NCBI RefSeq assembly: GCF_963668385.1
Contig: NZ_OY764327.1
Location: forward strand, 2,852,001-2,916,000
From: an uncultured Carboxylicivirga sp.
GTDB lineage: Bacteria > Bacteroidota > Bacteroidia > Bacteroidales > Marinilabiliaceae
Length of the DNA: 64,000 nucleotides
Direction: 5' to 3'
Both the position numbers and the translations under genes were made by a program. This document shows positions 1 to 64,000 of this stretch, one piece after another. Under the pieces are notes generated by a model. The model did no database searches and was not told where the DNA came from. It worked only from the letters and a program-made list of their open reading frames with translations. The stretch's first letter is position 1; each line of letters starts with the position of its first letter.

Positions 1-210
1 CTACCCGATGCAACAGTTGAGTACTATCTTAAAAACAGTCCATCCTTCATCTGCGACACTAAAAAAGTGAGTTTTAAAAAGATGGATGCTAAAAGTGGTT
101 ATCAGGAATTTGATGAAAAAGGAAATAAGAAATTCACCAGTACTACTGCATTTGTATTTTATCTCGACAAACTTAATTTGAGTATTGACGACTCAACACA
201 TGATGAATGA
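1..210 (+). CDS. C-terminal end of an unrecognised protein (partial)
   Basis: Frame 1 is open from the window edge to a TGA at 208-210, giving the last 69 residues of a protein that starts outside the window. The tail is Lys/Ser-rich and ends with an acidic LSIDDSTHDE-like stretch. I do not recognise a domain. A strong hairpin terminator follows within 25 bases, which supports this as a real gene end. Its position before a repeat-rich non-coding stretch would fit a replication or mobile-element gene, but that is only a guess. Confidence 0.55.
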   Translation, partial: LPDATVEYYLKNSPSFICDTKKVSFKKMDAKSGYQEFDEKGNKKFTSTTAFVFYLDKLNLSIDDSTHDE

Positions 211-230
211 TTGCAACTTAATTCAGATTT

Positions 231-272
231 GAAAAAGCGAGGATTTCTACCAAAGGGATTCTCGCTTTTTTT
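231..272 (+). terminator. Rho-independent terminator
   Basis: AAAAAGCGAG (232-241) pairs perfectly with CTCGCTTTTT (261-270) and a run of T follows. It lies just after the stop codon at 208-210 and separates that gene from the defence operon. Confidence 0.8.
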
Positions 273-352
273 GTGGAGTGAAAATTAAATAGATAGGACA
301 AAAAGAAAGTATTGTATTTCAACTCAAAATATGAAATTGTCATGCAAAATGA

Positions 353-584
353 GGTACTTAGGTTACTTAGATTACTTAGTTAAGTATATATAGTTAATAC
401 AAAGTATATTATAAAGGTTTTTAAAAGGCGGGGCGGTTACTTGGGGTTACTTAGAGTTACTTAGGATTTAGACTAAAAGTAATTTGATTACTTAGTTACT
501 TAGTAAAATGCAGCTTAATCATATTTATATATTTCTAAAATACAGACAATTAACCACACTAAGTAAGCTAAGTAACCAAGTACC
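353..584. repeat. Cluster of TTACTTAG iteron-like repeats
   Basis: About ten copies of an 8-10 bp motif (core TTACTTAG, often preceded by G) occur in four blocks: 353-386, 435-466 and 486-506 in direct orientation and 559-584 as the complement CTAAGTAA. Spacing within blocks is 8, 9 or 10 bp, so copies lie roughly one helical turn apart. This fills most of the gap between 210 and 747, which contains no convincing gene. Such clusters are typical of sites bound by a replication initiator or a regulator; which applies here is not visible. Confidence 0.75.
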
Positions 585-746
585 CCTATATATAGGTTCA
601 TCGTAAGATAAGTAAATACTTCATTAAAATTCAAAAAAAAATATTCCTGTTATGTCATAAAATTTTACACGAAATGTGATAAATGTTAGACCAATTTTTT
701 ATACATTAGCCAAAATTTGTCAAGACACTAACAAAATAGTCTGGAA

Positions 747-1025
747 ATGATTGGTAATAAAATCCGAGAATTAAGAGAAGAGAATAATATTTTACTGCGT
801 CAACTTGCTGCTCAATTAGATATGGACACAGCTATGCTCAGTAAAATGGAACGAGGCGACCGCTTTTTTAAGAAAGAGGACATTCTTGCTCTTTCCGAAA
901 TCTTTAATCAAAACAGTAAAGACTTACTCGTTTTATGGCTTGCCGACAAGATAGCAAAGACAATTGAAAATGAAGAATATCAGGCAGAAGCATTAGAGTT
1001 GGCTTTAAAAACTTATAACTCATAA
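747..1025 (+). CDS. XRE-family helix-turn-helix regulator of the restriction operon
   Basis: A 92-aa protein with a Cro/C1-type helix-turn-helix in residues about 4-60 (IGNKIRELREENNILLRQLA, then the recognition-helix region MDTAMLSKMERG). It has the size of a restriction-modification controller protein, and hsdM starts 20 bp downstream, so it probably heads this operon and tunes its transcription. The C-terminal third is predicted helical and may dimerise. The repeat-rich upstream region is an obvious candidate binding region, but no motif directly links the two. Confidence 0.85.
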   Translation: MIGNKIRELREENNILLRQLAAQLDMDTAMLSKMERGDRFFKKEDILALSEIFNQNSKDLLVLWLADKIAKTIENEEYQAEALELALKTYNS

Positions 1026-1045
1026 CAGCAATAAGGCATTAATAT

Positions 1046-3391
1046 ATGAACACCGCAGTACACAATAGATTAGTTTCTTTCATCTGGTCAATAGCCGATG
1101 ATTGCTTAAGAGATGTTTACGTTAGAGGTAAATACCGTGATGTAATTCTGCCTATGGTTGTTTTACGCCGTTTGGATGTATTACTTGAACCTACCAAACA
1201 AGAGGTGATGGAGGAAGTGAACTTTCAAAAAGAAGAGGGATTTACTGAATTTGATGATTTAGCCTTACAAGCTGCCTCAAAATATGTTTTCTACAATACC
1301 AGTGAGTGGACTTTAAAACGTCTCAAAGAAACAGCCACAAATAGTCAGCAAATACTACAAACCAACTTTCAAGATTACCTGAATGGCTTTAGTGCAAACG
1401 TAAAGGAGATTATTACAAAGTTCAACCTTCCAAGCCAAATTCAACACATGGCGAATAAGGATGTGCTATTAGATGTTTTGGAGAAATTCACATCGCCACA
1501 TATTAACTTAACACCCAATGAGGTTGAAGACCCTGATGGTAAAAAACTTCCACCTTTGACCAATTTAGGTATGGGGTATGTTTTTGAAGAACTCATCCGA
1601 AAGTTTAATGAAGAAAATAATGAGGAAGCAGGAGAACACTTTACCCCTCGTGAGGTAATTGATCTAATGACCCATATTGTATTCGACCCTATTAAAGACA
1701 ACCTCCCTCCGGTAATGACTATTTACGACCCTGCTTGTGGAAGTGGTGGTATGCTAACAGAAGCTCAGAACTTTATTAAGGATGAAGAGGGCGAAATTAA
1801 AGCTACTGGTGATGTGTATTTGTATGGTAAAGAGATAAATGATGAAACCTATGCCATCTGCAAGTCAGACATGATGATTAAAGGGAATAATCCTGAAAAT
1901 ATAAAGAATGGCTCGACCTTATCTACCGATGAATTTTCAGGTACAAGTTTCGACTTTATGCTTTCGAATCCTCCCTATGGTAAATCTTGGGCATCGGAAC
2001 TTAAATACATTAAGGATGGTAAAGACATTATAGACCCTCGTTTCATCGTACGATTAAAAGATTATTGGGGTAAAGAGGAAGATGCAGATGCAACACCTCG
2101 CTCTTCAGATGGACAATTACTCTTTTTAATGGAGATGGTTTCTAAAATGAAATCATTACAGCAAAGTCCTCATGGTGCTCGCATTGCTTCTGTGCATAAT
2201 GGCTCAAGCCTGTTTACAGGGGATGCAGGTGGTGGTGAAAGCAATATACGTCGTTATATTATCGAAAATGATATGCTTTCGGCTATTATACAATTACCCA
2301 TCAACCTGTTTTACAATACTGGCATTACCACATATATATGGTTGTTGAGCAATAATAAACCAAAACACCGCAAGGGCAAGGTACAACTTATTGATGCAGG
2401 AAAGAGTTTTGCTAAACTACGTAAAAGCTTAGGTGCAAAAAACTGTGAATTAAAACCCGAACACATTCAAGAGATAATGAATGCCTACAAGGCTTGTGAG
2501 AACATTGAAAGAAAAGCAGATACCGACATAGCCACACAAGTATTCGACAATGCTGACTTTGGTTATTACAAAGTGACCATTGAACGACCAAAACGTTTAA
2601 AAGCTCAATTTACCAAAGAACGCATTGCAGACCTTCGCTACGATAAAACTCTAAAAGAACCCATGCAATGGGCTTTTGAAACCTATGGCGATAAAGTGTA
2701 CACAAACCTAAAAGATTTTGAAAAAGACATTCTTAAATGGTGTGAGCAAAATGAGATTGACCTTAACGCTAAAAAGCGTAAGGATTTAATTTCTGTTGCC
2801 AAATGGAAAAAACAAAAGGATGTTTTGGATACAGCAATTCATCTATTAGAAACTATTGGTTCGGACATCTATTCTAATTTTAATGATTTTCAAACTTTGG
2901 TAGAAGCAGAACTGAAAGCACAGAAATCAAAGCTCTCAGGCTCGGAGAAGAATCTTATTTATTCCGCAGTAAGTTGGTATGATGAATCTGCCGATAAAGT
3001 AATTAAGAAAACCCAAAAAATTAAAGACAATAAATTAGATGAGCTTTTACACCGTTTAGATTGCTCAGTGGAGCAATTACCCGATTACGGCTATTTCCCA
3101 AGTGGCAAAAAGGATGAGTACATTATATACGAAACAGAAAGCGACCTGAGAGATTATGAAACAGTCCCACTCAAAGAAATCATACACGATTACTTTTTAA
3201 AAGAAGTAAAACCGCACGTTGATGAAGCTTGGATAGACATGGAAAAAACAAAGATTGGTTATGAAATAAGCTTTAACAAGTATTTCTATCAGCACAAGCC
3301 TTTACGCAGTATTGAAGAGGTTAGTACCGAAATTCTACAATTGGAGAAAGAAAACGAAGGTTTAATTATGGATATTCTAAATCTGAACTAG
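1046..3391 (+). CDS. hsdM: Type I restriction-modification system, DNA methyltransferase subunit HsdM
   Basis: N6-adenine methyltransferase subunit of a type I restriction enzyme; with HsdS it methylates the recognition site using S-adenosylmethionine. An N-terminal HsdM helical domain is followed by the SAM-binding motif DPACGSGG (about residue 228) and the catalytic NPPY motif (about 308). At 781 aa it is clearly longer than the usual roughly 500-aa HsdM; the extra C-terminal part, about residues 520-781, is helical and charged. The stop codon overlaps the GTG start of hsdS by one base, indicating translational coupling. Confidence 0.96.
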   Translation: MNTAVHNRLVSFIWSIADDCLRDVYVRGKYRDVILPMVVLRRLDVLLEPTKQEVMEEVNFQKEEGFTEFDDLALQAASKYVFYNTSEWTLKRLKETATNSQQILQTNFQDYLNGFSANVKEIITKFNLPSQIQHMANKDVLLDVLEKFTSPHINLTPNEVEDPDGKKLPPLTNLGMGYVFEELIRKFNEENNEEAGEHFTPREVIDLMTHIVFDPIKDNLPPVMTIYDPACGSGGMLTEAQNFIKDEEGEIKATGDVYLYGKEINDETYAICKSDMMIKGNNPENIKNGSTLSTDEFSGTSFDFMLSNPPYGKSWASELKYIKDGKDIIDPRFIVRLKDYWGKEEDADATPRSSDGQLLFLMEMVSKMKSLQQSPHGARIASVHNGSSLFTGDAGGGESNIRRYIIENDMLSAIIQLPINLFYNTGITTYIWLLSNNKPKHRKGKVQLIDAGKSFAKLRKSLGAKNCELKPEHIQEIMNAYKACENIERKADTDIATQVFDNADFGYYKVTIERPKRLKAQFTKERIADLRYDKTLKEPMQWAFETYGDKVYTNLKDFEKDILKWCEQNEIDLNAKKRKDLISVAKWKKQKDVLDTAIHLLETIGSDIYSNFNDFQTLVEAELKAQKSKLSGSEKNLIYSAVSWYDESADKVIKKTQKIKDNKLDELLHRLDCSVEQLPDYGYFPSGKKDEYIIYETESDLRDYETVPLKEIIHDYFLKEVKPHVDEAWIDMEKTKIGYEISFNKYFYQHKPLRSIEEVSTEILQLEKENEGLIMDILNLN

Positions 3392-4731
3392 TGGGTACTG
3401 TAGAACTAAAATATAGAAAATACGGGTCGTATAAGGACTCAGGGATTAAGTGGATTGGTGAAATTCCTGAGGATTGGAAAATTGAATCTTTTAAAAACAT
3501 TCTAACAGAACGCAATGAAAAGAATGACCCTGTAAGGAGTCATGAAATACTATCACTTTCCATTGGCAAAGGGGTTACTTTGTATGCTGAAAAAACTACA
3601 AATTTAGACCGTTTTAAAGATGATGTTTCCAAGTATAAATTAGCTTATAAGGGAGATTTAGTCTTTAATAGTATGAATATGATTGTGGGAGCAGTTGGAG
3701 TTTCAAACTATTTTGGCTGTGTAAGTCCAGTATATTATACATATTATGGGAGATTGAATAATTCTTATACCACCTTTTATGAGTATCTGTTTAGATGCAA
3801 AACAGTTCAAGGTGTTTTGTATAGCTTAGGTAGAGGCTTGATGGCTATTGATAGAGGTGATGGAAAGTATAATACTCTACGCCTAAAAATATCCAGAGAT
3901 GATTTAAGGTCATTCAGGTTACCATTTCCCAATATATCCGTACAAACTGCAATTGCCAACTTTCTCGACAACAAAACGGCAAACATAGACACCGCCATTG
4001 CCCAAAAAGAAAAGATGATTGCCCTACTCAAAGAGCAGAAGCAAATCATGATTCAGAATTCAGTTACCAAAGGTCTAAACCCGAATGCTAATATGAAAGA
4101 TAGCGGTGTGGAGTGGATTGGGAAGATTCCTGTGGGGTGGGAATTGAGGCCTCTTAAGCACATTGCTTCTATAAACAAACAATCTCTACCTGAAAATACA
4201 AGCAAAGTACATATGTTTGATTACGTAGATATTGGAAGTGTATCTTATACAAATGGTATTGAAAAAACAGAACGATTTAGCTTTAAGGATTCACCATCAA
4301 GAGCAAGACGCATTGCTTGTTCGGGTAATACTATTATATCCACTGTGAGAACATATTTGAAAGCAATCGATTTCGTATCTGAAGAAAAGTCCTCTTTTAT
4401 TTATTCAACTGGTTTTGCAATATTGCAACCAATAATAATACATGACAAATTCCTTTATCATTTTGTGAGAAGTGATGCTTTTACGGAACAGGTTACAGTT
4501 AACTCAACAGGAATGAGTTACCCTGCTATAAATAGTACTGATTTAGGTAAGTTGTGGGTAGCTGTACCTCCTAAAGAAGAACAAACCCAAATTGTCACCT
4601 ACATCGAAACCCAATCCACCAAAATAGACAACGCTATTGCCTTACAGCAAACGCAAATAGAGAAATTAAAAGAGTACAAAGCCATACTAATTGATAGTGC
4701 AGTAACAGGCAAAATAAAAGTTACAGAATGA
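3391..4731 (+). CDS. hsdS: Type I restriction-modification system, specificity subunit HsdS
   Basis: DNA-recognition subunit that directs the HsdM/HsdR complex to a bipartite target. The 446-aa protein shows two target-recognition domains, each opened by a DSG-x-WIG-x-IP-x-W motif (residues about 16-29 and 237-250), and two conserved helical spacers rich in Lys/Glu/Gln (LLKEQKQ and IEKLKEYKAILIDSAVTG at the C terminus). The start is GTG, overlapping the hsdM stop. The two recognition domains differ in sequence, so the target is probably asymmetric. Confidence 0.95.
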   Translation: MGTVELKYRKYGSYKDSGIKWIGEIPEDWKIESFKNILTERNEKNDPVRSHEILSLSIGKGVTLYAEKTTNLDRFKDDVSKYKLAYKGDLVFNSMNMIVGAVGVSNYFGCVSPVYYTYYGRLNNSYTTFYEYLFRCKTVQGVLYSLGRGLMAIDRGDGKYNTLRLKISRDDLRSFRLPFPNISVQTAIANFLDNKTANIDTAIAQKEKMIALLKEQKQIMIQNSVTKGLNPNANMKDSGVEWIGKIPVGWELRPLKHIASINKQSLPENTSKVHMFDYVDIGSVSYTNGIEKTERFSFKDSPSRARRIACSGNTIISTVRTYLKAIDFVSEEKSSFIYSTGFAILQPIIIHDKFLYHFVRSDAFTEQVTVNSTGMSYPAINSTDLGKLWVAVPPKEEQTQIVTYIETQSTKIDNAIALQQTQIEKLKEYKAILIDSAVTGKIKVTE

Positions 4732-5288
4732 AAAACCTAAAGCTATTCATAATGTCGTTTTGGATATTTTTTGTGTTACTAATTATCGTAACACTCAAAT
4801 TTCCTGTTTGCCTTGGTGCAGATTGTCAATTTATAGGATTTAAGGCACTCTTTACTGTGCGTAATATTGTTGCCTTTTCAAGCTTCATTTGTCTGCTTTT
4901 GGGTCTTCTTTTCTACTACCAATTTATGAAAGACTTAAAGGGAGATTTGGACATACCTGTAAAAATTGAAAAAATTGAAAACGTTAATTATGAATACTTT
5001 GCTTTATTGGTAACCATCATTTCATTAATTGCCTTTGATTTCACAACCATTCGTGGAGTTATTCTATTAATTACATTGTTGGTAATACTTTGCGCCATAT
5101 TCATTAAAACCGAATTGTTCTATTCCAATCCCTCATTTGCTTTATTAGGCTTTCATATTTATAAGGCAGATACAAATAACGAGGCATTAAAAAACAAAAT
5201 ATTTATAACGAAAGACAAAATAAAATTAGGAGATAAGGTAAAGTACCTGAAAATATCTGATAAAGTTTACTTCACTAAAAAGGCTTAG
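4728..5288 (+). CDS. kwaA: Kiwa-type anti-phage protein KwaA, four-helix membrane protein
   Basis: A 186-aa protein with four hydrophobic segments (about residues 6-24, 45-66, 90-104 and 108-126) and a short soluble C-terminal part. Size, four membrane spans and the position directly upstream of a DUF4868/KwaB-like gene match KwaA of the Kiwa system, where the membrane protein senses infection together with KwaB. The start overlaps the end of hsdS by 4 bp, so it is co-transcribed with the restriction genes. The assignment rests on topology and partner rather than on a sequence motif. Confidence 0.72.
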   Translation: MKNLKLFIMSFWIFFVLLIIVTLKFPVCLGADCQFIGFKALFTVRNIVAFSSFICLLLGLLFYYQFMKDLKGDLDIPVKIEKIENVNYEYFALLVTIISLIAFDFTTIRGVILLITLLVILCAIFIKTELFYSNPSFALLGFHIYKADTNNEALKNKIFITKDKIKLGDKVKYLKISDKVYFTKKA

Positions 5289-5291
5289 ACT

Positions 5292-6242
5292 ATGAATCTT
5301 GAAGAGTTAAGAGAAAAAATAGAAACCATAGTTCGGATGGACGCAATTGGTTTAAACGTATTCTTCCTGTTAAAAACAGCTGAAGGCAACATTTTAAAAA
5401 GGGCTAACCTTATTGAAGATGTGAAAAATAGTTTAATTGAGGCATATAAAGATTCACTTAACTACATGGTTAGTGATGATGAATTAGCTTTAATTAACCT
5501 CTCTGCTGCTGACGACAGAAAAAGTGCTATTTATCGGTATGATTTGGAACAAGAACCCGGTGTTTTTTCTTTCTTCAATACAATCAGTAACAGAGATGAA
5601 GAGCATCCAATCCCCTATTTTTCTTTTAATGATGATAAACTAACCCAATTAGAAGGATATTTTGTTTCAATAGGGGACTTTGAGAATAACATCCTAGTTT
5701 ATCGAAAACAAATGCCAATCAACCTTTTTAAGCAAGGGAAGATTTATATAGTAAAGGGTCATGACACACAGTTCGAACGAATTGATAAAGAATTTTTACG
5801 AATTGATGCGAAGTTAGATGTGCTCAAAATTGATGAAACCATCATTGTCAATAACATCTCGATTCTTGAACGTCATTACGAATTTAAAGATATTATTGAG
5901 CATGAAGCAAATGCATCACTTGAAAATATTGAAGGGCTTGATATACTTGAAAACATAGAGGTGCTGCAAGAAAGAGTTGATGATATAGCGTTTGCTCGTA
6001 AACTCTCAAAAATATCAACTTCTTCACCAGTATTCAATTTACCATCGGAACATATTATGGAATTTGTAAGAACGCATCAAACACTTGGAAGTGCATTCAA
6101 GTATAGCGAAGACCAAAACAGAATAATGTTAGACACAAAGAAGTCGCAAAACTTCTTTCTACGATTAATGAATGATGATTTCTTACACTCTCAATTGACG
6201 GATTTTGATTACATGACTCCGGCAAAAGATAGGTTGAATTAG
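5292..6242 (+). CDS. kwaB: Kiwa-type anti-phage protein KwaB (DUF4868)
   Basis: A 316-aa soluble protein resembling DUF4868 proteins: an N-terminal region with the ANLIEDVKNSLIEAY-like helix, followed by a central stretch of alternating strands (YFVSIGDFENNILVYRKQMP) and a helical C-terminal half. KwaB is the cytosolic partner of KwaA in Kiwa and acts on phage DNA replication or late transcription. It starts 3 bp after kwaA, and the length agrees with known KwaB proteins of about 315 aa. Family assignment is from memory of the family pattern. Confidence 0.78.
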   Translation: MNLEELREKIETIVRMDAIGLNVFFLLKTAEGNILKRANLIEDVKNSLIEAYKDSLNYMVSDDELALINLSAADDRKSAIYRYDLEQEPGVFSFFNTISNRDEEHPIPYFSFNDDKLTQLEGYFVSIGDFENNILVYRKQMPINLFKQGKIYIVKGHDTQFERIDKEFLRIDAKLDVLKIDETIIVNNISILERHYEFKDIIEHEANASLENIEGLDILENIEVLQERVDDIAFARKLSKISTSSPVFNLPSEHIMEFVRTHQTLGSAFKYSEDQNRIMLDTKKSQNFFLRLMNDDFLHSQLTDFDYMTPAKDRLN

Positions 6243-6275
6243 ATTAAAGTATATTTGTATAAAGGTTTAGAATAA

Positions 6276-7235
6276 ATGCATCCATCAGATATTAAAATAG
6301 GTCAAAACGAGTATCGAGCTTATCAGCTTATAGAGTTCATTCAGGAGGGACGGCTAAAGTTGGAAGAGAAGAAGAAGTGGGACAATACCAATATGAGTAT
6401 GTCCATTGAATCAATTCTTCTTGGGCTAACCATGACACCAATTTACATTGATGCTTCTAATCCTGAATCGTGGTTTGTTCTTGATGGAAGAAAACGTCTT
6501 CAATCGTTATACCACTTCTTTAAAGGTAATTTTCCACTTACTAATTTAGATTTTTTTCCTGATTTTAATGGTGTTTATTTTGATAACCTCCCATTTACAT
6601 TAAGAGATAAATTAGAAGAGGCAATATTTACTGTTTATTCTATAAATCAAGGTGTTTCTGAGAAAGTTAGACTAAACCTAGTACTAAGAATTGTTCCTGA
6701 TTTAAGGAGTGCCCTTAGTTGGGAGTTTAAAGAAAGTCTGATAGATGCTTCCTTAAAGGATGAATTGCTACAATGGCTAAATCATCCAAAATACGATTTT
6801 GTGAAAAGACAATTTAAATCTAATACCAAATATCGGTTGGTATTGGAATATTTACGACTTTATTACATTGAGTATTATAATAAGGATATTAACCTACACA
6901 CAAATATTGAACACGTAATATTTCAATTAAATGACCATCATTTATTAAGACAAAACGAATGGGATTTAGGAATTGAAAGAGTTTTCCAAATATTTAATAA
7001 TGACCGTTATTATTTGAGTAACCTGTATCTGAATAAAAAGACCATACCAATTCTTATTTTTTATTTTGGAACACGCATTGATAACAGAATATTTAACAGA
7101 ATAGAAAATCACAATACTCTGTTTTTAGAACCGTGGCAACAATTTTATCAGAAGGAAGGGGAAAAGATTTTCAAGAGAATTAATCCAGATGAAATCTATA
7201 AAAAACTAGATAAATTAATTAGAGATGATAACTAA
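6276..7235 (+). CDS. DUF262 (GmrS/ParB-like) domain protein
   Basis: A 319-aa protein with the ParB/sulfiredoxin-like DUF262 fold. An N-terminal helical part leads to the motif DGRKRLQSLYHFFKG (about residues 69-83), which corresponds to the DGxQR motif of GmrSD-type and BrxU-type nucleases. In those families the domain hydrolyses NTP to control DNA cleavage; here the C-terminal DUF1524 HNH nuclease domain of GmrSD is absent and the second half is helical without a recognisable active site. The gene overlaps the following AAA ATPase gene by 11 bp, so the two products probably work together. Confidence 0.75.
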   Translation: MHPSDIKIGQNEYRAYQLIEFIQEGRLKLEEKKKWDNTNMSMSIESILLGLTMTPIYIDASNPESWFVLDGRKRLQSLYHFFKGNFPLTNLDFFPDFNGVYFDNLPFTLRDKLEEAIFTVYSINQGVSEKVRLNLVLRIVPDLRSALSWEFKESLIDASLKDELLQWLNHPKYDFVKRQFKSNTKYRLVLEYLRLYYIEYYNKDINLHTNIEHVIFQLNDHHLLRQNEWDLGIERVFQIFNNDRYYLSNLYLNKKTIPILIFYFGTRIDNRIFNRIENHNTLFLEPWQQFYQKEGEKIFKRINPDEIYKKLDKLIRDDN

Positions 7236-8322
7236 TATTAAAATAAAAAACTTCAAGGCATTAAGGGATATTGATATTAAAACGGGCAATCTAAATGTTT
7301 TTACTGGGTTGAATGGAATGGGTAAATCCACTATTCTTCAAGCTCTAATGTTATTAAGACAATCAAGCAAAAATAATTTTGAAGAATTAGTTCTGAAAGA
7401 TATTATTGAATTAGGCACATTCCGAAATATTTTCTGTGAGAGTCCTTTGAAAGATAGAGTTTTATCATTTGAATTAGCATGGGCAGATAATTCAACATTA
7501 CTGGTAGAGCGCAAATACGAAAAAAGTTTAAGTGAGGAAAAAGCTCTTAAAGGCATTCCTGTGAAAGAAAATCACAAGGATAAGTCTTTATTTGGTGAAG
7601 CTTCCTTTAAATACCTAAGTGCTCATCGAATTAAGCCTCTGGATTCATACAATACAAACTCGTCGAAAGTAAAAAATGGTGAATTAGGTAATGAAGGTGA
7701 GTTTGCCCCACATTTTTATAATCTTAATTCAAATATAGAAATACCGATTAAAGAATTGGCGTTTAATGAGGAAGAATCGGTTTATTCTTTAGAGCATCAA
7801 GTTAATAGCTGGATGAGTGTCATTAGCCCTAAAATTCAAGTGCATACTGAAATGGTAAAAGGACAGTCTATTAGACTTTCTTATTCTTATAAAACTAAAT
7901 CAGCTACCACATCACAATTCACTCCTATAAATGCAGGATTTGGACTTACTTACGTTTTTTCTGTATTAGTCGCCATCTTATCAGCTAAAAAGGGCGATGT
8001 AATCATTATAGAAAATCCAGAATCACATATACATCCCAAAGGTCAATCTGAGTTAGCTCGTTTAATGGCATTAGCTGCTAAAAATGGCGTTCAAATTTTT
8101 TGCGAAACACATAGCGACCATATACTTTATGGAGTTCGTATCGCGATTAAAGAACATGACATTACTAAAGATGAAACTCGGATTTATTATATCGACAGAG
8201 ATAAGGATGAACATTTTTCAATACCCCATCATGTTGTAATAGATGAGGATGGTAGAATGGATAGGGAATCCAAAGAATACTTTTTAGACTATGAAAATCA
8301 TTTAGATAAATTACTAGGTTAA
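7225..8322 (+). CDS. AAA-type ATPase of the DUF3696 / OLD-like kind
   Basis: A 365-aa ABC/SMC-like ATPase. Walker A is GLNGMGKST (about residues 28-36), Walker B with catalytic Glu is DVIIIENPESHIHPKG (about 258), and the H-loop is ETHSDHIL (about 294). Such single-domain ATPases are common in two- and three-gene defence modules with a nuclease or sensor partner. It overlaps the upstream DUF262 gene and abuts the downstream unknown gene by a 1-bp overlap, so all three form one translational unit. No TOPRIM domain is present, unlike true OLD nucleases. Confidence 0.85.
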   Translation: MITNIKIKNFKALRDIDIKTGNLNVFTGLNGMGKSTILQALMLLRQSSKNNFEELVLKDIIELGTFRNIFCESPLKDRVLSFELAWADNSTLLVERKYEKSLSEEKALKGIPVKENHKDKSLFGEASFKYLSAHRIKPLDSYNTNSSKVKNGELGNEGEFAPHFYNLNSNIEIPIKELAFNEEESVYSLEHQVNSWMSVISPKIQVHTEMVKGQSIRLSYSYKTKSATTSQFTPINAGFGLTYVFSVLVAILSAKKGDVIIIENPESHIHPKGQSELARLMALAAKNGVQIFCETHSDHILYGVRIAIKEHDITKDETRIYYIDRDKDEHFSIPHHVVIDEDGRMDRESKEYFLDYENHLDKLLG

Positions 8323-9251
8323 TGAGCGATATAATATTTAACGAGCTGTCTATTGACTTCAGCTTTTCAAATGCACCTAGTAGTGAGCAAAAAGCTTTAG
8401 AGATTCTTAAAAAGTTTGTTGATAATTGTTTAGCATATTCTTTAGCTGCTGGCACAAAAATATTTGTGAGAGAATATGGAAACATATCAGGAGATAGTGT
8501 TAATCTGTCAACTACTAATTTTTGGCAACATAACAACATTTATGCTCTACTATCTAAGCTTGGCGAACAGGATGAATTGAAAAGTGAAGAGATTCTTCGA
8601 TTCAAACAAATGCTGGCAGAAATATCTTTCGTTGATGTTGACCCCGAATACAAATACAAAACAAAAGAAGTATATGGAATTGGGAAAGCCATTGAATCAG
8701 AAAGTTATATTGTTAGTCTTAGCACGCATAGTGATTGGAACTCAAAAGATATAACTAATGTTCAAAAGACGACTGTTACTCCGGTTTATTCAACCTCCAC
8801 ATGTCCTGCTGTAAATAATATATCAACCTTATCTCACGTATTTATTGACCATTCGATATGGAATTCTTGTGAGTATAAGCACAATAAACCTAAGAAAGAT
8901 TACTTACTTCCCAACTTCAATCAATCAGAGTATATTCCCAAAGCTTATGGATACTTGGGTTGGTCGGATTTTAAGAATGAAATGATTAGAACCCTAGACA
9001 TAACTAAAGTAAAAAAGATGGCTGAAATTATGGCCATTATTAATGGTTATGTGGCTCTTGGTGCGGTATTGGATAATCAAAATAAGAGACGAGACACTTA
9101 TAATTCCAAGAATTATTATTTACAAGTAGAAACTCAGCATAATGCTTTTGAAGTTTATAATGGAGTGACCAACCATATTGGAGAACTAGAGTTAGGTCTA
9201 AAAGCAATAAATGAAGACAAAGCTGACAATCAACGATTTATTCGCCTATAA
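8322..9251 (+). CDS. Unknown protein, third member of the DUF262-AAA module
   Basis: A 309-aa soluble protein with no motif I can assign. It starts inside the stop codon of the ATPase gene (1-bp overlap) and ends 10 bp before hsdR, so it belongs to the operon. The central part has a Ser/Thr/Asn-rich stretch (TTVTPVYSTSTCPAVNN), and the C-terminal part ends with a conserved-looking helix-strand pattern (NAFEVYNGVTNHIGELELGL). It could be the effector or sensor of the module. No membrane segment or signal peptide is seen. Confidence 0.8.
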   Translation: MSDIIFNELSIDFSFSNAPSSEQKALEILKKFVDNCLAYSLAAGTKIFVREYGNISGDSVNLSTTNFWQHNNIYALLSKLGEQDELKSEEILRFKQMLAEISFVDVDPEYKYKTKEVYGIGKAIESESYIVSLSTHSDWNSKDITNVQKTTVTPVYSTSTCPAVNNISTLSHVFIDHSIWNSCEYKHNKPKKDYLLPNFNQSEYIPKAYGYLGWSDFKNEMIRTLDITKVKKMAEIMAIINGYVALGAVLDNQNKRRDTYNSKNYYLQVETQHNAFEVYNGVTNHIGELELGLKAINEDKADNQRFIRL

Positions 9252-9260
9252 ACACAGAAT

Positions 9261-12200
9261 ATGCCTAGCCAAACGAACGAACAAGCTTTAGAAGCAGCCA
9301 TAGAAAAAGCCTTAACAGGAACTTGCAGAGAAGATATACAAACCAATCAGGCTGCCGAACCTAATGAAATATACCGTTCCGGCAATGGATTTTACATGGG
9401 CAACACTCATGATTTCAATGCTAAATACGCCATTGATGAAGTTCGGTTTTGGCACTTCTTAGAAAACACTCAACCAAAGGAACTAGAAAAACTGCAACGT
9501 GCTTCTGATTGGAAATTGAAGATTCTTGAGCGTTTTGACCGTTTGGTGAAAAAATATGGCTTGTTACGTGTATTACGAAAAGGTTTAGAAGTAGAAGATG
9601 CGCATTTTACCTTACTTTATCAAATACCACTAGCAAGCAGTAGTAAAGCTGTTAAAGATAATTTTGAGAATAACGAATTTAGTGTAACCCGGCAAATACA
9701 ATATAACCTCGACAATCCTCGAGAAGAAATAGATATGGTTGTATTTGTAAATGGTTTACCTATTGCAACTCTTGAACTAAAAAATGCTTGGACAGGTCAA
9801 AATGCCAAAGTACATGGCATTAAGCAATACCAGTTTGATAGAGACATCAAGCAGCCCTTACTTAATTTTGGAAGAAGCTTAGTGCACTTTGCTGTAGATA
9901 CCGATGAAGTTTATATGTGTACCAAGTTGGATGGTGCAAGGTCATTCTTCCTACCTTTTAACAAAGGTGATAATCATGGAAAAGGTAATCCTCCGAATCC
10001 TTTCGGTCATAAATCAAGTTATTTATGGGATGAAGTATTTACTCGTGAGAGTTTAGCTAATATTATTCAACATTTTGTACGTTTTGATGGTAAAGCGAAT
10101 GATGCTTTAAGCAGTCGTACTTTGTTTTTTCCACGCTATCACCAAATGGATGTGGTTCGTAAGATATTGTCCCATGCTTCAAAAAATGGAGTTGGGCATA
10201 CTTATTTGATACAGCACAGCGCAGGTTCAGGTAAATCTAATTCAATCACATGGGCAGCCTATCAATTAATAGAAACCTACCCCGAAAGTGAAGTAGTACG
10301 TGGCGCAAAAGGAATACAGAATCCATTATTTGATTCAGTTATAGTTGTTACAGACCGCCGTTTGCTTGATAAACAATTGAGAGAAAACATTAAAGAATTT
10401 TCGGAAGTAAAAAACATTGTTGCACCTGCTTTTTCTTCTAAAGAGTTGCGTGAAAACCTTGAACAGGGTAAGAAAATAATTATTACAACCATTCAAAAAT
10501 TTCCTTTTATTATTGATGGAATTGCCGATTTAAGCGACCAACGTTTTGCCGTAATTATTGACGAAGCACATAGTTCTCAAAGCGGTTCTGCTGCCGGAAA
10601 AATGAACCAAGCTATGGGAATGGCATCAAGTGAAGAGGATGATAATGATAATCAGGATAAAATCTTGAAGGCAATGCAAGCTCGAAAGATGAAAGGTAAT
10701 GCATCTTATTTAGCATTTACTGCAACTCCTAAAAATGCTACGCTTGAAAAGTTTGGTAATAAGCAAGAAGATGGCAGTTTTGAGCCATTCCACTTGTATT
10801 CAATGAAACAAGCCATCGAAGAAGGTTTCATTCTGGACGTATTAGCCAATTACACAACGTATCGAAGTTATTATGAAATAGAAAAATCTATTGAGGATAA
10901 TCCATTATTTGACACAAAAAAGGCACAAAAGAAATTACGTGCTTTCGTTGAGCGAGACAAGCGTACCATTGCCACTAAGGCTGAAATAATGATGGAACAC
11001 TTTTTATCCAAAGTTTATAATACCAAAAAATTAAAAGGTAAAGCCAAAGCAATGGTTATTACTCAAAATATTGAAGCGGCTATTCGGTATTATCAAGCCT
11101 TAAAAAGCATACTTGGAGAGAAAAGTAATCCTTTTAAGATAGCTATTGCCTTTTCTGGAAAAAAAATGGTTGATGGAATTGAGCATACTGAAGCCGAACT
11201 CAACGGGTTTGCAGAAAAGGATACTCGTGATAAATTTAATGAGGATGAATACCGTATTTTGGTTGTTGCAAACAAATATCTTACGGGTTTTGACCAACCA
11301 AAACTATGTACCATGTATGTCGATAAAAAACTGCAAGGTGTATTAGCTGTTCAAGCTCTATCTCGATTAAATCGTGCAGCAAATAAGTTGGGTAAAAAAA
11401 CGGAAGACCTTTTCATTCTTGACTTTTTCAATTCTGTAGATGATATAAAAATATCATTTGACCCCTTCTATACCGCTACGTCTTTAAGTAAAGAAACCGA
11501 TATAAATGTACTCCATGAATTAAAAGATACTTTAGGTGACGTAGGTGTTTACGAATGGTCAGAAGTCGAAGATTTTGTATCAAAGTATTTTGAAGAGGTA
11601 GATGCTCAACAATTGAGTCCGATTATTGATATTGCGGCTAAACGGTTTAATCAGGAGTTAGAGTTGGAGGACGAACAGAAAGCTGACTTTAAAATCAAAG
11701 CCAAGCAATTTGTTAAAATATATGGGCAAGTAGCTTCAATTATGACCTATGAAGTTATTGCTTGGGAAAAACTGTTCTGGTTTTTGAAATTTTTAATCCC
11801 AAAACTAATTGTGAAAACCAAAGAGGATGAACTTATTGATGAATTATTAGAATCAGTCGATTTATCCACTTATGGATTAGAACGGACTAAATTGAATCAT
11901 TCCATAGGCTTGGATGATTCAGAAACGGAGCTTGACCCACAAAACCCAAACCCAAGAGGGATACACGGTGATGATGAAGAGAAAGACCTTTTAGACGAGA
12001 TTATAAGAACTTTTAATGACCGTTTTTACTCAGGATGGGAAGAAACTCCTGAAGATGCAAGAGTTAAATTCGTTTCACGACTTCGGAAAATTCAAAAGCA
12101 TCAAGATTTTGATACCAAGGTGGCACAAAATCCCGACAAACAAAATAGTGATTTAGCCTTAAAAAAGATACTGGATGATGTGATGCTACAAGAACGTAAG

Positions 12201-12311
12201 GCTCATATGGAAGAATATAAGCGTACAAAAAGTGATGATGCCTATTATCAAGGCATGTTCGATTTAATGAAGCGCATGATTGAAAATCCTCAGTTTATGG
12301 ATAGGAAGTAA
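9261..12311 (+). CDS. hsdR: Type I restriction-modification system, restriction subunit HsdR
   Basis: Motor and nuclease subunit of the type I enzyme, translocating DNA with ATP and cutting it. Over 1016 aa the order is: PD-(D/E)xK nuclease domain with ID-x2-VFVNGLPIATLELKN (about residues 157-171), RecA-like helicase with Walker A SAGSGKS (about 320), DEAH box IIDEAHSSQ (about 432) and TATP motif (about 486), second RecA lobe with a QALSRLNRA-like motif VI, then a helical C-terminal domain. The length is normal. It is separated from hsdS by five defence-type genes instead of being adjacent. Confidence 0.96.
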   Translation: MPSQTNEQALEAAIEKALTGTCREDIQTNQAAEPNEIYRSGNGFYMGNTHDFNAKYAIDEVRFWHFLENTQPKELEKLQRASDWKLKILERFDRLVKKYGLLRVLRKGLEVEDAHFTLLYQIPLASSSKAVKDNFENNEFSVTRQIQYNLDNPREEIDMVVFVNGLPIATLELKNAWTGQNAKVHGIKQYQFDRDIKQPLLNFGRSLVHFAVDTDEVYMCTKLDGARSFFLPFNKGDNHGKGNPPNPFGHKSSYLWDEVFTRESLANIIQHFVRFDGKANDALSSRTLFFPRYHQMDVVRKILSHASKNGVGHTYLIQHSAGSGKSNSITWAAYQLIETYPESEVVRGAKGIQNPLFDSVIVVTDRRLLDKQLRENIKEFSEVKNIVAPAFSSKELRENLEQGKKIIITTIQKFPFIIDGIADLSDQRFAVIIDEAHSSQSGSAAGKMNQAMGMASSEEDDNDNQDKILKAMQARKMKGNASYLAFTATPKNATLEKFGNKQEDGSFEPFHLYSMKQAIEEGFILDVLANYTTYRSYYEIEKSIEDNPLFDTKKAQKKLRAFVERDKRTIATKAEIMMEHFLSKVYNTKKLKGKAKAMVITQNIEAAIRYYQALKSILGEKSNPFKIAIAFSGKKMVDGIEHTEAELNGFAEKDTRDKFNEDEYRILVVANKYLTGFDQPKLCTMYVDKKLQGVLAVQALSRLNRAANKLGKKTEDLFILDFFNSVDDIKISFDPFYTATSLSKETDINVLHELKDTLGDVGVYEWSEVEDFVSKYFEEVDAQQLSPIIDIAAKRFNQELELEDEQKADFKIKAKQFVKIYGQVASIMTYEVIAWEKLFWFLKFLIPKLIVKTKEDELIDELLESVDLSTYGLERTKLNHSIGLDDSETELDPQNPNPRGIHGDDEEKDLLDEIIRTFNDRFYSGWEETPEDARVKFVSRLRKIQKHQDFDTKVAQNPDKQNSDLALKKILDDVMLQERKAHMEEYKRTKSDDAYYQGMFDLMKRMIENPQFMDRK

Positions 12312-12443
12312 GGGTTGAAATGTCGAAATATAGCTTCAATCTGCAATAAAAAAAGCAAAGCAATTTAACGAAAAGGTGGAGTTGAATTTGATGTTGCAGG
12401 GGGTTAATGAAAAGCTAAAAAGTTTAATTGTAAAATAGTGAAT

Positions 12444-13562
12444 ATGGGGTCAAACACTGATGCATCGAAAAAGATATTAGGTTTTAAATATCAAGAACTT
12501 GTTGCTTTATTAAAGTGTCTTGATTCCTCAGATAATTCAAAGATATATCTTGAATGTTTGGGTGATATTTCAGACGGTAAAACAACAACTGAGGTTAAGC
12601 ATTCTGTTGACCCTTCAAAAGAATTGTATGATACGCATATTGATTTTTGGAAAACACTAAATAACTTAATCGAAGGTTATGATGAGTTTAGGTTTTATGA
12701 TAGCTATTTTCTACATACAACTGCAAAAATTAAAAAGGATTCCATTTTTGATGGATGGCAAAGTTTAAACTCTCAGGATAGAAAAAACAAAATACTTAGT
12801 ATTTCCCCACCCAAAACAATTAGTGATTATTACAATAAAGCAAAAGCCTGTAAGGCACATGTATTGAAAGACATACTAGATAAGTTTATAATTCAGGCAG
12901 ACCAACCAAGTGCAAAAGAGTTTTATAAAGAAAAACTATTAAAACATCCTTCTATAATTAAGGCGATTAGAGAAACCTATAGAGAAGAGTTTATTATATC
13001 ATTATTCGGCATTATTTCATTCTACCTAATTGATAATAATGGAGAGTTTTGGGAGATTGACATAGAGGCATTTGACAATAGTTTTCAATCTTATTTGAAG
13101 CGGTACTTAATTGAAGATTTAGCTTTCCCAATATCATCAATCGCAAACAATAAGGATTTACCTGAAAACTATCGGTTTGTTGATGAGCTAAAAAGCATTG
13201 GGTATGAAAGTAAAATTGGTATTGCTGTGAAAGATTATTTACAAGCTTCAGAAAGCCAAATAAAGATGCTAAATGAAAGACCGTCTCTCAGAGATGAACT
13301 CGATTCATTCGATGAAGATGTTTTTGATGAAATGGTTGACAACAAGTTATCACACCAAGATAACTTGAAATATCTCGAATCTCCTGATTTAAAACAATAT
13401 TCAAAAAGATTTTTTGATGATTGCATGGACAAAATTAAAGTGAAAAACTCAATACTAGGAGTTAAAGGTGTAAAAACATATTACCCTAAAGGCAGGGCAC
13501 ATAATCAAGTAGATGAGAATAATTATTTTAACTGGAAATTAGACCAAAATAATGAAAGCTAA
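12444..13562 (+). CDS. ABC-three component system first protein with nuclease-like N terminus
   Basis: A 372-aa protein heading a three-gene operon. The first 60 residues resemble DUF4297/Cap4-type restriction-endonuclease-fold domains: FKYQELVALL, then the acidic E-x-LGD-IS and the EVKH motif (about residues 36-53), matching an E...D...(E/Q)xK active site. The C-terminal about 250 residues are helical, like the partner-binding part of ABC-3C proteins. A GTG at 12438 would add two residues; ATG at 12444 is preferred. The end overlaps the next gene by 11 bp. It is probably the DNA-cutting effector; the nuclease role is inferred from motif spacing only. Confidence 0.68.
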   Translation: MGSNTDASKKILGFKYQELVALLKCLDSSDNSKIYLECLGDISDGKTTTEVKHSVDPSKELYDTHIDFWKTLNNLIEGYDEFRFYDSYFLHTTAKIKKDSIFDGWQSLNSQDRKNKILSISPPKTISDYYNKAKACKAHVLKDILDKFIIQADQPSAKEFYKEKLLKHPSIIKAIRETYREEFIISLFGIISFYLIDNNGEFWEIDIEAFDNSFQSYLKRYLIEDLAFPISSIANNKDLPENYRFVDELKSIGYESKIGIAVKDYLQASESQIKMLNERPSLRDELDSFDEDVFDEMVDNKLSHQDNLKYLESPDLKQYSKRFFDDCMDKIKVKNSILGVKGVKTYYPKGRAHNQVDENNYFNWKLDQNNES

Positions 13563-14028
13563 GGATGTAGAAGTATTAATACATAACCCTTTTCATCTCA
13601 GTAGGATATTGCATCACTTTATTTCGGGGGCAATATCGGTAAATGATAATGGTGTAAAAACGGAACTTATTTATTTGGTTCTTCCTCTTGTATTAAATCA
13701 AAAGGTAAGTGATAAGCTTCAAGCTTTGAATAAAAACTCAAAACTTGTATCAATTATTGAAAACCATTCCATTGAAGTTTTTATCAGTCAATTAGATAAT
13801 AAAACAGAGCATACTAAGAAAAAAACAAAGCATGGTTTGATTGTCCTTGCAAATACAGTACAATTAAATATCTCAGACTTCATTTCATCGGAAGAAGTAA
13901 TAGACTATAAAACTGAAAAAGATTTGCTACTAAAGCCTATCTATAAGGCAGCATACATCTTGGGTATATTAATTGCAAAAGAAAGATACCTAACAGTTAT
14001 GAACAGATTAAGAATTACACAGCTATGA
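13552..14028 (+). CDS. ABC-three component system middle component
   Basis: A 158-aa helical protein with the look of the ABC-3C middle component family: an N-terminal (N)PFHLSRILHHFI stretch, then YLVLPLVLN and a C-terminal AAYILGILIAKE helix. It overlaps both neighbours (11 bp upstream, ATGA 4-bp overlap downstream), the tight organisation expected for proteins forming one complex. It likely bridges the effector protein and the DUF3732 ATPase. No catalytic motif is visible. Confidence 0.7.
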   Translation: MKAKDVEVLIHNPFHLSRILHHFISGAISVNDNGVKTELIYLVLPLVLNQKVSDKLQALNKNSKLVSIIENHSIEVFISQLDNKTEHTKKKTKHGLIVLANTVQLNISDFISSEEVIDYKTEKDLLLKPIYKAAYILGILIAKERYLTVMNRLRITQL

Positions 14029-15956
14029 AAAAAATTATTAAGGAAATAGCAATCTTCAACCATGATGGAGATAAAAGAAATATCGAATTTAAGGATGGAT
14101 TAAACATTATTACTGGTGATTCAAAAACAGGGAAGAGTGCTTTGATTGAAATTGTTGATTATTGCCTCTTCTCTTCAAGGTCAAGTATTCCAAAGGGAAA
14201 GATAACAGACTTTGCCAGCTTATATGTATTAGTCTTTCAGGTAAATGATATTTATATTGTAGTAGGAAGACATTCCCCTGAATTCGGTAAAATTAGTGAG
14301 GCATATCTAAATATAGAAACAGCTTCTGAAAACGTTGAAAACATTCAACTTGATTATTTTAAGGGTTTAGCGTTAAAGCCAATTAAAAATGACGTACAGA
14401 CAGAATTAGAGCAATATTTCGGCTTATCCTTTTCCCAATTAGAGGTTGGATTTGATAGGACAAGTAAATTATCAATAAGGGATGCAGTTTCATTTATTTT
14501 TCAACATCAAAATCTTATTGCAAATAAACACGCCATTTTTTACAGGTTTGACGATGTAAATAAAAGAAAGAGAGTTATTGAAGCTTTACCTGTTTTGCTA
14601 GGACTGGTTGATGAAAACTATTATGAATTAAAAAAAGAAAAAACACAGGTTGAAAGGCTTATTAAAAATGAACAAAAACTAATAGAAAAACTTAAATCTC
14701 GAAAAAAGAACGAAGCTGAAACACTTCGGGAATTGATACAGGTGTACTATTCCCTAATTGGACATACCCTAGATGCTAACTTAACAATACTACAACTCCG
14801 TAAGATTGGTTTAGATTTACCTTTTCCTCCAATGGTAATTAAAGACCAAACAAAACTTTATACAGATATTTCAAACTACGAGAATGAACGTGAACTACTA
14901 TATATTGAGAAGGGAGAAATAGAAAACTCACTTTCTAATTTGTTGTCAAATAATACCGATGGTTTTGAATATGCAAAACAATTAGTTACGACCTACTCAA
15001 AACAGAAATACAACAATCCTGATATTACAAACGCTTGTTGCCCTTTGTGTGATAGCCCTGTGCTAGAACTTAATGAAGATATTAAGAAGTTAGAAACATC
15101 AAAAGAAAAATTAGTTGAAGAATTGTCTAAAATCAGCAACTTTTCAAAGGATAATACACAAATAACCAACAGATTAAAAGAACAAAAGAAGAAGATTGAT
15201 TATCGAATTAGAATTATTAGCAGGAATATAAACGACTTAACTAAAAACAATAAAGAATATGAAGGTCTTAAAGAAAAACGAGACCGCATTATCCATCAAA
15301 AAGGAGTTGTCGAAACAACTATAAAGAATATTTTAGAGCAAAATAAGATTGGCGATGATAATGAAGAATTGAAAAAGCTTCAAGAGGAACTAAAAGCTAT
15401 CAATTTAAAACTTGTTAAGTATGCCGGTTTAAAAAATTTTAAGGAAGACACCGAAAAGGTTCTCAAAGAGCATATGGATAGAATTGCAGGAAACCTTGAC
15501 TTTGAAAAGGAACTTAAACCTGTAGACTTCTTCTTTGATATTGATGATTTTAGTTTTACACATCAACACAAAGGTAAAATACGTCTTGATGAAATGGGCA
15601 GTGGAGCTAATTGGCTGGCTTGCCATATTTCTATTATGGTAGCATTTTTACATTTAAGTTGTTCAAACAACAAGTCTGTTATTCCAAATCTCTTATTTAT
15701 AGACCAACCAAGTCAGGTATATTTTCCTAGAACTGCTAAAATTAATGAAATGGATTCAGAGGACGCAGGTGTGTTCGATGATAATATCAGGCAAGTTAGA
15801 CAAATCTTTAAGGTGCTAAATGATGAAATTGAAATAATTGAAAAGAAATCAGGATTCAAGCCTCAAATAATTGTTTTGGAACATGCCAATGATGATAATT
15901 TCAAACAGTTTATCATTAAAGACTGGGACAAAAGCAAAAATGAGGGATTGATTTAA
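14025..15956 (+). CDS. DUF3732 SMC/Rad50-like ATPase of an ABC-three component system
   Basis: A 643-aa Rad50-like ATPase. Walker A GDSKTGKSALIEIVDYC lies at residues about 30-46. Two long Lys/Glu-rich coiled-coil arms (about 195-240 and 355-470) flank a CPLC zinc-hook-like motif (about 340), and the C-terminal half-site has a LLFIDQPSQVYFP-type Walker B/signature region (about 550-565) as in DUF3732. The ATPase probably senses invading DNA or nucleoprotein and activates the nuclease-like partner. It is the last gene of the defence island. Confidence 0.85.
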   Translation: MKKIIKEIAIFNHDGDKRNIEFKDGLNIITGDSKTGKSALIEIVDYCLFSSRSSIPKGKITDFASLYVLVFQVNDIYIVVGRHSPEFGKISEAYLNIETASENVENIQLDYFKGLALKPIKNDVQTELEQYFGLSFSQLEVGFDRTSKLSIRDAVSFIFQHQNLIANKHAIFYRFDDVNKRKRVIEALPVLLGLVDENYYELKKEKTQVERLIKNEQKLIEKLKSRKKNEAETLRELIQVYYSLIGHTLDANLTILQLRKIGLDLPFPPMVIKDQTKLYTDISNYENERELLYIEKGEIENSLSNLLSNNTDGFEYAKQLVTTYSKQKYNNPDITNACCPLCDSPVLELNEDIKKLETSKEKLVEELSKISNFSKDNTQITNRLKEQKKKIDYRIRIISRNINDLTKNNKEYEGLKEKRDRIIHQKGVVETTIKNILEQNKIGDDNEELKKLQEELKAINLKLVKYAGLKNFKEDTEKVLKEHMDRIAGNLDFEKELKPVDFFFDIDDFSFTHQHKGKIRLDEMGSGANWLACHISIMVAFLHLSCSNNKSVIPNLLFIDQPSQVYFPRTAKINEMDSEDAGVFDDNIRQVRQIFKVLNDEIEIIEKKSGFKPQIIVLEHANDDNFKQFIIKDWDKSKNEGLI

Positions 15957-16363
15957 CCATTTTTCCTCTATCTTAGCAGCGCTAATCATCAAGGGTATAA
16001 TTCTTAAATTATGCCCAATATACTTGAATATCCTCTACAAATAAGCCTTAGTTATAGGCTTATTCCTGTTTGTACCCATCTCCGTAACCGAATATTCTCG
16101 GTTTTTCGTGCCAATTCCGGCAAAGTAATCCAAAGCATTTTAGTTTTTTTTCAAAGTAGCCTCATTCAGGCAAAATATCCCCTTCAAAAAAGTCAATATT
16201 CCCCAAAGAACTTTGCATATTCTTGTGAAGTCCTAAAAAGCTCGCTAAATATCAAGAAAAGCCATCAAAAGAAAGAAAAAGCACTACCAAAGCACTATTC
16301 AAGCTTGCATTTTTCAATGTATTCAAGGCTATTTCAGGCAGTTTCACGCTTAAATCTTATGCC
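15957..16363. other. Non-coding boundary between defence island and prophage-like element
   Basis: About 400 bases without a convincing gene. A perfect 9-bp hairpin (AATAAGCCT at 16040-16048 with AGGCTTATT at 16056-16064) and a smaller CCGA/TCGG hairpin at about 16088-16102 follow the ABC-3C operon and may end its transcription, although no long T run follows. I found no direct repeat shared with the integrase end near 41.4 kb, so the left attachment site of the element is not located. Confidence 0.5.
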
Positions 16364-16597
16364 ATGATATTGCGCAGAACCATATTAAAGCAAGAATTGG
16401 TTAAAAAACTGTACCCTGATAGCATTTCAGTTAAATCGGCTTTGCAGCAGCTTCGCAGGGATATTGACCTATGCCCTGAACTTAAAGTGAAGATTTCGGC
16501 TGCCGGACAAACTCGCAGACACTATTACAATTTGCAGCAACTCAATATCATACTTGACCATTTCTGCATTAGTCACGAAGAATTTGAACAATTATAA
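16364..16597 (+). CDS. DUF4248-like small protein
   Basis: A 77-aa protein resembling short Bacteroidota mobile-element proteins of the DUF4248 kind: a start such as KQELVKKLYPDSISVKSALQ, then LRRDIDLCPELKVKI and a C-terminal YNLQQLNIILDHF stretch, suggesting a small DNA-binding winged-helix-like fold. It is the first plus-strand gene of the element. The function is unknown. Confidence 0.6.
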   Translation: MILRRTILKQELVKKLYPDSISVKSALQQLRRDIDLCPELKVKISAAGQTRRHYYNLQQLNIILDHFCISHEEFEQL

Positions 16598-16607
16598 AAC
16601 TCACACA

Positions 16608-16970
16608 ATGATTTACTTTCAGAATATCACAGAATTAGAACAAGCCAAAATGCAATACCGAACCTTGGCAAAGCAACTACACCCCGACAAAGGCGGTTCT
16701 GCCATCGAGTTTAATCAAATGCAACAAGAATACAAGACCATACTTATACAACTGCAACAAAAGCAAAGCCGTTCAATGAACCATCAACCACAAAAGGAAC
16801 ATGATATATTGACCGAATTAGGAAAGCTTGCCAAGGTTTTGATTGAAAAACAAGTGCCACAAATGTTTTTGCAGCAACGCATACATAAAAGCCAATCCGC
16901 ATTGGAGAAAGGATTGTTCTCTGAAATTGTAAATTTTTTGGATGGAATAAGTTCAAATAGTAAGAAGTAG
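16608..16970 (+). CDS. J-domain protein
   Basis: A 120-aa protein whose first about 55 residues form a DnaJ domain: ELEQAKMQYRTLAKQLHPDK, with the diagnostic HPD motif (about residues 24-26), then GGSAIEFNQMQQEYK. J domains stimulate the ATPase of Hsp70; a phage version could recruit host DnaK for replication or virion assembly. The Gln-rich linker and C-terminal helix have no known domain. A longer reading from 16554 is possible, but it overlaps the upstream gene and the ATG at 16608 begins the domain properly. Confidence 0.78.
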   Translation: MIYFQNITELEQAKMQYRTLAKQLHPDKGGSAIEFNQMQQEYKTILIQLQQKQSRSMNHQPQKEHDILTELGKLAKVLIEKQVPQMFLQQRIHKSQSALEKGLFSEIVNFLDGISSNSKK

Positions 16971-17036
16971 CCATCTCAAAATTAAAGTAGCAACTACTAA
17001 CCACAAACAACCCCACCTCCGCCAAGTGCCTACTCT

Positions 17037-19571
17037 ATGTTTGTTCCCACTATGGAAGCAAACACAAAAAAAATATTAGGCACAGTAGCCGTTGTAGCAG
17101 CCATTGGCGGAGGCTTCTACCTGATAAAAAAAGGTAGGAAACTTCTGTCCGGTGCAAAAATGAACTTTGCACTCCTTGGTTTCCGCATTCACAAAATGGA
17201 CTTGCAAGAGGTTCAGTTTGCCGTTAAACTCCGTTGCTACAATCCCACCAAAGCACCCATCACATTAGCCGTCAATCAAGTCGTTGCCAAATACAAAGGT
17301 TCGGCTATTGCCTATTCCACTCCCGACATCAAAGGTTTAACCATTGGTGCAGGAAATACACAAGAACCTGAAATCGTTTTTCAAGTGCCTTACCTCAATC
17401 TCATGGGCAAAGGTTTGTCCATGTCCTTGCTCCAAAACACAGCACAGCTAAAGGCTGACATGAGCTTTACACTAACCCTTAGTGTGAATGGCGAAACGAT
17501 AACTACCACACAAAATTTAACAGAAGATAATAATATGAACGGATTAGCATTGGGGCAACTCGGTATTGTATCCGGCCCACGAAATACCCAAGACGGTCGG
17601 AAGTTCAACAACCTTATTAAAAAAGCCACAGGCAAAGAGGTCTTTGTAAAGAATGGCAATGTATTGGAGACGGTTGAGAGCTGCATTGATATTGTTGCAT
17701 CACACCATCGTGAAGTAGAAGACTTGGCAAGAAAACTCAAAGCCGATACGCTGAAAGATACCTGCCGTAACATATTCAACTTTGCTTACAACTACTTACA
17801 GTATCAAAAGGATGATGACGGTACGGAACAGCTTCGCACTCCGGCTCGAAGTTGGTTGGATGGTCAAATGAAATTCAAACAGCAAGGCAATTCTAACACC
17901 GGAATTGATTGCGATGATTACAGCATTTTTTGTGGCTCAATTCTAAAATGCTTGGGCATTCCTTTTAAGTTTCGCATTACCAAGTACGATGGCAAACAAC
18001 ACTTTCAGCATATCTATGTCTTTGTCCCTGCCCTTGGCGATAGCGAAGATGAGATAATTATCGACCCGGTACTTTCTAAATTCGATTACCAAAAGCCATA
18101 CAGTTTTGAGAAATCAGACTTTAGCATGTCTGCACTTCAAATGGTGGCAGGTTTTCATGGCATTGATGGTATGACAGGAACAACCAGTTTGGGTTTACCC
18201 ATTTATGCACTTTCAGGAATTGATGTGGCAGGTGGTAGCGTGGCACAAGAAAGCCATACCGAATTGATGGCTATCATTTCAGGAGTTGATTTTGAAGATA
18301 CCATGAATGGATTGGGTGAAGCCGATGATGCAGCCTATAAATACATCGTTCGTACTCGTGACTTCTTGCTGAAAAACAAGGATAACAAGGGAAAGATGTC
18401 GCATATCCAAAACCCTGACCAGTTCATTAGTATGCTCGACCAAGCCATTAAGTTTTGGAATACACCGCAGCGTGATGCTGTATTGGATAAGCTTTCCACC
18501 ATTGAAGATAAACTGGCTGAAAATGGATTGATTAAGTATGATGCCGATGCCATTGAGGGAATTTATGAACTCGATGACTTGGATAGTGAAATGGACGGTT
18601 TAGGTCGCAGAAAAAGACGTAAGGGCCGATTCTTCAAAGCCCTCAAGAAAGTAGGTAAGAAAGTTGGTGGAGTAGCTAAAAAGGTGGTGAAAGCCATTGT
18701 AAGATTTAACCCATTAACCATTGCCATTCGTGGCGGATTATTGGCAGCCTTACGCTTAAATATGTTTGGCATTTCAAAGAAACTGCAATACGCATACTTG
18801 CCCGATAACTTAGCAGCCAAACACAATATTGATGCCACAAAACTAAAAGACTTAAAGAAACGACTTAGTAGGGTTAAGAAGTTATTCAATGGCTTGCAGG
18901 GTAAAGAATCCAACCTTAGAAAAGCCATACTAAAAGGAGCAAAACAGAAAAGTCCTGACTTCTCCCTAAAAGGTTTTGACGGTTTATTAGCGGAATTGAA
19001 AGGTTTGGAGGCAATTGGGGCGTTAGCTGAATTGGGAGATTTAGGTGTGGTTGCTACCGCAGCATCGGTTGGAGCTGCAAGTGGCGTTTTAGCAACCATC
19101 AGCAAATGGCTGAAACCTGTGAAGGACATCTTCAATAAAGTAAAAGGTAAAGCAGCGGTAGCCAAAATGCTTAGACTTGAAAAGAAAGGCAAAGAGGTTG
19201 CCCCTGAATTAAGACAGAAAGCTGCCGAATACCAACAGTATGTGCAGCAGCAACAAAATCAGGAGCAAATTGCACCTACTGTACCACCCGATTTAAAATC
19301 GGGTAACTACACGGCTATACAGCCCAACATGAGTGTTCCGGCAACTCCATTTATGGCGCAGCAATCACCCACCAACATGGCACGAACGCCTACATCAATC
19401 ACCAAAGGCATGAGCAAAGGAGCAAAAGTAGGTGTTGGAATTGGCGTTGCAGCTCTCATTGGTACAGGTGCATATTTCCTATTCCGGGACAAAGGCAATA
19501 AGCCTCATACAGATTCAAAGCCTACCAAATCAAACAAAAAGAAATCGCTTGGAGCGATAGAACTCAGTTAA
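17037..19571 (+). CDS. Large membrane-anchored protein with transglutaminase-like domain
   Basis: An 844-aa protein. An N-terminal membrane segment (VAVVAAIGGGFYLI) is followed by a beta-rich LEA-like domain (about 40-170). A transglutaminase-like domain (about 200-350) has Cys in GIDCDDYSIFCG (about 292), His in FQHIYVF (about 325) and Asp in IIIDPVLS (about 342). Then come an acidic stretch followed by the basic patch GLGRRKRRKGRFFK (about 521-534), helical Lys-rich regions and a C-terminal membrane segment (GVGIGVAALIGTGAYFLF). An alternative start is 17052. It may be a virion membrane or entry protein; the catalytic role could be peptidase or cross-linking. Confidence 0.8.
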   Translation: MFVPTMEANTKKILGTVAVVAAIGGGFYLIKKGRKLLSGAKMNFALLGFRIHKMDLQEVQFAVKLRCYNPTKAPITLAVNQVVAKYKGSAIAYSTPDIKGLTIGAGNTQEPEIVFQVPYLNLMGKGLSMSLLQNTAQLKADMSFTLTLSVNGETITTTQNLTEDNNMNGLALGQLGIVSGPRNTQDGRKFNNLIKKATGKEVFVKNGNVLETVESCIDIVASHHREVEDLARKLKADTLKDTCRNIFNFAYNYLQYQKDDDGTEQLRTPARSWLDGQMKFKQQGNSNTGIDCDDYSIFCGSILKCLGIPFKFRITKYDGKQHFQHIYVFVPALGDSEDEIIIDPVLSKFDYQKPYSFEKSDFSMSALQMVAGFHGIDGMTGTTSLGLPIYALSGIDVAGGSVAQESHTELMAIISGVDFEDTMNGLGEADDAAYKYIVRTRDFLLKNKDNKGKMSHIQNPDQFISMLDQAIKFWNTPQRDAVLDKLSTIEDKLAENGLIKYDADAIEGIYELDDLDSEMDGLGRRKRRKGRFFKALKKVGKKVGGVAKKVVKAIVRFNPLTIAIRGGLLAALRLNMFGISKKLQYAYLPDNLAAKHNIDATKLKDLKKRLSRVKKLFNGLQGKESNLRKAILKGAKQKSPDFSLKGFDGLLAELKGLEAIGALAELGDLGVVATAASVGAASGVLATISKWLKPVKDIFNKVKGKAAVAKMLRLEKKGKEVAPELRQKAAEYQQYVQQQQNQEQIAPTVPPDLKSGNYTAIQPNMSVPATPFMAQQSPTNMARTPTSITKGMSKGAKVGVGIGVAALIGTGAYFLFRDKGNKPHTDSKPTKSNKKKSLGAIELS

Positions 19572-19595
19572 TACTTGAATTTAATATTTATAAAC

Positions 19596-20243
19596 ATGGC
19601 AGTACGAAAAACATCGAGAACTCCTACCACAAGTAGGACACAGAAGATTGATTTTATGAAAGCTACCAACAACATAGGTAAACCCATTGCTGCCGTAGCA
19701 GGGTTTGCTGTTGGAAAGTATACGCTTAATAAACTTCAAAAAAGTCCAACCGTCACAGGATTGGTTGGCACGGATATGAAAGAATACCTCGTTCCGGTAG
19801 CCGTTACAATGGGCGGTTTGATTGCTACACAGTTTACCAAAAACGAATACATCAAATTAGGGTTGGTGGGTGCAGCAGGTGCAGGTGTTGAAGCAATGAT
19901 AAAGAAAGCCACAGGCAAAACCATTCTTCAAGGATTGGAGGGTATTATGGGCGATGATGAGAGTTATGACGACACCACGTTAATGGCTTTGAACCCCATT
20001 ACCCAAGCTCTTCCGGCAGCGGACATTGACATCGAGCGTGAAATACAAGCTTCGGTTTCAGGAGCCAATGATTTTAGCATGAGCGATGAACCGATTGGCA
20101 ATGCAGCCAATGACTTCTCCATGTCGGACGACCCAATGGGTTCAACGGACTACTCAAGCGATGAAGAGATGGGAAATGTTGCCAAGTTAAATCCTGACAG
20201 CATGGACTTTGACATCTTCTCTGGCGATATGATGGAAAACTAA
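19596..20243 (+). CDS. Candidate virion protein with hydrophobic core and acidic tail
   Basis: A 215-aa protein of unknown family. The N terminus is basic and Thr/Ser-rich, two hydrophobic Gly/Ala-rich segments follow (about 29-42 and 60-100), then the motif ILQGLEGIMGDDE and an Asp/Ser-rich tail containing two near-identical NDFSMSD(E/D)P repeats. The start at 19596 (MAVRKTS) is preferred over 19575. It lies between the transglutaminase-like protein and the candidate capsid gene, so a structural or scaffold role is likely but inferred from position only. Confidence 0.7.
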   Translation: MAVRKTSRTPTTSRTQKIDFMKATNNIGKPIAAVAGFAVGKYTLNKLQKSPTVTGLVGTDMKEYLVPVAVTMGGLIATQFTKNEYIKLGLVGAAGAGVEAMIKKATGKTILQGLEGIMGDDESYDDTTLMALNPITQALPAADIDIEREIQASVSGANDFSMSDEPIGNAANDFSMSDDPMGSTDYSSDEEMGNVAKLNPDSMDFDIFSGDMMEN

Positions 20244-20288
20244 CACAAGAATTAATCAATTATTTATAACAACAAAAAGAGAAAAATC

Positions 20289-21131
20289 ATGGCAGACATT
20301 AATGAGCAAAATGATTTATTTCCTTCGGTAGATGAAATCGAAGGTTTGGAAGCAGCGATTCTTAACAGAGAAGAAGATGCACTGGAAAAAGAAGAAGACC
20401 AAGATGATGCCGTAGAGGGCATTGGTGATTTGGGCAGAACACGCCGTAGGCAAAGACGCAAAGTTCGCAGAACACGAAGAAGTGCAGGGCGAAGAAGTGC
20501 GGTACGCAGGTCGTACAATGCAGGTGCTAAAAGCACAGCGGTAAAGACTGGCTTAACTCGTGATTTGACTTCAAAAGGTCAGTTTGAGTTACGCAGACAG
20601 CAATTGCCACCAGAGGTTCAAAAAGCCTTAAAGGATGCACGTATGCAAACCGTTGATGCAGCCATCTACACGGTGAAGAGCATCAAGGACAAGTCGGATA
20701 TTGATTTGATGGAAGCATCGGACGATAAGAAAGCAGGTCGTACCAACCTGAACCGTGCCCAATTGGATAGCGGTAAGTATTTCCTATTGACGGATATTGT
20801 TTTGGAGTACGCTCACGGTGCATCCGATGCCGATAGCGACCCGGCAGATTTTGCCTTTGGTCAGTTTGCTTTTCCTCCACAGATTACCAACGGTACGTTT
20901 GAAATGACTTTGGGAACAAAGGTAATTGTGCCAGAAGTATCATGTGCGGTATTCGATGATAGCGACACTACTAAGCGTAAGTTTCAGTACAAACTTTCCA
21001 ATCCAAAGTGGTTAAAACCATCAATGGACATTACGCCAAAGCTTAACATGCCAAAAGCAGTTACAGGCGATAAGGTGTTCCATCCAGCGGTTAAAGTGAC
21101 CTTGTTGGGTACGATGACTGAGAAAGCGTAA
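20289..21131 (+). CDS. Candidate major capsid protein
   Basis: A 280-aa protein. Residues 1-42 are acidic, residues about 45-80 are extremely Arg-rich (TRRRQRRKVRRTRR), and the remaining 200 residues are strand-rich with aromatic and beta-type patterns (YFLLTDIVLEYA, TFEMTLGTKVIVPEVSC). A folded beta domain with a nucleic-acid-binding arm fits a capsid protein. It sits in the structural gene cluster and is followed by its own terminator-like hairpin, as seen after highly expressed capsid genes. I could not match it to a known fold family by eye. Confidence 0.5.
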   Translation: MADINEQNDLFPSVDEIEGLEAAILNREEDALEKEEDQDDAVEGIGDLGRTRRRQRRKVRRTRRSAGRRSAVRRSYNAGAKSTAVKTGLTRDLTSKGQFELRRQQLPPEVQKALKDARMQTVDAAIYTVKSIKDKSDIDLMEASDDKKAGRTNLNRAQLDSGKYFLLTDIVLEYAHGASDADSDPADFAFGQFAFPPQITNGTFEMTLGTKVIVPEVSCAVFDDSDTTKRKFQYKLSNPKWLKPSMDITPKLNMPKAVTGDKVFHPAVKVTLLGTMTEKA

Positions 21132-21220
21132 GTCTTCAATAGCCCATCGCAGCAGAGAGCAAAACCATACTAACAAGAGGTTCAGCGCAGATGCGCTAAT
21201 TGAAGCTTCAATAAATGTCA

Positions 21221-21250
21221 AAGGGGCGGTAAAGCTACCGTCCCTTTTCC
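21221..21250 (+). terminator. Terminator or attenuator after candidate capsid gene
   Basis: A GC-rich hairpin (GGGGCGGTA at 21223-21231 with TACCGTCCC at 21236-21244, one bulge) is followed by TTTT. It lies in the 138-base gap between two genes of the same direction, so it may reduce read-through to give more capsid transcript than downstream transcript. Confidence 0.65.
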
Positions 21251-21269
21251 TTAAAAACACTCTGATACA

Positions 21270-21656
21270 ATGGAAGAACAAAACAAAAATATTAAGAAAC
21301 TGCAAGTCGTAAAGTTCGAGGTTAAAAAGGGTGACACCTATGAGTTTAATGGCAATACCAAAACTGAACACGACCGCATTAAGGGCATCTTTTTACGCCT
21401 TTCCAATGCACAAGCTTTGCAAGGTGCAACACTAAGGGTTTGGATTGATGATACCGAGATTATTCCCGATGATACCGAAGTGGCTTTGCTTCATCACAAC
21501 GATGACATGAGCATTAAAGATGTGGCATTTCCGGTGGATGAGAAAGCAAAGAACAGTCCTGTACGCATTATCTACAAAGATGACAGCGCAAACCTTGCCG
21601 TAGCGGATAGCTACCATGTACGAGTGTACCTACTTGCCGAAGTGATTAAAAAGTAA
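21270..21656 (+). CDS. Small beta-rich candidate structural protein
   Basis: A 128-aa protein with an alternating strand pattern (VVKFEVKKGDTYEF, GATLRVWIDDTEI, YHVRVYLLAEVIKK) and no membrane segment, suggesting a single jelly-roll or similar sandwich. It follows the candidate capsid gene and precedes two further beta-rich genes. Minor capsid or vertex protein is a reasonable reading, but there is no sequence motif to prove it. Confidence 0.6.
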   Translation: MEEQNKNIKKLQVVKFEVKKGDTYEFNGNTKTEHDRIKGIFLRLSNAQALQGATLRVWIDDTEIIPDDTEVALLHHNDDMSIKDVAFPVDEKAKNSPVRIIYKDDSANLAVADSYHVRVYLLAEVIKK

Positions 21657-21676
21657 CTGAATAACACCTCCTGAAA

Positions 21677-22453
21677 ATGAAAAGATACTTTGTAATAACC
21701 CACCAATCGCAAGGCAACGGACATTTGAACGTGCAAGATTTACTCCCTGCTTCCTGCAAATTAATTACAGGCATTGCCATTAATGCAACGGTAAAGCAAG
21801 ATGCAGAATTGGAAGATGTAACCGAATTATTGGCTTTCCCCAAGGCTCTGATTACAGAACTACTTCAACAGGAAAGCATCATCAATCTGTTCTATTCCTA
21901 TTTGCGAACACGCTCCTCAGAAGCCGAAAGCAAAGCCTTTTTCGAGAGTGACATTCTCCCTGAAATCATACGAATATTGGGTAATAACATTCAATATACT
22001 TGTCTGAACGACATCGAGCAGCAACTACTTAAAGACAGCATCATTACGCTTTATGAAGCTGAGTTTTCGGACTATTTGTACAATGAAGTTAAGATTTACA
22101 CCAAAGGTAAATTCCTGACCGACCTCGCCTTTTCTGACTTAATAGCCCAACAAACCTTGGTGTTTGCCTACCTCAAAAAAGAAGATGTTTTTTTACGTAC
22201 CAAAAAAGCCTACAAGCAACCCAAATCCTATGAGTGTGGCAATATCAGCTTATTGGTCAATGGCAACAGCTTCCTACTTCGTGATTACATGCTTACCGCC
22301 AATCGCAAGGTTCGCAACATGAATAAAGAAATCATCCCCTTTCACGAACCCCTTGAAGTGAATAGCAATATCCATACGGTTTTCAAGAGCAACAAAAACA
22401 GCGATGAGAATACACTAACCATCAGAATTTATATCCAATATGAACACGAGTGA
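21677..22453 (+). CDS. Unknown protein of the structural gene cluster
   Basis: A 258-aa protein. The first about 45 residues look strand-rich (YFVITHQSQGNGHLNVQDLL), the middle is helical (about 60-180) and the last about 60 residues return to strands (LTIRIYIQYEHE). It overlaps the next gene by 14 bp, indicating coupled translation. The similar start and end patterns of this and neighbouring proteins suggest parts of one particle. The family is not recognised. Confidence 0.65.
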   Translation: MKRYFVITHQSQGNGHLNVQDLLPASCKLITGIAINATVKQDAELEDVTELLAFPKALITELLQQESIINLFYSYLRTRSSEAESKAFFESDILPEIIRILGNNIQYTCLNDIEQQLLKDSIITLYEAEFSDYLYNEVKIYTKGKFLTDLAFSDLIAQQTLVFAYLKKEDVFLRTKKAYKQPKSYECGNISLLVNGNSFLLRDYMLTANRKVRNMNKEIIPFHEPLEVNSNIHTVFKSNKNSDENTLTIRIYIQYEHE

Positions 22454-22790
22454 GCTATTACATACCATCGCCAAAGACCGTGTTGCAGGAATGCGAACCA
22501 TTGACAGCTATCAGTTGAAACCGACCATTATTCAGGTTACCAATGCCGATATGTCGATTGATTTGAAAAACGACATGTGGATTCTGAATACCAAAGGTCT
22601 TCCCTCAAACATTTCGGAACTGGAGCTAATAAGCAGCGATAATGTATTCATAGCTACGCCCGATGAATACGACTTTATGGATGAGTACCGCTATCAGGTT
22701 TTTACCGATTACATCGACATCAAAACCGATACCGCAAACTTTCAACCCTACCGCTTGGAGTTTGTAAAAATAATCCCTCACCGAAACTAA
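22440..22790 (+). CDS. Small unknown protein of the structural gene cluster
   Basis: A 116-aa soluble, mostly strand-forming protein (IIQVTNADMSIDLKNDMWIL) with no cysteines or membrane segment. It overlaps the upstream gene by 14 bp and is followed 8 bp later by the coiled-coil protein gene. Probably a virion or assembly protein by context. Confidence 0.62.
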   Translation: MNTSELLHTIAKDRVAGMRTIDSYQLKPTIIQVTNADMSIDLKNDMWILNTKGLPSNISELELISSDNVFIATPDEYDFMDEYRYQVFTDYIDIKTDTANFQPYRLEFVKIIPHRN

Positions 22791-22797
22791 TAATGCT

Positions 22798-23895
22798 ATG
22801 CTAGATTACAGAGAACAAATACAAAGTATATACGATTTTTTAAAGCGTTCGGAGGCTGAACAAAAGTACCCATACGCTTATGAGATATATCTTTTAACAG
22901 GAGTTGACGAAACGGCATTGACTTCAAGAACCTCCGGAACGGCTAAATTCAATCAAGATATTGAAAGTGCCATCGAAAAAGCCAAACAAGCACATGGAAT
23001 GCTTCGTGTTTGTGTGTATGGTGGTAAAAGTCCCAATGCACGTAAACTGAACACCTACACGGTCAACGTAAGTGGATTGCTATCACCTCAAAAAATAGCC
23101 TTAGAAAAAGGTGAAATCCAAACCTTGATTAAAGAAGAAATCAGTCAGATAAAACAACCCACCAATGGTTTGGGCGATTTGAACAGCCTATTGGGAATGT
23201 TCACAGGAAACACCGAGGGTTTACAAGGCATCGAGGGTTTGTTTGGTCTGTTCAATACCATATCGGGTAATAACAAAGAGATTGACCGCATTGCCTATCA
23301 AAAGCAATTGGACGATTTCAAATTCGAAACACGCCACACCATGCTTCAAGAGAAGTTGGAAAAGTTGAGCAACGAAAATGCAGAGCTTCGAGTGGATAGA
23401 GAACGCTTTTTAAACGAAAACAAGGAGTTAAAAACCGAGAAATCGGAACTTGAAAACCGTTTAGCCGGATATGCGCCCAATGAGTTAATGAAGCGTGTAG
23501 CGGTTGGTGTTATCTCAGGTATCGGTGGGCGAATATTAAGCAACTCTCCCAAGACAGCCGAATTATTAGGGCTTAGTCCGGAAGAACTCAAAGGAGCTTT
23601 GGGTATTGTCGAAAACTCAGCTGAAGAATCAAGTTTTGTTCCTGAAACCAATGTGGAGATTAACGAAATAGGCACGCCACAAACACCCGAAGAAAAGAAG
23701 AAAGCAGCCATCATCAAAAACCTTTCGGAAGCATTAGCCACATGGGAATTGGAGGAAGTAGCCAAGATTGCCAACATCGTTGGTTTGTGCTTGGATAAAG
23801 CTGAACTCATCAACAAAACCTTGGCTTTTTTAAGCCAATCCATGCAGGGAACTCAAGTAGAAGAACCCGAAAATCAAGATTTAGATAACGAATAG
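22798..23895 (+). CDS. Coiled-coil candidate virion protein
   Basis: A 365-aa protein. An N-terminal domain (1-110) ends with a strand pattern, a Gly/Leu-rich linker follows (NGLGDLNSLLGMF, then GLQGIEGLFGLF, about 123-155), then a coiled coil (about 175-225, MLQEKLEKLSNENAELR) and a helical C-terminal domain with a short hydrophobic patch (VAVGVISGIGGRI). The flexible NGLG linker recurs in other proteins of this element. The function is unknown; a spike stalk or internal scaffold would fit. Confidence 0.68.
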   Translation: MLDYREQIQSIYDFLKRSEAEQKYPYAYEIYLLTGVDETALTSRTSGTAKFNQDIESAIEKAKQAHGMLRVCVYGGKSPNARKLNTYTVNVSGLLSPQKIALEKGEIQTLIKEEISQIKQPTNGLGDLNSLLGMFTGNTEGLQGIEGLFGLFNTISGNNKEIDRIAYQKQLDDFKFETRHTMLQEKLEKLSNENAELRVDRERFLNENKELKTEKSELENRLAGYAPNELMKRVAVGVISGIGGRILSNSPKTAELLGLSPEELKGALGIVENSAEESSFVPETNVEINEIGTPQTPEEKKKAAIIKNLSEALATWELEEVAKIANIVGLCLDKAELINKTLAFLSQSMQGTQVEEPENQDLDNE

Positions 23896-23909
23896 TAAAA
23901 CATACGATT

Positions 23910-24086
23910 ATGAAAAAATTCAAAGTAGGAATTACCATCGAAGCCGATGCGACCGAAACGGTTAAAAAGGTAGGCAACCTTATTCAAAATGCGGTCAACA
24001 AAGTGGAGCAAAAAGACATGATTCTCCTTTTAGAAAAAGTGGCTAAGAACCCACAAATAGTTAAAACTGCATTGAAATTCATCTAA
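23910..24086 (+). CDS. Very small unknown protein (58 aa)
   Basis: A short gene starting MKKFKVGITIEADATE and ending with TALKFI; its stop codon overlaps the next gene's ATG by one base (TAATG). Length, overlap and regular helical pattern support it as coding. No function can be assigned; its place within the membrane-protein part of the cluster suggests a small virion component. Confidence 0.65.
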   Translation: MKKFKVGITIEADATETVKKVGNLIQNAVNKVEQKDMILLLEKVAKNPQIVKTALKFI

Positions 24087-24556
24087 TGGATGCAACAAAT
24101 GCAAATAAGGCAGCCATGATTGCAACGGGCATCAAAATAGGTGTTCCCATTGTGGCGATTGGTGTGGGTGTGATTCTGATTAAACGGATGTTTAAGAAAA
24201 ATCCCGATGGCACTTCCACAAGGGTAGCTCCATCGTTAAAAGATACGGTTATTCAAAAGGAAAACCTGACCATTACCCCCTCTGACGCAGCTCTATTTGC
24301 CAATACACTCTACGGAGCAATGCTTGATTTTGGTACGGACGAAGCGACCATCTTCAACACAATGGAAAGGATTAAAACCAAGGATGATATGCTTCTTGTG
24401 ATTAAAACCTTTGGTATGAAAATGTACTTGTGGGGTACTCGTGCAGCCTTTCTTGGTCAGGATTACAATCTGATTGGTTGGTTTCGCTTTGAGTTGAGTG
24501 ATAAAGACATTGAGAAAATCAAGGTCAAGTTTGACCAATGGGGCATCCCGATATAG
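24086..24556 (+). CDS. Membrane protein with annexin-like repeat
   Basis: A 156-aa protein. One membrane segment (GVPIVAIGVGVILI, about 19-32) is followed by a soluble helical domain. Residues about 75-111 read LYGAMLDFGTDEATIFNTM, then LLVIKTFGMKMY, closely following the annexin repeat pattern with its GTDE calcium-site box. It sits between a tiny gene and the lytic enzyme gene, so a membrane or virion role is likely. The annexin likeness is by eye and could be chance convergence of a helical bundle. Confidence 0.62.
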   Translation: MDATNANKAAMIATGIKIGVPIVAIGVGVILIKRMFKKNPDGTSTRVAPSLKDTVIQKENLTITPSDAALFANTLYGAMLDFGTDEATIFNTMERIKTKDDMLLVIKTFGMKMYLWGTRAAFLGQDYNLIGWFRFELSDKDIEKIKVKFDQWGIPI

Positions 24557-24567
24557 GAGACAAAAAC

Positions 24568-25188
24568 ATGGACAAAAAGCATAAGATATTATTCATTTCG
24601 GGAGGGGTGTTAACCACCGGGGCAATAGCAACCACCATTTTGCTTATTCGAAGACGAAACAAGCGGAAACGTGGACTATTGCCCCCAAGTGGTTCTGATA
24701 CCAGTCCGTCAAATTTCCTGACCACAAATAACAATCAGTTACCTGTCAATTTTCGTAATTGGAATGGTGGAAATACTTATTTATCCAGTTCTCCAAGGGG
24801 TATTCGGAACAACAATCCGGGCAACCTAATCTATACCAATATTGCGTGGAATGGCAAACTATCCAAAGAGCAAAATAAGGACAGGCGGTTTGAGATGTTT
24901 ATCGCCCCTGAATTTGGTGTTCGGGCAATGATAAAAGACCTCAAGCACGACATTGAAAAAGGGAAGAATACGGTTCCCACTTTGATTAGTGAATACGCAC
25001 CAAAACACGAAAACAACACCGGAGCATATATCACAACTGTTTGTCGGGATTTAAAAGTGAGCCAATCGGCAAAGCTATTACCCACAAAAAACACACTAAA
25101 GCTTTTGGTACTCTCGATTGCCAAGGTTGAGAATGGAGGGAATTACGTCACCAATGAGCTTTTTGAAAAGGCTTATTCAATGATTTAA
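24568..25188 (+). CDS. Virion-associated lytic protein (RNNNPGN motif, structural protein P5-like)
   Basis: A 206-aa protein: an N-terminal membrane anchor (ILFISGGVLTTGAIATTILLI) with a basic RRRNKRKR stop-transfer, a disordered linker and a C-terminal domain opened by RGIRNNNPGNLIYT (about 83-96). That motif is typical of muralytic phage structural proteins annotated as P5 in tailless membrane-containing phages, and of other virion transglycosylases. A good ribosome-binding site (AGGAGAC) precedes the ATG at 24568, so this start is preferred over 24538. It probably locally degrades peptidoglycan during entry. Confidence 0.75.
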   Translation: MDKKHKILFISGGVLTTGAIATTILLIRRRNKRKRGLLPPSGSDTSPSNFLTTNNNQLPVNFRNWNGGNTYLSSSPRGIRNNNPGNLIYTNIAWNGKLSKEQNKDRRFEMFIAPEFGVRAMIKDLKHDIEKGKNTVPTLISEYAPKHENNTGAYITTVCRDLKVSQSAKLLPTKNTLKLLVLSIAKVENGGNYVTNELFEKAYSMI

Positions 25189-25243
25189 CCCTCAGGGAGG
25201 GAACAAGTTATCATTTGTATTACAAACAAAAAAACTTCACAAT

Positions 25244-27451
25244 ATGGCTACTATTAAAATGTTCAGCGGAACAACTCCACCACTTCTAAAGCAAGGCGAA
25301 TGGGCAAGTGATGGCTATTATGCCTACCTCGGCATGGATCACGGACAATACAAAGTATTTCAGGGCGTGTTTGATATGAGTAAAGACCAACAAGTAAATG
25401 GTTTTGAATATGACCTAGACCAAAAGGCAATCATCATTCCAAAAGGCACTCCATTTTCAAAATTGCAACTGCTCTTTGATACTTTACCTAAAGCCCTAAA
25501 GTACAATACCAACGAGAAAGCAAACATCGACATCATGTTCGAGGATGGAACGTACATCAACGATTTGGGAACTTTCCTTGTGTTGCGTGATTTCTCGTAT
25601 CAAATCAATATTCAATCGCTGAGCAATAAGATTGATGGCGTGGTGGGAACGTATGTAAAACCAGTCGTTTTTCAAAGTGATAAAGCCATTGAGATTTACA
25701 ATAGTGCTATTAATTTCTCCGATATACGCTTTGAGTATTCCGATGCCAACAATGGTGCAATTGCCTACCTAAACAGTACGACAAACATTGATGATTGTTG
25801 CTTTGACGCTAAGGTTAATCAGGCTTGTGTGTTTGATAGAGGTTACAACAAAATTGTATTCTCCGACACCTATTTTAAGATGAATCGTGATGTGCAAGAT
25901 TCCATTCTCAATAAGGCTTCGGTAGGTTCATTTATCAATTTGGCACGTTCAAAATCGTCTCCTGAATTTAGACCTAAAACCATTGTAAATTCGTTGAGTG
26001 GTGGGATGATTATTGCCGGAAACGTAGAGGATTTATTGATAGCTGAGAAAAGTCCGGTTTATATGCCCAATGGTGGTATTGAGGTACATGGTGGTTTTGT
26101 AACCAATCCTGATGGCAACATTGATATTGCCGTTCCAACGAAGTTATCACAGTTAGAGAATGACTTGAACCTGACCAACGATTTTGAGCAGTTGGAAAAC
26201 AAACCAAACACCATAACCCCCGAACAAGCAACGGCTATTGAAGCCAATAACCGCAAGAGTGGCTATCCACAAGCCGATGCGGAGAAACTGGCAACTATTG
26301 AAGAAAATGCTACGGTTGGAGCGGATTGGGAAAGCAATATTCAGAACAAACCAACTACCATCACAGCGGAACAATCGGCAGCCATTGAAAGCAATACCGA
26401 AAAACGTAGCTATCCTCAAACTGATGAAGAAAAGTTGGCAACCATTGAGGAAAACGCCACTCTTGGCGCAGATTGGGAAAGCAATGTACAAAACAAACCT
26501 GTTACCATTTCGCCTGAACAAGCTGCATCCATTGAAAGCAATAACCAAAAGGTAAGCTACCCACAAGCGGATGCGGACAAACTAGCAAGCATTGAAGAAA
26601 ATGCTACGGTCGGTGCAGATTGGGAATCAAATATTCAGAATAAACCAACTACCATCACAGCGGAGCAGTCAGCAGCCATTGAAAGCAATACCGAAAAACG
26701 TAGCTATCCGCAAGCCGATGAAGATAAACTGGCATCAATCGAGGAAAATGCCACGGTTGGCGCAGATTGGGAAAGCAATATCCAAAACAAGCCTATTACC
26801 ATTTCGCCTGAACAAGCTGCATCCATTGAAAGCAATAACCAAAAGGTAAGCTATCCACAAGCTGATGCGGACAAGTTAACAAGCATTGAAGAAAACGCTA
26901 CGGTCGGTGCAGATTGGGAAAGTAATATACAAAACAAACCTGCTACCATCACACCAGAACAATCGGCAGCCATTGAAGCTAATACCGAAAAGCGAAGCTA
27001 TCCACAGGCTGATGAAGACAAGTTGGCAAGCATTGAAGAAAATGCAACGGTTGGAGCAGATTGGGAAAGCAATTTACAGAACAAACCTGTTACCATTTCG
27101 CCCGAACAAGCAGCAGCCATTGAAACCAATGCACAAAAAATAAGCTACCCACAAGCAGACCAAGACAAGCTTTCAGGAATAGAAGAAAACGCAACTGTTG
27201 GAGCTGATTGGGATACCAACTTGCAGAATATACCTGATTTCTTGAAAAAGTTCCTACAGGTCTATGCTGATTCAGGCATCTTTTCAGGAGAGGATTGGGA
27301 AGCAAAACTGTCTGAAATTCTAAGCTTTCAAATCAACTTTATGAAAAACTTCGTGGATGCTGATGTAAATAGCCTTTCAGTAGATGTTGCAGGGAATAAT
27401 CTGAAACTGACATTTAAAGACGAAACAGATAAAACCATTACACTTCAATAA
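25244..27451 (+). CDS. Fibre or spike protein with 49-residue repeats
   Basis: A 735-aa protein. The N-terminal 310 residues include a beta-helix-like part (FEDGTYIND, then repeated short strands, about 90-290). A repeat region of seven 49-aa units follows (about 321-663), and the C-terminal 70 residues are coiled or strand-forming. Each repeat contains KLA(S/T)IEENATVGADW, very like the KLxGIExxAt repeats of phage tail and receptor fibres. It is probably the host-recognition fibre of the particle. No chaperone gene is recognised next to it. Confidence 0.8.
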   Translation: MATIKMFSGTTPPLLKQGEWASDGYYAYLGMDHGQYKVFQGVFDMSKDQQVNGFEYDLDQKAIIIPKGTPFSKLQLLFDTLPKALKYNTNEKANIDIMFEDGTYINDLGTFLVLRDFSYQINIQSLSNKIDGVVGTYVKPVVFQSDKAIEIYNSAINFSDIRFEYSDANNGAIAYLNSTTNIDDCCFDAKVNQACVFDRGYNKIVFSDTYFKMNRDVQDSILNKASVGSFINLARSKSSPEFRPKTIVNSLSGGMIIAGNVEDLLIAEKSPVYMPNGGIEVHGGFVTNPDGNIDIAVPTKLSQLENDLNLTNDFEQLENKPNTITPEQATAIEANNRKSGYPQADAEKLATIEENATVGADWESNIQNKPTTITAEQSAAIESNTEKRSYPQTDEEKLATIEENATLGADWESNVQNKPVTISPEQAASIESNNQKVSYPQADADKLASIEENATVGADWESNIQNKPTTITAEQSAAIESNTEKRSYPQADEDKLASIEENATVGADWESNIQNKPITISPEQAASIESNNQKVSYPQADADKLTSIEENATVGADWESNIQNKPATITPEQSAAIEANTEKRSYPQADEDKLASIEENATVGADWESNLQNKPVTISPEQAAAIETNAQKISYPQADQDKLSGIEENATVGADWDTNLQNIPDFLKKFLQVYADSGIFSGEDWEAKLSEILSFQINFMKNFVDADVNSLSVDVAGNNLKLTFKDETDKTITLQ
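26204..27232 (+). repeat. Seven tandem 147-bp repeats inside the fibre gene
   Basis: Seven in-frame copies of a 147-bp unit. Interior units alternate between two kinds: TITAEQSAAIESNTEKRSYP and TISPEQAASIESNNQKVSYP, so the higher-order period is 294 bp. The repeats give several false reading frames on both strands. Confidence 0.9.
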
Positions 27452-27453
27452 TT

Positions 27454-27954
27454 ATGAAAATAGTAGTAATAGCATGCCTTTTTACGGCATTTATAGCATT
27501 GGTAGTTTATCTAACGGCCATTGTTTCGGCACATGGTATTCGTAAGTCCATTTCTGATACCAATTACTTTTTACAAAAGCCCTACAAACTCGTTTTTGAA
27601 ATTGTCATGTGGATTTGTGGATTAGCCATTATCATTACTGGAGTATTCATCAAAGGCTCTCCCGATTGGATGGTCATTAGTGGTGGATTGGGAATTTTAT
27701 TAGTCGGTGTATTTTCTGATTTCAAGCGTAATCTATTAATCCGCATTGCTCATTACACATCGGCTATTGGTGGTTTTGCTCTACTTGGATTAAGCTATTA
27801 TTTCAGTTTTGGATATATCAATTACACAGTTATTATCGCCTTGTCCGCAGTGTTTGCAAGTGCCTTGGCTGAAGAAAGGCTGTGGTGTTTGGAGATCACT
27901 CTTTCGCTAGAGATATTTGCCGGATTATTCTATTTGGCTCACTCTTTAATGTAG
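27454..27954 (+). CDS. Polytopic membrane protein
   Basis: A 166-aa protein with about five hydrophobic segments (about 4-24, 46-64, 70-88, 98-118 and 128-160) and few charged residues. No family is recognised. It starts 2 bp after the fibre gene and lies before the DNA-metabolism genes. It could be a virion membrane protein or an exclusion protein; the sequence does not decide. Confidence 0.65.
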   Translation: MKIVVIACLFTAFIALVVYLTAIVSAHGIRKSISDTNYFLQKPYKLVFEIVMWICGLAIIITGVFIKGSPDWMVISGGLGILLVGVFSDFKRNLLIRIAHYTSAIGGFALLGLSYYFSFGYINYTVIIALSAVFASALAEERLWCLEITLSLEIFAGLFYLAHSLM

Positions 27955-27960
27955 GTTTTG

Positions 27961-29097
27961 ATGGATAAACAAGGCTACATATCGAGAATACAAGCGGACT
28001 TAAAACAAGCGATTCGCCATAACAAGACTTCCATCGAGAGCATTGCCAAAAGCTTTGGAATAACCAACAAAAACTTGGTGAAGGAGTTTACGGAACTGGC
28101 AATTGTTTTGAATGCTCGTGAGATTGCACAAGATGATAAGCTGACCACTTATGAGAAGTATCTTGACATTGTAGCCCTGTATCAATCGCAGGTTAATTTA
28201 TCCATGCGAACAAGCATGAGCGTATTGATGCAGCAATATTCCACACCTGCACCCATCTCGTTTTTGGCATCGAGTTATGTTTTAAAATCGAATAGTCTAT
28301 CCGGTTATAAGGCTTTCAAAAATATCGTGAAAGGCGATAAAAATGCCAAGATTGTTGGCAATGCCCATCTTCATCCTGAACGAACCGAAACTGAATCACT
28401 GTATTTAGAACCATCGGCAGGAAATGGCTTATTAACCATCGCTTTACCGTATTCGCAGACTTATGTGAACGAATTGGATGATGTTCGTTTGAGCAATTTA
28501 AAGGAACAGCCATTTGCAAAAGTGAGTAGTTGGGATGCTTTAAATCCTCCTTATGCCTACGATAGAAAGTTCAACGGTGTGGTAAGTAATCCACCGTTTG
28601 GAACGTTATCAGAGCCTATTTTATTTGGCAAGTTTAAAATCAAACGATTGGAACATGCCATGTGTCTCAAAGTTCTTCGGTGCATGAAGGACAATGGCAA
28701 AGCTGCACTCATTATTGGCGGTCATACCACTTGGGATGACCAAGGAAGAGTAACTGCCGGACAAAACCGCATCTTCCTGAATTACCTCTATCACTTTTAC
28801 AATGTGGAAGACATCATTCCCATTAATGGTAAGAAACTCTATTCACGTCAAGGCACATCATTCAATACCCGATTGATTTTGATTGATGGTGCAAAGTTCA
28901 AACCCGATGGTGCAGCTCCACTAAAGAATAAACTCCATAGCACAATGGTCAATAGCCACGAAGAACTTTGGGATAGAGTGTGGTTAGAGAATCCAAAAAC
29001 TATCACCCCAAATAACCAAATAAGCTTAGCCAAGATTAGAGCCAAAGCCATTCTTATAAAACAAAAACAATCTCCCGATTATGAAGTCAGACATTAA
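27961..29097 (+). CDS. N6-adenine-type DNA methyltransferase-like protein
   Basis: A 378-aa protein with a SAM-binding motif (LEPSAGNGLL, about residue 149) and the catalytic NPPF motif (about 210), as in phage adenine methyltransferases that often accompany strawberry-notch helicases. The C terminus ends KIRAKAILIKQKQ plus eight residues, a tag shared with the next two proteins. The end overlaps the helicase gene by 17 bp. ATG 27961 is preferred over TTG 27958. It may mark phage DNA or protect it from host restriction. Confidence 0.85.
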   Translation: MDKQGYISRIQADLKQAIRHNKTSIESIAKSFGITNKNLVKEFTELAIVLNAREIAQDDKLTTYEKYLDIVALYQSQVNLSMRTSMSVLMQQYSTPAPISFLASSYVLKSNSLSGYKAFKNIVKGDKNAKIVGNAHLHPERTETESLYLEPSAGNGLLTIALPYSQTYVNELDDVRLSNLKEQPFAKVSSWDALNPPYAYDRKFNGVVSNPPFGTLSEPILFGKFKIKRLEHAMCLKVLRCMKDNGKAALIIGGHTTWDDQGRVTAGQNRIFLNYLYHFYNVEDIIPINGKKLYSRQGTSFNTRLILIDGAKFKPDGAAPLKNKLHSTMVNSHEELWDRVWLENPKTITPNNQISLAKIRAKAILIKQKQSPDYEVRH

Positions 29098-32000
29098 AAT
29101 AGAAAAAAACAGCATAGCGGTAAAGTTCAATGCTATACCGCCCTCACACATTTCAGCTCGTTTGGTTGAACTTGGTTTTAGGACCAGGGACAACAAGTAT
29201 TTTATCCGTACTCAAAAGTTGGCTCAAAACGAACATGAGTACTTGCAGGGTATGTTCGGATTGAAAGGCTTGGGCATGGCTTACATTCCAACTGCCGAAA
29301 AGGGTTTCATCTTAGACACCACCGTTCCCGATTCAATGGGACACGAAATGCACATTGCCATTCGTAAAATCAAAAAGAGTATTGGAATGCCTTTGTTTGA
29401 TTTCGTTGCCGAAAAACTCGATTACAATAATGATGAACTGGTTAAGTCCCTTTCGTGCGAACAAATTGATGCTGTATCTCTGGCCATCTACAACATTGAA
29501 AAACGCAATCAGGGAATTATCGTTGGCGACCAAACAGGAATTGGCAAAGGACGAACCGCAGCAGCTCTTATTCGTTATGGTGTTAAGTCGGGATTACAAC
29601 CTATTTTCTTATCAGAAAAGCCCAACCTCTTTACTGATTTGTACCGTGATTTATCAGACATTGGTAGTTCTTCTTTAGTTCCGTTTATCGTTAATGCTAA
29701 GGAAAGCAAAACCAATATCAAGGACAAAAACGGAGAAGTGATTTATACGGCTCCTGAAAAACCAACTCAGGAACGCATCATCAAAAGTCAAAGCATACCC
29801 AATAATTACAACTTTGTGTGTGCCACTTATTCGCAATTTAATCAGCCCAAGAAACCTGCAAAACAACAGCTTCTAACTTCGGTTTCGAATGGCAATATCA
29901 TCATAATGGATGAAGCGCACAATGCTTCTGGCAGCTCCAACACAGGAGAGTTTATGCAAGATGTGTTGCGCCAAACCAAAGGGGTTTGTTTCTTATCAGC
30001 CACCTTTGCCAAACGTCCTGATAACATGCCCATATACGCTCAAAAAACATCCATGAGCGATGCCAATATGAGTAAAGAGGACTTGGTGGAAGCCATCACA
30101 AAAGGCGGTGTGGCATTGCAAGAAGTTTTGGCAGCTCAATTGGTTTCTGAAGGGCAAATGATTAGGCGTGAACGCTCTTTTGAAGGTGTGGAAGTCAACT
30201 ACATTGAACTAAAGGAAAAAGCACAAGAGCAAGCCGAAATAGCCGACAAAGTAACGTCCATTATTCGTGATATTATTGGCTTTCAGGAGAAGTATATCAA
30301 CAAACAAGTAAAGGAACTTGATGGGATTGCAGCGGCCGAAAGTAAGGAAGTAGCTACTCGCAAAGGAACAGAGAAAGCTGGCGTTGATAATATTCCCTAC
30401 TTCTCAAAAGTGTTCAATGTCATCAATCAATTACTTTTTAGCCTGAACGCTGCCGATGTTGCCGACCATGCCATCATGCGATTGAAAGAGGGCAAAAAGC
30501 CCATCATTGCTTTTGCATCTACAATGGGTAGCTTTTTAGAAGGAATGGCAAAGCCTGATGATGTGATTAATGGCGATTTCTCAACGGTTTTGGAAAAAGG
30601 ATTAGATTCTGTTCTTCGCTATACTGAAAAGGATATTGACGGAGAAAGCGAGGGCAAAACCTTTAATGTATCTGACTTAGCGGAAGAAGCTCAATATGCT
30701 TATCGTGATATTTTAAAACGCATCGAACAGGCTTCGACAGGCATTACCATTAGTCCACTCGATTTAATCATTCAGAAAATTAAAGAAGCCGGATACACCG
30801 TTGGCGAGGTAACTGGACGAAAGCTTTGCGTTCAGTACAACTCCACTAAAAAGAACAATACCACGGCATTGGTTTTAAGTCGAAAAAAAGAAAATACATC
30901 TGACTTATTTCGTCAGTACAACGACAATGAGATTGATTGTTTGCTGATTAATCAAAGTGGTTCAACAGGAGCTTCGGCTCATGCCATAGTAACCGATAAA
31001 GTAGCTGCAAAAGATGTCAAGCAGCGTGTGATGGTCATACTCCAACCAGAACTGAATATCAATACAGAAATTCAAAAGCGTGGACGTATCAACCGCACAG
31101 GGCAAATAATGAAACCAATTTACGATTACATTATTTCATCCATTCCGGCACAAAAACGCTTTATGATGATGCTTAAAAAGAAGCTGAAATCATTGGATGC
31201 CAACACCACTTCCAACCAAAAGAGTAGCAAGTCACAATTAGAATCGGATGACTTTTTGAATAAGTATGGCGATAAAGTGGTACGCCAATACATGTTGGAA
31301 AATCCCGAACTAAATAAGGTGTTGGATAATCCCTTGAAATTTGAGGGTAAAGACAGCGATGAAACACCATCCGAGGGTGATGCTTCAAAAGTGACCGGAC
31401 GTGTGGCGGTTCTTTCAGTAAAGGAACAAGAGAAATTTTACAGCGAAGTAATTGAGCGTTACAACGATTATATAGAGTACCTCAAGCAAGCCGATGAATA
31501 CGACCTTGAAGTGGAAATTCTCGACCTAAAAGCAGAATCGCTTGAAAAGCGTGTGGTGATTGCAGGTAAAGGCGGTCGCTCTGTTTTTGGCAATGATACT
31601 TTTTTGGAAAAATGCGATTGTAACGTTTTAAAAAAACCTTACGGCAAGCCTGAACTGGAAAAGCTCGTTAAAAAGAGCCTGAATGGAAAACACCCCGATA
31701 GCATTACTGAAGAAACAATTGCAGCTCACGAAAAGTATGTTCAAAGCAAGTTAAATGAAGATTTAAAGGAGCTTGAAAACAAGTACAAAGATTTAATTGC
31801 TGATGTTCCCAATGAAAAGGCATATCAGAAAATTGCTGTATTTGATAAGGCAGCTCAAAAGGCATTTATCGAAGAACGCACCGATGAATTGGAGACTGCA
31901 AAACGAGAATCCATTTCAAGAGCAAAAACCCAAAGTGAGAACCGCAAAGCCTATCTAAATGGCTTCTTTAAATTCTTCAAAGTGGGTCATGGCTACCATT

Positions 32001-33028
32001 ACCCTGCTCTTAGTTTTGAAACAACAAGTACCGATAATGCTTATTGCATCTTTCTTGGTTTCGACATCAATACTAAGCGTAGTAATCCCTATGCGCCATC
32101 TGCCGTAAAGCTTCGCTTTGCCATAGCCGATAGTCGCAAATACATTGTGTTGGCTTCATCGGGAGATACTGCCAAAGAGATTGAGCGAATTCAAGCACGA
32201 AGTTTTCAGTTAAGCACTTCGCAAAAGGAAAGCTTGATTGATAAATGGGATGAAGCGATTAAGGGCTTTACTCTGGACAGACAAACTCGTTACATAGTAA
32301 CAGGAAATATTCTACAAGGTGCTGCCGATTTTTCGGGCAAACTGGTAAGCTTCACCACCAAAGGCAAAGGCATTCAAAAGGGTATTTTGATGTCCGAAGC
32401 ATGGTCGCCCGATAATAACGACAACAAGGCAAACAGCTACGTGGTTGCGCCAATAGCCAAACTTCAAAAACACATTCTTAGCCTTAGAAGTGGTGCAAGC
32501 ATAGCCACCGAAAACAAGATTTCTTTTATACGGCATCACGATGATACCTTTAAAATCATCATGCCCAAAACCAAGAGCCACATTCCAATCTATACCGATA
32601 AGGAAGTACTTAAACTATTGGTCAATAATCGGGACGGTTTTGAAATGATTTCGGGCAATATGAAAGCTTCGGTTACCTCTGATAAAATGCCCAAACTCTT
32701 GCAAGTACTTGGAGAGCGATTCAGCTTATCGGTAAAGATTCCACGCCACTACTACGATGAGTATTTGGAGAAAGGAACCAAGCCTTCCAACTCCACCGAT
32801 AGTCTTACCCAAGAGGCAATGAAAATGTTTGAGACGGATAAAAAAGCCTTCCCTCGCAAGCTGGCTATGCAGAAGCAAAGCTCAACCAAAAGCAAAACGG
32901 CAAGCATCGACACATCTAAGAACATCAAGCTGATTAAACTCCGTGCCAAAGCCATTCTGATTAAGCAAAAACAGTTACGCAATGTGGCAGGTTTTGGTGG
33001 TCATCCTAAAATCAAAACCATCCTATGA
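29081..33028 (+). CDS. Strawberry-notch-type superfamily 2 helicase
   Basis: A 1315-aa protein of the strawberry notch (SBNO) family found in large phages and plasmids. Walker A GDQTGIGKGRTAAA lies at about 149-162, DEAH in IIIMDEAHNASGSS (about 273), the SBNO C-lobe motif NQSGSTGASAHA at about 624 and motif VI QKRGRINRTGQ at about 664. The last about 550 residues are an uncharacterised extension that ends with KLRAKAILIKQKQ followed by 18 residues. It likely remodels DNA or chromatin on entry or in replication. It overlaps the next gene by 4 bp. Confidence 0.9.
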   Translation: MKSDIKIEKNSIAVKFNAIPPSHISARLVELGFRTRDNKYFIRTQKLAQNEHEYLQGMFGLKGLGMAYIPTAEKGFILDTTVPDSMGHEMHIAIRKIKKSIGMPLFDFVAEKLDYNNDELVKSLSCEQIDAVSLAIYNIEKRNQGIIVGDQTGIGKGRTAAALIRYGVKSGLQPIFLSEKPNLFTDLYRDLSDIGSSSLVPFIVNAKESKTNIKDKNGEVIYTAPEKPTQERIIKSQSIPNNYNFVCATYSQFNQPKKPAKQQLLTSVSNGNIIIMDEAHNASGSSNTGEFMQDVLRQTKGVCFLSATFAKRPDNMPIYAQKTSMSDANMSKEDLVEAITKGGVALQEVLAAQLVSEGQMIRRERSFEGVEVNYIELKEKAQEQAEIADKVTSIIRDIIGFQEKYINKQVKELDGIAAAESKEVATRKGTEKAGVDNIPYFSKVFNVINQLLFSLNAADVADHAIMRLKEGKKPIIAFASTMGSFLEGMAKPDDVINGDFSTVLEKGLDSVLRYTEKDIDGESEGKTFNVSDLAEEAQYAYRDILKRIEQASTGITISPLDLIIQKIKEAGYTVGEVTGRKLCVQYNSTKKNNTTALVLSRKKENTSDLFRQYNDNEIDCLLINQSGSTGASAHAIVTDKVAAKDVKQRVMVILQPELNINTEIQKRGRINRTGQIMKPIYDYIISSIPAQKRFMMMLKKKLKSLDANTTSNQKSSKSQLESDDFLNKYGDKVVRQYMLENPELNKVLDNPLKFEGKDSDETPSEGDASKVTGRVAVLSVKEQEKFYSEVIERYNDYIEYLKQADEYDLEVEILDLKAESLEKRVVIAGKGGRSVFGNDTFLEKCDCNVLKKPYGKPELEKLVKKSLNGKHPDSITEETIAAHEKYVQSKLNEDLKELENKYKDLIADVPNEKAYQKIAVFDKAAQKAFIEERTDELETAKRESISRAKTQSENRKAYLNGFFKFFKVGHGYHYPALSFETTSTDNAYCIFLGFDINTKRSNPYAPSAVKLRFAIADSRKYIVLASSGDTAKEIERIQARSFQLSTSQKESLIDKWDEAIKGFTLDRQTRYIVTGNILQGAADFSGKLVSFTTKGKGIQKGILMSEAWSPDNNDNKANSYVVAPIAKLQKHILSLRSGASIATENKISFIRHHDDTFKIIMPKTKSHIPIYTDKEVLKLLVNNRDGFEMISGNMKASVTSDKMPKLLQVLGERFSLSVKIPRHYYDEYLEKGTKPSNSTDSLTQEAMKMFETDKKAFPRKLAMQKQSSTKSKTASIDTSKNIKLIKLRAKAILIKQKQLRNVAGFGGHPKIKTIL

Positions 33029-35034
33029 GCAAGCGAAAAAACATAGAGCTTCGTACCGACCGCTTTCCCGAATTAAAGGGCATAGATGATGATGTAGAGA
33101 AAGCCTTACAAGACAAGCAAAAAAACCGTCAGTTTAAAGATGCAGGTAAACGTGTACATGGCTCTCGAAAAGAACAGGCAATGTACAGCAAACTCATTAG
33201 CAGTAGCGACCTGAACAGCATTGAACAAGATGAAGCTACTGCCATTGAACTCATCAAAAAAGATAAGGTTTTTCCAAAGGTAGATGCCCAATTTGAAAAG
33301 GAAAATGGAACAGATGCAGGTTGTGCGTACCTGAAAACCAAAATACGCCAAGCATTCCCTGCTACGCCTTATCAAAACTCAAAACAGGCAAGAGAGCAGT
33401 ATGTAAAAATGGCGGAAGCAATTCAAACCATACTGAGTGAAGCCATTGTTATTGAAGACCTGAAAAAGCTTTTTGCCATTGCTACCAATGGAGAGATAAT
33501 TGAGAAGACCGATTTCGGAATGATATTCGGAAAGCAGCTTCGCAACATTGTGTTTGTTCTTTACGGTTATTCCAATGGTGTTGGTGCAGCAAAAAAAACA
33601 ATCATTGAAGCAAGGCAATACTCTGGTGTTTCAGAGGAAACCGCAGCTCCTCTTTTCAATAATCTAAAGGCGTATTACGACAACCTAACCAAAAGACAGC
33701 AAAAGTGTATTGATTCAGCCAAGCAAATTATATCAGCAGCCGATTTAAAAAGACATAAATCGGATGACCTAACCTTTCGAGGTGGAATGCTTAATAGTGC
33801 AAAAAGCATTGAGGAGTATGTGAAATATGTAACCAGTGTTTGCACCCGATTTATTAACGACTACCAAAGAGAATTTAATACCAAGAAAGAACAATTCCCT
33901 TACAAAGAATTTAAGCCTGATTGGTCATGGGCAGAAACCAAGAAAACTGCCAAAGCAAGAAGCAATACAAAACCTACTCTTGAAGCCGTTCCACTATCAT
34001 ACATAAAGCGCACAGGTGGTTTATTAATTGAGGAAGCTGATGAACAAACGGTAATTAAGAACCTGCATTTTAAATCGCTTACTCTTGGGAACTACGTTAA
34101 GGATACCGAAGCAAGAGAACACATTCGACATTTTGTTGCAGCCATCGTTGATTTATGCGAAGTATTGGACATCAATTTGAGTGTAAATGAAAACTTGGCA
34201 ATCGGTTTTGGTGCATTCGGTCGTGGTGGTAAAGCAATGGCGACCTATTACCCAACTCGGCAGCTCATCAATCTAACCAAACGAAATGGCGATGGTTCTG
34301 TAGCGCATGAGTGGGGTCATTTCTTCGACCATTTTATTAACTCCTTTGAGTTAAGTAAACTGCCATTGCGTTCAGAAAACTACAATGAGTTAATCCTTAA
34401 AGAATTTGGAAGCAAACGAAAGTATCTAACCAGCCCAAAATCATCACTTCGAGCAGATTACTTTAAAAGTTTTGTGGCATACATTATCGAGAAATCAATT
34501 CCCGAATCACCATTTCATAAAAGCATGGCAGGGCTTATTGCAATGCTACGCTTTGGTTATAATCATTTAGATGATTCATTAGTAAGCTTTACGCAACCCA
34601 ATAGCCACGAAAAGAAACCCACGGATTCATACTTGTATTATCACTCCAAGCTCCAAGGTTCATACTGGAGTAATATTGCTGAAATGTTTGCCCGAAGCTT
34701 TGAGTGCTATGTGTATGACAAACTGAAAGAAGAAGGCAGGGTAAACAATTACTTAGTTTCAGGCGGTCTGTTCTCCTTTCCGGTTTATCCTCAAGGCAAA
34801 GAAAGGGAGTGCATCAATAAATGTTTCGACCATCTTATTGATGCTATGAAAACGCATTTATCCATCAAGCCATTTAAGCCATTCACTTCTGAACGTGCCG
34901 ATGAATACATCGACCTAACCAACGATGGTAAGGTCAATAAAGGTGTGATAGTGGGTAAAGACCGCAAACTAAAACTTGTCAAAATAAGAGCTAAAGCAAT
35001 CCTCATAAAACAGAAACAACTTAAAATATCATAG
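33025..35034 (+). CDS. HEWGH metallopeptidase-like polyvalent protein (LPD1-like)
   Basis: A 669-aa protein. The central domain has NENLAIGFGAFGRGGKAMA (about 391-409), then a strand, then VAHEWGHFFDH (about 427), a zincin HExxH motif as seen in the LPD1 domain of phage and plasmid polyvalent proteins. The N-terminal 300 residues are helical and charged. The C terminus ends KIRAKAILIKQKQLKIS, the same tag as the two upstream proteins. Polyvalent proteins are often delivered with DNA into the new host, which fits a shared signal. Confidence 0.78.
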   Translation: MSKRKNIELRTDRFPELKGIDDDVEKALQDKQKNRQFKDAGKRVHGSRKEQAMYSKLISSSDLNSIEQDEATAIELIKKDKVFPKVDAQFEKENGTDAGCAYLKTKIRQAFPATPYQNSKQAREQYVKMAEAIQTILSEAIVIEDLKKLFAIATNGEIIEKTDFGMIFGKQLRNIVFVLYGYSNGVGAAKKTIIEARQYSGVSEETAAPLFNNLKAYYDNLTKRQQKCIDSAKQIISAADLKRHKSDDLTFRGGMLNSAKSIEEYVKYVTSVCTRFINDYQREFNTKKEQFPYKEFKPDWSWAETKKTAKARSNTKPTLEAVPLSYIKRTGGLLIEEADEQTVIKNLHFKSLTLGNYVKDTEAREHIRHFVAAIVDLCEVLDINLSVNENLAIGFGAFGRGGKAMATYYPTRQLINLTKRNGDGSVAHEWGHFFDHFINSFELSKLPLRSENYNELILKEFGSKRKYLTSPKSSLRADYFKSFVAYIIEKSIPESPFHKSMAGLIAMLRFGYNHLDDSLVSFTQPNSHEKKPTDSYLYYHSKLQGSYWSNIAEMFARSFECYVYDKLKEEGRVNNYLVSGGLFSFPVYPQGKERECINKCFDHLIDAMKTHLSIKPFKPFTSERADEYIDLTNDGKVNKGVIVGKDRKLKLVKIRAKAILIKQKQLKIS

Positions 35035-35036
35035 TC

Positions 35037-35882
35037 ATGAAGCTTACAATAAACAATTACAAGGAAGCCACCAAGCATATTGATTTCTCAAAACTACCCG
35101 AAGCAGCAAGGGAGGCACACAAAGAATTCGATTCATTTGCCGATTTCTACAATGAGGATAAGGACATTAAAGAAATGTTGGATAATCACTTCAAGATTGT
35201 TGAGCCACATCTTAAAGATGAACCCAAGAAAAGCCCTGCAAAAGAGAAAGCTCCTGCAAAATCAAAAGCAAAAAAGGCAGCACCTAAAACAAGTACCAGG
35301 AACAAAACGGCAAAGCGAAAATCAACTCCTAAAAAGGCAGTTCGCAAAACCAATGAAGTTCCTTTAATTCCTTTGGAAGTCAGGATAATCAAACGCTACC
35401 TGAACCTGCATGACAAAACGGTTTCAGAGAAACAAGTATCGCTTCTGTATAAGGTTATTCAGAAGGCTGCAACGGAGCGAACCATACGCAAAACCAGTAA
35501 GTATGCGCTTGTCATAAAGCGCATTGGTGATGACCTAGCAAGCACTTACAAGGAGATGAACAATACTGCCAAATTTGAAGTACCAAATCAGCTTAAAGCT
35601 ACGCTCGATAAGATTGTGGACAGCTACGGTGTTACACCTGCCGTATCCTTGATTAAACGCTTTATTAATTTGTATGGAAACATTACGATGGAGAAAGCTC
35701 AAAGGCTACTTACTAGTATTAAAAATGCAAAGAAAAGCGATAAGGTATCAAGTAAAGATAGTGCTTACGATAGGGTTAATCAGGTTCAAAAACACTTGGA
35801 GGATTACCTTGAAAGCGACAAGCTTCTTGTAACCGATATTCAGCTAAATGGTTTAAAAGGACTTGCCGGATTGGGAAAGTAA
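35037..35882 (+). CDS. Basic helical protein, likely frameshift partner of the ATPase
   Basis: A 281-aa protein. Residues 1-65 are acidic and helical, about 66-107 form a histone H1-like Ala/Lys/Pro linker (PAKEKAPAKSKAKKAAPK), and the rest contains two related helical repeats (IKRYLNLHDKTVSEKQ and IKRFINLYGNITMEKAQ). It ends NGLKGLAGLGK at a TAA that directly follows the slippery heptamer GGGAAAG. A -1 shift there would extend it by about 212 residues into the downstream ATPase frame. Probably DNA-binding. Confidence 0.75.
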   Translation: MKLTINNYKEATKHIDFSKLPEAAREAHKEFDSFADFYNEDKDIKEMLDNHFKIVEPHLKDEPKKSPAKEKAPAKSKAKKAAPKTSTRNKTAKRKSTPKKAVRKTNEVPLIPLEVRIIKRYLNLHDKTVSEKQVSLLYKVIQKAATERTIRKTSKYALVIKRIGDDLASTYKEMNNTAKFEVPNQLKATLDKIVDSYGVTPAVSLIKRFINLYGNITMEKAQRLLTSIKNAKKSDKVSSKDSAYDRVNQVQKHLEDYLESDKLLVTDIQLNGLKGLAGLGK

Positions 35883-35914
35883 ACGCCACTACTACAACGC
35901 CTCAAAGTAGTGGC
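35873..35914 (+). promoter_or_regulatory. Programmed -1 ribosomal frameshift site
   Basis: The heptamer G GGA AAG (35873-35879) is in the zero frame, immediately before the TAA at 35880. After a 5-nt spacer a perfect 9-bp stem follows: GCCACTACT (35885-35893) with AGTAGTGGC (35906-35914). The -1 frame is open from 35813 through the slip site to 36517 and has no ATG before 35993. GGGAAAG is the slippery sequence of the phage lambda G/GT frameshift. No T run follows the hairpin, so it is not a typical terminator. Confidence 0.78.
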
Positions 35915-35965
35915 TCAATACCAAGGGCAAATATATCAAGTAACACAACAGTCGCTTCCAATCAG

Positions 35966-36517
35966 GTGGTATCAGCTGAGCAATTGGCTAAGATGAAGTT
36001 CTCCACCTTATCTCTTGGTGGGAAGTTCGGCAAATTACTTGGTCAACCTTACAAGCCATTTTATCTAATGATTTATGGTCAGCGGTTTCATGGAAAAAGT
36101 TCAGTAGCCATGCTTTTAGCCGATGTATTGGCAACCAAAAACATGAAAGTGCTTTACGTTTCCAATGAAGAGGGTGTAAAAGGCTCTCTTCAAGAAAAGT
36201 TATTGCGATTAAAAATCAGTAGTCCAATCCACTTTGTTGAAGATTATAACCCTAGTCAATTCAAAGGTTACGATGCGATTTTCTTGGATAGTACTCAAAC
36301 CGTAGGCATGAAGCCTGATGAGTTCAAAGCACTCAAAAGGCAATATCCAAACACTTCATTTATCCTTGTTTTTAAAGCCAATCGAGATGGCACTTCAAAG
36401 GGTGGTAGTGATTGGGAGCATGATAATGATGCCATTATGCACATCGAAAATCAATGTGCAACAATGGAGAAAAACCGTTTTCCGGGCGGTAGTACCGAAA
36501 CCATTAAAATATTCTAA
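35966..36517 (+). CDS. RecA-like P-loop ATPase (C-terminal part of a frameshift fusion)
   Basis: A P-loop protein with Walker A GQRFHGKSS (about 29-37 from the GTG at 35966), Walker B DAIFLDS and a downstream GGSDWEHDNDAIMHIEN region, resembling RadA/DnaB/Sak4-type recombination ATPases. The only nearby ATG (35993) lacks a ribosome-binding site, and the frame is open upstream to 35813. The extra upstream residues are Ser/Thr/Pro-rich like an interdomain linker, so the main product is probably the -1 fusion with the upstream basic protein. As a free protein it would be 183 aa. Confidence 0.75.
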   Translation: MVSAEQLAKMKFSTLSLGGKFGKLLGQPYKPFYLMIYGQRFHGKSSVAMLLADVLATKNMKVLYVSNEEGVKGSLQEKLLRLKISSPIHFVEDYNPSQFKGYDAIFLDSTQTVGMKPDEFKALKRQYPNTSFILVFKANRDGTSKGGSDWEHDNDAIMHIENQCATMEKNRFPGGSTETIKIF

Positions 36518-36519
36518 GC

Positions 36520-36852
36520 ATGGAGGAAATGACTATAAAATTCTATTGGTTGGTAATTGCAGCATTCAGCTCTTTGATTGTGGGTATCGTTTCATTTATC
36601 GTTCGCAATGCCATTACAAAAAATGCAACTAAGGATAGCGTAAATGCCAAAACCGATTTATTGGAAAAAGACATTAACCATATTACCAAAGAACTGGCTT
36701 CATCTGAAAGCAAGTTTACAGTTTTGCACAAACGCATCTCCGATTTAAGAGATAGCTCCAAAGAAATATATGTGAGCAAAGAACTATTCCATCAAACCAT
36801 TAAGCAGCTTAACGACAAGCTCGACACCATTTTAAAATTTGTAGAGAGGTAA
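36520..36852 (+). CDS. Membrane-anchored coiled-coil protein of the lysis cluster
   Basis: A 110-aa protein with one N-terminal membrane segment (FYWLVIAAFSSLIVGIVSFIV) followed by a coiled coil (about 40-108). It lies directly before holin and lysozyme genes, a common place for a spanin-like or holin-accessory protein. No lipobox is present. The assignment is by topology and context only. Confidence 0.65.
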   Translation: MEEMTIKFYWLVIAAFSSLIVGIVSFIVRNAITKNATKDSVNAKTDLLEKDINHITKELASSESKFTVLHKRISDLRDSSKEIYVSKELFHQTIKQLNDKLDTILKFVER

Positions 36853-36857
36853 TACTG

Positions 36858-37268
36858 ATGAAACTATTTGGAAAACTAGCAAATGCCGGAGTAGCAGAAA
36901 CTCTGAAAGAAGGCACGAAACTCATTGATGAAATATTTACCACCCAAGAAGAAAAGCTTCAGGGGAAAATGGAGCTATTTAAAATGGCAGTTACCGACCG
37001 TGATTCTGCACGAGATATGTACTCAAAAGACAGTTGGCTACAAAAGGTCTTTGCCCTTTTTTTTCTACTTGCATGGATTGGATTAACCACTTTAATGCTG
37101 AATTACTTCGTGTTTCAATCTATCGACCTGCAAGATTGGCAAATAGCATTTGTGAGCAGTATTAACGGTGGAATATCCACCAAACTAAGCACCATTATCG
37201 ACTTCCTTTTTGGAGGTGCAATCAGCGGTGTAAATGACATTAACCTTAAATCAAAACGTAAAGGATGA
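36858..37268 (+). CDS. Phage holin, three-transmembrane-type
   Basis: A 136-aa protein. A charged N-terminal part (TDRDSARDMYSKDSWLQK) leads to two clear hydrophobic segments (FALFFLLAWIGLTTLMLNYF and a later one ending IDFLFGGAISG), the pattern of 3TM-type holins with their D-x-A-R and FGG-x-x-G motifs. It is followed by a 4-bp overlap with the lysozyme gene. It would form membrane holes that release the endolysin. Confidence 0.78.
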   Translation: MKLFGKLANAGVAETLKEGTKLIDEIFTTQEEKLQGKMELFKMAVTDRDSARDMYSKDSWLQKVFALFFLLAWIGLTTLMLNYFVFQSIDLQDWQIAFVSSINGGISTKLSTIIDFLFGGAISGVNDINLKSKRKG

Positions 37269-37828
37269 AAACATTTGACGATCTCTTTGATGGCGTAATT
37301 AAGCACGAGGGCTATTACGCCAATGTGACTGGCGACCGTGGTGGAGAAACCTATATGGGAGTAGCCCGAAACCTGCATCCAAAATGGGAAGGATGGGCGT
37401 ACATTGATGCTTACAAAGAGATGCATGGCACAATCAAGTGGAATTTCAAAATAAATATTCCAGAACTGACCCAATTGGTAAAAGACTTCTACAAAAAAGC
37501 ATTCTACGATAAATACAGTATCGAGAGCATCAATAATGGCTCACTACAAGAAATCATCTTTGATTGGTGCGTAAATAGTGGACATTGGGGCAGTCGTGGC
37601 GTTCAGCGTGTATTAAATCAGTTTTTTAATGTTGATTTAAAGATGGATGGAATTTTTGGCAAACAATCCCTTGTAGCCATTAACGGTTGTAATCCAATGG
37701 AACTATTCAATGGAATAAAAATGGCTCGTATTCATTATTACAATACCATTGCTAATAAAGGTCAGAATCAGAAGTTTTTGAAGGGGTGGTTGCGAAGGAT
37801 AAATGCAATTGAGTTTAAGCAGAATTAA
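37265..37828 (+). CDS. Endolysin, GH108 N-acetylmuramidase
   Basis: A 187-aa lysozyme. The GH108 domain has the catalytic Glu in VIKHEGYY (about residue 15) and the conserved GDRGGETYMGVAR (about 23-35), with a C-terminal peptidoglycan-binding 3 domain (VQRVLNQFFNVDLKMDGIFG). It cleaves the sugar backbone of peptidoglycan for lysis. No signal peptide is present, so it depends on the upstream holin. The length is typical. Confidence 0.92.
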   Translation: MKTFDDLFDGVIKHEGYYANVTGDRGGETYMGVARNLHPKWEGWAYIDAYKEMHGTIKWNFKINIPELTQLVKDFYKKAFYDKYSIESINNGSLQEIIFDWCVNSGHWGSRGVQRVLNQFFNVDLKMDGIFGKQSLVAINGCNPMELFNGIKMARIHYYNTIANKGQNQKFLKGWLRRINAIEFKQN

Positions 37829-37935
37829 TGGAGTTCAAAGTGTTAGGAAGAATTTTTATGAAATTTTAGTATGAAATTTGGTTGATAATCATGAACTTAG
37901 TATTCAAAATATATTATTAACTAATTAGGAATATC

Positions 37936-38067
37936 ATGGGAATTAAACCAGGGCCGAAAAGAACGGCTAAATCAACAGGAAAACCAGACAAACGTCAACG
38001 GGATAATAAGGAAACTCCGGGGAACACTCCATCGCTGAAGCCACACAAGCATAAGAAGGGGGATTGA
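37936..38067 (+). CDS. Small basic protein (43 aa)
   Basis: A short open frame starting MGIKPGPKRTAKSTGKPD and ending HKHKKGD; strongly basic and Lys/Pro-rich with no hydrophobic segment. AGGA lies 6 bp upstream of the ATG, and a strong terminator follows at 38133, both supporting a real gene. The function is unknown; it may bind nucleic acid. Confidence 0.5.
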   Translation: MGIKPGPKRTAKSTGKPDKRQRDNKETPGNTPSLKPHKHKKGD

Positions 38068-38132
38068 TTACTTTATCTTAATAATTGAAATAACTTTTTT
38101 GTTGGACTAATACTATTACTCAAAAATATTAT

Positions 38133-38176
38133 AAAGCCCAAAATGGGAATCGTAATTCCTGTATTTTGGGCTTTTT
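38133..38176. terminator. Bidirectional terminator between convergent operons
   Basis: A perfect 12-bp stem (AAAGCCCAAAAT at 38133-38144, ATTTTGGGCTTT at 38163-38174) with T-rich flanks on both strands. It separates the plus-strand lysis genes from the minus-strand regulator gene. Confidence 0.88.
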
Positions 38177-38194
38177 GTTATACTAAGATTTAAA

Positions 38195-39268
38195 TTATAT
38201 CACCAATTTCATTTTACCCTTATGAAATCTTGGATTACAAAAATCATTTATAATATCAACTGGCAAGCAAAAAGCTTTAGATAATTCTTCATCAGAATAT
38301 TCAAGATCACTTTTGTGCATTTTATAACCAGACTCAAATAGGGTTGGAGAATCAATGGGAACATTCAGTCTTTCATTCTTTTTTAAGCCTAGCCTACTCA
38401 TTTCAATATTCAGATATGTGTATCTATCCTTATCAATACAACCTAAATCATATGCCCTCCTTAAAATCGAAGCCATTGAAGTTAGCCAGTATTTTTTTAG
38501 CTCAGATAAAGAAGAGAGCTTAAGTCCGTACAACGATTTTTTAATATCGCTCTCTGGCATTAAAAATTCAGAAGCAAACATATCAGCCTCTCGTTCCCTT
38601 GTTTTATGGTCTCTATAATCAGGAATAGGGAAGCCTCCTAATACATGCATTATCATATGTCCTAATTCATGCGCAAGAGTAAAACGTTTCCTGTCATTCG
38701 AAAACCTTTTATTTATTATAATGATAGGACATCCTTCATCCGACTTAATAGAAGCTCCATCAAACTTCTCTGTTATATCAATTTCAACAACGACAATTCC
38801 ATGTCGTTCAAGCAATTGAAAAATATCTTGAACTGGCCTCCCTGACTTTAGTCCCATACTCTTTCTTGTATGGTTGGCAATGTTTTTGACGGAATAGCCA
38901 TCCTCAATATCCAAGGTGTCTAAATTGAATTCTGGCCATTCAATTGATTCTGTCATTTGGTCAACGATGTAACCTACTAGTTTGATGCTTGACTCTATGT
39001 TAGTTACAATCTTTTTACTTATTGTAGAACGTTTCCGGTAATGAGGGTTTTCAACAGTGTTTGAGATGGATTTACTTAAGAAACCACTGGGGAAATTTAA
39101 AAAACCAATTACCTTCACAATCAACTCTTCAGATAGCGTGCTAATTCCTTTTTCAAACTTTGATAAATTTGATTGAGATAGTCCAGAAACATTCTTTGCT
39201 AGTTCTGATTGAGAGTAACCTCTGTATTCCCTAGCAAATGTTAGCTGTTTAAAATTAATTTCCATCAC
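38195..39268 (-). CDS. XRE regulator with ImmA/IrrE metallopeptidase domain
   Basis: A 357-aa protein. The N-terminal helix-turn-helix (about 4-60, YRGYSQSELAKNVSGLSQSN) is followed by an ImmA/IrrE peptidase domain with HELGH (about residues 200-204) and a downstream EADMFASEFLMP helix carrying the third zinc ligand. Such fusions act as phage or element repressors that are inactivated by proteolysis, or as antitoxins. It is convergent with the lysis genes and probably transcribed with, or next to, the unknown gene at 39327. Confidence 0.88.
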   Translation of the reverse strand: MMEINFKQLTFAREYRGYSQSELAKNVSGLSQSNLSKFEKGISTLSEELIVKVIGFLNFPSGFLSKSISNTVENPHYRKRSTISKKIVTNIESSIKLVGYIVDQMTESIEWPEFNLDTLDIEDGYSVKNIANHTRKSMGLKSGRPVQDIFQLLERHGIVVVEIDITEKFDGASIKSDEGCPIIIINKRFSNDRKRFTLAHELGHMIMHVLGGFPIPDYRDHKTREREADMFASEFLMPESDIKKSLYGLKLSSLSELKKYWLTSMASILRRAYDLGCIDKDRYTYLNIEMSRLGLKKNERLNVPIDSPTLFESGYKMHKSDLEYSDEELSKAFCLPVDIINDFCNPRFHKGKMKLVI

Positions 39269-39299
39269 TCTTAGTTTTTCCTTGTTTAGTTTTTGCCGT

Positions 39300-39994
39300 A
39301 ATTAAATCGGTGCAGCCTTAGATTAATTACTCGTTTACGGCTTTCTTTTTCAAAATACGAAGCTTTGGAACGGCAACATCTATTGATGTTTTTTCCAATG
39401 CAACACTTACGTTTTGAACCACATCCTTTTCCTCAATTGCCCATCTTACTTGATTCTCATCAATATAAACCAATTGTGGTTGATAAATATTTCCTAACCT
39501 ATCTTTTTTATATCCAAAATACAATATTGGATCTTCAGTGTAGCCTGTTTGCTCAAATAAAGACCCCATCATTTGATAGTTAATAGTCTCAACAATTTTC
39601 GTTCGCACATTCATGGGCATTCCCTTATTATTTAATTTCTTAAACAATACTAAATACCCCTTAGTATTTAAAATAAATCTTTTATACTTACCATACTTCC
39701 AATCCAAAGGAAAAAATAATTGAATTCCCTGAATTAGTTTTGAATTAAAAAGAGATGCTTCAAACCCTCTACACCTTGCCTCTGGGGGTGTATTAATAAT
39801 TTCTTTATTATAATTCTCACAAGCTTCTTCAAAAGCTTTAAAGAATAAAGGCATTTCATTGTTTAAGTCGTACAAACACTCTTTTTCGGACGCTAAACGT
39901 CTTTTTGTTATTTGTTTTAAACTTTTTTTCTCTACATTTGTCATCATAAAAAACACAATTTTAAATTATAAAAATCGGCTGCACCGATTTAATT
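39300..39994. repeat. 18-bp perfect inverted repeat flanking the 39327-39947 gene
   Basis: AATTAAATCGGTGCAGCC at 39300-39317 is repeated as its exact complement at 39977-39994. The right arm also forms a local hairpin (AAATCGG/CCGATTT). The arms bracket one gene and lie in front of both the regulator and that gene, so they may be operators for the XRE-ImmA/IrrE protein. Confidence 0.72.
39327..39947 (-). CDS. Unknown protein beside the ImmA/IrrE regulator
   Basis: A 206-aa soluble protein with no domain I recognise. The middle has the pattern GIQLFFPLDWKYGKYKRFIL and TEDPILYFGYKKDRLGNIYQPQLVYID, suggesting a mixed alpha/beta fold. It is transcribed in the same direction as the regulator and integrase, and exact inverted repeats flank it. 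It could be the partner (substrate or toxin) of the ImmA/IrrE regulator. ATG 39947 is preferred to the GTG at 39956. Confidence 0.68.
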   Translation of the reverse strand: MMTNVEKKSLKQITKRRLASEKECLYDLNNEMPLFFKAFEEACENYNKEIINTPPEARCRGFEASLFNSKLIQGIQLFFPLDWKYGKYKRFILNTKGYLVLFKKLNNKGMPMNVRTKIVETINYQMMGSLFEQTGYTEDPILYFGYKKDRLGNIYQPQLVYIDENQVRWAIEEKDVVQNVSVALEKTSIDVAVPKLRILKKKAVNE

Positions 39995-39995
39995 T

Positions 39996-40023
39996 AAATA
40001 CTTCTGTTGGCGCAGAAGTATTT
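39996..40023. terminator. Hairpin terminator near the integrase end
   Basis: An 11-bp stem (AAATACTTCTG at 39996-40006, CAGAAGTATTT at 40013-40023) with a T run on the plus-strand side (40021-40027). It lies between the integrase stop and the unknown gene, so it may end integrase transcription on the minus strand less efficiently than it would end plus-strand transcription. Confidence 0.6.
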
Positions 40024-40087
40024 TTTTACACTGCAAATATATAATAAATTAATTTAATTGTATATAATATTTTTAAATAATTGTATT

Positions 40088-41329
40088 TTATTCTTCCTTG
40101 TTTAGCAAATCAAGTACCTTCCTATTCAAATCATCAACCAATTCATTGTCATAATCAAAATAGGTATCGGTTACGGTTGAAGTGCCATGGCCAAGAGCCT
40201 GAGCAATTAGAGGCTTGCCAGCCCCGATTGGTTTCTTGGCTGCTGAACCTGCCCAAGAGTGTCGAGCGTGATACATAATTAATTCGGGAACACCTACTTT
40301 TTTACCGATTGGTTTTAAAGCTCTATTGATAGCCTGTTGCAATGTTTCCGAACCTTTATACCGTTCTTGGTATATTAGGAATTTTTCTCTCCCTTTCCTT
40401 CGTTCAAATATTTCCTTTGCTTCAGGTTCGACTTTGATAGAATAAGGTTTGGATGTTTTGTTCCGGTTATATTCGATTCTTCCTTCTATAATTGAGGATA
40501 TATCATAGATGTCGGAGTTATTCATCCCGATTAAGTAAAATGATAGCATAAAGAAATCTTGTGCTAAAGCTTCAAGTTCGTTTTCCGGCTCAACATCACG
40601 AATAGCACGAATTGTTGCAATAGGCAGTCTCAGATTACGTGCCTGTATTTTTTCTATCTTAAATTTTCTAAATGGATAGCTATTTTGAGGAACTAATTCA
40701 TCAACATCAATAGCTTGATTAAAAACAATTTTAATCACGGATAAGGTTAAGCTTGTTGTGGATTGTGCAACTTCCGCCTGCCTCCATCTCTTAAATCGGC
40801 TTAACCATGCAGTTGTAATCTCATCGAAATACAGTTTATTGCCATCTCCTACGTATCGTTTTACAGCCTTTAATGCTGCGGTGTAGGTGTGTTGAGTGTG
40901 TGGGTTACTTAGGAAAGAAATGTAATCAGCAAAGTATTGCAAGAAGTCAACCCTTTCACCATTTTGGGCATCTTGCTTTATTGCAGCACCTTTCTTGTGG
41001 TCACCCTCAATGCTACCATAGTTCTTGATGAAATCCGAAATGTCGGAAACCTTCATACTGTCAAGCTTCCTTGAGTTCTTCAAAAATTCAATACAGTTCC
41101 AAGCTTTGCTTAATTCGTCGTTGAGATAGTTGTTAATCAAACGAAGGTTGTCATGTTGCGGACAGCCCTTTTTTACTCTATCCTTGGCATCTTTATCCCA
41201 AAATTCAGAATCGACTGATTTATTCAATGATATTTCTGTGTTTTTACCTTTGTGAGAAAGACCAAGAACAATGGTATTTGTTTTATCCGCATTCTTCCCT
41301 CTTCGTAACATTAATTTTGCAGTTGCCAT
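40088..41329 (-). CDS. int: Tyrosine-type site-specific integrase of the prophage-like element
   Basis: A 413-aa recombinase of the Bacteroidota mobile-element type, starting MATAKLMLRRGKN. An N-terminal arm-type and a SAM-like core-binding domain (about 100-200) precede the catalytic domain with ARHSWAG (box II Arg, about 351), the LGHGTS motif and a final Tyr in TDTYFDYD (about 385). The usual first catalytic Arg region reads FYLIGMNNSDI, so its assignment is uncertain. ATG 41329 is preferred to the TTG at 41368. It would integrate and excise the element. Confidence 0.88.
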   Translation of the reverse strand: MATAKLMLRRGKNADKTNTIVLGLSHKGKNTEISLNKSVDSEFWDKDAKDRVKKGCPQHDNLRLINNYLNDELSKAWNCIEFLKNSRKLDSMKVSDISDFIKNYGSIEGDHKKGAAIKQDAQNGERVDFLQYFADYISFLSNPHTQHTYTAALKAVKRYVGDGNKLYFDEITTAWLSRFKRWRQAEVAQSTTSLTLSVIKIVFNQAIDVDELVPQNSYPFRKFKIEKIQARNLRLPIATIRAIRDVEPENELEALAQDFFMLSFYLIGMNNSDIYDISSIIEGRIEYNRNKTSKPYSIKVEPEAKEIFERRKGREKFLIYQERYKGSETLQQAINRALKPIGKKVGVPELIMYHARHSWAGSAAKKPIGAGKPLIAQALGHGTSTVTDTYFDYDNELVDDLNRKVLDLLNKEE

Positions 41330-41625
41330 ATAATTCAATTTAAGTTTAACAATCATTTTAATTTTCAATGATTGAGTTAAAACTTGTCCTTGGTTTAATC
41401 ACAAAAGTAATATTACAGGGCAAAAATTCAACGCATTTCTAACGCATTTTTATACTTCAAAAAGGGCTTTTTTGCCCCAAATGGGTATTTTGTCGAAATT
41501 GGCGTAATAAGTTTTATTACGATGCAAGAATTTAATAATCAGTTAATTGATTGATTTTAAGGGAGTGATATTTTGAGAGGAATTTTAGTCGTTTTTTATA
41601 TCACGGCTATTATTTTTATACATTG

Positions 41626-42363
41626 TTAGCGGCTGACTGTTTTATCAGGTTTCTTATATTTAATGTCAAGTTTTCGAATTTTCAAAAGCTGTTTTGTTTT
41701 AGATTTTTCTTCATCTTCTTTGGCTTTCTTTAGTTTTTCTCCAAATGTATTTTCCCAATCTTCTTTCATTAAAGGAGTCAGGTTTTCTCTTTTGAATATG
41801 CTAATCAAACCGTCAAAATTCTCTTTAAAATCAGGATTTTCCCAGTCTTTAGGAACAAATCCAGCACAATGATTTCTGAAATGTATTTTACCTAAAAAAT
41901 AATCTCCACACATTTTTGCTTCACGCTCATTATCACTCGAATCAGAGTCAAATGTGTAAAAGGATTCAATAGCAACATATTCAATATCCTTTCCCCTTCC
42001 TCGTCCTTTTTCAATCCACTTAGTCATTGGTAAAACTCGAAAAAAGAATCCGTTATAAATCCCTTCAAAATATAAATCCTCATGCAATATAAAGTCTTGT
42101 TTATCAAGAAATACATATTTATCTGATGTCAGTTTTTTTATTTTCTTTTTCCGTTTGTAATATTCTTCGCTTGTAAATCCAATTCCAATCCAAATTGCAA
42201 TAATCCCTCCCCAAGTAATTAGTCCAAAATATAAAGAATTCAATGCACTATTATTTATTAAAGACATTAAGAATACTAATATTCCTATTAGCAATCCTCC
42301 TCCGAATCCATTTGACCAATAGTCTTTTATACTTCCTTTTCTTATTACTGGTATCTCATTCAT
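41626..42363 (-). CDS. Cassette gene: two-helix membrane protein
   Basis: A 245-aa protein with two N-terminal membrane segments (about 20-37 and 43-63), then a basic stretch and a soluble C-terminal domain of strands and helices (FYTFDSDSSDNEREAKMCGDYF, then FVPKDWENPDF). It resembles DUF3137-like cassette proteins but I am not certain. It is the last cassette gene of the array. Its stop codon TAA is formed inside the core box GTTAGCGGC (41625-41633). Confidence 0.7.
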   Translation of the reverse strand: MNEIPVIRKGSIKDYWSNGFGGGLLIGILVFLMSLINNSALNSLYFGLITWGGIIAIWIGIGFTSEEYYKRKKKIKKLTSDKYVFLDKQDFILHEDLYFEGIYNGFFFRVLPMTKWIEKGRGRGKDIEYVAIESFYTFDSDSSDNEREAKMCGDYFLGKIHFRNHCAGFVPKDWENPDFKENFDGLISIFKRENLTPLMKEDWENTFGEKLKKAKEDEEKSKTKQLLKIRKLDIKYKKPDKTVSR

Positions 42364-42402
42364 TAAACTCTCTGTTTATTTGCAGTGTCGTTTCTTCAGT
42401 TT

Positions 42403-42498
42403 GCCGCTAACTTCTAACTAGGCGCTGAAATGGAAACTGCTATTATATGTGAATATAATAGCCGGTTTCTGTTTTTGCGTTTAGTGAGTGTTATGGGC
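42403..42498 (-). repeat. attC site 1 (divergent)
   Basis: Boxes GCCGCTAAC (42403) and GTTATGGGC (42490) enclose a strong inverted repeat around 42432-42471. GCCGCTAAC matches the complement of GTTAGCGGC at 41625, closing the cassette between them. Confidence 0.65.
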
Positions 42499-42576
42499 TG
42501 TTATTAAAAAAAAATAACAGCGAACCCGTTGTCGGTATTGTCCTTTGCTAGGCTATTTATCCCGTTTTTTGGTTTC

Positions 42577-42855
42577 ACCCTGTTTCGGCTACACGTATTC
42601 TCTATTATATTTTATATGGAGTGTCCGTGTGCCAGGTCTAAAAGTAGTCATTCTTAAAAGGTCCGTTTTGTTTGAGAAGGTTTAAATCAAACTTGACTTT
42701 TTGATTTAAATCGAATAACTTCTCTCTCCAAAGTTGATTGGACGGCTTCTCGTCCGAAAAGGCGACTTTTCAACGGTATCACCGTATCAACTTTGATCCT
42801 TCTTTCAAATCAAAACTTTCCATATACTATATGACTACTTTTAGTCAAACAGGGT
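42577..42855 (+). ncRNA. Candidate large structured RNA in an ORF-less cassette
   Basis: No ORF is seen between 42499 and 42883, but many perfect stems are: ACCCTGTTT (42577) with AAACAGGGT (42847), a 14-bp stem 42638-42651 with 42831-42844, GAGAAG/CTTCTC (42674, 42719) enclosing TTTAAATCAAA/TTTGATTTAAA, and a 10-bp stem 42729-42738 with 42786-42795 that encloses three hairpins, forming a four-way junction. One hairpin has a GCGA (GNRA) loop on the plus strand. A crossing pair TATATGGA (42613) with TCCATATA (42819) could be a pseudoknot. Strand and function are inferred. Confidence 0.6.
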
Positions 42856-42883
42856 AAAGCTTAAGTTTCAATACTCGACTATG

Positions 42884-43019
42884 GGCCATAACGTGTTGCA
42901 TATGGCCTGAACCGCCTTTTTGTCAAATTATGCTTTGCACTTAGTAATCACATTTCTTCATAATATCATCTACCTATCAGAACTAACGGCGGATTTGGCT
43001 ATTATGCCGTGTTATAGCC
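42884..43019 (-). repeat. attC site 2 (divergent)
   Basis: Boxes GGCCATAAC (42884) and GTTATAGCC (43011). The first matches GTTATGG at 42490; the second matches GGCTATAAC at 45252, closing the 2.2-kb cassette of the P-loop ATPase. Confidence 0.75.
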
Positions 43020-43021
43020 TG

Positions 43022-45130
43022 TTATTTCTCGTAATATAGTTCAAGTGATTTATCTGTTAATTTATAATAAGTTCTTTCCCCTATAGATTTATCAATTGTA
43101 AGTTTCTCACTAGTTATTAGCCCCGAATCTTTAAGTTTTATTGCCCGCTTTGAAATCTTTTGATAGGTACAATCTAATTCTTGAGCTAAAGAAGAAGGGT
43201 ACTGGGGTTGTTCAATTTTCAAAGAATTGAGAAAATTCAAGTCAAATTCAGGTATTTGTATTTCTTTTGAGGTGTCTTTATAATCCCCAGTTACATGTTC
43301 AACCTCACATGTGCCCTTTCTACATTTTGGGCACAGCATATCAAAGAGCTGCAAACTTTCTAATTTCTCAAAACTGAAAATTTCTTTACATTCTTCATTT
43401 TGACATCTTATTTGTTTGGCGTTTGATATATACTTTTTAATATTTTCAGTATAATTGAAACGACGTTGAATTACATATTTTCGGTCACTTCCTCTACCAT
43501 AATTTATATCTTCTTTCATACACAAACCATAATTAAGAGAAAAGAAACTCATAATAGTATTACTATCTTGGTCCTTTTGTTCATTAAATTTAGTTATGAA
43601 GAAATGGAGTTCAAGTGATGAAATAAGATCTTCAAAAGCATGGTCCAAGTAGAAATGACTAGTCAGTGGTTTATTTTTGTCTGCTTGAAAAATTTTTGAA
43701 TCTAATTTTGGAATTTCTCTTTTATTCTGTTTTGCTGAGGCTATTAAGCTTTCAAGTAATTGCTTTAAATGATATTTCTCAAGTTTTAGATTAAATGGTT
43801 CTCTCATAAACTTATTTTGAGAGAAATACGGATAAATTGATGATTCAAAATATTTCTCAGAACCTAATTGTAAATCTCTTAAAGTAATTTTTTGGTCTTT
43901 CGAAATACTATTTTGATATGCATACCATAATATCCAACCAATATTTCTAGGAACACTTGATGTTATATTAAACAACAAGGCATAATAATCATCCAAATCA
44001 TTTTTAGAAGTATCAAAAAAATAATCAGGACCATTTTTACAAAAGTAATTAATACGTTTAGTCAAAAGCTTTTTTACACTTTTTTGAGCTTCAGACTGTA
44101 TATTTGTTACCCTCCTAGAGTTATATAAGTCATAATAGTCAAGTTTTATTTGCTCTATTTTTTGCGGATCAATATCTCCTAAATAAATCCTTCCTGGATA
44201 AGCTGCTATTTTAAATTTAAAAAATTCATCTGACCAATTATTAAGTGGGGAAACAATAGTATCCACAAATACTCTCATTGCACGCTCTTCAATTTCAGAA
44301 AAATCATCAAGACAAATAACTACATATTTAATACCAAGTTTTGCTAAGAGAGATTTTATACTTTTCAGAATTACAGAGGGATTAAAACATTTTAATAGAA
44401 TTTCGGAATATTGTTCTTCTTTCTTAGTATTCATTCCAGATGAAAATGAATCTGTTTGTTCTGAAGATAAACCTATAGAAGCTCCTTTTTCAGAAATCCC
44501 TAACTTACCTGAGTCTTTTGTTTGTTCAGTATATCCAACTTTAGTTCCCTCTTCATCATTAATATTTTTTTCTTTTAATATTTGAATATCAACATATTCA
44601 TTTTTTTCTATTTCGTTAAATATATCTTCTAATTCTAGGTCATAAGTCCTTTTGTCAGGACCAAATATCTGAGAGATGTTTGAAAGGAAAAATCTTAAAG
44701 TATTTGTTTTTACTTCTGATTTAATTTGTTCAATTATTTGCTTTAGAAATGTTTTATATATTAAATAATTTTCAAGGTCTTGAGAAGTAATCAGGTTTCT
44801 ATATGGACTTGAATCATATGAGAAATTCTTAGACTGTTCAAAAATTGATTTCACATCAATATAAAGAGATAGTCTGTCCTTGCTTTTTCGATATTCATGT
44901 TGTAGCCTAGCTATGATCGTAGATTTACCTGTTCCTTTTCTTCCAATCAACATAGTAGTATTTGGTTGAAGACATGAACGTAATACAAAATCGCTATCTA
45001 AAGGGTCAACATAAAGCTCTTCAATTATACTACTATCATTATTAATATCAGATAAATCAGCTCTTCGACTCTTTTTAAGAGAATCGACCAATTGGTAAAA
45101 ACTATTCTTTTCTTTTTCTGTAATTTTCAT
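43022..45130 (-). CDS. Cassette gene: large P-loop ATPase with zinc ribbon and winged helix
   Basis: A 702-aa protein, unusually large for a cassette. Walker A IGRKGTGKSTI (about 63-73) is followed by helical regions, Walker B VVICLDDFSEI (about 270), a long helical middle, a CQNEEC...CPKC zinc ribbon (about 600-631) and a C-terminal winged helix-turn-helix (SLAQELDCTYQKISKRAIKL). It resembles the Sll1717-type P-loop ATPases sometimes linked to defence. The stop is 3 bases from the attC box, so the gene fills its cassette. Confidence 0.82.
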   Translation of the reverse strand: MKITEKEKNSFYQLVDSLKKSRRADLSDINNDSSIIEELYVDPLDSDFVLRSCLQPNTTMLIGRKGTGKSTIIARLQHEYRKSKDRLSLYIDVKSIFEQSKNFSYDSSPYRNLITSQDLENYLIYKTFLKQIIEQIKSEVKTNTLRFFLSNISQIFGPDKRTYDLELEDIFNEIEKNEYVDIQILKEKNINDEEGTKVGYTEQTKDSGKLGISEKGASIGLSSEQTDSFSSGMNTKKEEQYSEILLKCFNPSVILKSIKSLLAKLGIKYVVICLDDFSEIEERAMRVFVDTIVSPLNNWSDEFFKFKIAAYPGRIYLGDIDPQKIEQIKLDYYDLYNSRRVTNIQSEAQKSVKKLLTKRINYFCKNGPDYFFDTSKNDLDDYYALLFNITSSVPRNIGWILWYAYQNSISKDQKITLRDLQLGSEKYFESSIYPYFSQNKFMREPFNLKLEKYHLKQLLESLIASAKQNKREIPKLDSKIFQADKNKPLTSHFYLDHAFEDLISSLELHFFITKFNEQKDQDSNTIMSFFSLNYGLCMKEDINYGRGSDRKYVIQRRFNYTENIKKYISNAKQIRCQNEECKEIFSFEKLESLQLFDMLCPKCRKGTCEVEHVTGDYKDTSKEIQIPEFDLNFLNSLKIEQPQYPSSLAQELDCTYQKISKRAIKLKDSGLITSEKLTIDKSIGERTYYKLTDKSLELYYEK

Positions 45131-45251
45131 ATGGCTTACAAGTGTTCTATTCTATATTTAATCCTAACTAAGGAATAATATTCAACTAAAATATTCATTT
45201 ATTCTTACGTTAGTTTCTGAAAGCAATGCTTTTTTCGGCATAAGGTGAATT

Positions 45252-45385
45252 GGCTATAACGTTTGCTGGATGAAGTCGTGGCGCGTTAGTCGTGGTGTCG
45301 TGTCACCCGATAGGGGGACTAAGACGGTAGACAAAGGCGTCAGGACGAGCAAAGCGCGCCATGCTTTATTTCCAGCGTGTTGGGC
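45252..45385 (-). repeat. attC site 3 (common type)
   Basis: Boxes GGCTATAAC (45252) and GTTGGGC (45379) around the common GCTGGATGAAGTCGTGGCG core. The inverted outer arms CTGG and CCAG near each end can pair as in folded attC. Confidence 0.9.
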
Positions 45386-45855
45386 TTTCGTTCTTTTATT
45401 TTCTTTTTAATGTCTTTAAGAATTCTTTCTTCAAATTCATTTTTCAAAGGTCTATTTTTCCACCACCAAAAATGTTCATTGATGATTGTCCAATTAACTA
45501 GTTTTAACCCATTATTTATAGATACAAAGGCAAAGTTAGTTGTCTCTTTATTTTTCTGTCTAATCCAAGTTTTTACTATTTGGTTTTTGTCCGAATAATA
45601 AAAATACACGTGATACCAATGGTCTTTGTTATTTCGTCTTCCATCTTGTAAGTCAGGATGAGGTAAAACTAGGTCAGGATTTTCGCTTTTAAATTCTTTA
45701 ATGATTTCAGCTAAGTCTTTCTCTGAGATTTCTAATTCATAAATTTCTGCTCTACCGTAACTCCCAGGAGCAAAGCTCCAGCCTATAAAATAAAGCAGAA
45801 ATGCTGTCAATAATGCACTTAATAACCCGAGAGTTATTTTAGTTTTTAACTTCAT
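45340..45855 (-). CDS. Cassette gene: secreted or anchored small protein
   Basis: A 171-aa protein with an N-terminal hydrophobic segment (ITLGLLSALLTAFLLYFIGW) and a soluble domain of about 120 residues rich in aromatic residues (HWYHVYFYYSDKNQ). The reading frame runs into the attC site, so the last 13 residues (NTLEIKHGALCSS) are encoded by attC DNA. The family is not recognised. Confidence 0.72.
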   Translation of the reverse strand: MKLKTKITLGLLSALLTAFLLYFIGWSFAPGSYGRAEIYELEISEKDLAEIIKEFKSENPDLVLPHPDLQDGRRNNKDHWYHVYFYYSDKNQIVKTWIRQKNKETTNFAFVSINNGLKLVNWTIINEHFWWWKNRPLKNEFEERILKDIKKKIKERKPNTLEIKHGALCSS

Positions 45856-45921
45856 TATTTGTTCAAATTTGTTTGGACAAGCTTAATTCAGAGTTATTCT
45901 TTTGCACTTACACAGAATGAA

Positions 45922-46054
45922 GCCCAACGTTTGCTGGATGAAGTCGTGGCGCGTTAGTCGTGGTGTCGTGTCACCCGATAGGGGGACAAAGACAGTAGAC
46001 AAAGGCGTCAGGACGAGGCGAACGAGCCATGCTTTATTCCAGTGTGTTACGCCC
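45922..46054 (-). repeat. attC site 4 (common type)
   Basis: Boxes GCCCAAC (45922) and GTTACGCCC (46046). The first is complementary to GTTGGGC at 45379. Confidence 0.9.
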
Positions 46055-46202
46055 TGTTGGTTTTTTGTTTCAAGTTAGTTTAATTTCCCAATTGGACATA
46101 ATTCTCCCACTTAGGTTCCTTGTAATTATTCGATCAAATTATTGTCCGAATATACAAGTTAGTCCGTGTTTATTGAGCTGGTCTCGCTCTTATATATCAA
46201 AT

Positions 46203-46430
46203 CTATTTTATTCGTTTTGCTCTACGATCTAAATTTTGTTTTTCAGAACGTTTTTGTCTGAAGTCCTCTAATTTGATTTTCGAACAAAGCTTATTAAACT
46301 GGATTTCTTTGTCTAATTCAGTCTGTATTATTTTTCGAGTTTTTTCGAGTCCTGCTGGTTGTCCTGTTGATGTATTAATTTCAATTTTATATGCTGGTTT
46401 TCTCCGTCCGTCCGACTTTTGAGAATTCAT
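46203..46430 (-). CDS. Cassette gene: small basic protein
   Basis: A 75-aa Lys/Arg-rich protein with a helical C-terminal half (LEDFRQKRSEKQNLDRRAKR) and no membrane segment. It occupies the cassette between attC sites 4 and 5. The reading is simple and in cassette direction, but no family is known to me. Confidence 0.5.
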   Translation of the reverse strand: MNSQKSDGRRKPAYKIEINTSTGQPAGLEKTRKIIQTELDKEIQFNKLCSKIKLEDFRQKRSEKQNLDRRAKRIK

Positions 46431-46481
46431 TCACGTCTGTTTTTATTTGTTAATGATTCTTATGCACTGAGTTTTATAATA

Positions 46482-46616
46482 GGGCGTAACGTTTGCTGGA
46501 TGAAGTCGTGGCGCGTTAGTCGTGGTGTCGTGTCACCCGTTAGGGGGACTAAGACAGTAGACAAAGGCGTCAGGACGAGCAAAGCGCGCCATGCTTTATT
46601 CCAGCGTGTTACAGGC
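46482..46616 (-). repeat. attC site 5 (common type)
   Basis: Boxes GGGCGTAAC (46482) and GTTACAGGC (46608). The first is complementary to GTTACGCCC at 46046. Confidence 0.9.
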
Positions 46617-46636
46617 CGTGTGTTATTCTTGTTTTG

Positions 46637-46867
46637 TTTTTCTGTCATATATTTTTCATTTTCCGACACATCTATTTGATTTACTGTCTCAAGAAAATGA
46701 TTCTCCGTCATATATTTATTGCTTATCATCTACTACAAATCATGTTCAGTCATGTGTTTTTCATTTTCAGTCACCTATAAATCATTTTCTGCCACTAACT
46801 TTTCATAAACCGATGCCAGAAAATCAAATTTTCATGACCGGGAATCATAATTTCATCGTCGTGAATG
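46637..46867 (-). repeat. Degenerate 21-bp repeat array, decayed cassette gene
   Basis: Eleven consecutive 21-bp units with a loose plus-strand consensus ATTTTCnGTCA followed by 10 variable bases. Read on the minus strand they encode heptapeptides such as VTENEKH, MTENHFL and VSENEKY, but several stop codons interrupt the frame, so any gene is now broken. It fills the cassette between attC sites 5 and 6; the rest of that cassette (46868-47026) shows nothing. Confidence 0.72.
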
Positions 46868-47026
46868 AAAATTTAAATAATTCACAAAAAAATGTAGAGT
46901 TGAAGTCAAAATAAAGTTAATGTCTTTAAAACGTACAACATGGTCACAGAAATTGAAATAATTGTCAGTCTTAATGTTTGAGTGTTTTACTAAAATACAG
47001 ATACAAGGACGAGAAGTACCCGACAT

Positions 47027-47160
47027 GGCCTGTAACGTTTGCTGGATGAAGTCGTGGCGCGTTAGTCGTGGTGTCGTGTCACCCGATAGGGGGACTAAGA
47101 CGGTAGACTAAAGTGTCAGGACGAGCAAAACTAGCCATGCTTTATTCCAGCGTGTTGTAC
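47027..47160 (-). repeat. attC site 6 (common type)
   Basis: Boxes GCCTGTAAC (47028) and GTTGTAC (47154). The first is complementary to GTTACAGGC at 46608. Confidence 0.9.
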
Positions 47161-47171
47161 ACAGTACTTTA

Positions 47172-47582
47172 TTAATCTCCAAGTTGTTCTTTTTTTATAA
47201 GAAACCACTTAGAGTCAAGTTTCTTAAAGTAATATTTCACATTAACTCCTGTTTCAATTCCGATCCATTGAAATAGTCTCTCATTAGTTTCTCGCAATTT
47301 ACCTTCAAAGTTGTCGTATATCTGAGGTCTATAATTGTCGTTAGCAAATAGGTAGTCATGTTCCCAATGTTCTTTGTCAACAGATTTTGTAATTATTTTA
47401 CCTCCTATTTCTTCAGGATTTTCCCAAGTCCTAAATACAAGAGGGAATTTAATTCTTTCTAATTGAAAGTCCTTATCCGTAGCGAATTTGAAAAGAAATG
47501 TGTCAAAATTATTATCATAGTCCTGAGCGCATAATAGACTGTTCTGTACTATAATTAAAAGGAAGAATAAAGTCATTTTCAT
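47172..47582 (-). CDS. Cassette gene: secreted DUF4348-like protein
   Basis: A 136-aa protein with a signal peptide (MKMTLFFLLIIVQNSLLCAQ, cleavage after Ala likely) and the pattern FDTFLFKFATDKDFQLERIK typical of the DUF4348 family in Bacteroidota. The C-terminal part has FQWIGIETGVNVKYYFKK. Probably periplasmic; the function is unknown. Confidence 0.72.
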   Translation of the reverse strand: MKMTLFFLLIIVQNSLLCAQDYDNNFDTFLFKFATDKDFQLERIKFPLVFRTWENPEEIGGKIITKSVDKEHWEHDYLFANDNYRPQIYDNFEGKLRETNERLFQWIGIETGVNVKYYFKKLDSKWFLIKKEQLGD

Positions 47583-47617
47583 TTTATTAATGTGCTTTAT
47601 AATTGGGTGCAGGTATT

Positions 47618-47753
47618 GTGTACAACGGTGGCTGGATGAAGTCGTGGCGCATTAGTCGTGGTGTCGTGTCACCCGATAGGGGGACTAAGACGGTAGACTA
47701 AAGTGTCAGGACGAGCAACCCGCGCCATGCTTTATTTCCGGCGTGTTAGGCAC
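47618..47753 (-). repeat. attC site 7 (common type)
   Basis: Boxes GTGTACAAC (47618) and GTTAGGCAC (47745). The first is complementary to GTTGTACAC at 47154. Confidence 0.9.
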
Positions 47754-47760
47754 TGGCTGT

Positions 47761-48186
47761 TTATTTTTCATATATAATAATTACATCTAAAGTCGAATCG
47801 GTATAGTTCACTTGCTCTATTTGAGTTATTGGTTCTAATTCATGTGAATACGAAATTTTCAATGTGTCGAATGAAACCCACTCAGTCTTTACAGTTGTTC
47901 CTGATATATGTTCTGTTGAAAACACTATTTTTGTTTTAAGGTCTTCAGTTTTGTTCTTGTTTCCTAAATCAATTGACACATGAATAGAAGAATTTGTTAC
48001 AGCATTTCCTCCAAATTCAAATATAGTTGCTTGTCTTAAACCTTCATTGTCGTAAACAGTTTCTATAATTTGTTTCTCAGGCTCTCCAAACATGTCAAAT
48101 GAACTAATGAAAATTACAAAGCTAATTACTAATCCAACTAATAAAATCAATGTAGTCAGAAGTCCATATTTTACGATTTTATTCAT
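47761..48186 (-). CDS. Cassette gene: membrane-anchored small protein
   Basis: A 141-aa protein with one N-terminal membrane segment (GLLTTLILLVGLVISFVIFI) and an outer-facing domain with an Ig-like strand pattern (ASIHVSIDLGN-like and TLDVIIIYEK). It fills its cassette almost completely. The function is unknown. Confidence 0.7.
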   Translation of the reverse strand: MNKIVKYGLLTTLILLVGLVISFVIFISSFDMFGEPEKQIIETVYDNEGLRQATIFEFGGNAVTNSSIHVSIDLGNKNKTEDLKTKIVFSTEHISGTTVKTEWVSFDTLKISYSHELEPITQIEQVNYTDSTLDVIIIYEK

Positions 48187-48197
48187 TTTTTCAGCTT

Positions 48198-48397
48198 GTG
48201 CCTAACGTTGAACTGTAAGAATAGTAGCCGATTTCGGGCTGCATTCTTATCAACCGTTGCTAAGCCGAAGCTAATGATTTGGCAGCTACCTTGCAAATAT
48301 TGCTGGTCGAAGCATTAGCTTCGGCGGTGTTCCCAAAGCGAACCAAGCCCTCGAACACCTTCTGATTCGGCTATTATTTTTTACAGATTGTTGTGTG
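48198..48397 (-). repeat. attC site 8 (divergent, long)
   Basis: Boxes GTGCCTAAC (48198) and GTTGTGTG (48390) enclose paired arms AATAGTAGCCGA/TCGGCTATTATT and AGCCGAAGCTAATG/CATTAGCTTCGGC. The first box is complementary to GTTAGGCAC at 47745. Confidence 0.85.
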
Positions 48398-48400
48398 TTG

Positions 48401-49018
48401 TTATTCCTTAATCATTATTGCATTATTCAACAAATTGGATGCAAATCCTTGAAATTTATTACTGGTCATAAAATTAGTTTCACATTGAAAACAATAATAT
48501 TTCCCATTATAATTTAGGAGTTTCGCAATTCCTACTGTCATTGCAATCGGGTTATCTAATGAATATTCCTTAGTCAACAATGTATATTTCCCTTTTGCAA
48601 CGTCTGGATACTTAACAAATGAGAATCTCTGATTTTTAGCATATTCCTTTCTTAAAGATTCCCAAGAAGTGGTTATATCCACACTAGAGGAATCCAGTTT
48701 ATGTATCGCAATGGTATAATACTCTTTTTTAGACATTAACACCAATGTATCATTTGTCAAATTTGTTAATAAGTGATATTCCATTGGTTGAATAAAACTC
48801 AGACCATTATCTAATCCAATAATAGAGTCCTTTGTAATTTTAACAGCACCTAGCATTTTTATTGTTTCTTCGTCCAACTCTTCAATTGTAGGTGGTTTGA
48901 CTCGAGTATCTTTGGGTTTAATCTCATTAAATATTTTAATTCCATATTTTCCTAATACGACAATAATTAGGATTAAAGTAATTATTCCTGAAATTTTAGA
49001 TTTTGTTTCCTTTTTCAT
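48401..49018 (-). CDS. Cassette gene: membrane-anchored protein
   Basis: A 205-aa protein with an N-terminal membrane anchor (ISGIITLILIIVVLGKYGI) and a soluble beta-rich domain. The C-terminal NGKYYCFQCETNFMTSNKFQ has two cysteines three residues apart. It has the make-up of Bacteroidota surface or periplasmic cassette proteins. The family is not recognised. Confidence 0.7.
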   Translation of the reverse strand: MKKETKSKISGIITLILIIVVLGKYGIKIFNEIKPKDTRVKPPTIEELDEETIKMLGAVKITKDSIIGLDNGLSFIQPMEYHLLTNLTNDTLVLMSKKEYYTIAIHKLDSSSVDITTSWESLRKEYAKNQRFSFVKYPDVAKGKYTLLTKEYSLDNPIAMTVGIAKLLNYNGKYYCFQCETNFMTSNKFQGFASNLLNNAIMIKE

Positions 49019-49075
49019 TTTTAATGTTGCGATTTTTAAGTTTCAGTTCTTAACGTACGGGTATGTTTTTCAATA

Positions 49076-49210
49076 ACACACAACGTTTGTTGCAAGAAGC
49101 GTAGCAGAATCACGATGATTGCCGTCCGCAGGACGATTAAGCAATCTGGGTGATTCTGTGGTGTTTCACGACCATGCACACTGCTATGATTTTTGCAACG
49201 TGTTATGCGC
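49076..49210 (-). repeat. attC site 9 (TTTGTTGCAAGAAGCG type)
   Basis: Boxes ACACACAAC (49076) and GTTATGCGC (49202). The same rare type is found at 51614-51748, with the same neighbouring cassette body. Confidence 0.88.
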
Positions 49211-49663
49211 TGCCGGTTTTGTTATTTAAATTATTAATCGTTCTTAAAATCTGGTTAAACCTATTGAAACCCCGACACACTTCCCAAAATAGCCAACTAT
49301 TAAAGCACCTCACCATTTTTGGCCAAATTTATGCAAAAGATCAGAGGCCCAACTAAACTTCCAAACTAAGCAATTTGCAAGTCAGAAGGAGCGGGGCGGC
49401 CTTTTGTTAAACCGAGTGTGCTGACAATTTATACAACAGCTTAAACAGCCCGTAAATGTTGATGAGCACACTTTCAAAATTATGCGAAATCCTAACAAAG
49501 ATGTTTAGCCGAGAGCGTTTCAAAAATAGGAAATGCTTGATAACCTAAATTGCCAAAATAATTAAGCTTGCGCGATGGCCGTGGGCTGCGCAAATTCATC
49601 TTTCGCCCGACTTTCGTAAAAAATCCTCCCAATAGTCATTGCTGTTCGTCGGTTAGCGCATAA
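49084..49663 (-). repeat. Duplicated cassette, copy 1
   Basis: The cassette and its own attC (580 bp) reappear at 51622-52201 with only a few base differences. No long ORF is present. Two short minus-strand frames are intact in both copies: 37 codons at 49203-49316 and 35 codons at 49492-49599. The three differences I saw in the 35-codon frame all change the amino acid, arguing against strong protein-level selection. The body may act without coding. Confidence 0.85.
49203..49316 (-). CDS. Small ORF of duplicated cassette, copy 1
   Basis: A 37-aa frame beginning MVRCFNSWLFWEVC and ending NNKTGSA; the stop TAA is supplied by the core box GTTATGCGC. The same frame is intact in the second copy at 51741-51854. 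It is short and has no recognisable fold, so it may be non-coding. Confidence 0.3.
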   Translation of the reverse strand: MVRCFNSWLFWEVCRGFNRFNQILRTINNLNNKTGSA

Positions 49664-49791
49664 CGTTTGCTGGATGAAGTCGTGGCGCATTAGTCGTGGT
49701 GTCGTGTCACCCGATAGGGGGACTAAGACGGTAGACTAAGGTGTCAGGACGAGCAAACCGAGCCATGCTTTATTCCAGCGGGTTGCCACCC
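49656..49791 (-). repeat. attC site 10 (common type)
   Basis: Boxes GCGCATAAC (49656) and GTTGCCACCC (49782). The first is complementary to GTTATGCGC at 49202. Confidence 0.9.
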
Positions 49792-50396
49792 GTTATTTCT
49801 TTTTTTATATAAATATTCAATCTTGTCATTGCCAAGATAAATTTTGTCTGTTTCAGGTATTCTACCGTCACTGTCAGGTTTGAATCTGTCAGTCTCGGGT
49901 ACGCTGCTGTCACTGTCAGGTATGAATCTGTCAGTCTCAGGTATGCATCTGTCAGTCTCAGGTACGCCACTGTCACTGCCAGGTATGCATCTGTCAGTCT
50001 CAGGTACGCTGCTGTCACTGTCAGGTATGAATCTGCTAGTCTCAGGTACGCTACTGTCACTGTCAGGTATGCATCTGTCAGTTTCAGGTACACTGCTGTC
50101 ACTGTCAGGTATGTATCTGTCAGTTTCAGGTACGCTGCTGTCACTGTCAGGTATGCATCTGTCAGTCTCAGGTACGCTGCTGTCACTGTCAGGTATGCAT
50201 CTGCCAGTCTCAGGTACGCCACTGTCACTGTCAGGTATGCATCTGTCAGTCTCAGGTACGCTGCTGTCACTGTCAGGTATGCATCTGCCAGTCTCAAGTA
50301 CGCCACTGTCACTGTCAGGTATGCATCTGTCAGTTTCAGGTACGCTGCTGTCACTGTCAGGTATGAATCTGCTAGTCTCAGGTACGCTACTGTCAC
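49770..50396 (-). CDS. Cassette gene: heptapeptide-repeat protein
   Basis: A 208-aa frame in cassette direction made of 14-residue repeats (two heptads, such as AYLTVTA and AYLRLTD), followed by a short non-repeat tail and GGNPLE, the last residues coming from the attC site. The plus strand is open too, because the 21-bp repeats have no stop in several frames, so coding is likely but not proved. Regular Leu/Thr spacing suggests a beta solenoid or fibre. No signal peptide is seen. Confidence 0.45.
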   Translation of the reverse strand: MTVAYLRLADSYLTVTAAYLKLTDAYLTVTVAYLRLADAYLTVTAAYLRLTDAYLTVTVAYLRLADAYLTVTAAYLRLTDAYLTVTAAYLKLTDTYLTVTAVYLKLTDAYLTVTVAYLRLADSYLTVTAAYLRLTDAYLAVTVAYLRLTDAYLRLTDSYLTVTAAYPRLTDSNLTVTVEYLKQTKFILAMTRLNIYIKKEITGGNPLE

Positions 50397-50440
50397 TGTC
50401 AGGTATGCATCTATCAGTCTCAGTTATGCTACCGTTACAG
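49854..50440. repeat. 21-bp tandem repeat array (28 units)
   Basis: 28 units of 21 bp beginning CAGGTA, mostly alternating between two versions (CAGGTATGCATCTGTCAGTC and CAGGTACGCTGCTGTCACTG, each plus one base), giving a 42-bp period. It occupies most of the cassette between attC sites 10 and 11. Confidence 0.93.
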
Positions 50441-50517
50441 TCTGAATTGTATCAGCTTATCAGTAGTTTGTTACGTTTGTTTTATGAAAACAAAATTAGT
50501 GTCACAGATGCTCTAAT

Positions 50518-50654
50518 GGGTGGCAACGGATGGCGGTAAGAAATCGTTGCGCACTTAAATGCGTTTCAGTATCAAGCCGCCAAGCCATTTGTTAAGTGTA
50601 ATATCATTCAAGTTAGCACTTTCCGCGCAATGTTTTTTAACGCGTGTTGGGCAC
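50518..50654 (-). repeat. attC site 11 (divergent)
   Basis: Boxes GGGTGGCAAC (50518) and GTTGGGCAC (50646). The first is complementary to GTTGCCACCC at 49782. The inner sequence differs from the common type. Confidence 0.85.
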
Positions 50655-50656
50655 TG

Positions 50657-51589
50657 TTATTCCTCATTTTTAATCATATTCTTGAATATCTCGTGCAAAT
50701 GTAATTCCTGTTTAAAATCAACTGATTCATCAATTATTTTTGAAATAATCAAATCGAAAAAATCTGTGATACTATTTGAAAGCACAAACATATCTTCTTC
50801 GTCTCTACCAAAAATTATCACTTGTCCTTTAGTTCCATTAGTGTCAGGGTCTAAGTCAATGCCGATATAGTTTCCACCATGGTCAGAGAATACAGGAATC
50901 CATTTTGGATTAAAATACATTTTCTTAATCGCTCCGACAGGGGTTGAAGTAAATGGAATTTCCTCGTTAAAATTGTAATCTGTTCTTTTAACTTCATATT
51001 TCTTGTCAGAATACACGACGAACTCAAGTTCATCCCAATTATATGAGTCTTTCTCTAATTCATGTAATTTTTTAACTATTGGAGACAATTCCTTATAATC
51101 ATCAAAATTAATATCAATTGTTTCTCTACCTTTTCCGTCAGTCTTTTCCGTATTATATAAATAAGGTCCACCATATGAACCTAAACCACAAGAAAACTCA
51201 ATTTTATACCAACTTTTCTTAAACAATCCTTTTTTTGGAGCTTTTGCAAAATAAAAATCTACAATTTCATTTAGTAACCCCTTAGACTTTTCAGGGTTAT
51301 TAAGTTTCCTATCAGTTGGTTTTACTAGAGATAATCCAAATTCAATTTGCTTAATAACTTCATCGATTGGCATAAACCGATGACCAAGAAAACAGCTTTT
51401 CTCATCGCCTAATTCTCCATTGTTGGTAAGATATATATCAGTTAATTCAGCGGGTATCTTTTCACCAATCAATTTGCCTATCTCTGCAATTTGATTTTCA
51501 TTAGCTCCATCATTAAGGGAGTTTAATTTCCAATCAAATTTCTCGGATTGCAATTCTATAATTTTCTTTAGTTTCTCTGTAATAGTCAT
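50657..51589 (-). CDS. Cassette gene: SMI1/KNR4 (SUKH) family protein
   Basis: A 310-aa protein with the SMI1/KNR4 pattern: NENQIAEIGKLIGEKIPAEL, then LTDIYLTNNGELGDE and LGHRFMPIDEVI (about 30-80), and a C-terminal conserved block TPVGAIKKMYFNPKWIPVFS and GNYIGIDLDPD (about 215-260). SUKH proteins are often immunity proteins against secreted nuclease or other polymorphic toxins. No toxin gene is in this cassette, so it may serve as an orphan immunity gene. Confidence 0.9.
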   Translation of the reverse strand: MTITEKLKKIIELQSEKFDWKLNSLNDGANENQIAEIGKLIGEKIPAELTDIYLTNNGELGDEKSCFLGHRFMPIDEVIKQIEFGLSLVKPTDRKLNNPEKSKGLLNEIVDFYFAKAPKKGLFKKSWYKIEFSCGLGSYGGPYLYNTEKTDGKGRETIDINFDDYKELSPIVKKLHELEKDSYNWDELEFVVYSDKKYEVKRTDYNFNEEIPFTSTPVGAIKKMYFNPKWIPVFSDHGGNYIGIDLDPDTNGTKGQVIIFGRDEEDMFVLSNSITDFFDLIISKIIDESVDFKQELHLHEIFKNMIKNEE

Positions 51590-51613
51590 ATGGTTTCGGT
51601 GTCTTGTTTAATA

Positions 51614-51748
51614 GTGCCCAACGTTTGTTGCAAGAAGCGTAGCAGAATCACGGTGATTGCCGTCCGCAGGACGATTAAGCAATCTGCGCGATTCTGTGAT
51701 GATCCAAGACCATGCATACTGCTATGATTTTTGCAACGTGTTATGCGC
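51614..51748 (-). repeat. attC site 12 (TTTGTTGCAAGAAGCG type)
   Basis: Boxes GTGCCCAAC (51614) and GTTATGCGC (51740). Its type matches attC site 9 and not its neighbours, because it moved together with the duplicated cassette. Confidence 0.88.
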
Positions 51749-52201
51749 TGCCGGTTTTGTTATTTAAATTATTAATCGTTCTTAAAATCTGGTTAAACCT
51801 ATTGAACCCCCGACACACTTCCCAAAACAGCCAACTATTAAAGCACCTCACCATTTTTGGCCAAATTTATGCAAAAGATCAGAGGCCCAACTAAACTTCC
51901 AAACTAAGCAATTTGCAAGTCAGAAGGAGCGGGGCGGCCATTTGTTTAACCGAGTGTGCTGACAATTTATACAACAGCTTAAACAGCCCGTAAATGTTGA
52001 TGAGCACACTTTCAAAATTATGCGAAATCCTAATAAAGATGTTTAGCCGAGAGCGTTTCAAAAACAGGAAATGCTTGATAACCTAAATTGCCTAAATAAT
52101 TAAGCTTGCGCGATGGCCGTGGGCTGCGCAAATTCATCTTTCGCACGACTTTCGTAAAAAATCCTCCCAATAGTCATTGCTGTTCGTCGGTTAGCGCATA
52201 A
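51622..52201 (-). repeat. Duplicated cassette, copy 2
   Basis: Second copy of the 580-bp cassette at 49084-49663, including its attC. Copies differ by scattered substitutions. The presence of the shared rare attC at the lower-coordinate side shows that cassettes in this array carry their attC on the left, so the array is read from right to left. A 35-codon frame is at 52030-52137. Confidence 0.85.
51741..51854 (-). CDS. Small ORF of duplicated cassette, copy 2
   Basis: 37-aa frame identical in start and end to the one in copy 1 (49203-49316). It is retained in both copies but too short to assign a function. Confidence 0.3.
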   Translation of the reverse strand: MVRCFNSWLFWEVCRGFNRFNQILRTINNLNNKTGSA

Positions 52202-52329
52202 CGTTTGCTGGATGAAGTCGTGGCGCATTAGTCGTGATGTCGTGTCACCCGTTAGGGGGACTAAGGCAGTAGACAAAGGCGTCAGGACGAGCAACGCGCG
52301 CCATGCTTTATTTCCAGCGTGTTATGCCC
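52194..52329 (-). repeat. attC site 13 (common type)
   Basis: Boxes GCGCATAAC (52194) and GTTATGCCC (52321). The first is complementary to GTTATGCGC at 51740. Confidence 0.9.
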
Positions 52330-52376
52330 TGTTGTTTTTATGTTATTAAAAAAGCAAAGATTGAAATTTTCTCTGA

Positions 52377-52790
52377 TTATTTTGAGAATAGTGTTTTGCT
52401 AGGGTCTAAATTTAATTCTCCCAACAATTTATTTAATTCCTCAAGTGAATCTTCGTCAATAATAGTAGTGTTAATTTTAAATTCCTTATTGTTTGTCTTT
52501 AATGTGTATACCCCAGCAAACTTTTTTATTGAATTTATATCATTGAGATTTATTTTCTTTCGATAGTCATATAGTACATTCTTTCGAATAATTCCATTTT
52601 CAATAATCAGATATTGATTTATTGAGTCATATAAGTAATGTCCAATATATAGGAGTCCAATTACTAAATAAAGGAAGTCTGACCATTGATATGTTTCCTT
52701 AGTATGAAGAATAAAAAATCCAAGAATTATCCATACTAATCCAAGAATAAGATTAGTATATAACCGTGTTTTTTTCAATTTAATTTTCAT
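52377..52790 (-). CDS. Cassette gene: membrane protein with PH-like domain
   Basis: A 137-aa protein with two N-terminal membrane segments (about 12-29 and 38-58), then a domain of alternating strands (YLIIENGIIRKNVLYDYRKK, then VYTLKTNNKEFKINT) and a C-terminal helix, the arrangement of bacterial PH-like membrane proteins. The function is unknown; these are common in cassettes. Confidence 0.7.
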   Translation of the reverse strand: MKIKLKKTRLYTNLILGLVWIILGFFILHTKETYQWSDFLYLVIGLLYIGHYLYDSINQYLIIENGIIRKNVLYDYRKKINLNDINSIKKFAGVYTLKTNNKEFKINTTIIDEDSLEELNKLLGELNLDPSKTLFSK

Positions 52791-52839
52791 AGTTGTTTTA
52801 GGTTAGATTTTATTACTCTTGATTAAATATTCTCTAATA

Positions 52840-52976
52840 GGGCATAACGTTTGCTGGATGAAGTCGTGGCGCGTTAGTCGTGGTGTCGTGTCACCCGATA
52901 GGGGGACAAAGACAGTAGACAAAGGCGTCAGGACGAGCAAAGCGCGCCATGCTTTATTTCCAGCGTGTTGTAGCCC
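52840..52976 (-). repeat. attC site 14 (common type)
   Basis: Boxes GGGCATAAC (52840) and GTTGTAGCCC (52967). The first is complementary to GTTATGCCC at 52321. Confidence 0.9.
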
Positions 52977-52985
52977 GTTTTTTAT

Positions 52986-53507
52986 TTATGGAAATTTAAT
53001 ATCACCTTGCTGATTAACCAAAATCCATTGATTTTTTTCAATAGTCGTTGTGTCAATTTCTATTGGTAAAATCCAATATTTCATAAATGGTTTTGTTTCT
53101 ACAATTCGATTGCCACCATATCCAAAAGCACCAATATCAAACAATTGATATTTAATTTCTCTATTGTCTGATTTATGCATATAAATGATTGATTCTGTTG
53201 TCCAGACACCAAATCCCAATGTGAAAAATAGTAGCAATTGACTAATGAAACATAAAGCTGTCATTAAAATTGTTGATATAGAAATTATAATGTTTTTAAG
53301 TTTAGTGTTAGATTTTTTAATTGTCCCGAAAAGAGTCAATATAACAGCGAATGGTAGTCCTAATATTATAGTGTCATAAAAGAAATTTTGAATTTCATAA
53401 TCAGCAAATTCGTATGGTAAATATTGTCCAACTGTAATTGACAATAATGCTATCGTTATAAATACTATTGAGCACCAAAATATTATTTTTCTTAGGGTTC
53501 TAAACAT
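52986..53507 (-). CDS. Cassette gene: multi-pass membrane protein
   Basis: A 173-aa protein with about four hydrophobic segments (about 8-24, 44-60, 71-97 and a weaker one) and a hydrophilic C-terminal part (FDIGAFGYGGNRIVETKPF). No family is recognised. It fills its cassette. Confidence 0.68.
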   Translation of the reverse strand: MFRTLRKIIFWCSIVFITIALLSITVGQYLPYEFADYEIQNFFYDTIILGLPFAVILTLFGTIKKSNTKLKNIIISISTILMTALCFISQLLLFFTLGFGVWTTESIIYMHKSDNREIKYQLFDIGAFGYGGNRIVETKPFMKYWILPIEIDTTTIEKNQWILVNQQGDIKFP

Positions 53508-53527
53508 TAAACTGCATTTTTCAAAAT

Positions 53528-53724
53528 GGGCTACAACGGTGGCTAGATGAAGCGTATGGAGATTGAATGAGCCAAACTTTCAAAGCGCCACAGAGCCAAA
53601 GCTTTTATTTGTTTTTAACTTTTTATAATTAAAGCCAAATCAAAGATTTGGCGGTGTTCAATAAACTCACTAACTGCCTAAAGACCATTGCCTCCCATAT
53701 GCTTTATTCTAGCGTGTTAGGGGT
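53528..53724 (-). repeat. attC site 15 (long GGCTAGATGAAGCG type)
   Basis: Boxes GGGCTACAAC (53528) and GTTAGGGGT (53716), about 197 bp, with paired CTAG arms and an internal AAAGCCAAATCAAAGATTTG stretch. The first box is complementary to GTTGTAGCCC at 52967. Confidence 0.88.
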
Positions 53725-55278
53725 AGTACTTATTCTTAGAGTATATGTAGCTTTACAATTGCAATCATTTACCTTTGAGTTTATAGTATTTATTACTTCA
53801 AATCGTTTAGAGACTTCCTCCGCTGAAATTGGCTTAAACTTACAAGTAATAATATTTTCTTTTTTTATTTCAAATTCGTGTTCAATTACAAAGAATTTTC
53901 CTTCGTCCGTAATTGCAATACCAGAAACTAATGCCATTTTACCAATTGGAAGCTTAACGTCTTTCTTTCCGAAATAAGTCCAAGAATGATCTTTTGATTT
54001 TGCAAGTGGAATATTTACTTTATCTTCACTGATAGATAAATAGATAGATATTCTATCAATTATTTCTAAATTTTCAATTTCTACTGACAGAGAAACTGGT
54101 TCTATTGTTTCCGCTTTATAATAACGATCAATATTATACCAACCAAGTTTAGATAATTCAAACTTGTAGTATACTTCGTTTTTAAATTTTTCTGGCTTAG
54201 ATATTGAATCTACCTTATAAATTTGCTGAAATCTATTTTTAGCGTCATTTACAATTCTCTCGATTTTCTTATTTGTCCTAACTTTTAATAATTTTTGCTT
54301 AGTGAAATTTTCAAATATTTTATAATATTCAGAGTTTTTAGTTTTAAGGTATTCTGCAGCTAAACTATCTGCTTCCCAAAGGTTTTTATCTAAGTTTTCC
54401 AAATAGATTTTTAGAACTTTTTCATCACAAGTCTTATGAATCTTATTTAATCTATTCTCAAAGTCTTTCGTTGCGATAAATGTATTTCTATAGTTTTCAT
54501 TGTAAAGTTCTTCAATATATATACTTGGAATACCATTATAAATTGCATAAATTTCATTATAATAAGATTGTTCATAAAACTGAATTACCTCTTGCTCTAG
54601 TTGATTAATTTTTAACCCACTTTCATAATAAACAGTATCTCTTAGAATGAGACCACATATTAAGGCGGTACTTTCAGTCCAACCTGCTTCAATTAAACTG
54701 TCAGTCAAATATCCACAACCAAAAACCACATTATTAACCGAAGGGTAAAATTCCAACAATTTTAGGTCTACAGGGGTTAGGTTTCTATCTATACTTTGAA
54801 GTTCATTCCAATGATTTCCCTTGCTATTTAAATCCAACTCCCATAATGTCATATCAGCTTTTCTATTACTGGTTGGAAATAGAATCGAAATCTTACTTTG
54901 ATCCTTAAGGTATACTTGACTTTCTTCCTTTTGAGCATTAATAAATAACATACCATCACTTTCAATAATCCCATGCTCACTTGTTGTTGTCAAATTTAAA
55001 GCTCTTATATTATTTATATCAACTGCTTCAATAACACTAATTAACAAACTATCTTTAACCTCAAATCCATACTTTGTTTTAAAAGACATAGAATCAATAT
55101 AAATCAATGTCCCTCTTTTGCCTATTATAGTAGTATCTGATTTACTATTTATTTTAAAGCGTTGGATCTCATTATCAATTCTATAATGTATGCCATTTTG
55201 AAAAACATTGATATTTACTTCATTTTGTTGGCATGAAACAATTGATAACAAACATACTGTCCATAATATAAATCTCAT
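53704..55278 (-). CDS. Cassette gene: large lipoprotein
   Basis: A 524-aa protein with a lipoprotein signal peptide (LSIVSC lipobox, Cys at about residue 16), so it is probably outer-membrane attached. The body mixes a strand-rich N-terminal part and a long helical middle (about 230-340), with a C-terminal Ig-like part. It ends PNTLE, the last residues and stop being encoded by the attC site. The family is unrecognised. Confidence 0.78.
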   Translation of the reverse strand: MRFILWTVCLLSIVSCQQNEVNINVFQNGIHYRIDNEIQRFKINSKSDTTIIGKRGTLIYIDSMSFKTKYGFEVKDSLLISVIEAVDINNIRALNLTTTSEHGIIESDGMLFINAQKEESQVYLKDQSKISILFPTSNRKADMTLWELDLNSKGNHWNELQSIDRNLTPVDLKLLEFYPSVNNVVFGCGYLTDSLIEAGWTESTALICGLILRDTVYYESGLKINQLEQEVIQFYEQSYYNEIYAIYNGIPSIYIEELYNENYRNTFIATKDFENRLNKIHKTCDEKVLKIYLENLDKNLWEADSLAAEYLKTKNSEYYKIFENFTKQKLLKVRTNKKIERIVNDAKNRFQQIYKVDSISKPEKFKNEVYYKFELSKLGWYNIDRYYKAETIEPVSLSVEIENLEIIDRISIYLSISEDKVNIPLAKSKDHSWTYFGKKDVKLPIGKMALVSGIAITDEGKFFVIEHEFEIKKENIITCKFKPISAEEVSKRFEVINTINSKVNDCNCKATYTLRISTTPNTLE

Positions 55279-55296
55279 CGAAATATTTTTTGTATT

Positions 55297-55431
55297 ACCC
55301 CTAACGTTTGCTGGATGAAGTCGTGGCGAATTGGTCGTGGTGTCGTGTCACGCGGTAGCGATGACAGGACGCTAGACAAAGGCGTCAGGACGCGCAAACC
55401 TAGCCATGCTTTATTCCAGCGTGTTGGGTAA
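55297..55431 (-). repeat. attC site 16 (common type, variant centre)
   Basis: Boxes ACCCCTAAC (55297) and GTTGGGTAAC (55423). The first is complementary to GTTAGGGGT at 53716. The loop region differs from the other common-type sites. Confidence 0.88.
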
Positions 55432-55433
55432 CG

Positions 55434-56183
55434 TTATTTATATATCAATTTAAAATTCAACCACTGATTTCTGCGCAGATATTCATTTATGATATTTTTT
55501 TTAAAGTCTTCACTCGATTTTAATATTTCGTAGTTTTTATTCTTTAGTCTTTCTAATTCTACATCAGAAATTTTAGAATCTGCAGTATAGACTAAATCAG
55601 ACTCAAAAGAAGATAGCCATTCTACACCATCACTTCCATTATTTCTTATAACACTATATGCAAAAGCATTATAATAAGGGGAGAATTCGTTCTGAGGTAA
55701 TTTTTTAACTTCATTTATTCCTGCACACATATGCATTACTATTCTTCCGTTTGGAAGTCTGTGTAAATAATAGAAACGACAAGAAATATCAATCAAGCTA
55801 TCAATATGGATAGCTGGAATTTCCTTTTTTTCTAAAAAGTCAAAATATAATTTGTTAAACACAATATCCCCTTCCAAGTATTTATTAAAAATTTTTATTG
55901 CCTTAACTGTATCCGGTAGTACTTGCCCTATCTCCTTCTTATTTTCTCTTATTCCTGCATCTGTATAATTTGCAAGCAAATACTGAGAAAAGGCATACAT
56001 ATTTTTCCCAAAGTCTTCTAATTCCGAATTCTTTAAACTATCGGAATCTGCATAAAAACCAAAACTTCCGTCTTTAGGATAAAAATTAAGTTTAAAAAAG
56101 TCGGTAATTTGATGACCTTCTATTTGACTGAACAAGTTTACACTTATTACAAAAGCACTTATTAAACAGATTGATTTCTTCAT
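55434..56183 (-). CDS. Cassette gene: secreted protein
   Basis: A 249-aa protein with a signal peptide (SICLISAFVISVNLFSQ) and a soluble helical domain; Cys residues in ISCRFYYLHR and HMCAGINEVK. No known family. It starts 35 bp from its upstream attC and its stop lies 2 bp from the downstream box, so it fills its cassette. Confidence 0.75.
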   Translation of the reverse strand: MKKSICLISAFVISVNLFSQIEGHQITDFFKLNFYPKDGSFGFYADSDSLKNSELEDFGKNMYAFSQYLLANYTDAGIRENKKEIGQVLPDTVKAIKIFNKYLEGDIVFNKLYFDFLEKKEIPAIHIDSLIDISCRFYYLHRLPNGRIVMHMCAGINEVKKLPQNEFSPYYNAFAYSVIRNNGSDGVEWLSSFESDLVYTADSKISDVELERLKNKNYEILKSSEDFKKNIINEYLRRNQWLNFKLIYK

Positions 56184-56217
56184 AGTTTTTAATCCTGTAT
56201 GGAATGTTTCTTTTAAT

Positions 56218-56355
56218 GTTACCCAACGTTTGCTGGATGAAGTCGTGGCGCATTAGTCGTGGTGTCGTGTCACCCGATAGGGGGACTAAGACGGTAGACT
56301 AAGGTGTCAGGACGAGCAAAGCGCGCCATGCTTTATTTCCAGCATGTTGGCACCC
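56218..56355 (-). repeat. attC site 17 (common type)
   Basis: Boxes GTTACCCAAC (56218) and GTTGGCACCC (56346). The first is complementary to GTTGGGTAAC at 55423. Confidence 0.9.
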
Positions 56356-56733
56356 GTTATTTTTTTGTATAATATAATTATTCACCGTGTCCCATAGGAT
56401 AGCATGTGATGATGTCAGGATAGATACTAATTGTTTCAGGATGGCATGTGATGATGTCAGGATAGATACTAATTGTTTCAGGATAGCATGTGATGATGTC
56501 AGGATAGATACTAATTGTTTCAGGATAGCATGTGATGATGTCAGGATAGATACTAATTGTTTTAGGATAGCATGTGATGATGTCAGGATAGATACTAATT
56601 GTTTCAGGATAGTATGTGATGATATCAGGATAGATGCTAATTGTCTCAGGATAGTATGTGATAGTCCCAATACAGATGCTAAAGATCCAATGATAGACTT
56701 AGAACGTATAAGTGTTAATGTTAACTTTTTCAA
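56299..56733 (-). CDS. Cassette gene: 14-residue-repeat protein
   Basis: A 144-aa frame with six 14-residue repeats made of two heptads (ILKQLVS and ILTSSHA) and an attC-encoded end (HAGNKAWRALLVLTP). The plus strand is open as well (IACDDVRIDTNCFR repeats), so which strand is translated is uncertain; cassette orientation favours this one. A Leu/Ile-rich short repeat suggests a helical or solenoid array. Confidence 0.4.
   Translation of the reverse strand: MKKLTLTLIRSKSIIGSLASVLGLSHTILRQLASILISSHTILKQLVSILTSSHAILKQLVSILTSSHAILKQLVSILTSSHAILKQLVSILTSSHAILKQLVSILTSSHAILWDTVNNYIIQKNNGCQHAGNKAWRALLVLTP
56395..56670. repeat. 42-bp (2 x 21-bp) tandem repeats
   Basis: About six copies of a 42-bp unit composed of two 21-bp halves, both starting CAGGAT (one continuing GCATGTGATGATGT, the other AGATACTAATTGTTT). 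The period and CAGG start match the array at 49854-50440, although the sequences are otherwise different. Confidence 0.9.
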
Positions 56734-56808
56734 GGTAATTCTAATTGGTAAAAAGATGGATACTGAAAATTGATCATTGTCTCTTGCTATTTAAATGTAT
56801 GCACTAAT

Positions 56809-56950
56809 GGGTGCCAACGGATTGGCCATATGAAGTGGCACTGGTGCGTGTGATATACTTACTTTCTTGATTTTACCTCAGTTGGCGCGGGAGCTAAACT
56901 GCCAAATCCCGCCAAAGCCAGGGCTACTTTATAATGGCTTGTTGTACACC
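56809..56950 (-). repeat. attC site 18 (divergent)
   Basis: Boxes GGGTGCCAAC (56809) and GTTGTACACC (56941). The first is complementary to GTTGGCACCC at 56346. Confidence 0.85.
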
Positions 56951-56954
56951 GTAT

Positions 56955-57824
56955 TTATTCTAATTCGTCTGTATCAAATGAATTCAAATTTGCAAGCTGT
57001 GCTTTATTTTGCAAATTAATATCTGAAGTTATAAATACGATATTATCATTAGGATTTGAAATTTGTAGCTCCAGCACATTAGCTATTATTCTATCATCAT
57101 TATTCTTAAAGTCTAACCAATTTAGTGTTTTTTCGAAGTCTGGCTCTGTAGCAACCATTTTAAGTGTAATTGTCTTATTAACTCTAACACCAGATAATAC
57201 ATCCCCCTGATTTCTATAGCCTTTTAGCCTTTTTATTACCGAAGTGACCTTTTTTCTAAAATCTTCATTTCTATGTACCATTTTATGTTTGTCTAATTCA
57301 GATAAAACAGTTGGTAAAATCACAAAATCAAATTTTGAAGTAGGCGAAATCGATTTGTAACTAATTGGTTCAGGATATTGTATGAGTGAATTGGTATCAG
57401 GAACAATTACTGTTTTTACTATATCTTCTTTATATAGATGTAGATAATCCTTAAAGACTTTAAAATATGATCGACACTGTTCCTTTCCATTTTCAATAGA
57501 CGATGGTGCTCTTCTTTGCTCAATTAGGTTCAGAATATTATTCTTAGATCTTTCTATTTCATTCTTGGTCTTTGGATTTGCATTTTCTAAAAGGAGTTCA
57601 AAATTATCAATGAACTTTAGATATATTTCTTTTATTACTAATTGTGTTTTTTCATCCTTGTCACCCCAATGATATGGAGATGCGCCAATTAAGATAACAG
57701 AACTTCCTTGATTATAGTCATGATAGTATATTGATGAATTATCTAACATTTCGTCAACTAACAATTCAATCTTTTCAATCTGAGTTAACAGTTTTTTGAT
57801 ATAAGAATTTCCTGTATTGCTCAT
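56955..57824 (-). CDS. Cassette gene: PIN-domain protein
   Basis: A 289-aa protein. The N-terminal about 130 residues are helical. The C-terminal part is a PIN ribonuclease fold: PDTNSLI (about residue 145), a Glu in LPTVLSELDKHK, NDDRIIANVLEL and VFITSDINLQNKA, together giving the acidic residues of the active site. PIN domains cut RNA, and many are toxins, but no antitoxin gene accompanies it here. It fills its cassette. Confidence 0.85.
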   Translation of the reverse strand: MSNTGNSYIKKLLTQIEKIELLVDEMLDNSSIYYHDYNQGSSVILIGASPYHWGDKDEKTQLVIKEIYLKFIDNFELLLENANPKTKNEIERSKNNILNLIEQRRAPSSIENGKEQCRSYFKVFKDYLHLYKEDIVKTVIVPDTNSLIQYPEPISYKSISPTSKFDFVILPTVLSELDKHKMVHRNEDFRKKVTSVIKRLKGYRNQGDVLSGVRVNKTITLKMVATEPDFEKTLNWLDFKNNDDRIIANVLELQISNPNDNIVFITSDINLQNKAQLANLNSFDTDELE

Positions 57825-57858
57825 AGATAATCAGTTAATTTTTTCCAGTTTGCTTTAT

Positions 57859-57994
57859 GGTGTACAACGGTAGCAATATGACCAGTTGCGGGTTGCGGAC
57901 GACATCCCTGTCAACCGTTACAAACCTTGTTGCGGGGCAGACGCTTTCAAGCTACCACTGTGCCCGCCATTGGTTATATTGCGTGTTGTAGGGC
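57859..57994 (-). repeat. attC site 19 (divergent)
   Basis: Boxes GGTGTACAAC (57859) and GTTGTAGGGC (57985). The first is complementary to GTTGTACACC at 56941. Confidence 0.85.
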
Positions 57995-57998
57995 GTTT

Positions 57999-58499
57999 TT
58001 ATTCATTTTCTCTAATCATTTTATCAATTTCTTGTGGGTCAGTTTTAATTTTCAAACCTAATCTATTAATAATTTCTTTTTCTAAATCAGAACATTCACA
58101 GCATCTTAAAGTATCATAATCAACCAAATTCCAACCAATAACAAAGTACTTTTCAGTCGTGTACGTTTTTGGTGCTGGGGGAAATAATGTAGCTCTCAAT
58201 ATCAAATAGTTAAGTAATTTTTTATCAATGTATTTTTCCAACTCAATTGGGTAGAAATCAAAAGAAGGGCTCAAACATGTTGAATCTGATTTGAGGCTAA
58301 ATACAATATTAATTTCACTATTTGGAAACCAGTCAACCAAATTAGTCGTATCTGTTTCACTTTGCTCAATTTTAAAATTCCAATTATTTATTCCACTCAA
58401 TTTATTCTCAAATTTTTCAATAGTCTGTCCATTTGAACAGGATATTATTTGAATTGAAAAGGCAAGAATAGTCAAATATCTAAATAGCATTTTTGTCAT
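57999..58499 (-). CDS. Cassette gene: small lipoprotein
   Basis: A 166-aa protein with a lipoprotein signal peptide (ILAFSIQIISC, Cys about 21) and a soluble domain; a CCEC cluster lies near the C terminus (about 133-136). It shares its cassette with the gene at 58522-58767. The family is unrecognised. Confidence 0.7.
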   Translation of the reverse strand: MTKMLFRYLTILAFSIQIISCSNGQTIEKFENKLSGINNWNFKIEQSETDTTNLVDWFPNSEINIVFSLKSDSTCLSPSFDFYPIELEKYIDKKLLNYLILRATLFPPAPKTYTTEKYFVIGWNLVDYDTLRCCECSDLEKEIINRLGLKIKTDPQEIDKMIRENE

Positions 58500-58521
58500 T
58501 ATTTTTTTTTAGAGTTTTGAA

Positions 58522-58767
58522 TCATTTTTCAAGTATCTCAATTGCTTTGTTTTCGAAATTTTCATTTAATATTTTTTCCAGTCTATTCCTATAATCAGTT
58601 GAGCACAATCCTTTCTTAATTAATTCCAAATCTTGCAATACATTATCAATTAATAACCAATCAGCATTTTCAAATAAGTCCTTTTCGTATTTTCTACCTC
58701 CACGCGAAAATCCGTCAATATCTCCATGATATTTCCTAAAAATCTTTATTTTCTGTTCTGTAATCAT
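58522..58767 (-). CDS. Cassette gene: small helical protein
   Basis: An 81-aa soluble helical protein (KIKIFRKYHGDIDGFSRGGR, ending NKAIEILEK). It is 22 bp upstream of the lipoprotein gene in transcription direction, so this cassette carries two genes in one transcript, which is uncommon for a cassette. No function is assigned. Confidence 0.62.
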   Translation of the reverse strand: MITEQKIKIFRKYHGDIDGFSRGGRKYEKDLFENADWLLIDNVLQDLELIKKGLCSTDYRNRLEKILNENFENKAIEILEK

Positions 58768-58788
58768 GCTGTATCGGTTTTTTCAAAT

Positions 58789-58986
58789 GCCCTACAACGT
58801 TTGGCTAGATGAAGCGATTGGCAATTTAACGAACCAAACCTTTCTAAACTCCGCTGAGCCAAATCTTTTATTTGTTTTTATCTTTTCAATTCTAAAGCCA
58901 AATCAAAGATTTGGCGGTGGTCGATTACCCAACTTAACTTTCAAGTGGTCGCGAACGCCAATTGCTTTATACTAGCGTGTTGCACT
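58789..58986 (-). repeat. attC site 20 (long type)
   Basis: Boxes GCCCTACAAC (58789) and GTTGCACT (58979). The first is complementary to GTTGTAGGGC at 57985. The partner of its second box, GTGCAAC, is not found downstream, because an IS91-family element interrupts that cassette. Confidence 0.88.
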
Positions 58987-59197
58987 AAACCTAAAGGTAG
59001 CTAAAGTCCGTTGCCCTTGCTACCTTTATATGTGTTAATAAAATATTGTACCATGAAAAAAAAGCTTTACCAGAATCGATGAAGCTCGTTCTTCATTATC
59101 CAAATTTAACGAATTATACGTTAAACTGGAAAGACATATTGCTATTACCGGCAAAAGCCTGAGTACCCTGCATAATTATGGCCGTTGTCTGGCTACC

Positions 59198-59962
59198 ATG
59201 GCTTTGCATTTCAACTGTTGTCCCACCCAACTGGAAGAAGACCAGGTTCTGGATTATCTTCATTTCCTACAACAACAGAGTCGAAAACCATCCTCCTCTT
59301 ATTTGAAACATACCGTTTACGGTCTTCGTTTGGCGTACAAGGTAACCGGTGTTCCTTCTAAACAAGTCTTTTTACCAAAAATGAAGTTACCCAAAAAACT
59401 TCCGGTTGTATTAAGTCAAACAGAGGTGAGACGTTTGATCAAAGCCGCTCCATTACTAAAACATCAGTTGATTATCGGACTTATTTATGGCTGCGGACTG
59501 CGACGTTTCGAATTAATCAACCTACAGATAAAAGATGCCGATCTGGATCGTTGTATGCTCTACATTCGTGAAGGAAAAGGGCGCAAAGACCGTTATGTCC
59601 CCCTTGGATGGCTATTGGTTAAAGGACTGAAAAAATACCTTGCTGCAGAAAAACCCTATCGCTGGCTTTTCAACGGAAGAGGACCCGACGGAAACCTACA
59701 ACAGTATTCACCCACCGGTGTACAATGGGCCATTCGTCAAGCAGCTAAAAAAGCCGGTATTCAAAAACAAGTTACCTCCCATGTTTTACGCCATACCTAC
59801 GCCACTCATCTGCTGGAAATGGGGTTGGATATTATGACGCTGAAAGATCTGCTGGGGCATGTCGATATTAAAACAACCTTAGTTTACCTGCACGTGGCGC
59901 AACTGAATAAAGAACGAGCCTTTTCGCCTTTGGATTGGCTATATAAGAAACCTCGATTATGA
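59198..59962 (+). CDS. IS91-associated tyrosine recombinase (5' end frameshifted)
   Basis: A 254-aa recombinase with intact catalytic residues: GCGLRRFELINL (first Arg), HVLRHTYATHLLEMGLDI (His and Arg), LGHVDIKTTLVYLHV (final His and Tyr). The matching N-terminal domain is open in the same frame back to about 59063. The natural ATG is probably at 59053, followed by A8 (59056-59063); with A7 the frame would join (MKKSFTRIDEARSS). Either the gene is damaged by slippage, or transcriptional slippage restores it. The IntI-specific extra segment is absent, so it is not an integron integrase. Confidence 0.82.
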   Translation: MALHFNCCPTQLEEDQVLDYLHFLQQQSRKPSSSYLKHTVYGLRLAYKVTGVPSKQVFLPKMKLPKKLPVVLSQTEVRRLIKAAPLLKHQLIIGLIYGCGLRRFELINLQIKDADLDRCMLYIREGKGRKDRYVPLGWLLVKGLKKYLAAEKPYRWLFNGRGPDGNLQQYSPTGVQWAIRQAAKKAGIQKQVTSHVLRHTYATHLLEMGLDIMTLKDLLGHVDIKTTLVYLHVAQLNKERAFSPLDWLYKKPRL

Positions 59963-61071
59963 AGCCCCGGTATGAAGTGGCCGATGTGCTTCAGTTGCAA
60001 CACGACCTCATTGACAGCCTGTGTTTCAACAGCTGGCAGGCACGTACTTTATATGCTTTGTCGGTTTGTCGAACCGCTCAATTAGGTGGTCATATCGATC
60101 GTTGTGACCATCCCGATTGTCATGCCCTTCATTTAAGTTACAATAGTTGTCGTAATCGTCATTGCCCCAAATGCCAGGGACACAAACGGGAACAATGGAT
60201 TCGTAAGCGTGAAGCTGACCTGTTAAATACCACTTACTTTCATCTGGTGTTTACCTTGCCTGATACACTGAATCAATTGGCACTATACCAACCTGCTTTG
60301 CTCTACGGACAACTTTTTAGGGTGGTCTGGAGTGTGATTCAGACCTTTGCTTCCGATCGTAAATGGATGGGTGCCAAAACCGGTATGGTGGCCATCCTGC
60401 ATACCTGGGGACAAAACCTGAGCCTGCATCCTCATCTGCATTGCATTGTGCCGGGTGGAGGAATCTCTAACCAACAAAAATGGAAATCGGTACAACGAAC
60501 CAATAAGTTTCTGTTCCCGGTTAAAGCCTTAAGCAAAGTATTCAGAGCTCGTATGATGAAGGCCTTACGGCAAAAAACAAAGCTAAATCAACAAGAAGCT
60601 AAGCTGTTGATGAGTCAGCCTTGGGTGGTGTATTGCAAACAACCTTTCTTTGGTCCCTCACAGGTAATCGAATACCTTGGTCGTTACACCCATAAAACGG
60701 CTATCAGTAATCATCGAATCAAGACGATTGATGAAAATACCATCACTTTTTCTGCTAAAGATTATCGAAAAGGTGGTAAGCAATATCCGCTTACCCTTAC
60801 TCATGCTGAATTTATCCGTCGTTTTGCCCTGCATATCCTACCCAAAGCTTTTGTGCGGATACGACATTATGGAATACTGGCTTCATCCATTAAGCAAAAA
60901 GTGCGCGAAGCTGTTGAACAGCAAATTGGAAAAGCTCTTATCCCTGTTCGTCCTCCTGTGAAACACCGACTTTGCTATACCTGTGGTAAGGGACAACTGA
61001 TTACCATCTTAACCTTCGATGCTCGTGGGCCTCCACCTATCGAAATCCTTCAACACCTCACACAAAACTAA
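59959..61071 (+). CDS. IS91-family HUH transposase
   Basis: A 370-aa Y1/Y2-type rolling-circle transposase. The N-terminal zinc-binding region has CDHPDC, then CRNRHCPKCQG (about 50-75), the HUH motif HPHLHCIVPGGG lies at about 157-168 and the catalytic Tyr region EYLGRYTHKTAIS at about 238-250. It overlaps the recombinase gene by 4 bp. Length and motif order are those of active IS91 transposases, and the frame is intact. Confidence 0.93.
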   Translation: MKPRYEVADVLQLQHDLIDSLCFNSWQARTLYALSVCRTAQLGGHIDRCDHPDCHALHLSYNSCRNRHCPKCQGHKREQWIRKREADLLNTTYFHLVFTLPDTLNQLALYQPALLYGQLFRVVWSVIQTFASDRKWMGAKTGMVAILHTWGQNLSLHPHLHCIVPGGGISNQQKWKSVQRTNKFLFPVKALSKVFRARMMKALRQKTKLNQQEAKLLMSQPWVVYCKQPFFGPSQVIEYLGRYTHKTAISNHRIKTIDENTITFSAKDYRKGGKQYPLTLTHAEFIRRFALHILPKAFVRIRHYGILASSIKQKVREAVEQQIGKALIPVRPPVKHRLCYTCGKGQLITILTFDARGPPPIEILQHLTQN

Positions 61072-61284
61072 CACCGGAAGGTGAATGAGATTGCTATGCT
61101 TGAATCAAATGTGAGTAACCAAAACTTGACTTAAAAAGTAAGAATGTGAATTTAAAAACTTGAATTTAATGGCTTAATAACTCTAAAATAGCGAAGCAAC
61201 TTCTTTTTATCACCTGATCCATTATCTATCAATCCCCATAACACCTATTAGCGATTTCTATCCGGTTGTCGGCAACACACGCGC

Positions 61285-62157
61285 TCAGCCTTTGGTTTGC
61301 AACCAGGCAGAACGCTTAGTTATTAGCACCTGTTGTTTATTAGTCTCCACATACGATTTAATTTCATCTATTATCTCATTATGTTGAAACTTATTATAGT
61401 TCTCATTTATAAAATCAAGATGTTTAAAATCCTGTTTGTCATCTAGTTTGTCGTTCCAAAATTCGCTTAAAACTTTTTTGAATTTTTCATGTAAACCAAA
61501 ATTGTAATCTTCATTTGGTTTCAGAGTTCTTTTGATTTCGGTCTTGTTTTTTTCCTTTACAATTATTTCAATTGAAAAATCTTTACTGCTTAGTGTTACT
61601 GGTTGCATTTGATTTTCTGGCAATTCAAAAGTAGGAACATCATTAAGAGCCATATATTTATTTATCGCAGTTACTATACTAAATAAATCTTCACGATTTG
61701 TGGCTTTTGAATGAAAACTAATTGTTGGTTGTTTATTTTGATTCCCTAATCGGCATAAGATTCCGCTGTTTTGATCGTTAATTGATTTCTCATATATAAA
61801 ATAGTGATATGTATTCTGCGAGCTGAAACAACCTCTATGCTCACGCAGTTGTTTAATATATAAGTATTCAAGATTCTTTACATTGATAGAATCTCTGTTT
61901 ATATATTCTTCTGTTTTTAGATAGTCATTGAATACACTGTCCATACTATCTATTTGACACATATAAAGGAACATGTGCTGTGGAAATACAATGGTATCTC
62001 CATTCTCAATTTTTATATGATATCTTCCTACTTGGTTTACAACGGTTATATATTTGTAGTTGTTTTCCCCATAAATAGTATCCCTTTTAATTGATTGTGA
62101 TTTTATCACAATCGGAATTGTCATTATAAGAATTAGTAGAGATATTATTTTATTCAT
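61285..62157 (-). CDS. Cassette gene with altered C terminus: secreted protein
   Basis: A 290-aa protein with a signal peptide (IISLLILIMTIPIVIKS) and a soluble domain, clearly paralogous to the next cassette gene (shared IKxDT(I/V)YGE, IENGDT, NxLEYLYIK, GLHEK and EIKSY patterns). The native C terminus should end near the box at 61323; instead the frame reads through the IS91-damaged junction and gains TKRSAWLQTKG. The protein is probably still made, with a foreign tail. Confidence 0.72.
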   Translation of the reverse strand: MNKIISLLILIMTIPIVIKSQSIKRDTIYGENNYKYITVVNQVGRYHIKIENGDTIVFPQHMFLYMCQIDSMDSVFNDYLKTEEYINRDSINVKNLEYLYIKQLREHRGCFSSQNTYHYFIYEKSINDQNSGILCRLGNQNKQPTISFHSKATNREDLFSIVTAINKYMALNDVPTFELPENQMQPVTLSSKDFSIEIIVKEKNKTEIKRTLKPNEDYNFGLHEKFKKVLSEFWNDKLDDKQDFKHLDFINENYNKFQHNEIIDEIKSYVETNKQQVLITKRSAWLQTKG

Positions 62158-62190
62158 AAGATGGTATCGATGTATTATTGGGTTTTAATA

Positions 62191-62386
62191 GGTGCTAACG
62201 GTGGCTAGATGAAGCGATTGGCGATTTAACGAACCAAACCTTCCAAAACTCCTCTGAGCCAAAACTTTTATTTGTTTTTACCTTTTCATTCTAAAGCCAA
62301 ATCAAAGATTTGGCGGTGTTCAATTACCCAACCTAATTTCCAAATCCTCTCGAATGCCAATTGCTTTATACTAGCGTGTTAGCACC
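62191..62386 (-). repeat. attC site 21 (long type)
   Basis: Boxes GGTGCTAAC (62191) and GTTAGCACC (62378). TTAGCACC also survives at 61325, the other end of the damaged cassette, showing where the lost attC once ended. Confidence 0.88.
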
Positions 62387-62388
62387 TG

Positions 62389-63222
62389 TTATTCATCCTT
62401 AAAAGTATATGATTTTATTTCTTCAACAACCTCTTTTTGCCTTAGTTTTCTCTCATTCTTGATTATAAAGTCAATATTATTTGAGGCTTTTCCTATAGTT
62501 AATTTTTCGTGCCACAACTTTTCTAGTCCTAATTGAATTTTCTCATGTAGTCCAAAACACCAGCTTTTGTTAGGACTTATCTTTCTGATGAATTCTGGCT
62601 TATTCTTTTCTTTTAGAATTATTTCGATATAAAAAACCTCCGATGCTACTGGAGGATTCATGTATACTGCATTTGGGTACTGCATGTATGGCACACTGTT
62701 AAAAGCCATGTGGTCATTTAATAGCTCAATGATTTCATATGCTGTTTGTTTTGTAATTGTGTCTGATAGACAATTGATAATATTACGCTTATTATCGCAT
62801 CTGAGGCCATAAATAATTCCCTTAGGTTCTTTCTTAATTACATTGTCAAATATTAAATACCGATAATAATTGATAGTATGCCAACTACTCTGCATTTCAT
62901 ATGATTCCTTAATATATAAATATTCAAGTTTCTCTGTATTAATTGTATCTCTGCCTTTATATTCCGGTGTTTCCAAAAAGTTATTAATTACAGTATTCAT
63001 ACTATCTTGTTGAAGTTCCCCTAAATACATCTGATATAACAATTCAGCTTGCATAACTGTGGTATCTCCATTCTCGATTACTTTTTGAAAACTACCTTTA
63101 GAATTTAAAACAGTAATAAATTTAAAGCCATCTTCACCATATACTGTATCTGCCTTAATGATTTGTGATATAGAGTAGTTATAGAAGAATAAGCTGAGAA
63201 AGAACAAAAATAATTTGTGCAT
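62389..63222 (-). CDS. Cassette gene: secreted protein, paralogue of the 61285-62157 gene
   Basis: A 277-aa protein with a signal peptide (KLFLFFLSLFFYNYSIS) and a domain with IKADTVYGEDGFKFITVLNS, IENGDT, TEKLEYLYIK and GLHEKIQLGLEKLW, matching the neighbouring cassette gene along its length, though well diverged. Its native end EIKSYTFKDE stops 3 bp from the attC box. The pair probably arose by cassette duplication followed by divergence. The function is unknown. Confidence 0.75.
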   Translation of the reverse strand: MHKLFLFFLSLFFYNYSISQIIKADTVYGEDGFKFITVLNSKGSFQKVIENGDTTVMQAELLYQMYLGELQQDSMNTVINNFLETPEYKGRDTINTEKLEYLYIKESYEMQSSWHTINYYRYLIFDNVIKKEPKGIIYGLRCDNKRNIINCLSDTITKQTAYEIIELLNDHMAFNSVPYMQYPNAVYMNPPVASEVFYIEIILKEKNKPEFIRKISPNKSWCFGLHEKIQLGLEKLWHEKLTIGKASNNIDFIIKNERKLRQKEVVEEIKSYTFKDE

Positions 63223-63255
63223 TTAATATATTATAGTTGGTTGTATTTTTTAATA

Positions 63256-63391
63256 GGTGCTAACGTTTGCTGGATGAAGTCGTGGCGCATTAGTCGTGGT
63301 GTCGTGTCACCCGTTAGGGGGACTAAGACGGTAGACTAAGGTGTCAGGACGAGGCGAACGAGCCATGCTTTATTTCCAGCGTGTTGCAGCT
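63256..63391 (-). repeat. attC site 22 (common type)
   Basis: Boxes GGTGCTAAC (63256) and GTTGCAGCTT (63383). The first is complementary to GTTAGCACC at 62378. Confidence 0.9.
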
Positions 63392-63712
63392 TGTTGTTTA
63401 TTGCTCCAAGTGTAGCAAAAGTTATTTTTATTATTTTCTAAGTCCTTACTCAAAAGCTATTTGTCCCAATACGATTTGTCAATCAAACTCCTAAAAAAAA
63501 TGCTTGTCAAAGAGTCAAATCTTTTTGCCGGTCACGATAAATGAAAGTCCTGGTTTGAGCGCTTTGTAAATCTTATATTTTGTTCACGTTTGAAAATCAA
63601 TTCCAAAAAGCACACAAGCAAGTCAAATTAATAGTTTCAAGTTCAGTGAATCTTTCAAAACCCAATAGCTAAACATACAAATTAAGCAACACTTCGTTAA
63701 CTCACCGCAATA
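63392..63712. other. Cassette without a recognisable gene
   Basis: About 320 bases bounded by complementary boxes (GTTGCAGCTT at 63383, AAGCTGCAAC at 63712). Only a short minus-strand frame beginning with TTG (LSKDLENNKNNFCY) reaches into the attC. I see no strong hairpin or repeat. It may carry a promoter, a small RNA, or a broken gene. Confidence 0.55.
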
Positions 63713-63846
63713 AGCTGCAACGTTTGCTGGATGAAGTCGTGGCGCGTTAGTCGTGGTGTCGTGTCACCCGCTAGGGGGACTAAGACGGTAGACTAAAGTG
63801 TCAGGACGAGCAAACCGAGCCATGCTTTATGCCAGCGTGTTGTGCT
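63713..63846 (-). repeat. attC site 23 (common type)
   Basis: Boxes AGCTGCAAC (63713) and GTTGTGCTTT (63839). The first is complementary to GTTGCAGCTT at 63383. The partner of the second box lies outside the window. Confidence 0.9.
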
Positions 63847-63854
63847 TTCGTGCT

Positions 63855-64000
63855 TTATTTTTTTTCTAATTCCTTTTCTATGTTTTTTAAACGAGTGTCT
63901 ATTGATTGCATTCCACTGATAACTTCATTAAATCCTTTTTTCAATATAATCGCAATTCCTCCGCCGAAAACAATAATTGCTATTAGTATAAATAATTCCA
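63855..64000 (-). CDS. Cassette gene: membrane-anchored coiled-coil protein (partial)
   Basis: The C-terminal 47 residues of a minus-strand gene running off the window: a membrane segment (ELFILIAIIVFGGGIAIIL) followed by a short coiled coil (SIDTRLKNIEKELEKK) and the stop at 63855. It lies just inside its cassette after attC site 23. Confidence 0.7.
   Translation of the reverse strand, partial: ELFILIAIIVFGGGIAIILKKGFNEVISGMQSIDTRLKNIEKELEKK

Follow-up and report, generated by a model that had tools for sequence, protein, structure and literature searches.

A candidate −1 frameshift gene joining a duplicated helical module to a RadA/Sms-type ATPase in a likely integrated element of Carboxylicivirga

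The frameshift site and its predicted products

Two overlapping reading frames meet within positions 35037–36517 (forward strand) of the window, the 64,000-nucleotide stretch of DNA from an uncultured Carboxylicivirga sp. analysed here (positions 2852001–2916000 of a genome consisting of one 6.27-Mb contig), and the question they raise is whether they are two genes or one gene with two products. A preliminary description, made from the sequence alone, proposed a programmed −1 frameshift fusing a basic, H1-like protein to a RecA-like ATPase. Judging from the sequence and its relatives, we give a probability of about 0.9 to the reading that 35037–36517 is one gene whose two products would arise by −1 slippage aided by mRNA structure. 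The occurrence of slippage, its frequency and its purpose are what we infer.

The frame-0 ORF (35037–35882, + strand) ends with the codons TTG GGA AAG TAA, placing the slippery heptamer G GGA AAG (35873–35879, + strand) in slip register and supplying, in the correct frame, the X XXY YYZ pattern required of a −1 cassette. The frame-0 stop TAA lies inside a 5-nt spacer (TAAAC, 35880–35884), which is followed by a 9-bp stem with a 12-nt loop, S1, in which 35885–35893 pairs with 35906–35914 (9 of 9 pairs formed in the window copy). Spacer and stem together agree with the general placement of stimulatory structures 5–8 nt downstream of the slip site (excerpts of PMC4066793). Heptamer, spacer and hairpin, at 35873–35914, were all correctly located in the preliminary description, which nevertheless overlooked that the hairpin loop can pair 10 nt beyond the stem. 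This second helix, S2, joins 35899–35902 (GCCU) to 35925–35928 (GGGC) and would make the structure a likely H-type pseudoknot, although in the window it has only 4 bp, one of them a G-U pair. The local RNA fold has a z-score of −2.3, with 6 of 200 shuffles folding equally well.

The −1 frame is free of stops from 35813 to 36517 in the window copy and comprises 214 codons after the shift, including the slipped pair (35873–36517). Following the upstream stop, no ATG, GTG or TTG appears in this frame before a GTG at 35966, which lies within the conserved domain, in keeping with the earlier claim of an open frame leading into a gene without an upstream ATG. Also borne out were the Ser/Thr/Pro-rich linker at the junction, encoded in the −1 frame only (35879–35962, the domain border being approximate), and the product sizes, which when recomputed from the ORFs are again 281 aa for the short form and 281 + 212 = 493 aa for the long form predicted from a single −1 shift.

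In the mechanism we propose, ribosomes halting at 35880 would yield the 281-aa protein, while a fraction, held by the mRNA structure at 35885–35928, would shift by −1 on the G GGA AAG heptamer, tRNA-Gly exchanging its GGA pairing for GGG and tRNA-Lys its AAG pairing for AAA. Slipped ribosomes would continue in the −1 frame to give the 493-aa protein, carrying a RadA/Sms-type ATPase on a flexible linker. The host genome has three tRNA-Lys genes, all UUU, as well as tRNA-Gly UCC (78 tRNA places found and scanned). Passages of PMC4066793 rank GGGAAAG in the top three heptamers for shift efficiency in E. coli, and we assume that the rules carry over to the present host, a member of the Bacteroidota.

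The 281-aa product consists of N-terminal helices, a Lys/Ala-rich stretch at residues 62–105 and two helical repeats, ends in LNGLKGLAGLGK and is modelled with a pLDDT of 84. The two repeat copies match each other (hhalign 97.8%), and it is this duplicated helical module, rather than the H1-like protein first proposed, that characterises the N-terminal part; composition is H1-like only across residues 62–105, where 18 of 44 are K/R. Assignment of the 281-aa part as a histone-H1-like protein was accordingly rejected (best Pfam E 0.07; overall composition does not fit). Foldseek returned nothing for it at E ≤ 0.001 (best 0.72), and a weak portal-protein match in PHROGs (E 0.0035) was left unused for assignment.

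The C-terminal part carries GQRFHGKS (36077–36100, + strand), which we take to be the Walker A motif of the RadA-like ATPase, and KNRF (36470–36481, + strand), presumably the RadA/Sms KNRFG-type signature, reading KNRFP in the window and KNRFG in several fused relatives. Based on fold-level matches, which speak to fold and not to function, this part is a RadA/Sms-type core with a predicted ATPase function; the earlier label of RecA-like ATPase holds for the RecA-type core, but the domain resembles RadA/Sms rather than RecA itself. RadA/Sms proteins have an N-terminal zinc finger and a C-terminal Lon-like domain. The long product differs from these bacterial proteins in having neither, ending as it does with the ATPase core, and in being joined to a duplicated helical module; its only Cys lies in the −1 part, the 281-aa part having none.

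Conservation of the slip site and of the mRNA structure

Relatives were gathered from a scan of genome contigs (36 loci), two scans of viral contigs (2 and at least 3 loci, the second with distant ATPases) and profile searches of whole genomes. At E ≤ 1e-5 the latter matched 90 of 393 genomes at order level and 38 of 395 at phylum level, at E ≤ 1e-25 they matched 48 of 395 at class level, and at E ≤ 1e-20 they matched 21 of 71 at family level; in other families, three small searches matched 7 of 14, 2 of 11 and 1 of 3 genomes. The survey of split and fused forms covers the best matches of the whole-genome searches, at most the best 30 loci each. It comprised 173 loci, one of which (L107) had no ATPase match, and the remaining 172, among the matches listed, were classified as 71 split −1, one split +1, 48 fused and 52 without a recognised N-terminal half. 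The last group was excluded; eight of its members are cut at a contig or stretch end (L009, L026, L070, L072, L112, L145, L158, L173), and most of the others are distant ATPases, in some cases with a different N-terminal part.

As some places recur among them, the 71 split(−1) loci reduce to 41 distinct sequences, drawn from several named Bacteroidales genera and one Ichthyobacteriaceae (Flavobacteriales) bin. Two normally started genes lacking a slip site, which the preliminary description regarded as contrary to its proposal, were sought among the matches listed, and the 86 distinct loci with both halves proved to be 44 single ORFs, 41 split −1 and one split +1 (L052, with an A8 run at the border).

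The heptamer itself is GGGAAAG in 38 of the 41 distinct split(−1) sequences among the matches listed, which answers the suggestion that its conservation in homologues be checked; the other three have GGAAAAG (L015), AAAAAAG (L050) and an A9 run some way upstream of the stop (L060). A heptamer of slippery type is thus present in 40 of 41, fused relatives having no need of one, and L060 was excluded from the 40-locus heptamer, linker and stem counts. In the 39 distinct loci with GGGAAAG or GGAAAAG (matches listed), GGA fills the first slip codon 38 times and AAG the second in all 39, the preceding base being G throughout, whereas four different codons serve the Gly position 8 codons upstream and three the one 5 codons upstream, and elsewhere in the same ORFs Gly is encoded by GGT 136, GGA 110, GGC 87 and GGG 39 times and Lys by AAA 1063 and AAG 1011 times. 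The Gly 2 codons upstream is GGA in 29 of 35, so some bias reaches beyond the heptamer. Synonymous choice is frozen at the slip codons, and this conservation points to a programmed frameshift site. One locus, L036, had been considered an exception owing to a match starting only at residue 20, a view that was discarded when its DNA was found to contain GGGAAAG-TAG, an 8-bp stem and a longer linker.

Conservation extends to paralogues within the host. Four copies of the gene occur in the genome, all split alike, the other three having 71–75% DNA identity to the window copy and two of them lying in neighbouring copies of the same ~21.6 kb block. GGGAAAGTAANNGCC has exactly 4 occurrences in the 6.27-Mb genome, all within the four gene copies, against 0 for the reversed-pattern control, and TGGGAAAGTAAA together with the stem is present in 4 of 4.

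Stem S1 is established, being found in 40 of 40 heptamer loci among the matches listed, with a single mismatch in L016 and with changes on both sides across loci. S2 is possible 9–12 nt past S1 in 37 of these 40; the exceptions are L010 (3 bp), L036 (none found) and L050 (not G-C rich). Pairing is retained through sequence change in L042, where GUCC/GGAC replaces the usual GCCC/GGGC, and in L004 and L017, which have A-U in place of U-A. An alignment of 27 distinct rows, omitting L002, L019, L020, L022, L023, L010, L016, L038, L036, L050 and L159 of the 40, has 96% of cells paired and both-sided changes in 5 of 14 pairs, and 0 of 500 shuffles reach its paired percentage, its both-sided changes or its covariation score; L002-type loci, absent from it along with other outliers, have the second helix in a shifted register. 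A second alignment of 25 rows, omitting 17 of the 40 loci and including L009 and others, several of them absent from the first, has 86% of cells paired (2 of 500 shuffles as high) and five pairs with both-sided changes (0 of 500). Further pair types do not exceed shuffles (113 of 500 as high for 27 rows, 198 of 500 for 25 rows), and all of these shuffles ignore the relatedness of rows.

The stimulator could be a pseudoknot or a simple hairpin, with the second helix coincidental. S2 by itself has both-sided changes in two of five pairs (3 cells, 27 rows). A hairpin would be sufficient in so far as S1 alone provides 9 bp in the window and L036 and L050 have no comparable S2; loop and tail are moreover coding, so that GCCC and GGGC may persist for the sake of amino acids, and shuffling the tail at each locus gives an S2 as good in 0–41% of cases (median 4.5%, 33 distinct loop-tail pairs), which makes the helix no more than modestly unlikely at single loci. 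These points are outweighed in our judgement by the recurrence of S2 at 9–12 nt from S1 in 37 of 40 loci and by the compensated pairs of L042, L004 and L017. We therefore consider a simple hairpin unlikely, and an H-type pseudoknot the likely stimulator.

Alternatives to frameshifting and the fused relatives

The stretch between the two halves behaves as translated sequence. In the −1 frame no stop interrupts it in any of the 40 heptamer loci (matches listed), despite length variation by whole codons, and it spans 23–30 codons in 38 of them and 72 and 74 in L036 and L050. Start codons show no such constancy: an ATG precedes the domain in the −1 frame of 22 of the 40, at one place inside the hairpin loop in 12 of these, only GTG or TTG does so in five, and none of the three is present in 13, the window included, such that no conserved ATPase start codon exists across the 40 heptamer loci among the matches listed.

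This bears directly on the alternative that the ATPase is a separate gene, translated by re-initiation or from an internal start (GTG 35966 or the ATG of LAKMKF), and that the heptamer is incidental. The frame-0 stop and the second frame are close together, the 27 loci with a linker ATG, GTG or TTG offer possible starts, and conservation of the M in LAKMKF reaches at least 90% in a set of 14 relatives. Against this, 13 loci have no pre-domain start at all; LAKM lies inside the conserved domain, and L036 lacks its M; the linker upstream of LAKM stays open while changing length in whole codons; the heptamer codons are frozen; and the two halves are simply in frame in 44 relatives. On these sequence grounds a conserved separate ATPase start is excluded, and with no conserved start and a translated linker we reject a separate ATPase gene as the main route, judging it very improbable. 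A minor start may be used at the hairpin-loop ATG of those relatives that have one, which the window does not.

The preferred reading, a single gene with two products, gains from the 44 distinct relatives (matches listed) in which the N-terminal module and the ATPase occupy one stop-to-stop frame, many of them sharing with the window an LNGLxG-like motif where the halves meet. With both halves in one frame, the predicted frameshift product is the ordinary protein in those branches. In an ATPase tree of 64 of the 86 distinct loci, frameshift loci form one group of 19 rows (18 with GGGAAAG or GGAAAAG, plus L050) with support of 100/100, placed among the fused ones, while L052 and L060 fall outside it, the former on a long branch and of unsure placement. 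Frameshift loci thus constitute one clade, many of its members being near copies, and count as roughly a single origin.

The existence of in-frame relatives also admits the opposite explanation, namely that an in-frame gene has decayed or been misassembled, and draft genomes are indeed the source of L052 and L060, the isolated splits with an A run. However, 41 distinct split(−1) sequences are known among the matches listed from several Bacteroidales genera and one Ichthyobacteriaceae bin, both halves are still open and conserved, and in the window genome, a single contig, four copies are split identically. For the main GGGAAAG clade this explanation was rejected and has, in our view, a negligible probability, though it may hold for L052 and L060.

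A-runs at the junction may hint that recoding recurs at this border. An A9–A10 run is found at the junction in six of the 44 fused ORFs among the matches listed (L054, L057, L063, L124, L136, L138), and the same border has A9 in the split locus L060 and A8 in L052. Across the 44 ORFs such runs number 8 overall versus a synonymous-shuffle mean of 17.1, whereas junction ORFs with A≥9 number 6 versus a mean of 2.4 (500 shuffles, maximum 6), the junction window having been chosen after seeing the data; with A≥8 there are 6 versus 4.8 by shuffling, no clear excess. Chance alone should place stops in the other frames near these runs, and such stops were left out of the count. Runs of nine A allow slippage of bacterial RNA polymerase, as in Thermus dnaX (excerpts of PMC5009743), and we regard recurrent recoding from the junction runs as a weak hint.

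Beyond these loci, a phage collection contained no match for the 281-aa protein and one distant match for the window ATPase. With the ATPase of a distant relative as query, 39 phage records and 26 plasmid records matched at <60% identity, and many of those from plasmids carry the annotation RadA. A relative of the ATPase with 34–36% identity also occurs in a 636-kb uncultured phage record (LR756504.1:200495–200995), extending the domain to very large phages.

Genomic setting and comparison with known systems

The gene stands in a set of genes with inferred roles in DNA handling. Upstream, on the + strand, are a 379-aa protein of unassigned function that is conserved in gene order (27958–29097), a Strawberry-notch type helicase (AAA_34, Helicase_C_4; 29081–33028) and an LPD1 protein (large polyvalent protein-associated domain 1, PF18796; 33025–35034), the last of which lies between helicase and frameshift gene in the window. 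Of seven contexts examined, fused and split, six preserve the order of 27958-like gene, helicase and frameshift or fused gene; the seventh, L258, has an unmatched 425-aa ORF at that place, adjoining the contig end. An LPD domain and a Strawberry-notch helicase, either of which in the same element marks the polyvalent gene set, are both present. The 27958-like gene and the helicase form one ORF in L252 (11728–16914, 1729 aa) and L254 (3857–8590, 1578 aa), a second gene border of the set that is thus fused in some elements. The products of 27958–29097, 29081–33028 and 33025–35034, otherwise unlike, have near-identical C-termini around (I/L)RAKAILIKQKQ, with acidic variants such as LELEAESIIIMQMQ in L036; this shared motif could be a packaging or delivery tag.

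Downstream lie a coiled-coil protein, a holin-like protein (by eye) and a lysis-type glycosyl hydrolase 108 gene (37265–37828, + strand). A tyrosine integrase (Arm-DNA-bind_5, Phage_int_SAM_5; 40091–41368, − strand) and an HTH/peptidase M78 regulator beside it (38198–39268) make an integrated element likely, of which they are probably the right-hand integration and control genes. The proteins scanned included no recognisable terminase or portal, and Pfam gave no match for six ORFs at 17037–22787.

The ~21.6 kb block (16229–37825) occurs three times within ~160 kb, near 2807–2829, 2868–2890 and 2944–2969 kb, with roughly 57–92% protein identity, and a right-hand partial copy lies near 5.206–5.218 Mb; no match to the LPD1 gene was found in the third copy. 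Defence-type cargo at 1046–15956 includes type I restriction-modification genes, a KwaB-like protein, DUF3732 and a weak ABC-3C match, and a diverged type I set lies to the left of the third block copy. The stretches at 46177–46914, 47764–48186 and 59057–61068 have copies of up to 100% protein identity around 2972–2984 kb, and a short ORF (46371–46676) has partial matches at at least 14 places in the fetched regions, representing either recent duplications or a repeat family.

We posit that the helical module common to both products would serve in DNA binding or as a scaffold, with the RadA-like motor as its partner, and that they would act beside the Strawberry-notch helicase encoded in the same DNA-handling set of a phage-like integrated element. 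If dnaX is a guide, slippage would probably serve to set the ratio of motor-free to motor-bearing subunits, the short ones diluting or anchoring those with a motor in mixed complexes on DNA. More tentatively, and with some doubt, the two forms at this border may be old and selected, the device having been switched several times (pseudoknot GGGAAAG, AAAAAAG, A8–A10 runs, fusion), with the ratio determining the composition of a mixed RadA-like ring for processing element DNA upon its entry.

Such a gene family would enlarge the known bacterial programmed frameshifts by one with deep comparative support and a likely pseudoknot stimulator varied by evolution. Its split and fused relatives indicate what the frameshift product would be and provide a natural experiment on keeping two forms. 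Gene callers blind to frameshifts would overlook the fusion and annotate the ATPase as a gene of its own with an odd start. The family is also an entry point to the Strawberry-notch/LPD gene sets, for which a role on incoming DNA is as yet a prediction. No report of this frameshift was found among the matches listed in open-licence PMC full text, nor in the excerpts of PMC5512222, PMC4066793, PMC5009743 and PMC3711429.

Of known systems, the tail-chaperone G/GT gene of tailed phages shares the heptamer and the phage-like setting. The slippery heptamer of lambda G/GT is GGGAAAG. Excerpts of PMC5009743 give the same heptamer for the archaeal virus HCTV-5. Here, unlike in G/GT, the gene is not recognisable as one of tail assembly, the product is an ATPase fusion, the frame-0 stop is immediate and a conserved structure lies downstream, so the earlier remark that this is not the usual tail-chaperone case stands. 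RadA-like ATPases in multidomain proteins of mobile elements are a feature in common with the Bacteroidetes polyvalent proteins of Iyer et al. 2017, for whose SMS/RadA domain excerpts of that paper (PMC5512222) suggest action on incoming DNA; the word frameshift is absent from its main text.

The best reading, by analogy, is a dnaX-like dual-product gene of a polyvalent-type DNA-handling set. As in dnaX (tau/gamma), one gene would give two products with a common N-terminal part, the long form gaining a domain, from a slippery site at the domain border plus a stem. Bacteria reach tau and gamma differently: excerpts of PMC5009743 and PMC3711429 describe a frameshift for tau with the gamma stop directly after the site, and in Thermus transcript slippage on an A run. 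The present gene is unrelated to dnaX and differs in that the ATPase is the added C-terminal part rather than the shared part, and in its GGGAAAG heptamer, likely pseudoknot and location on an integrated element.
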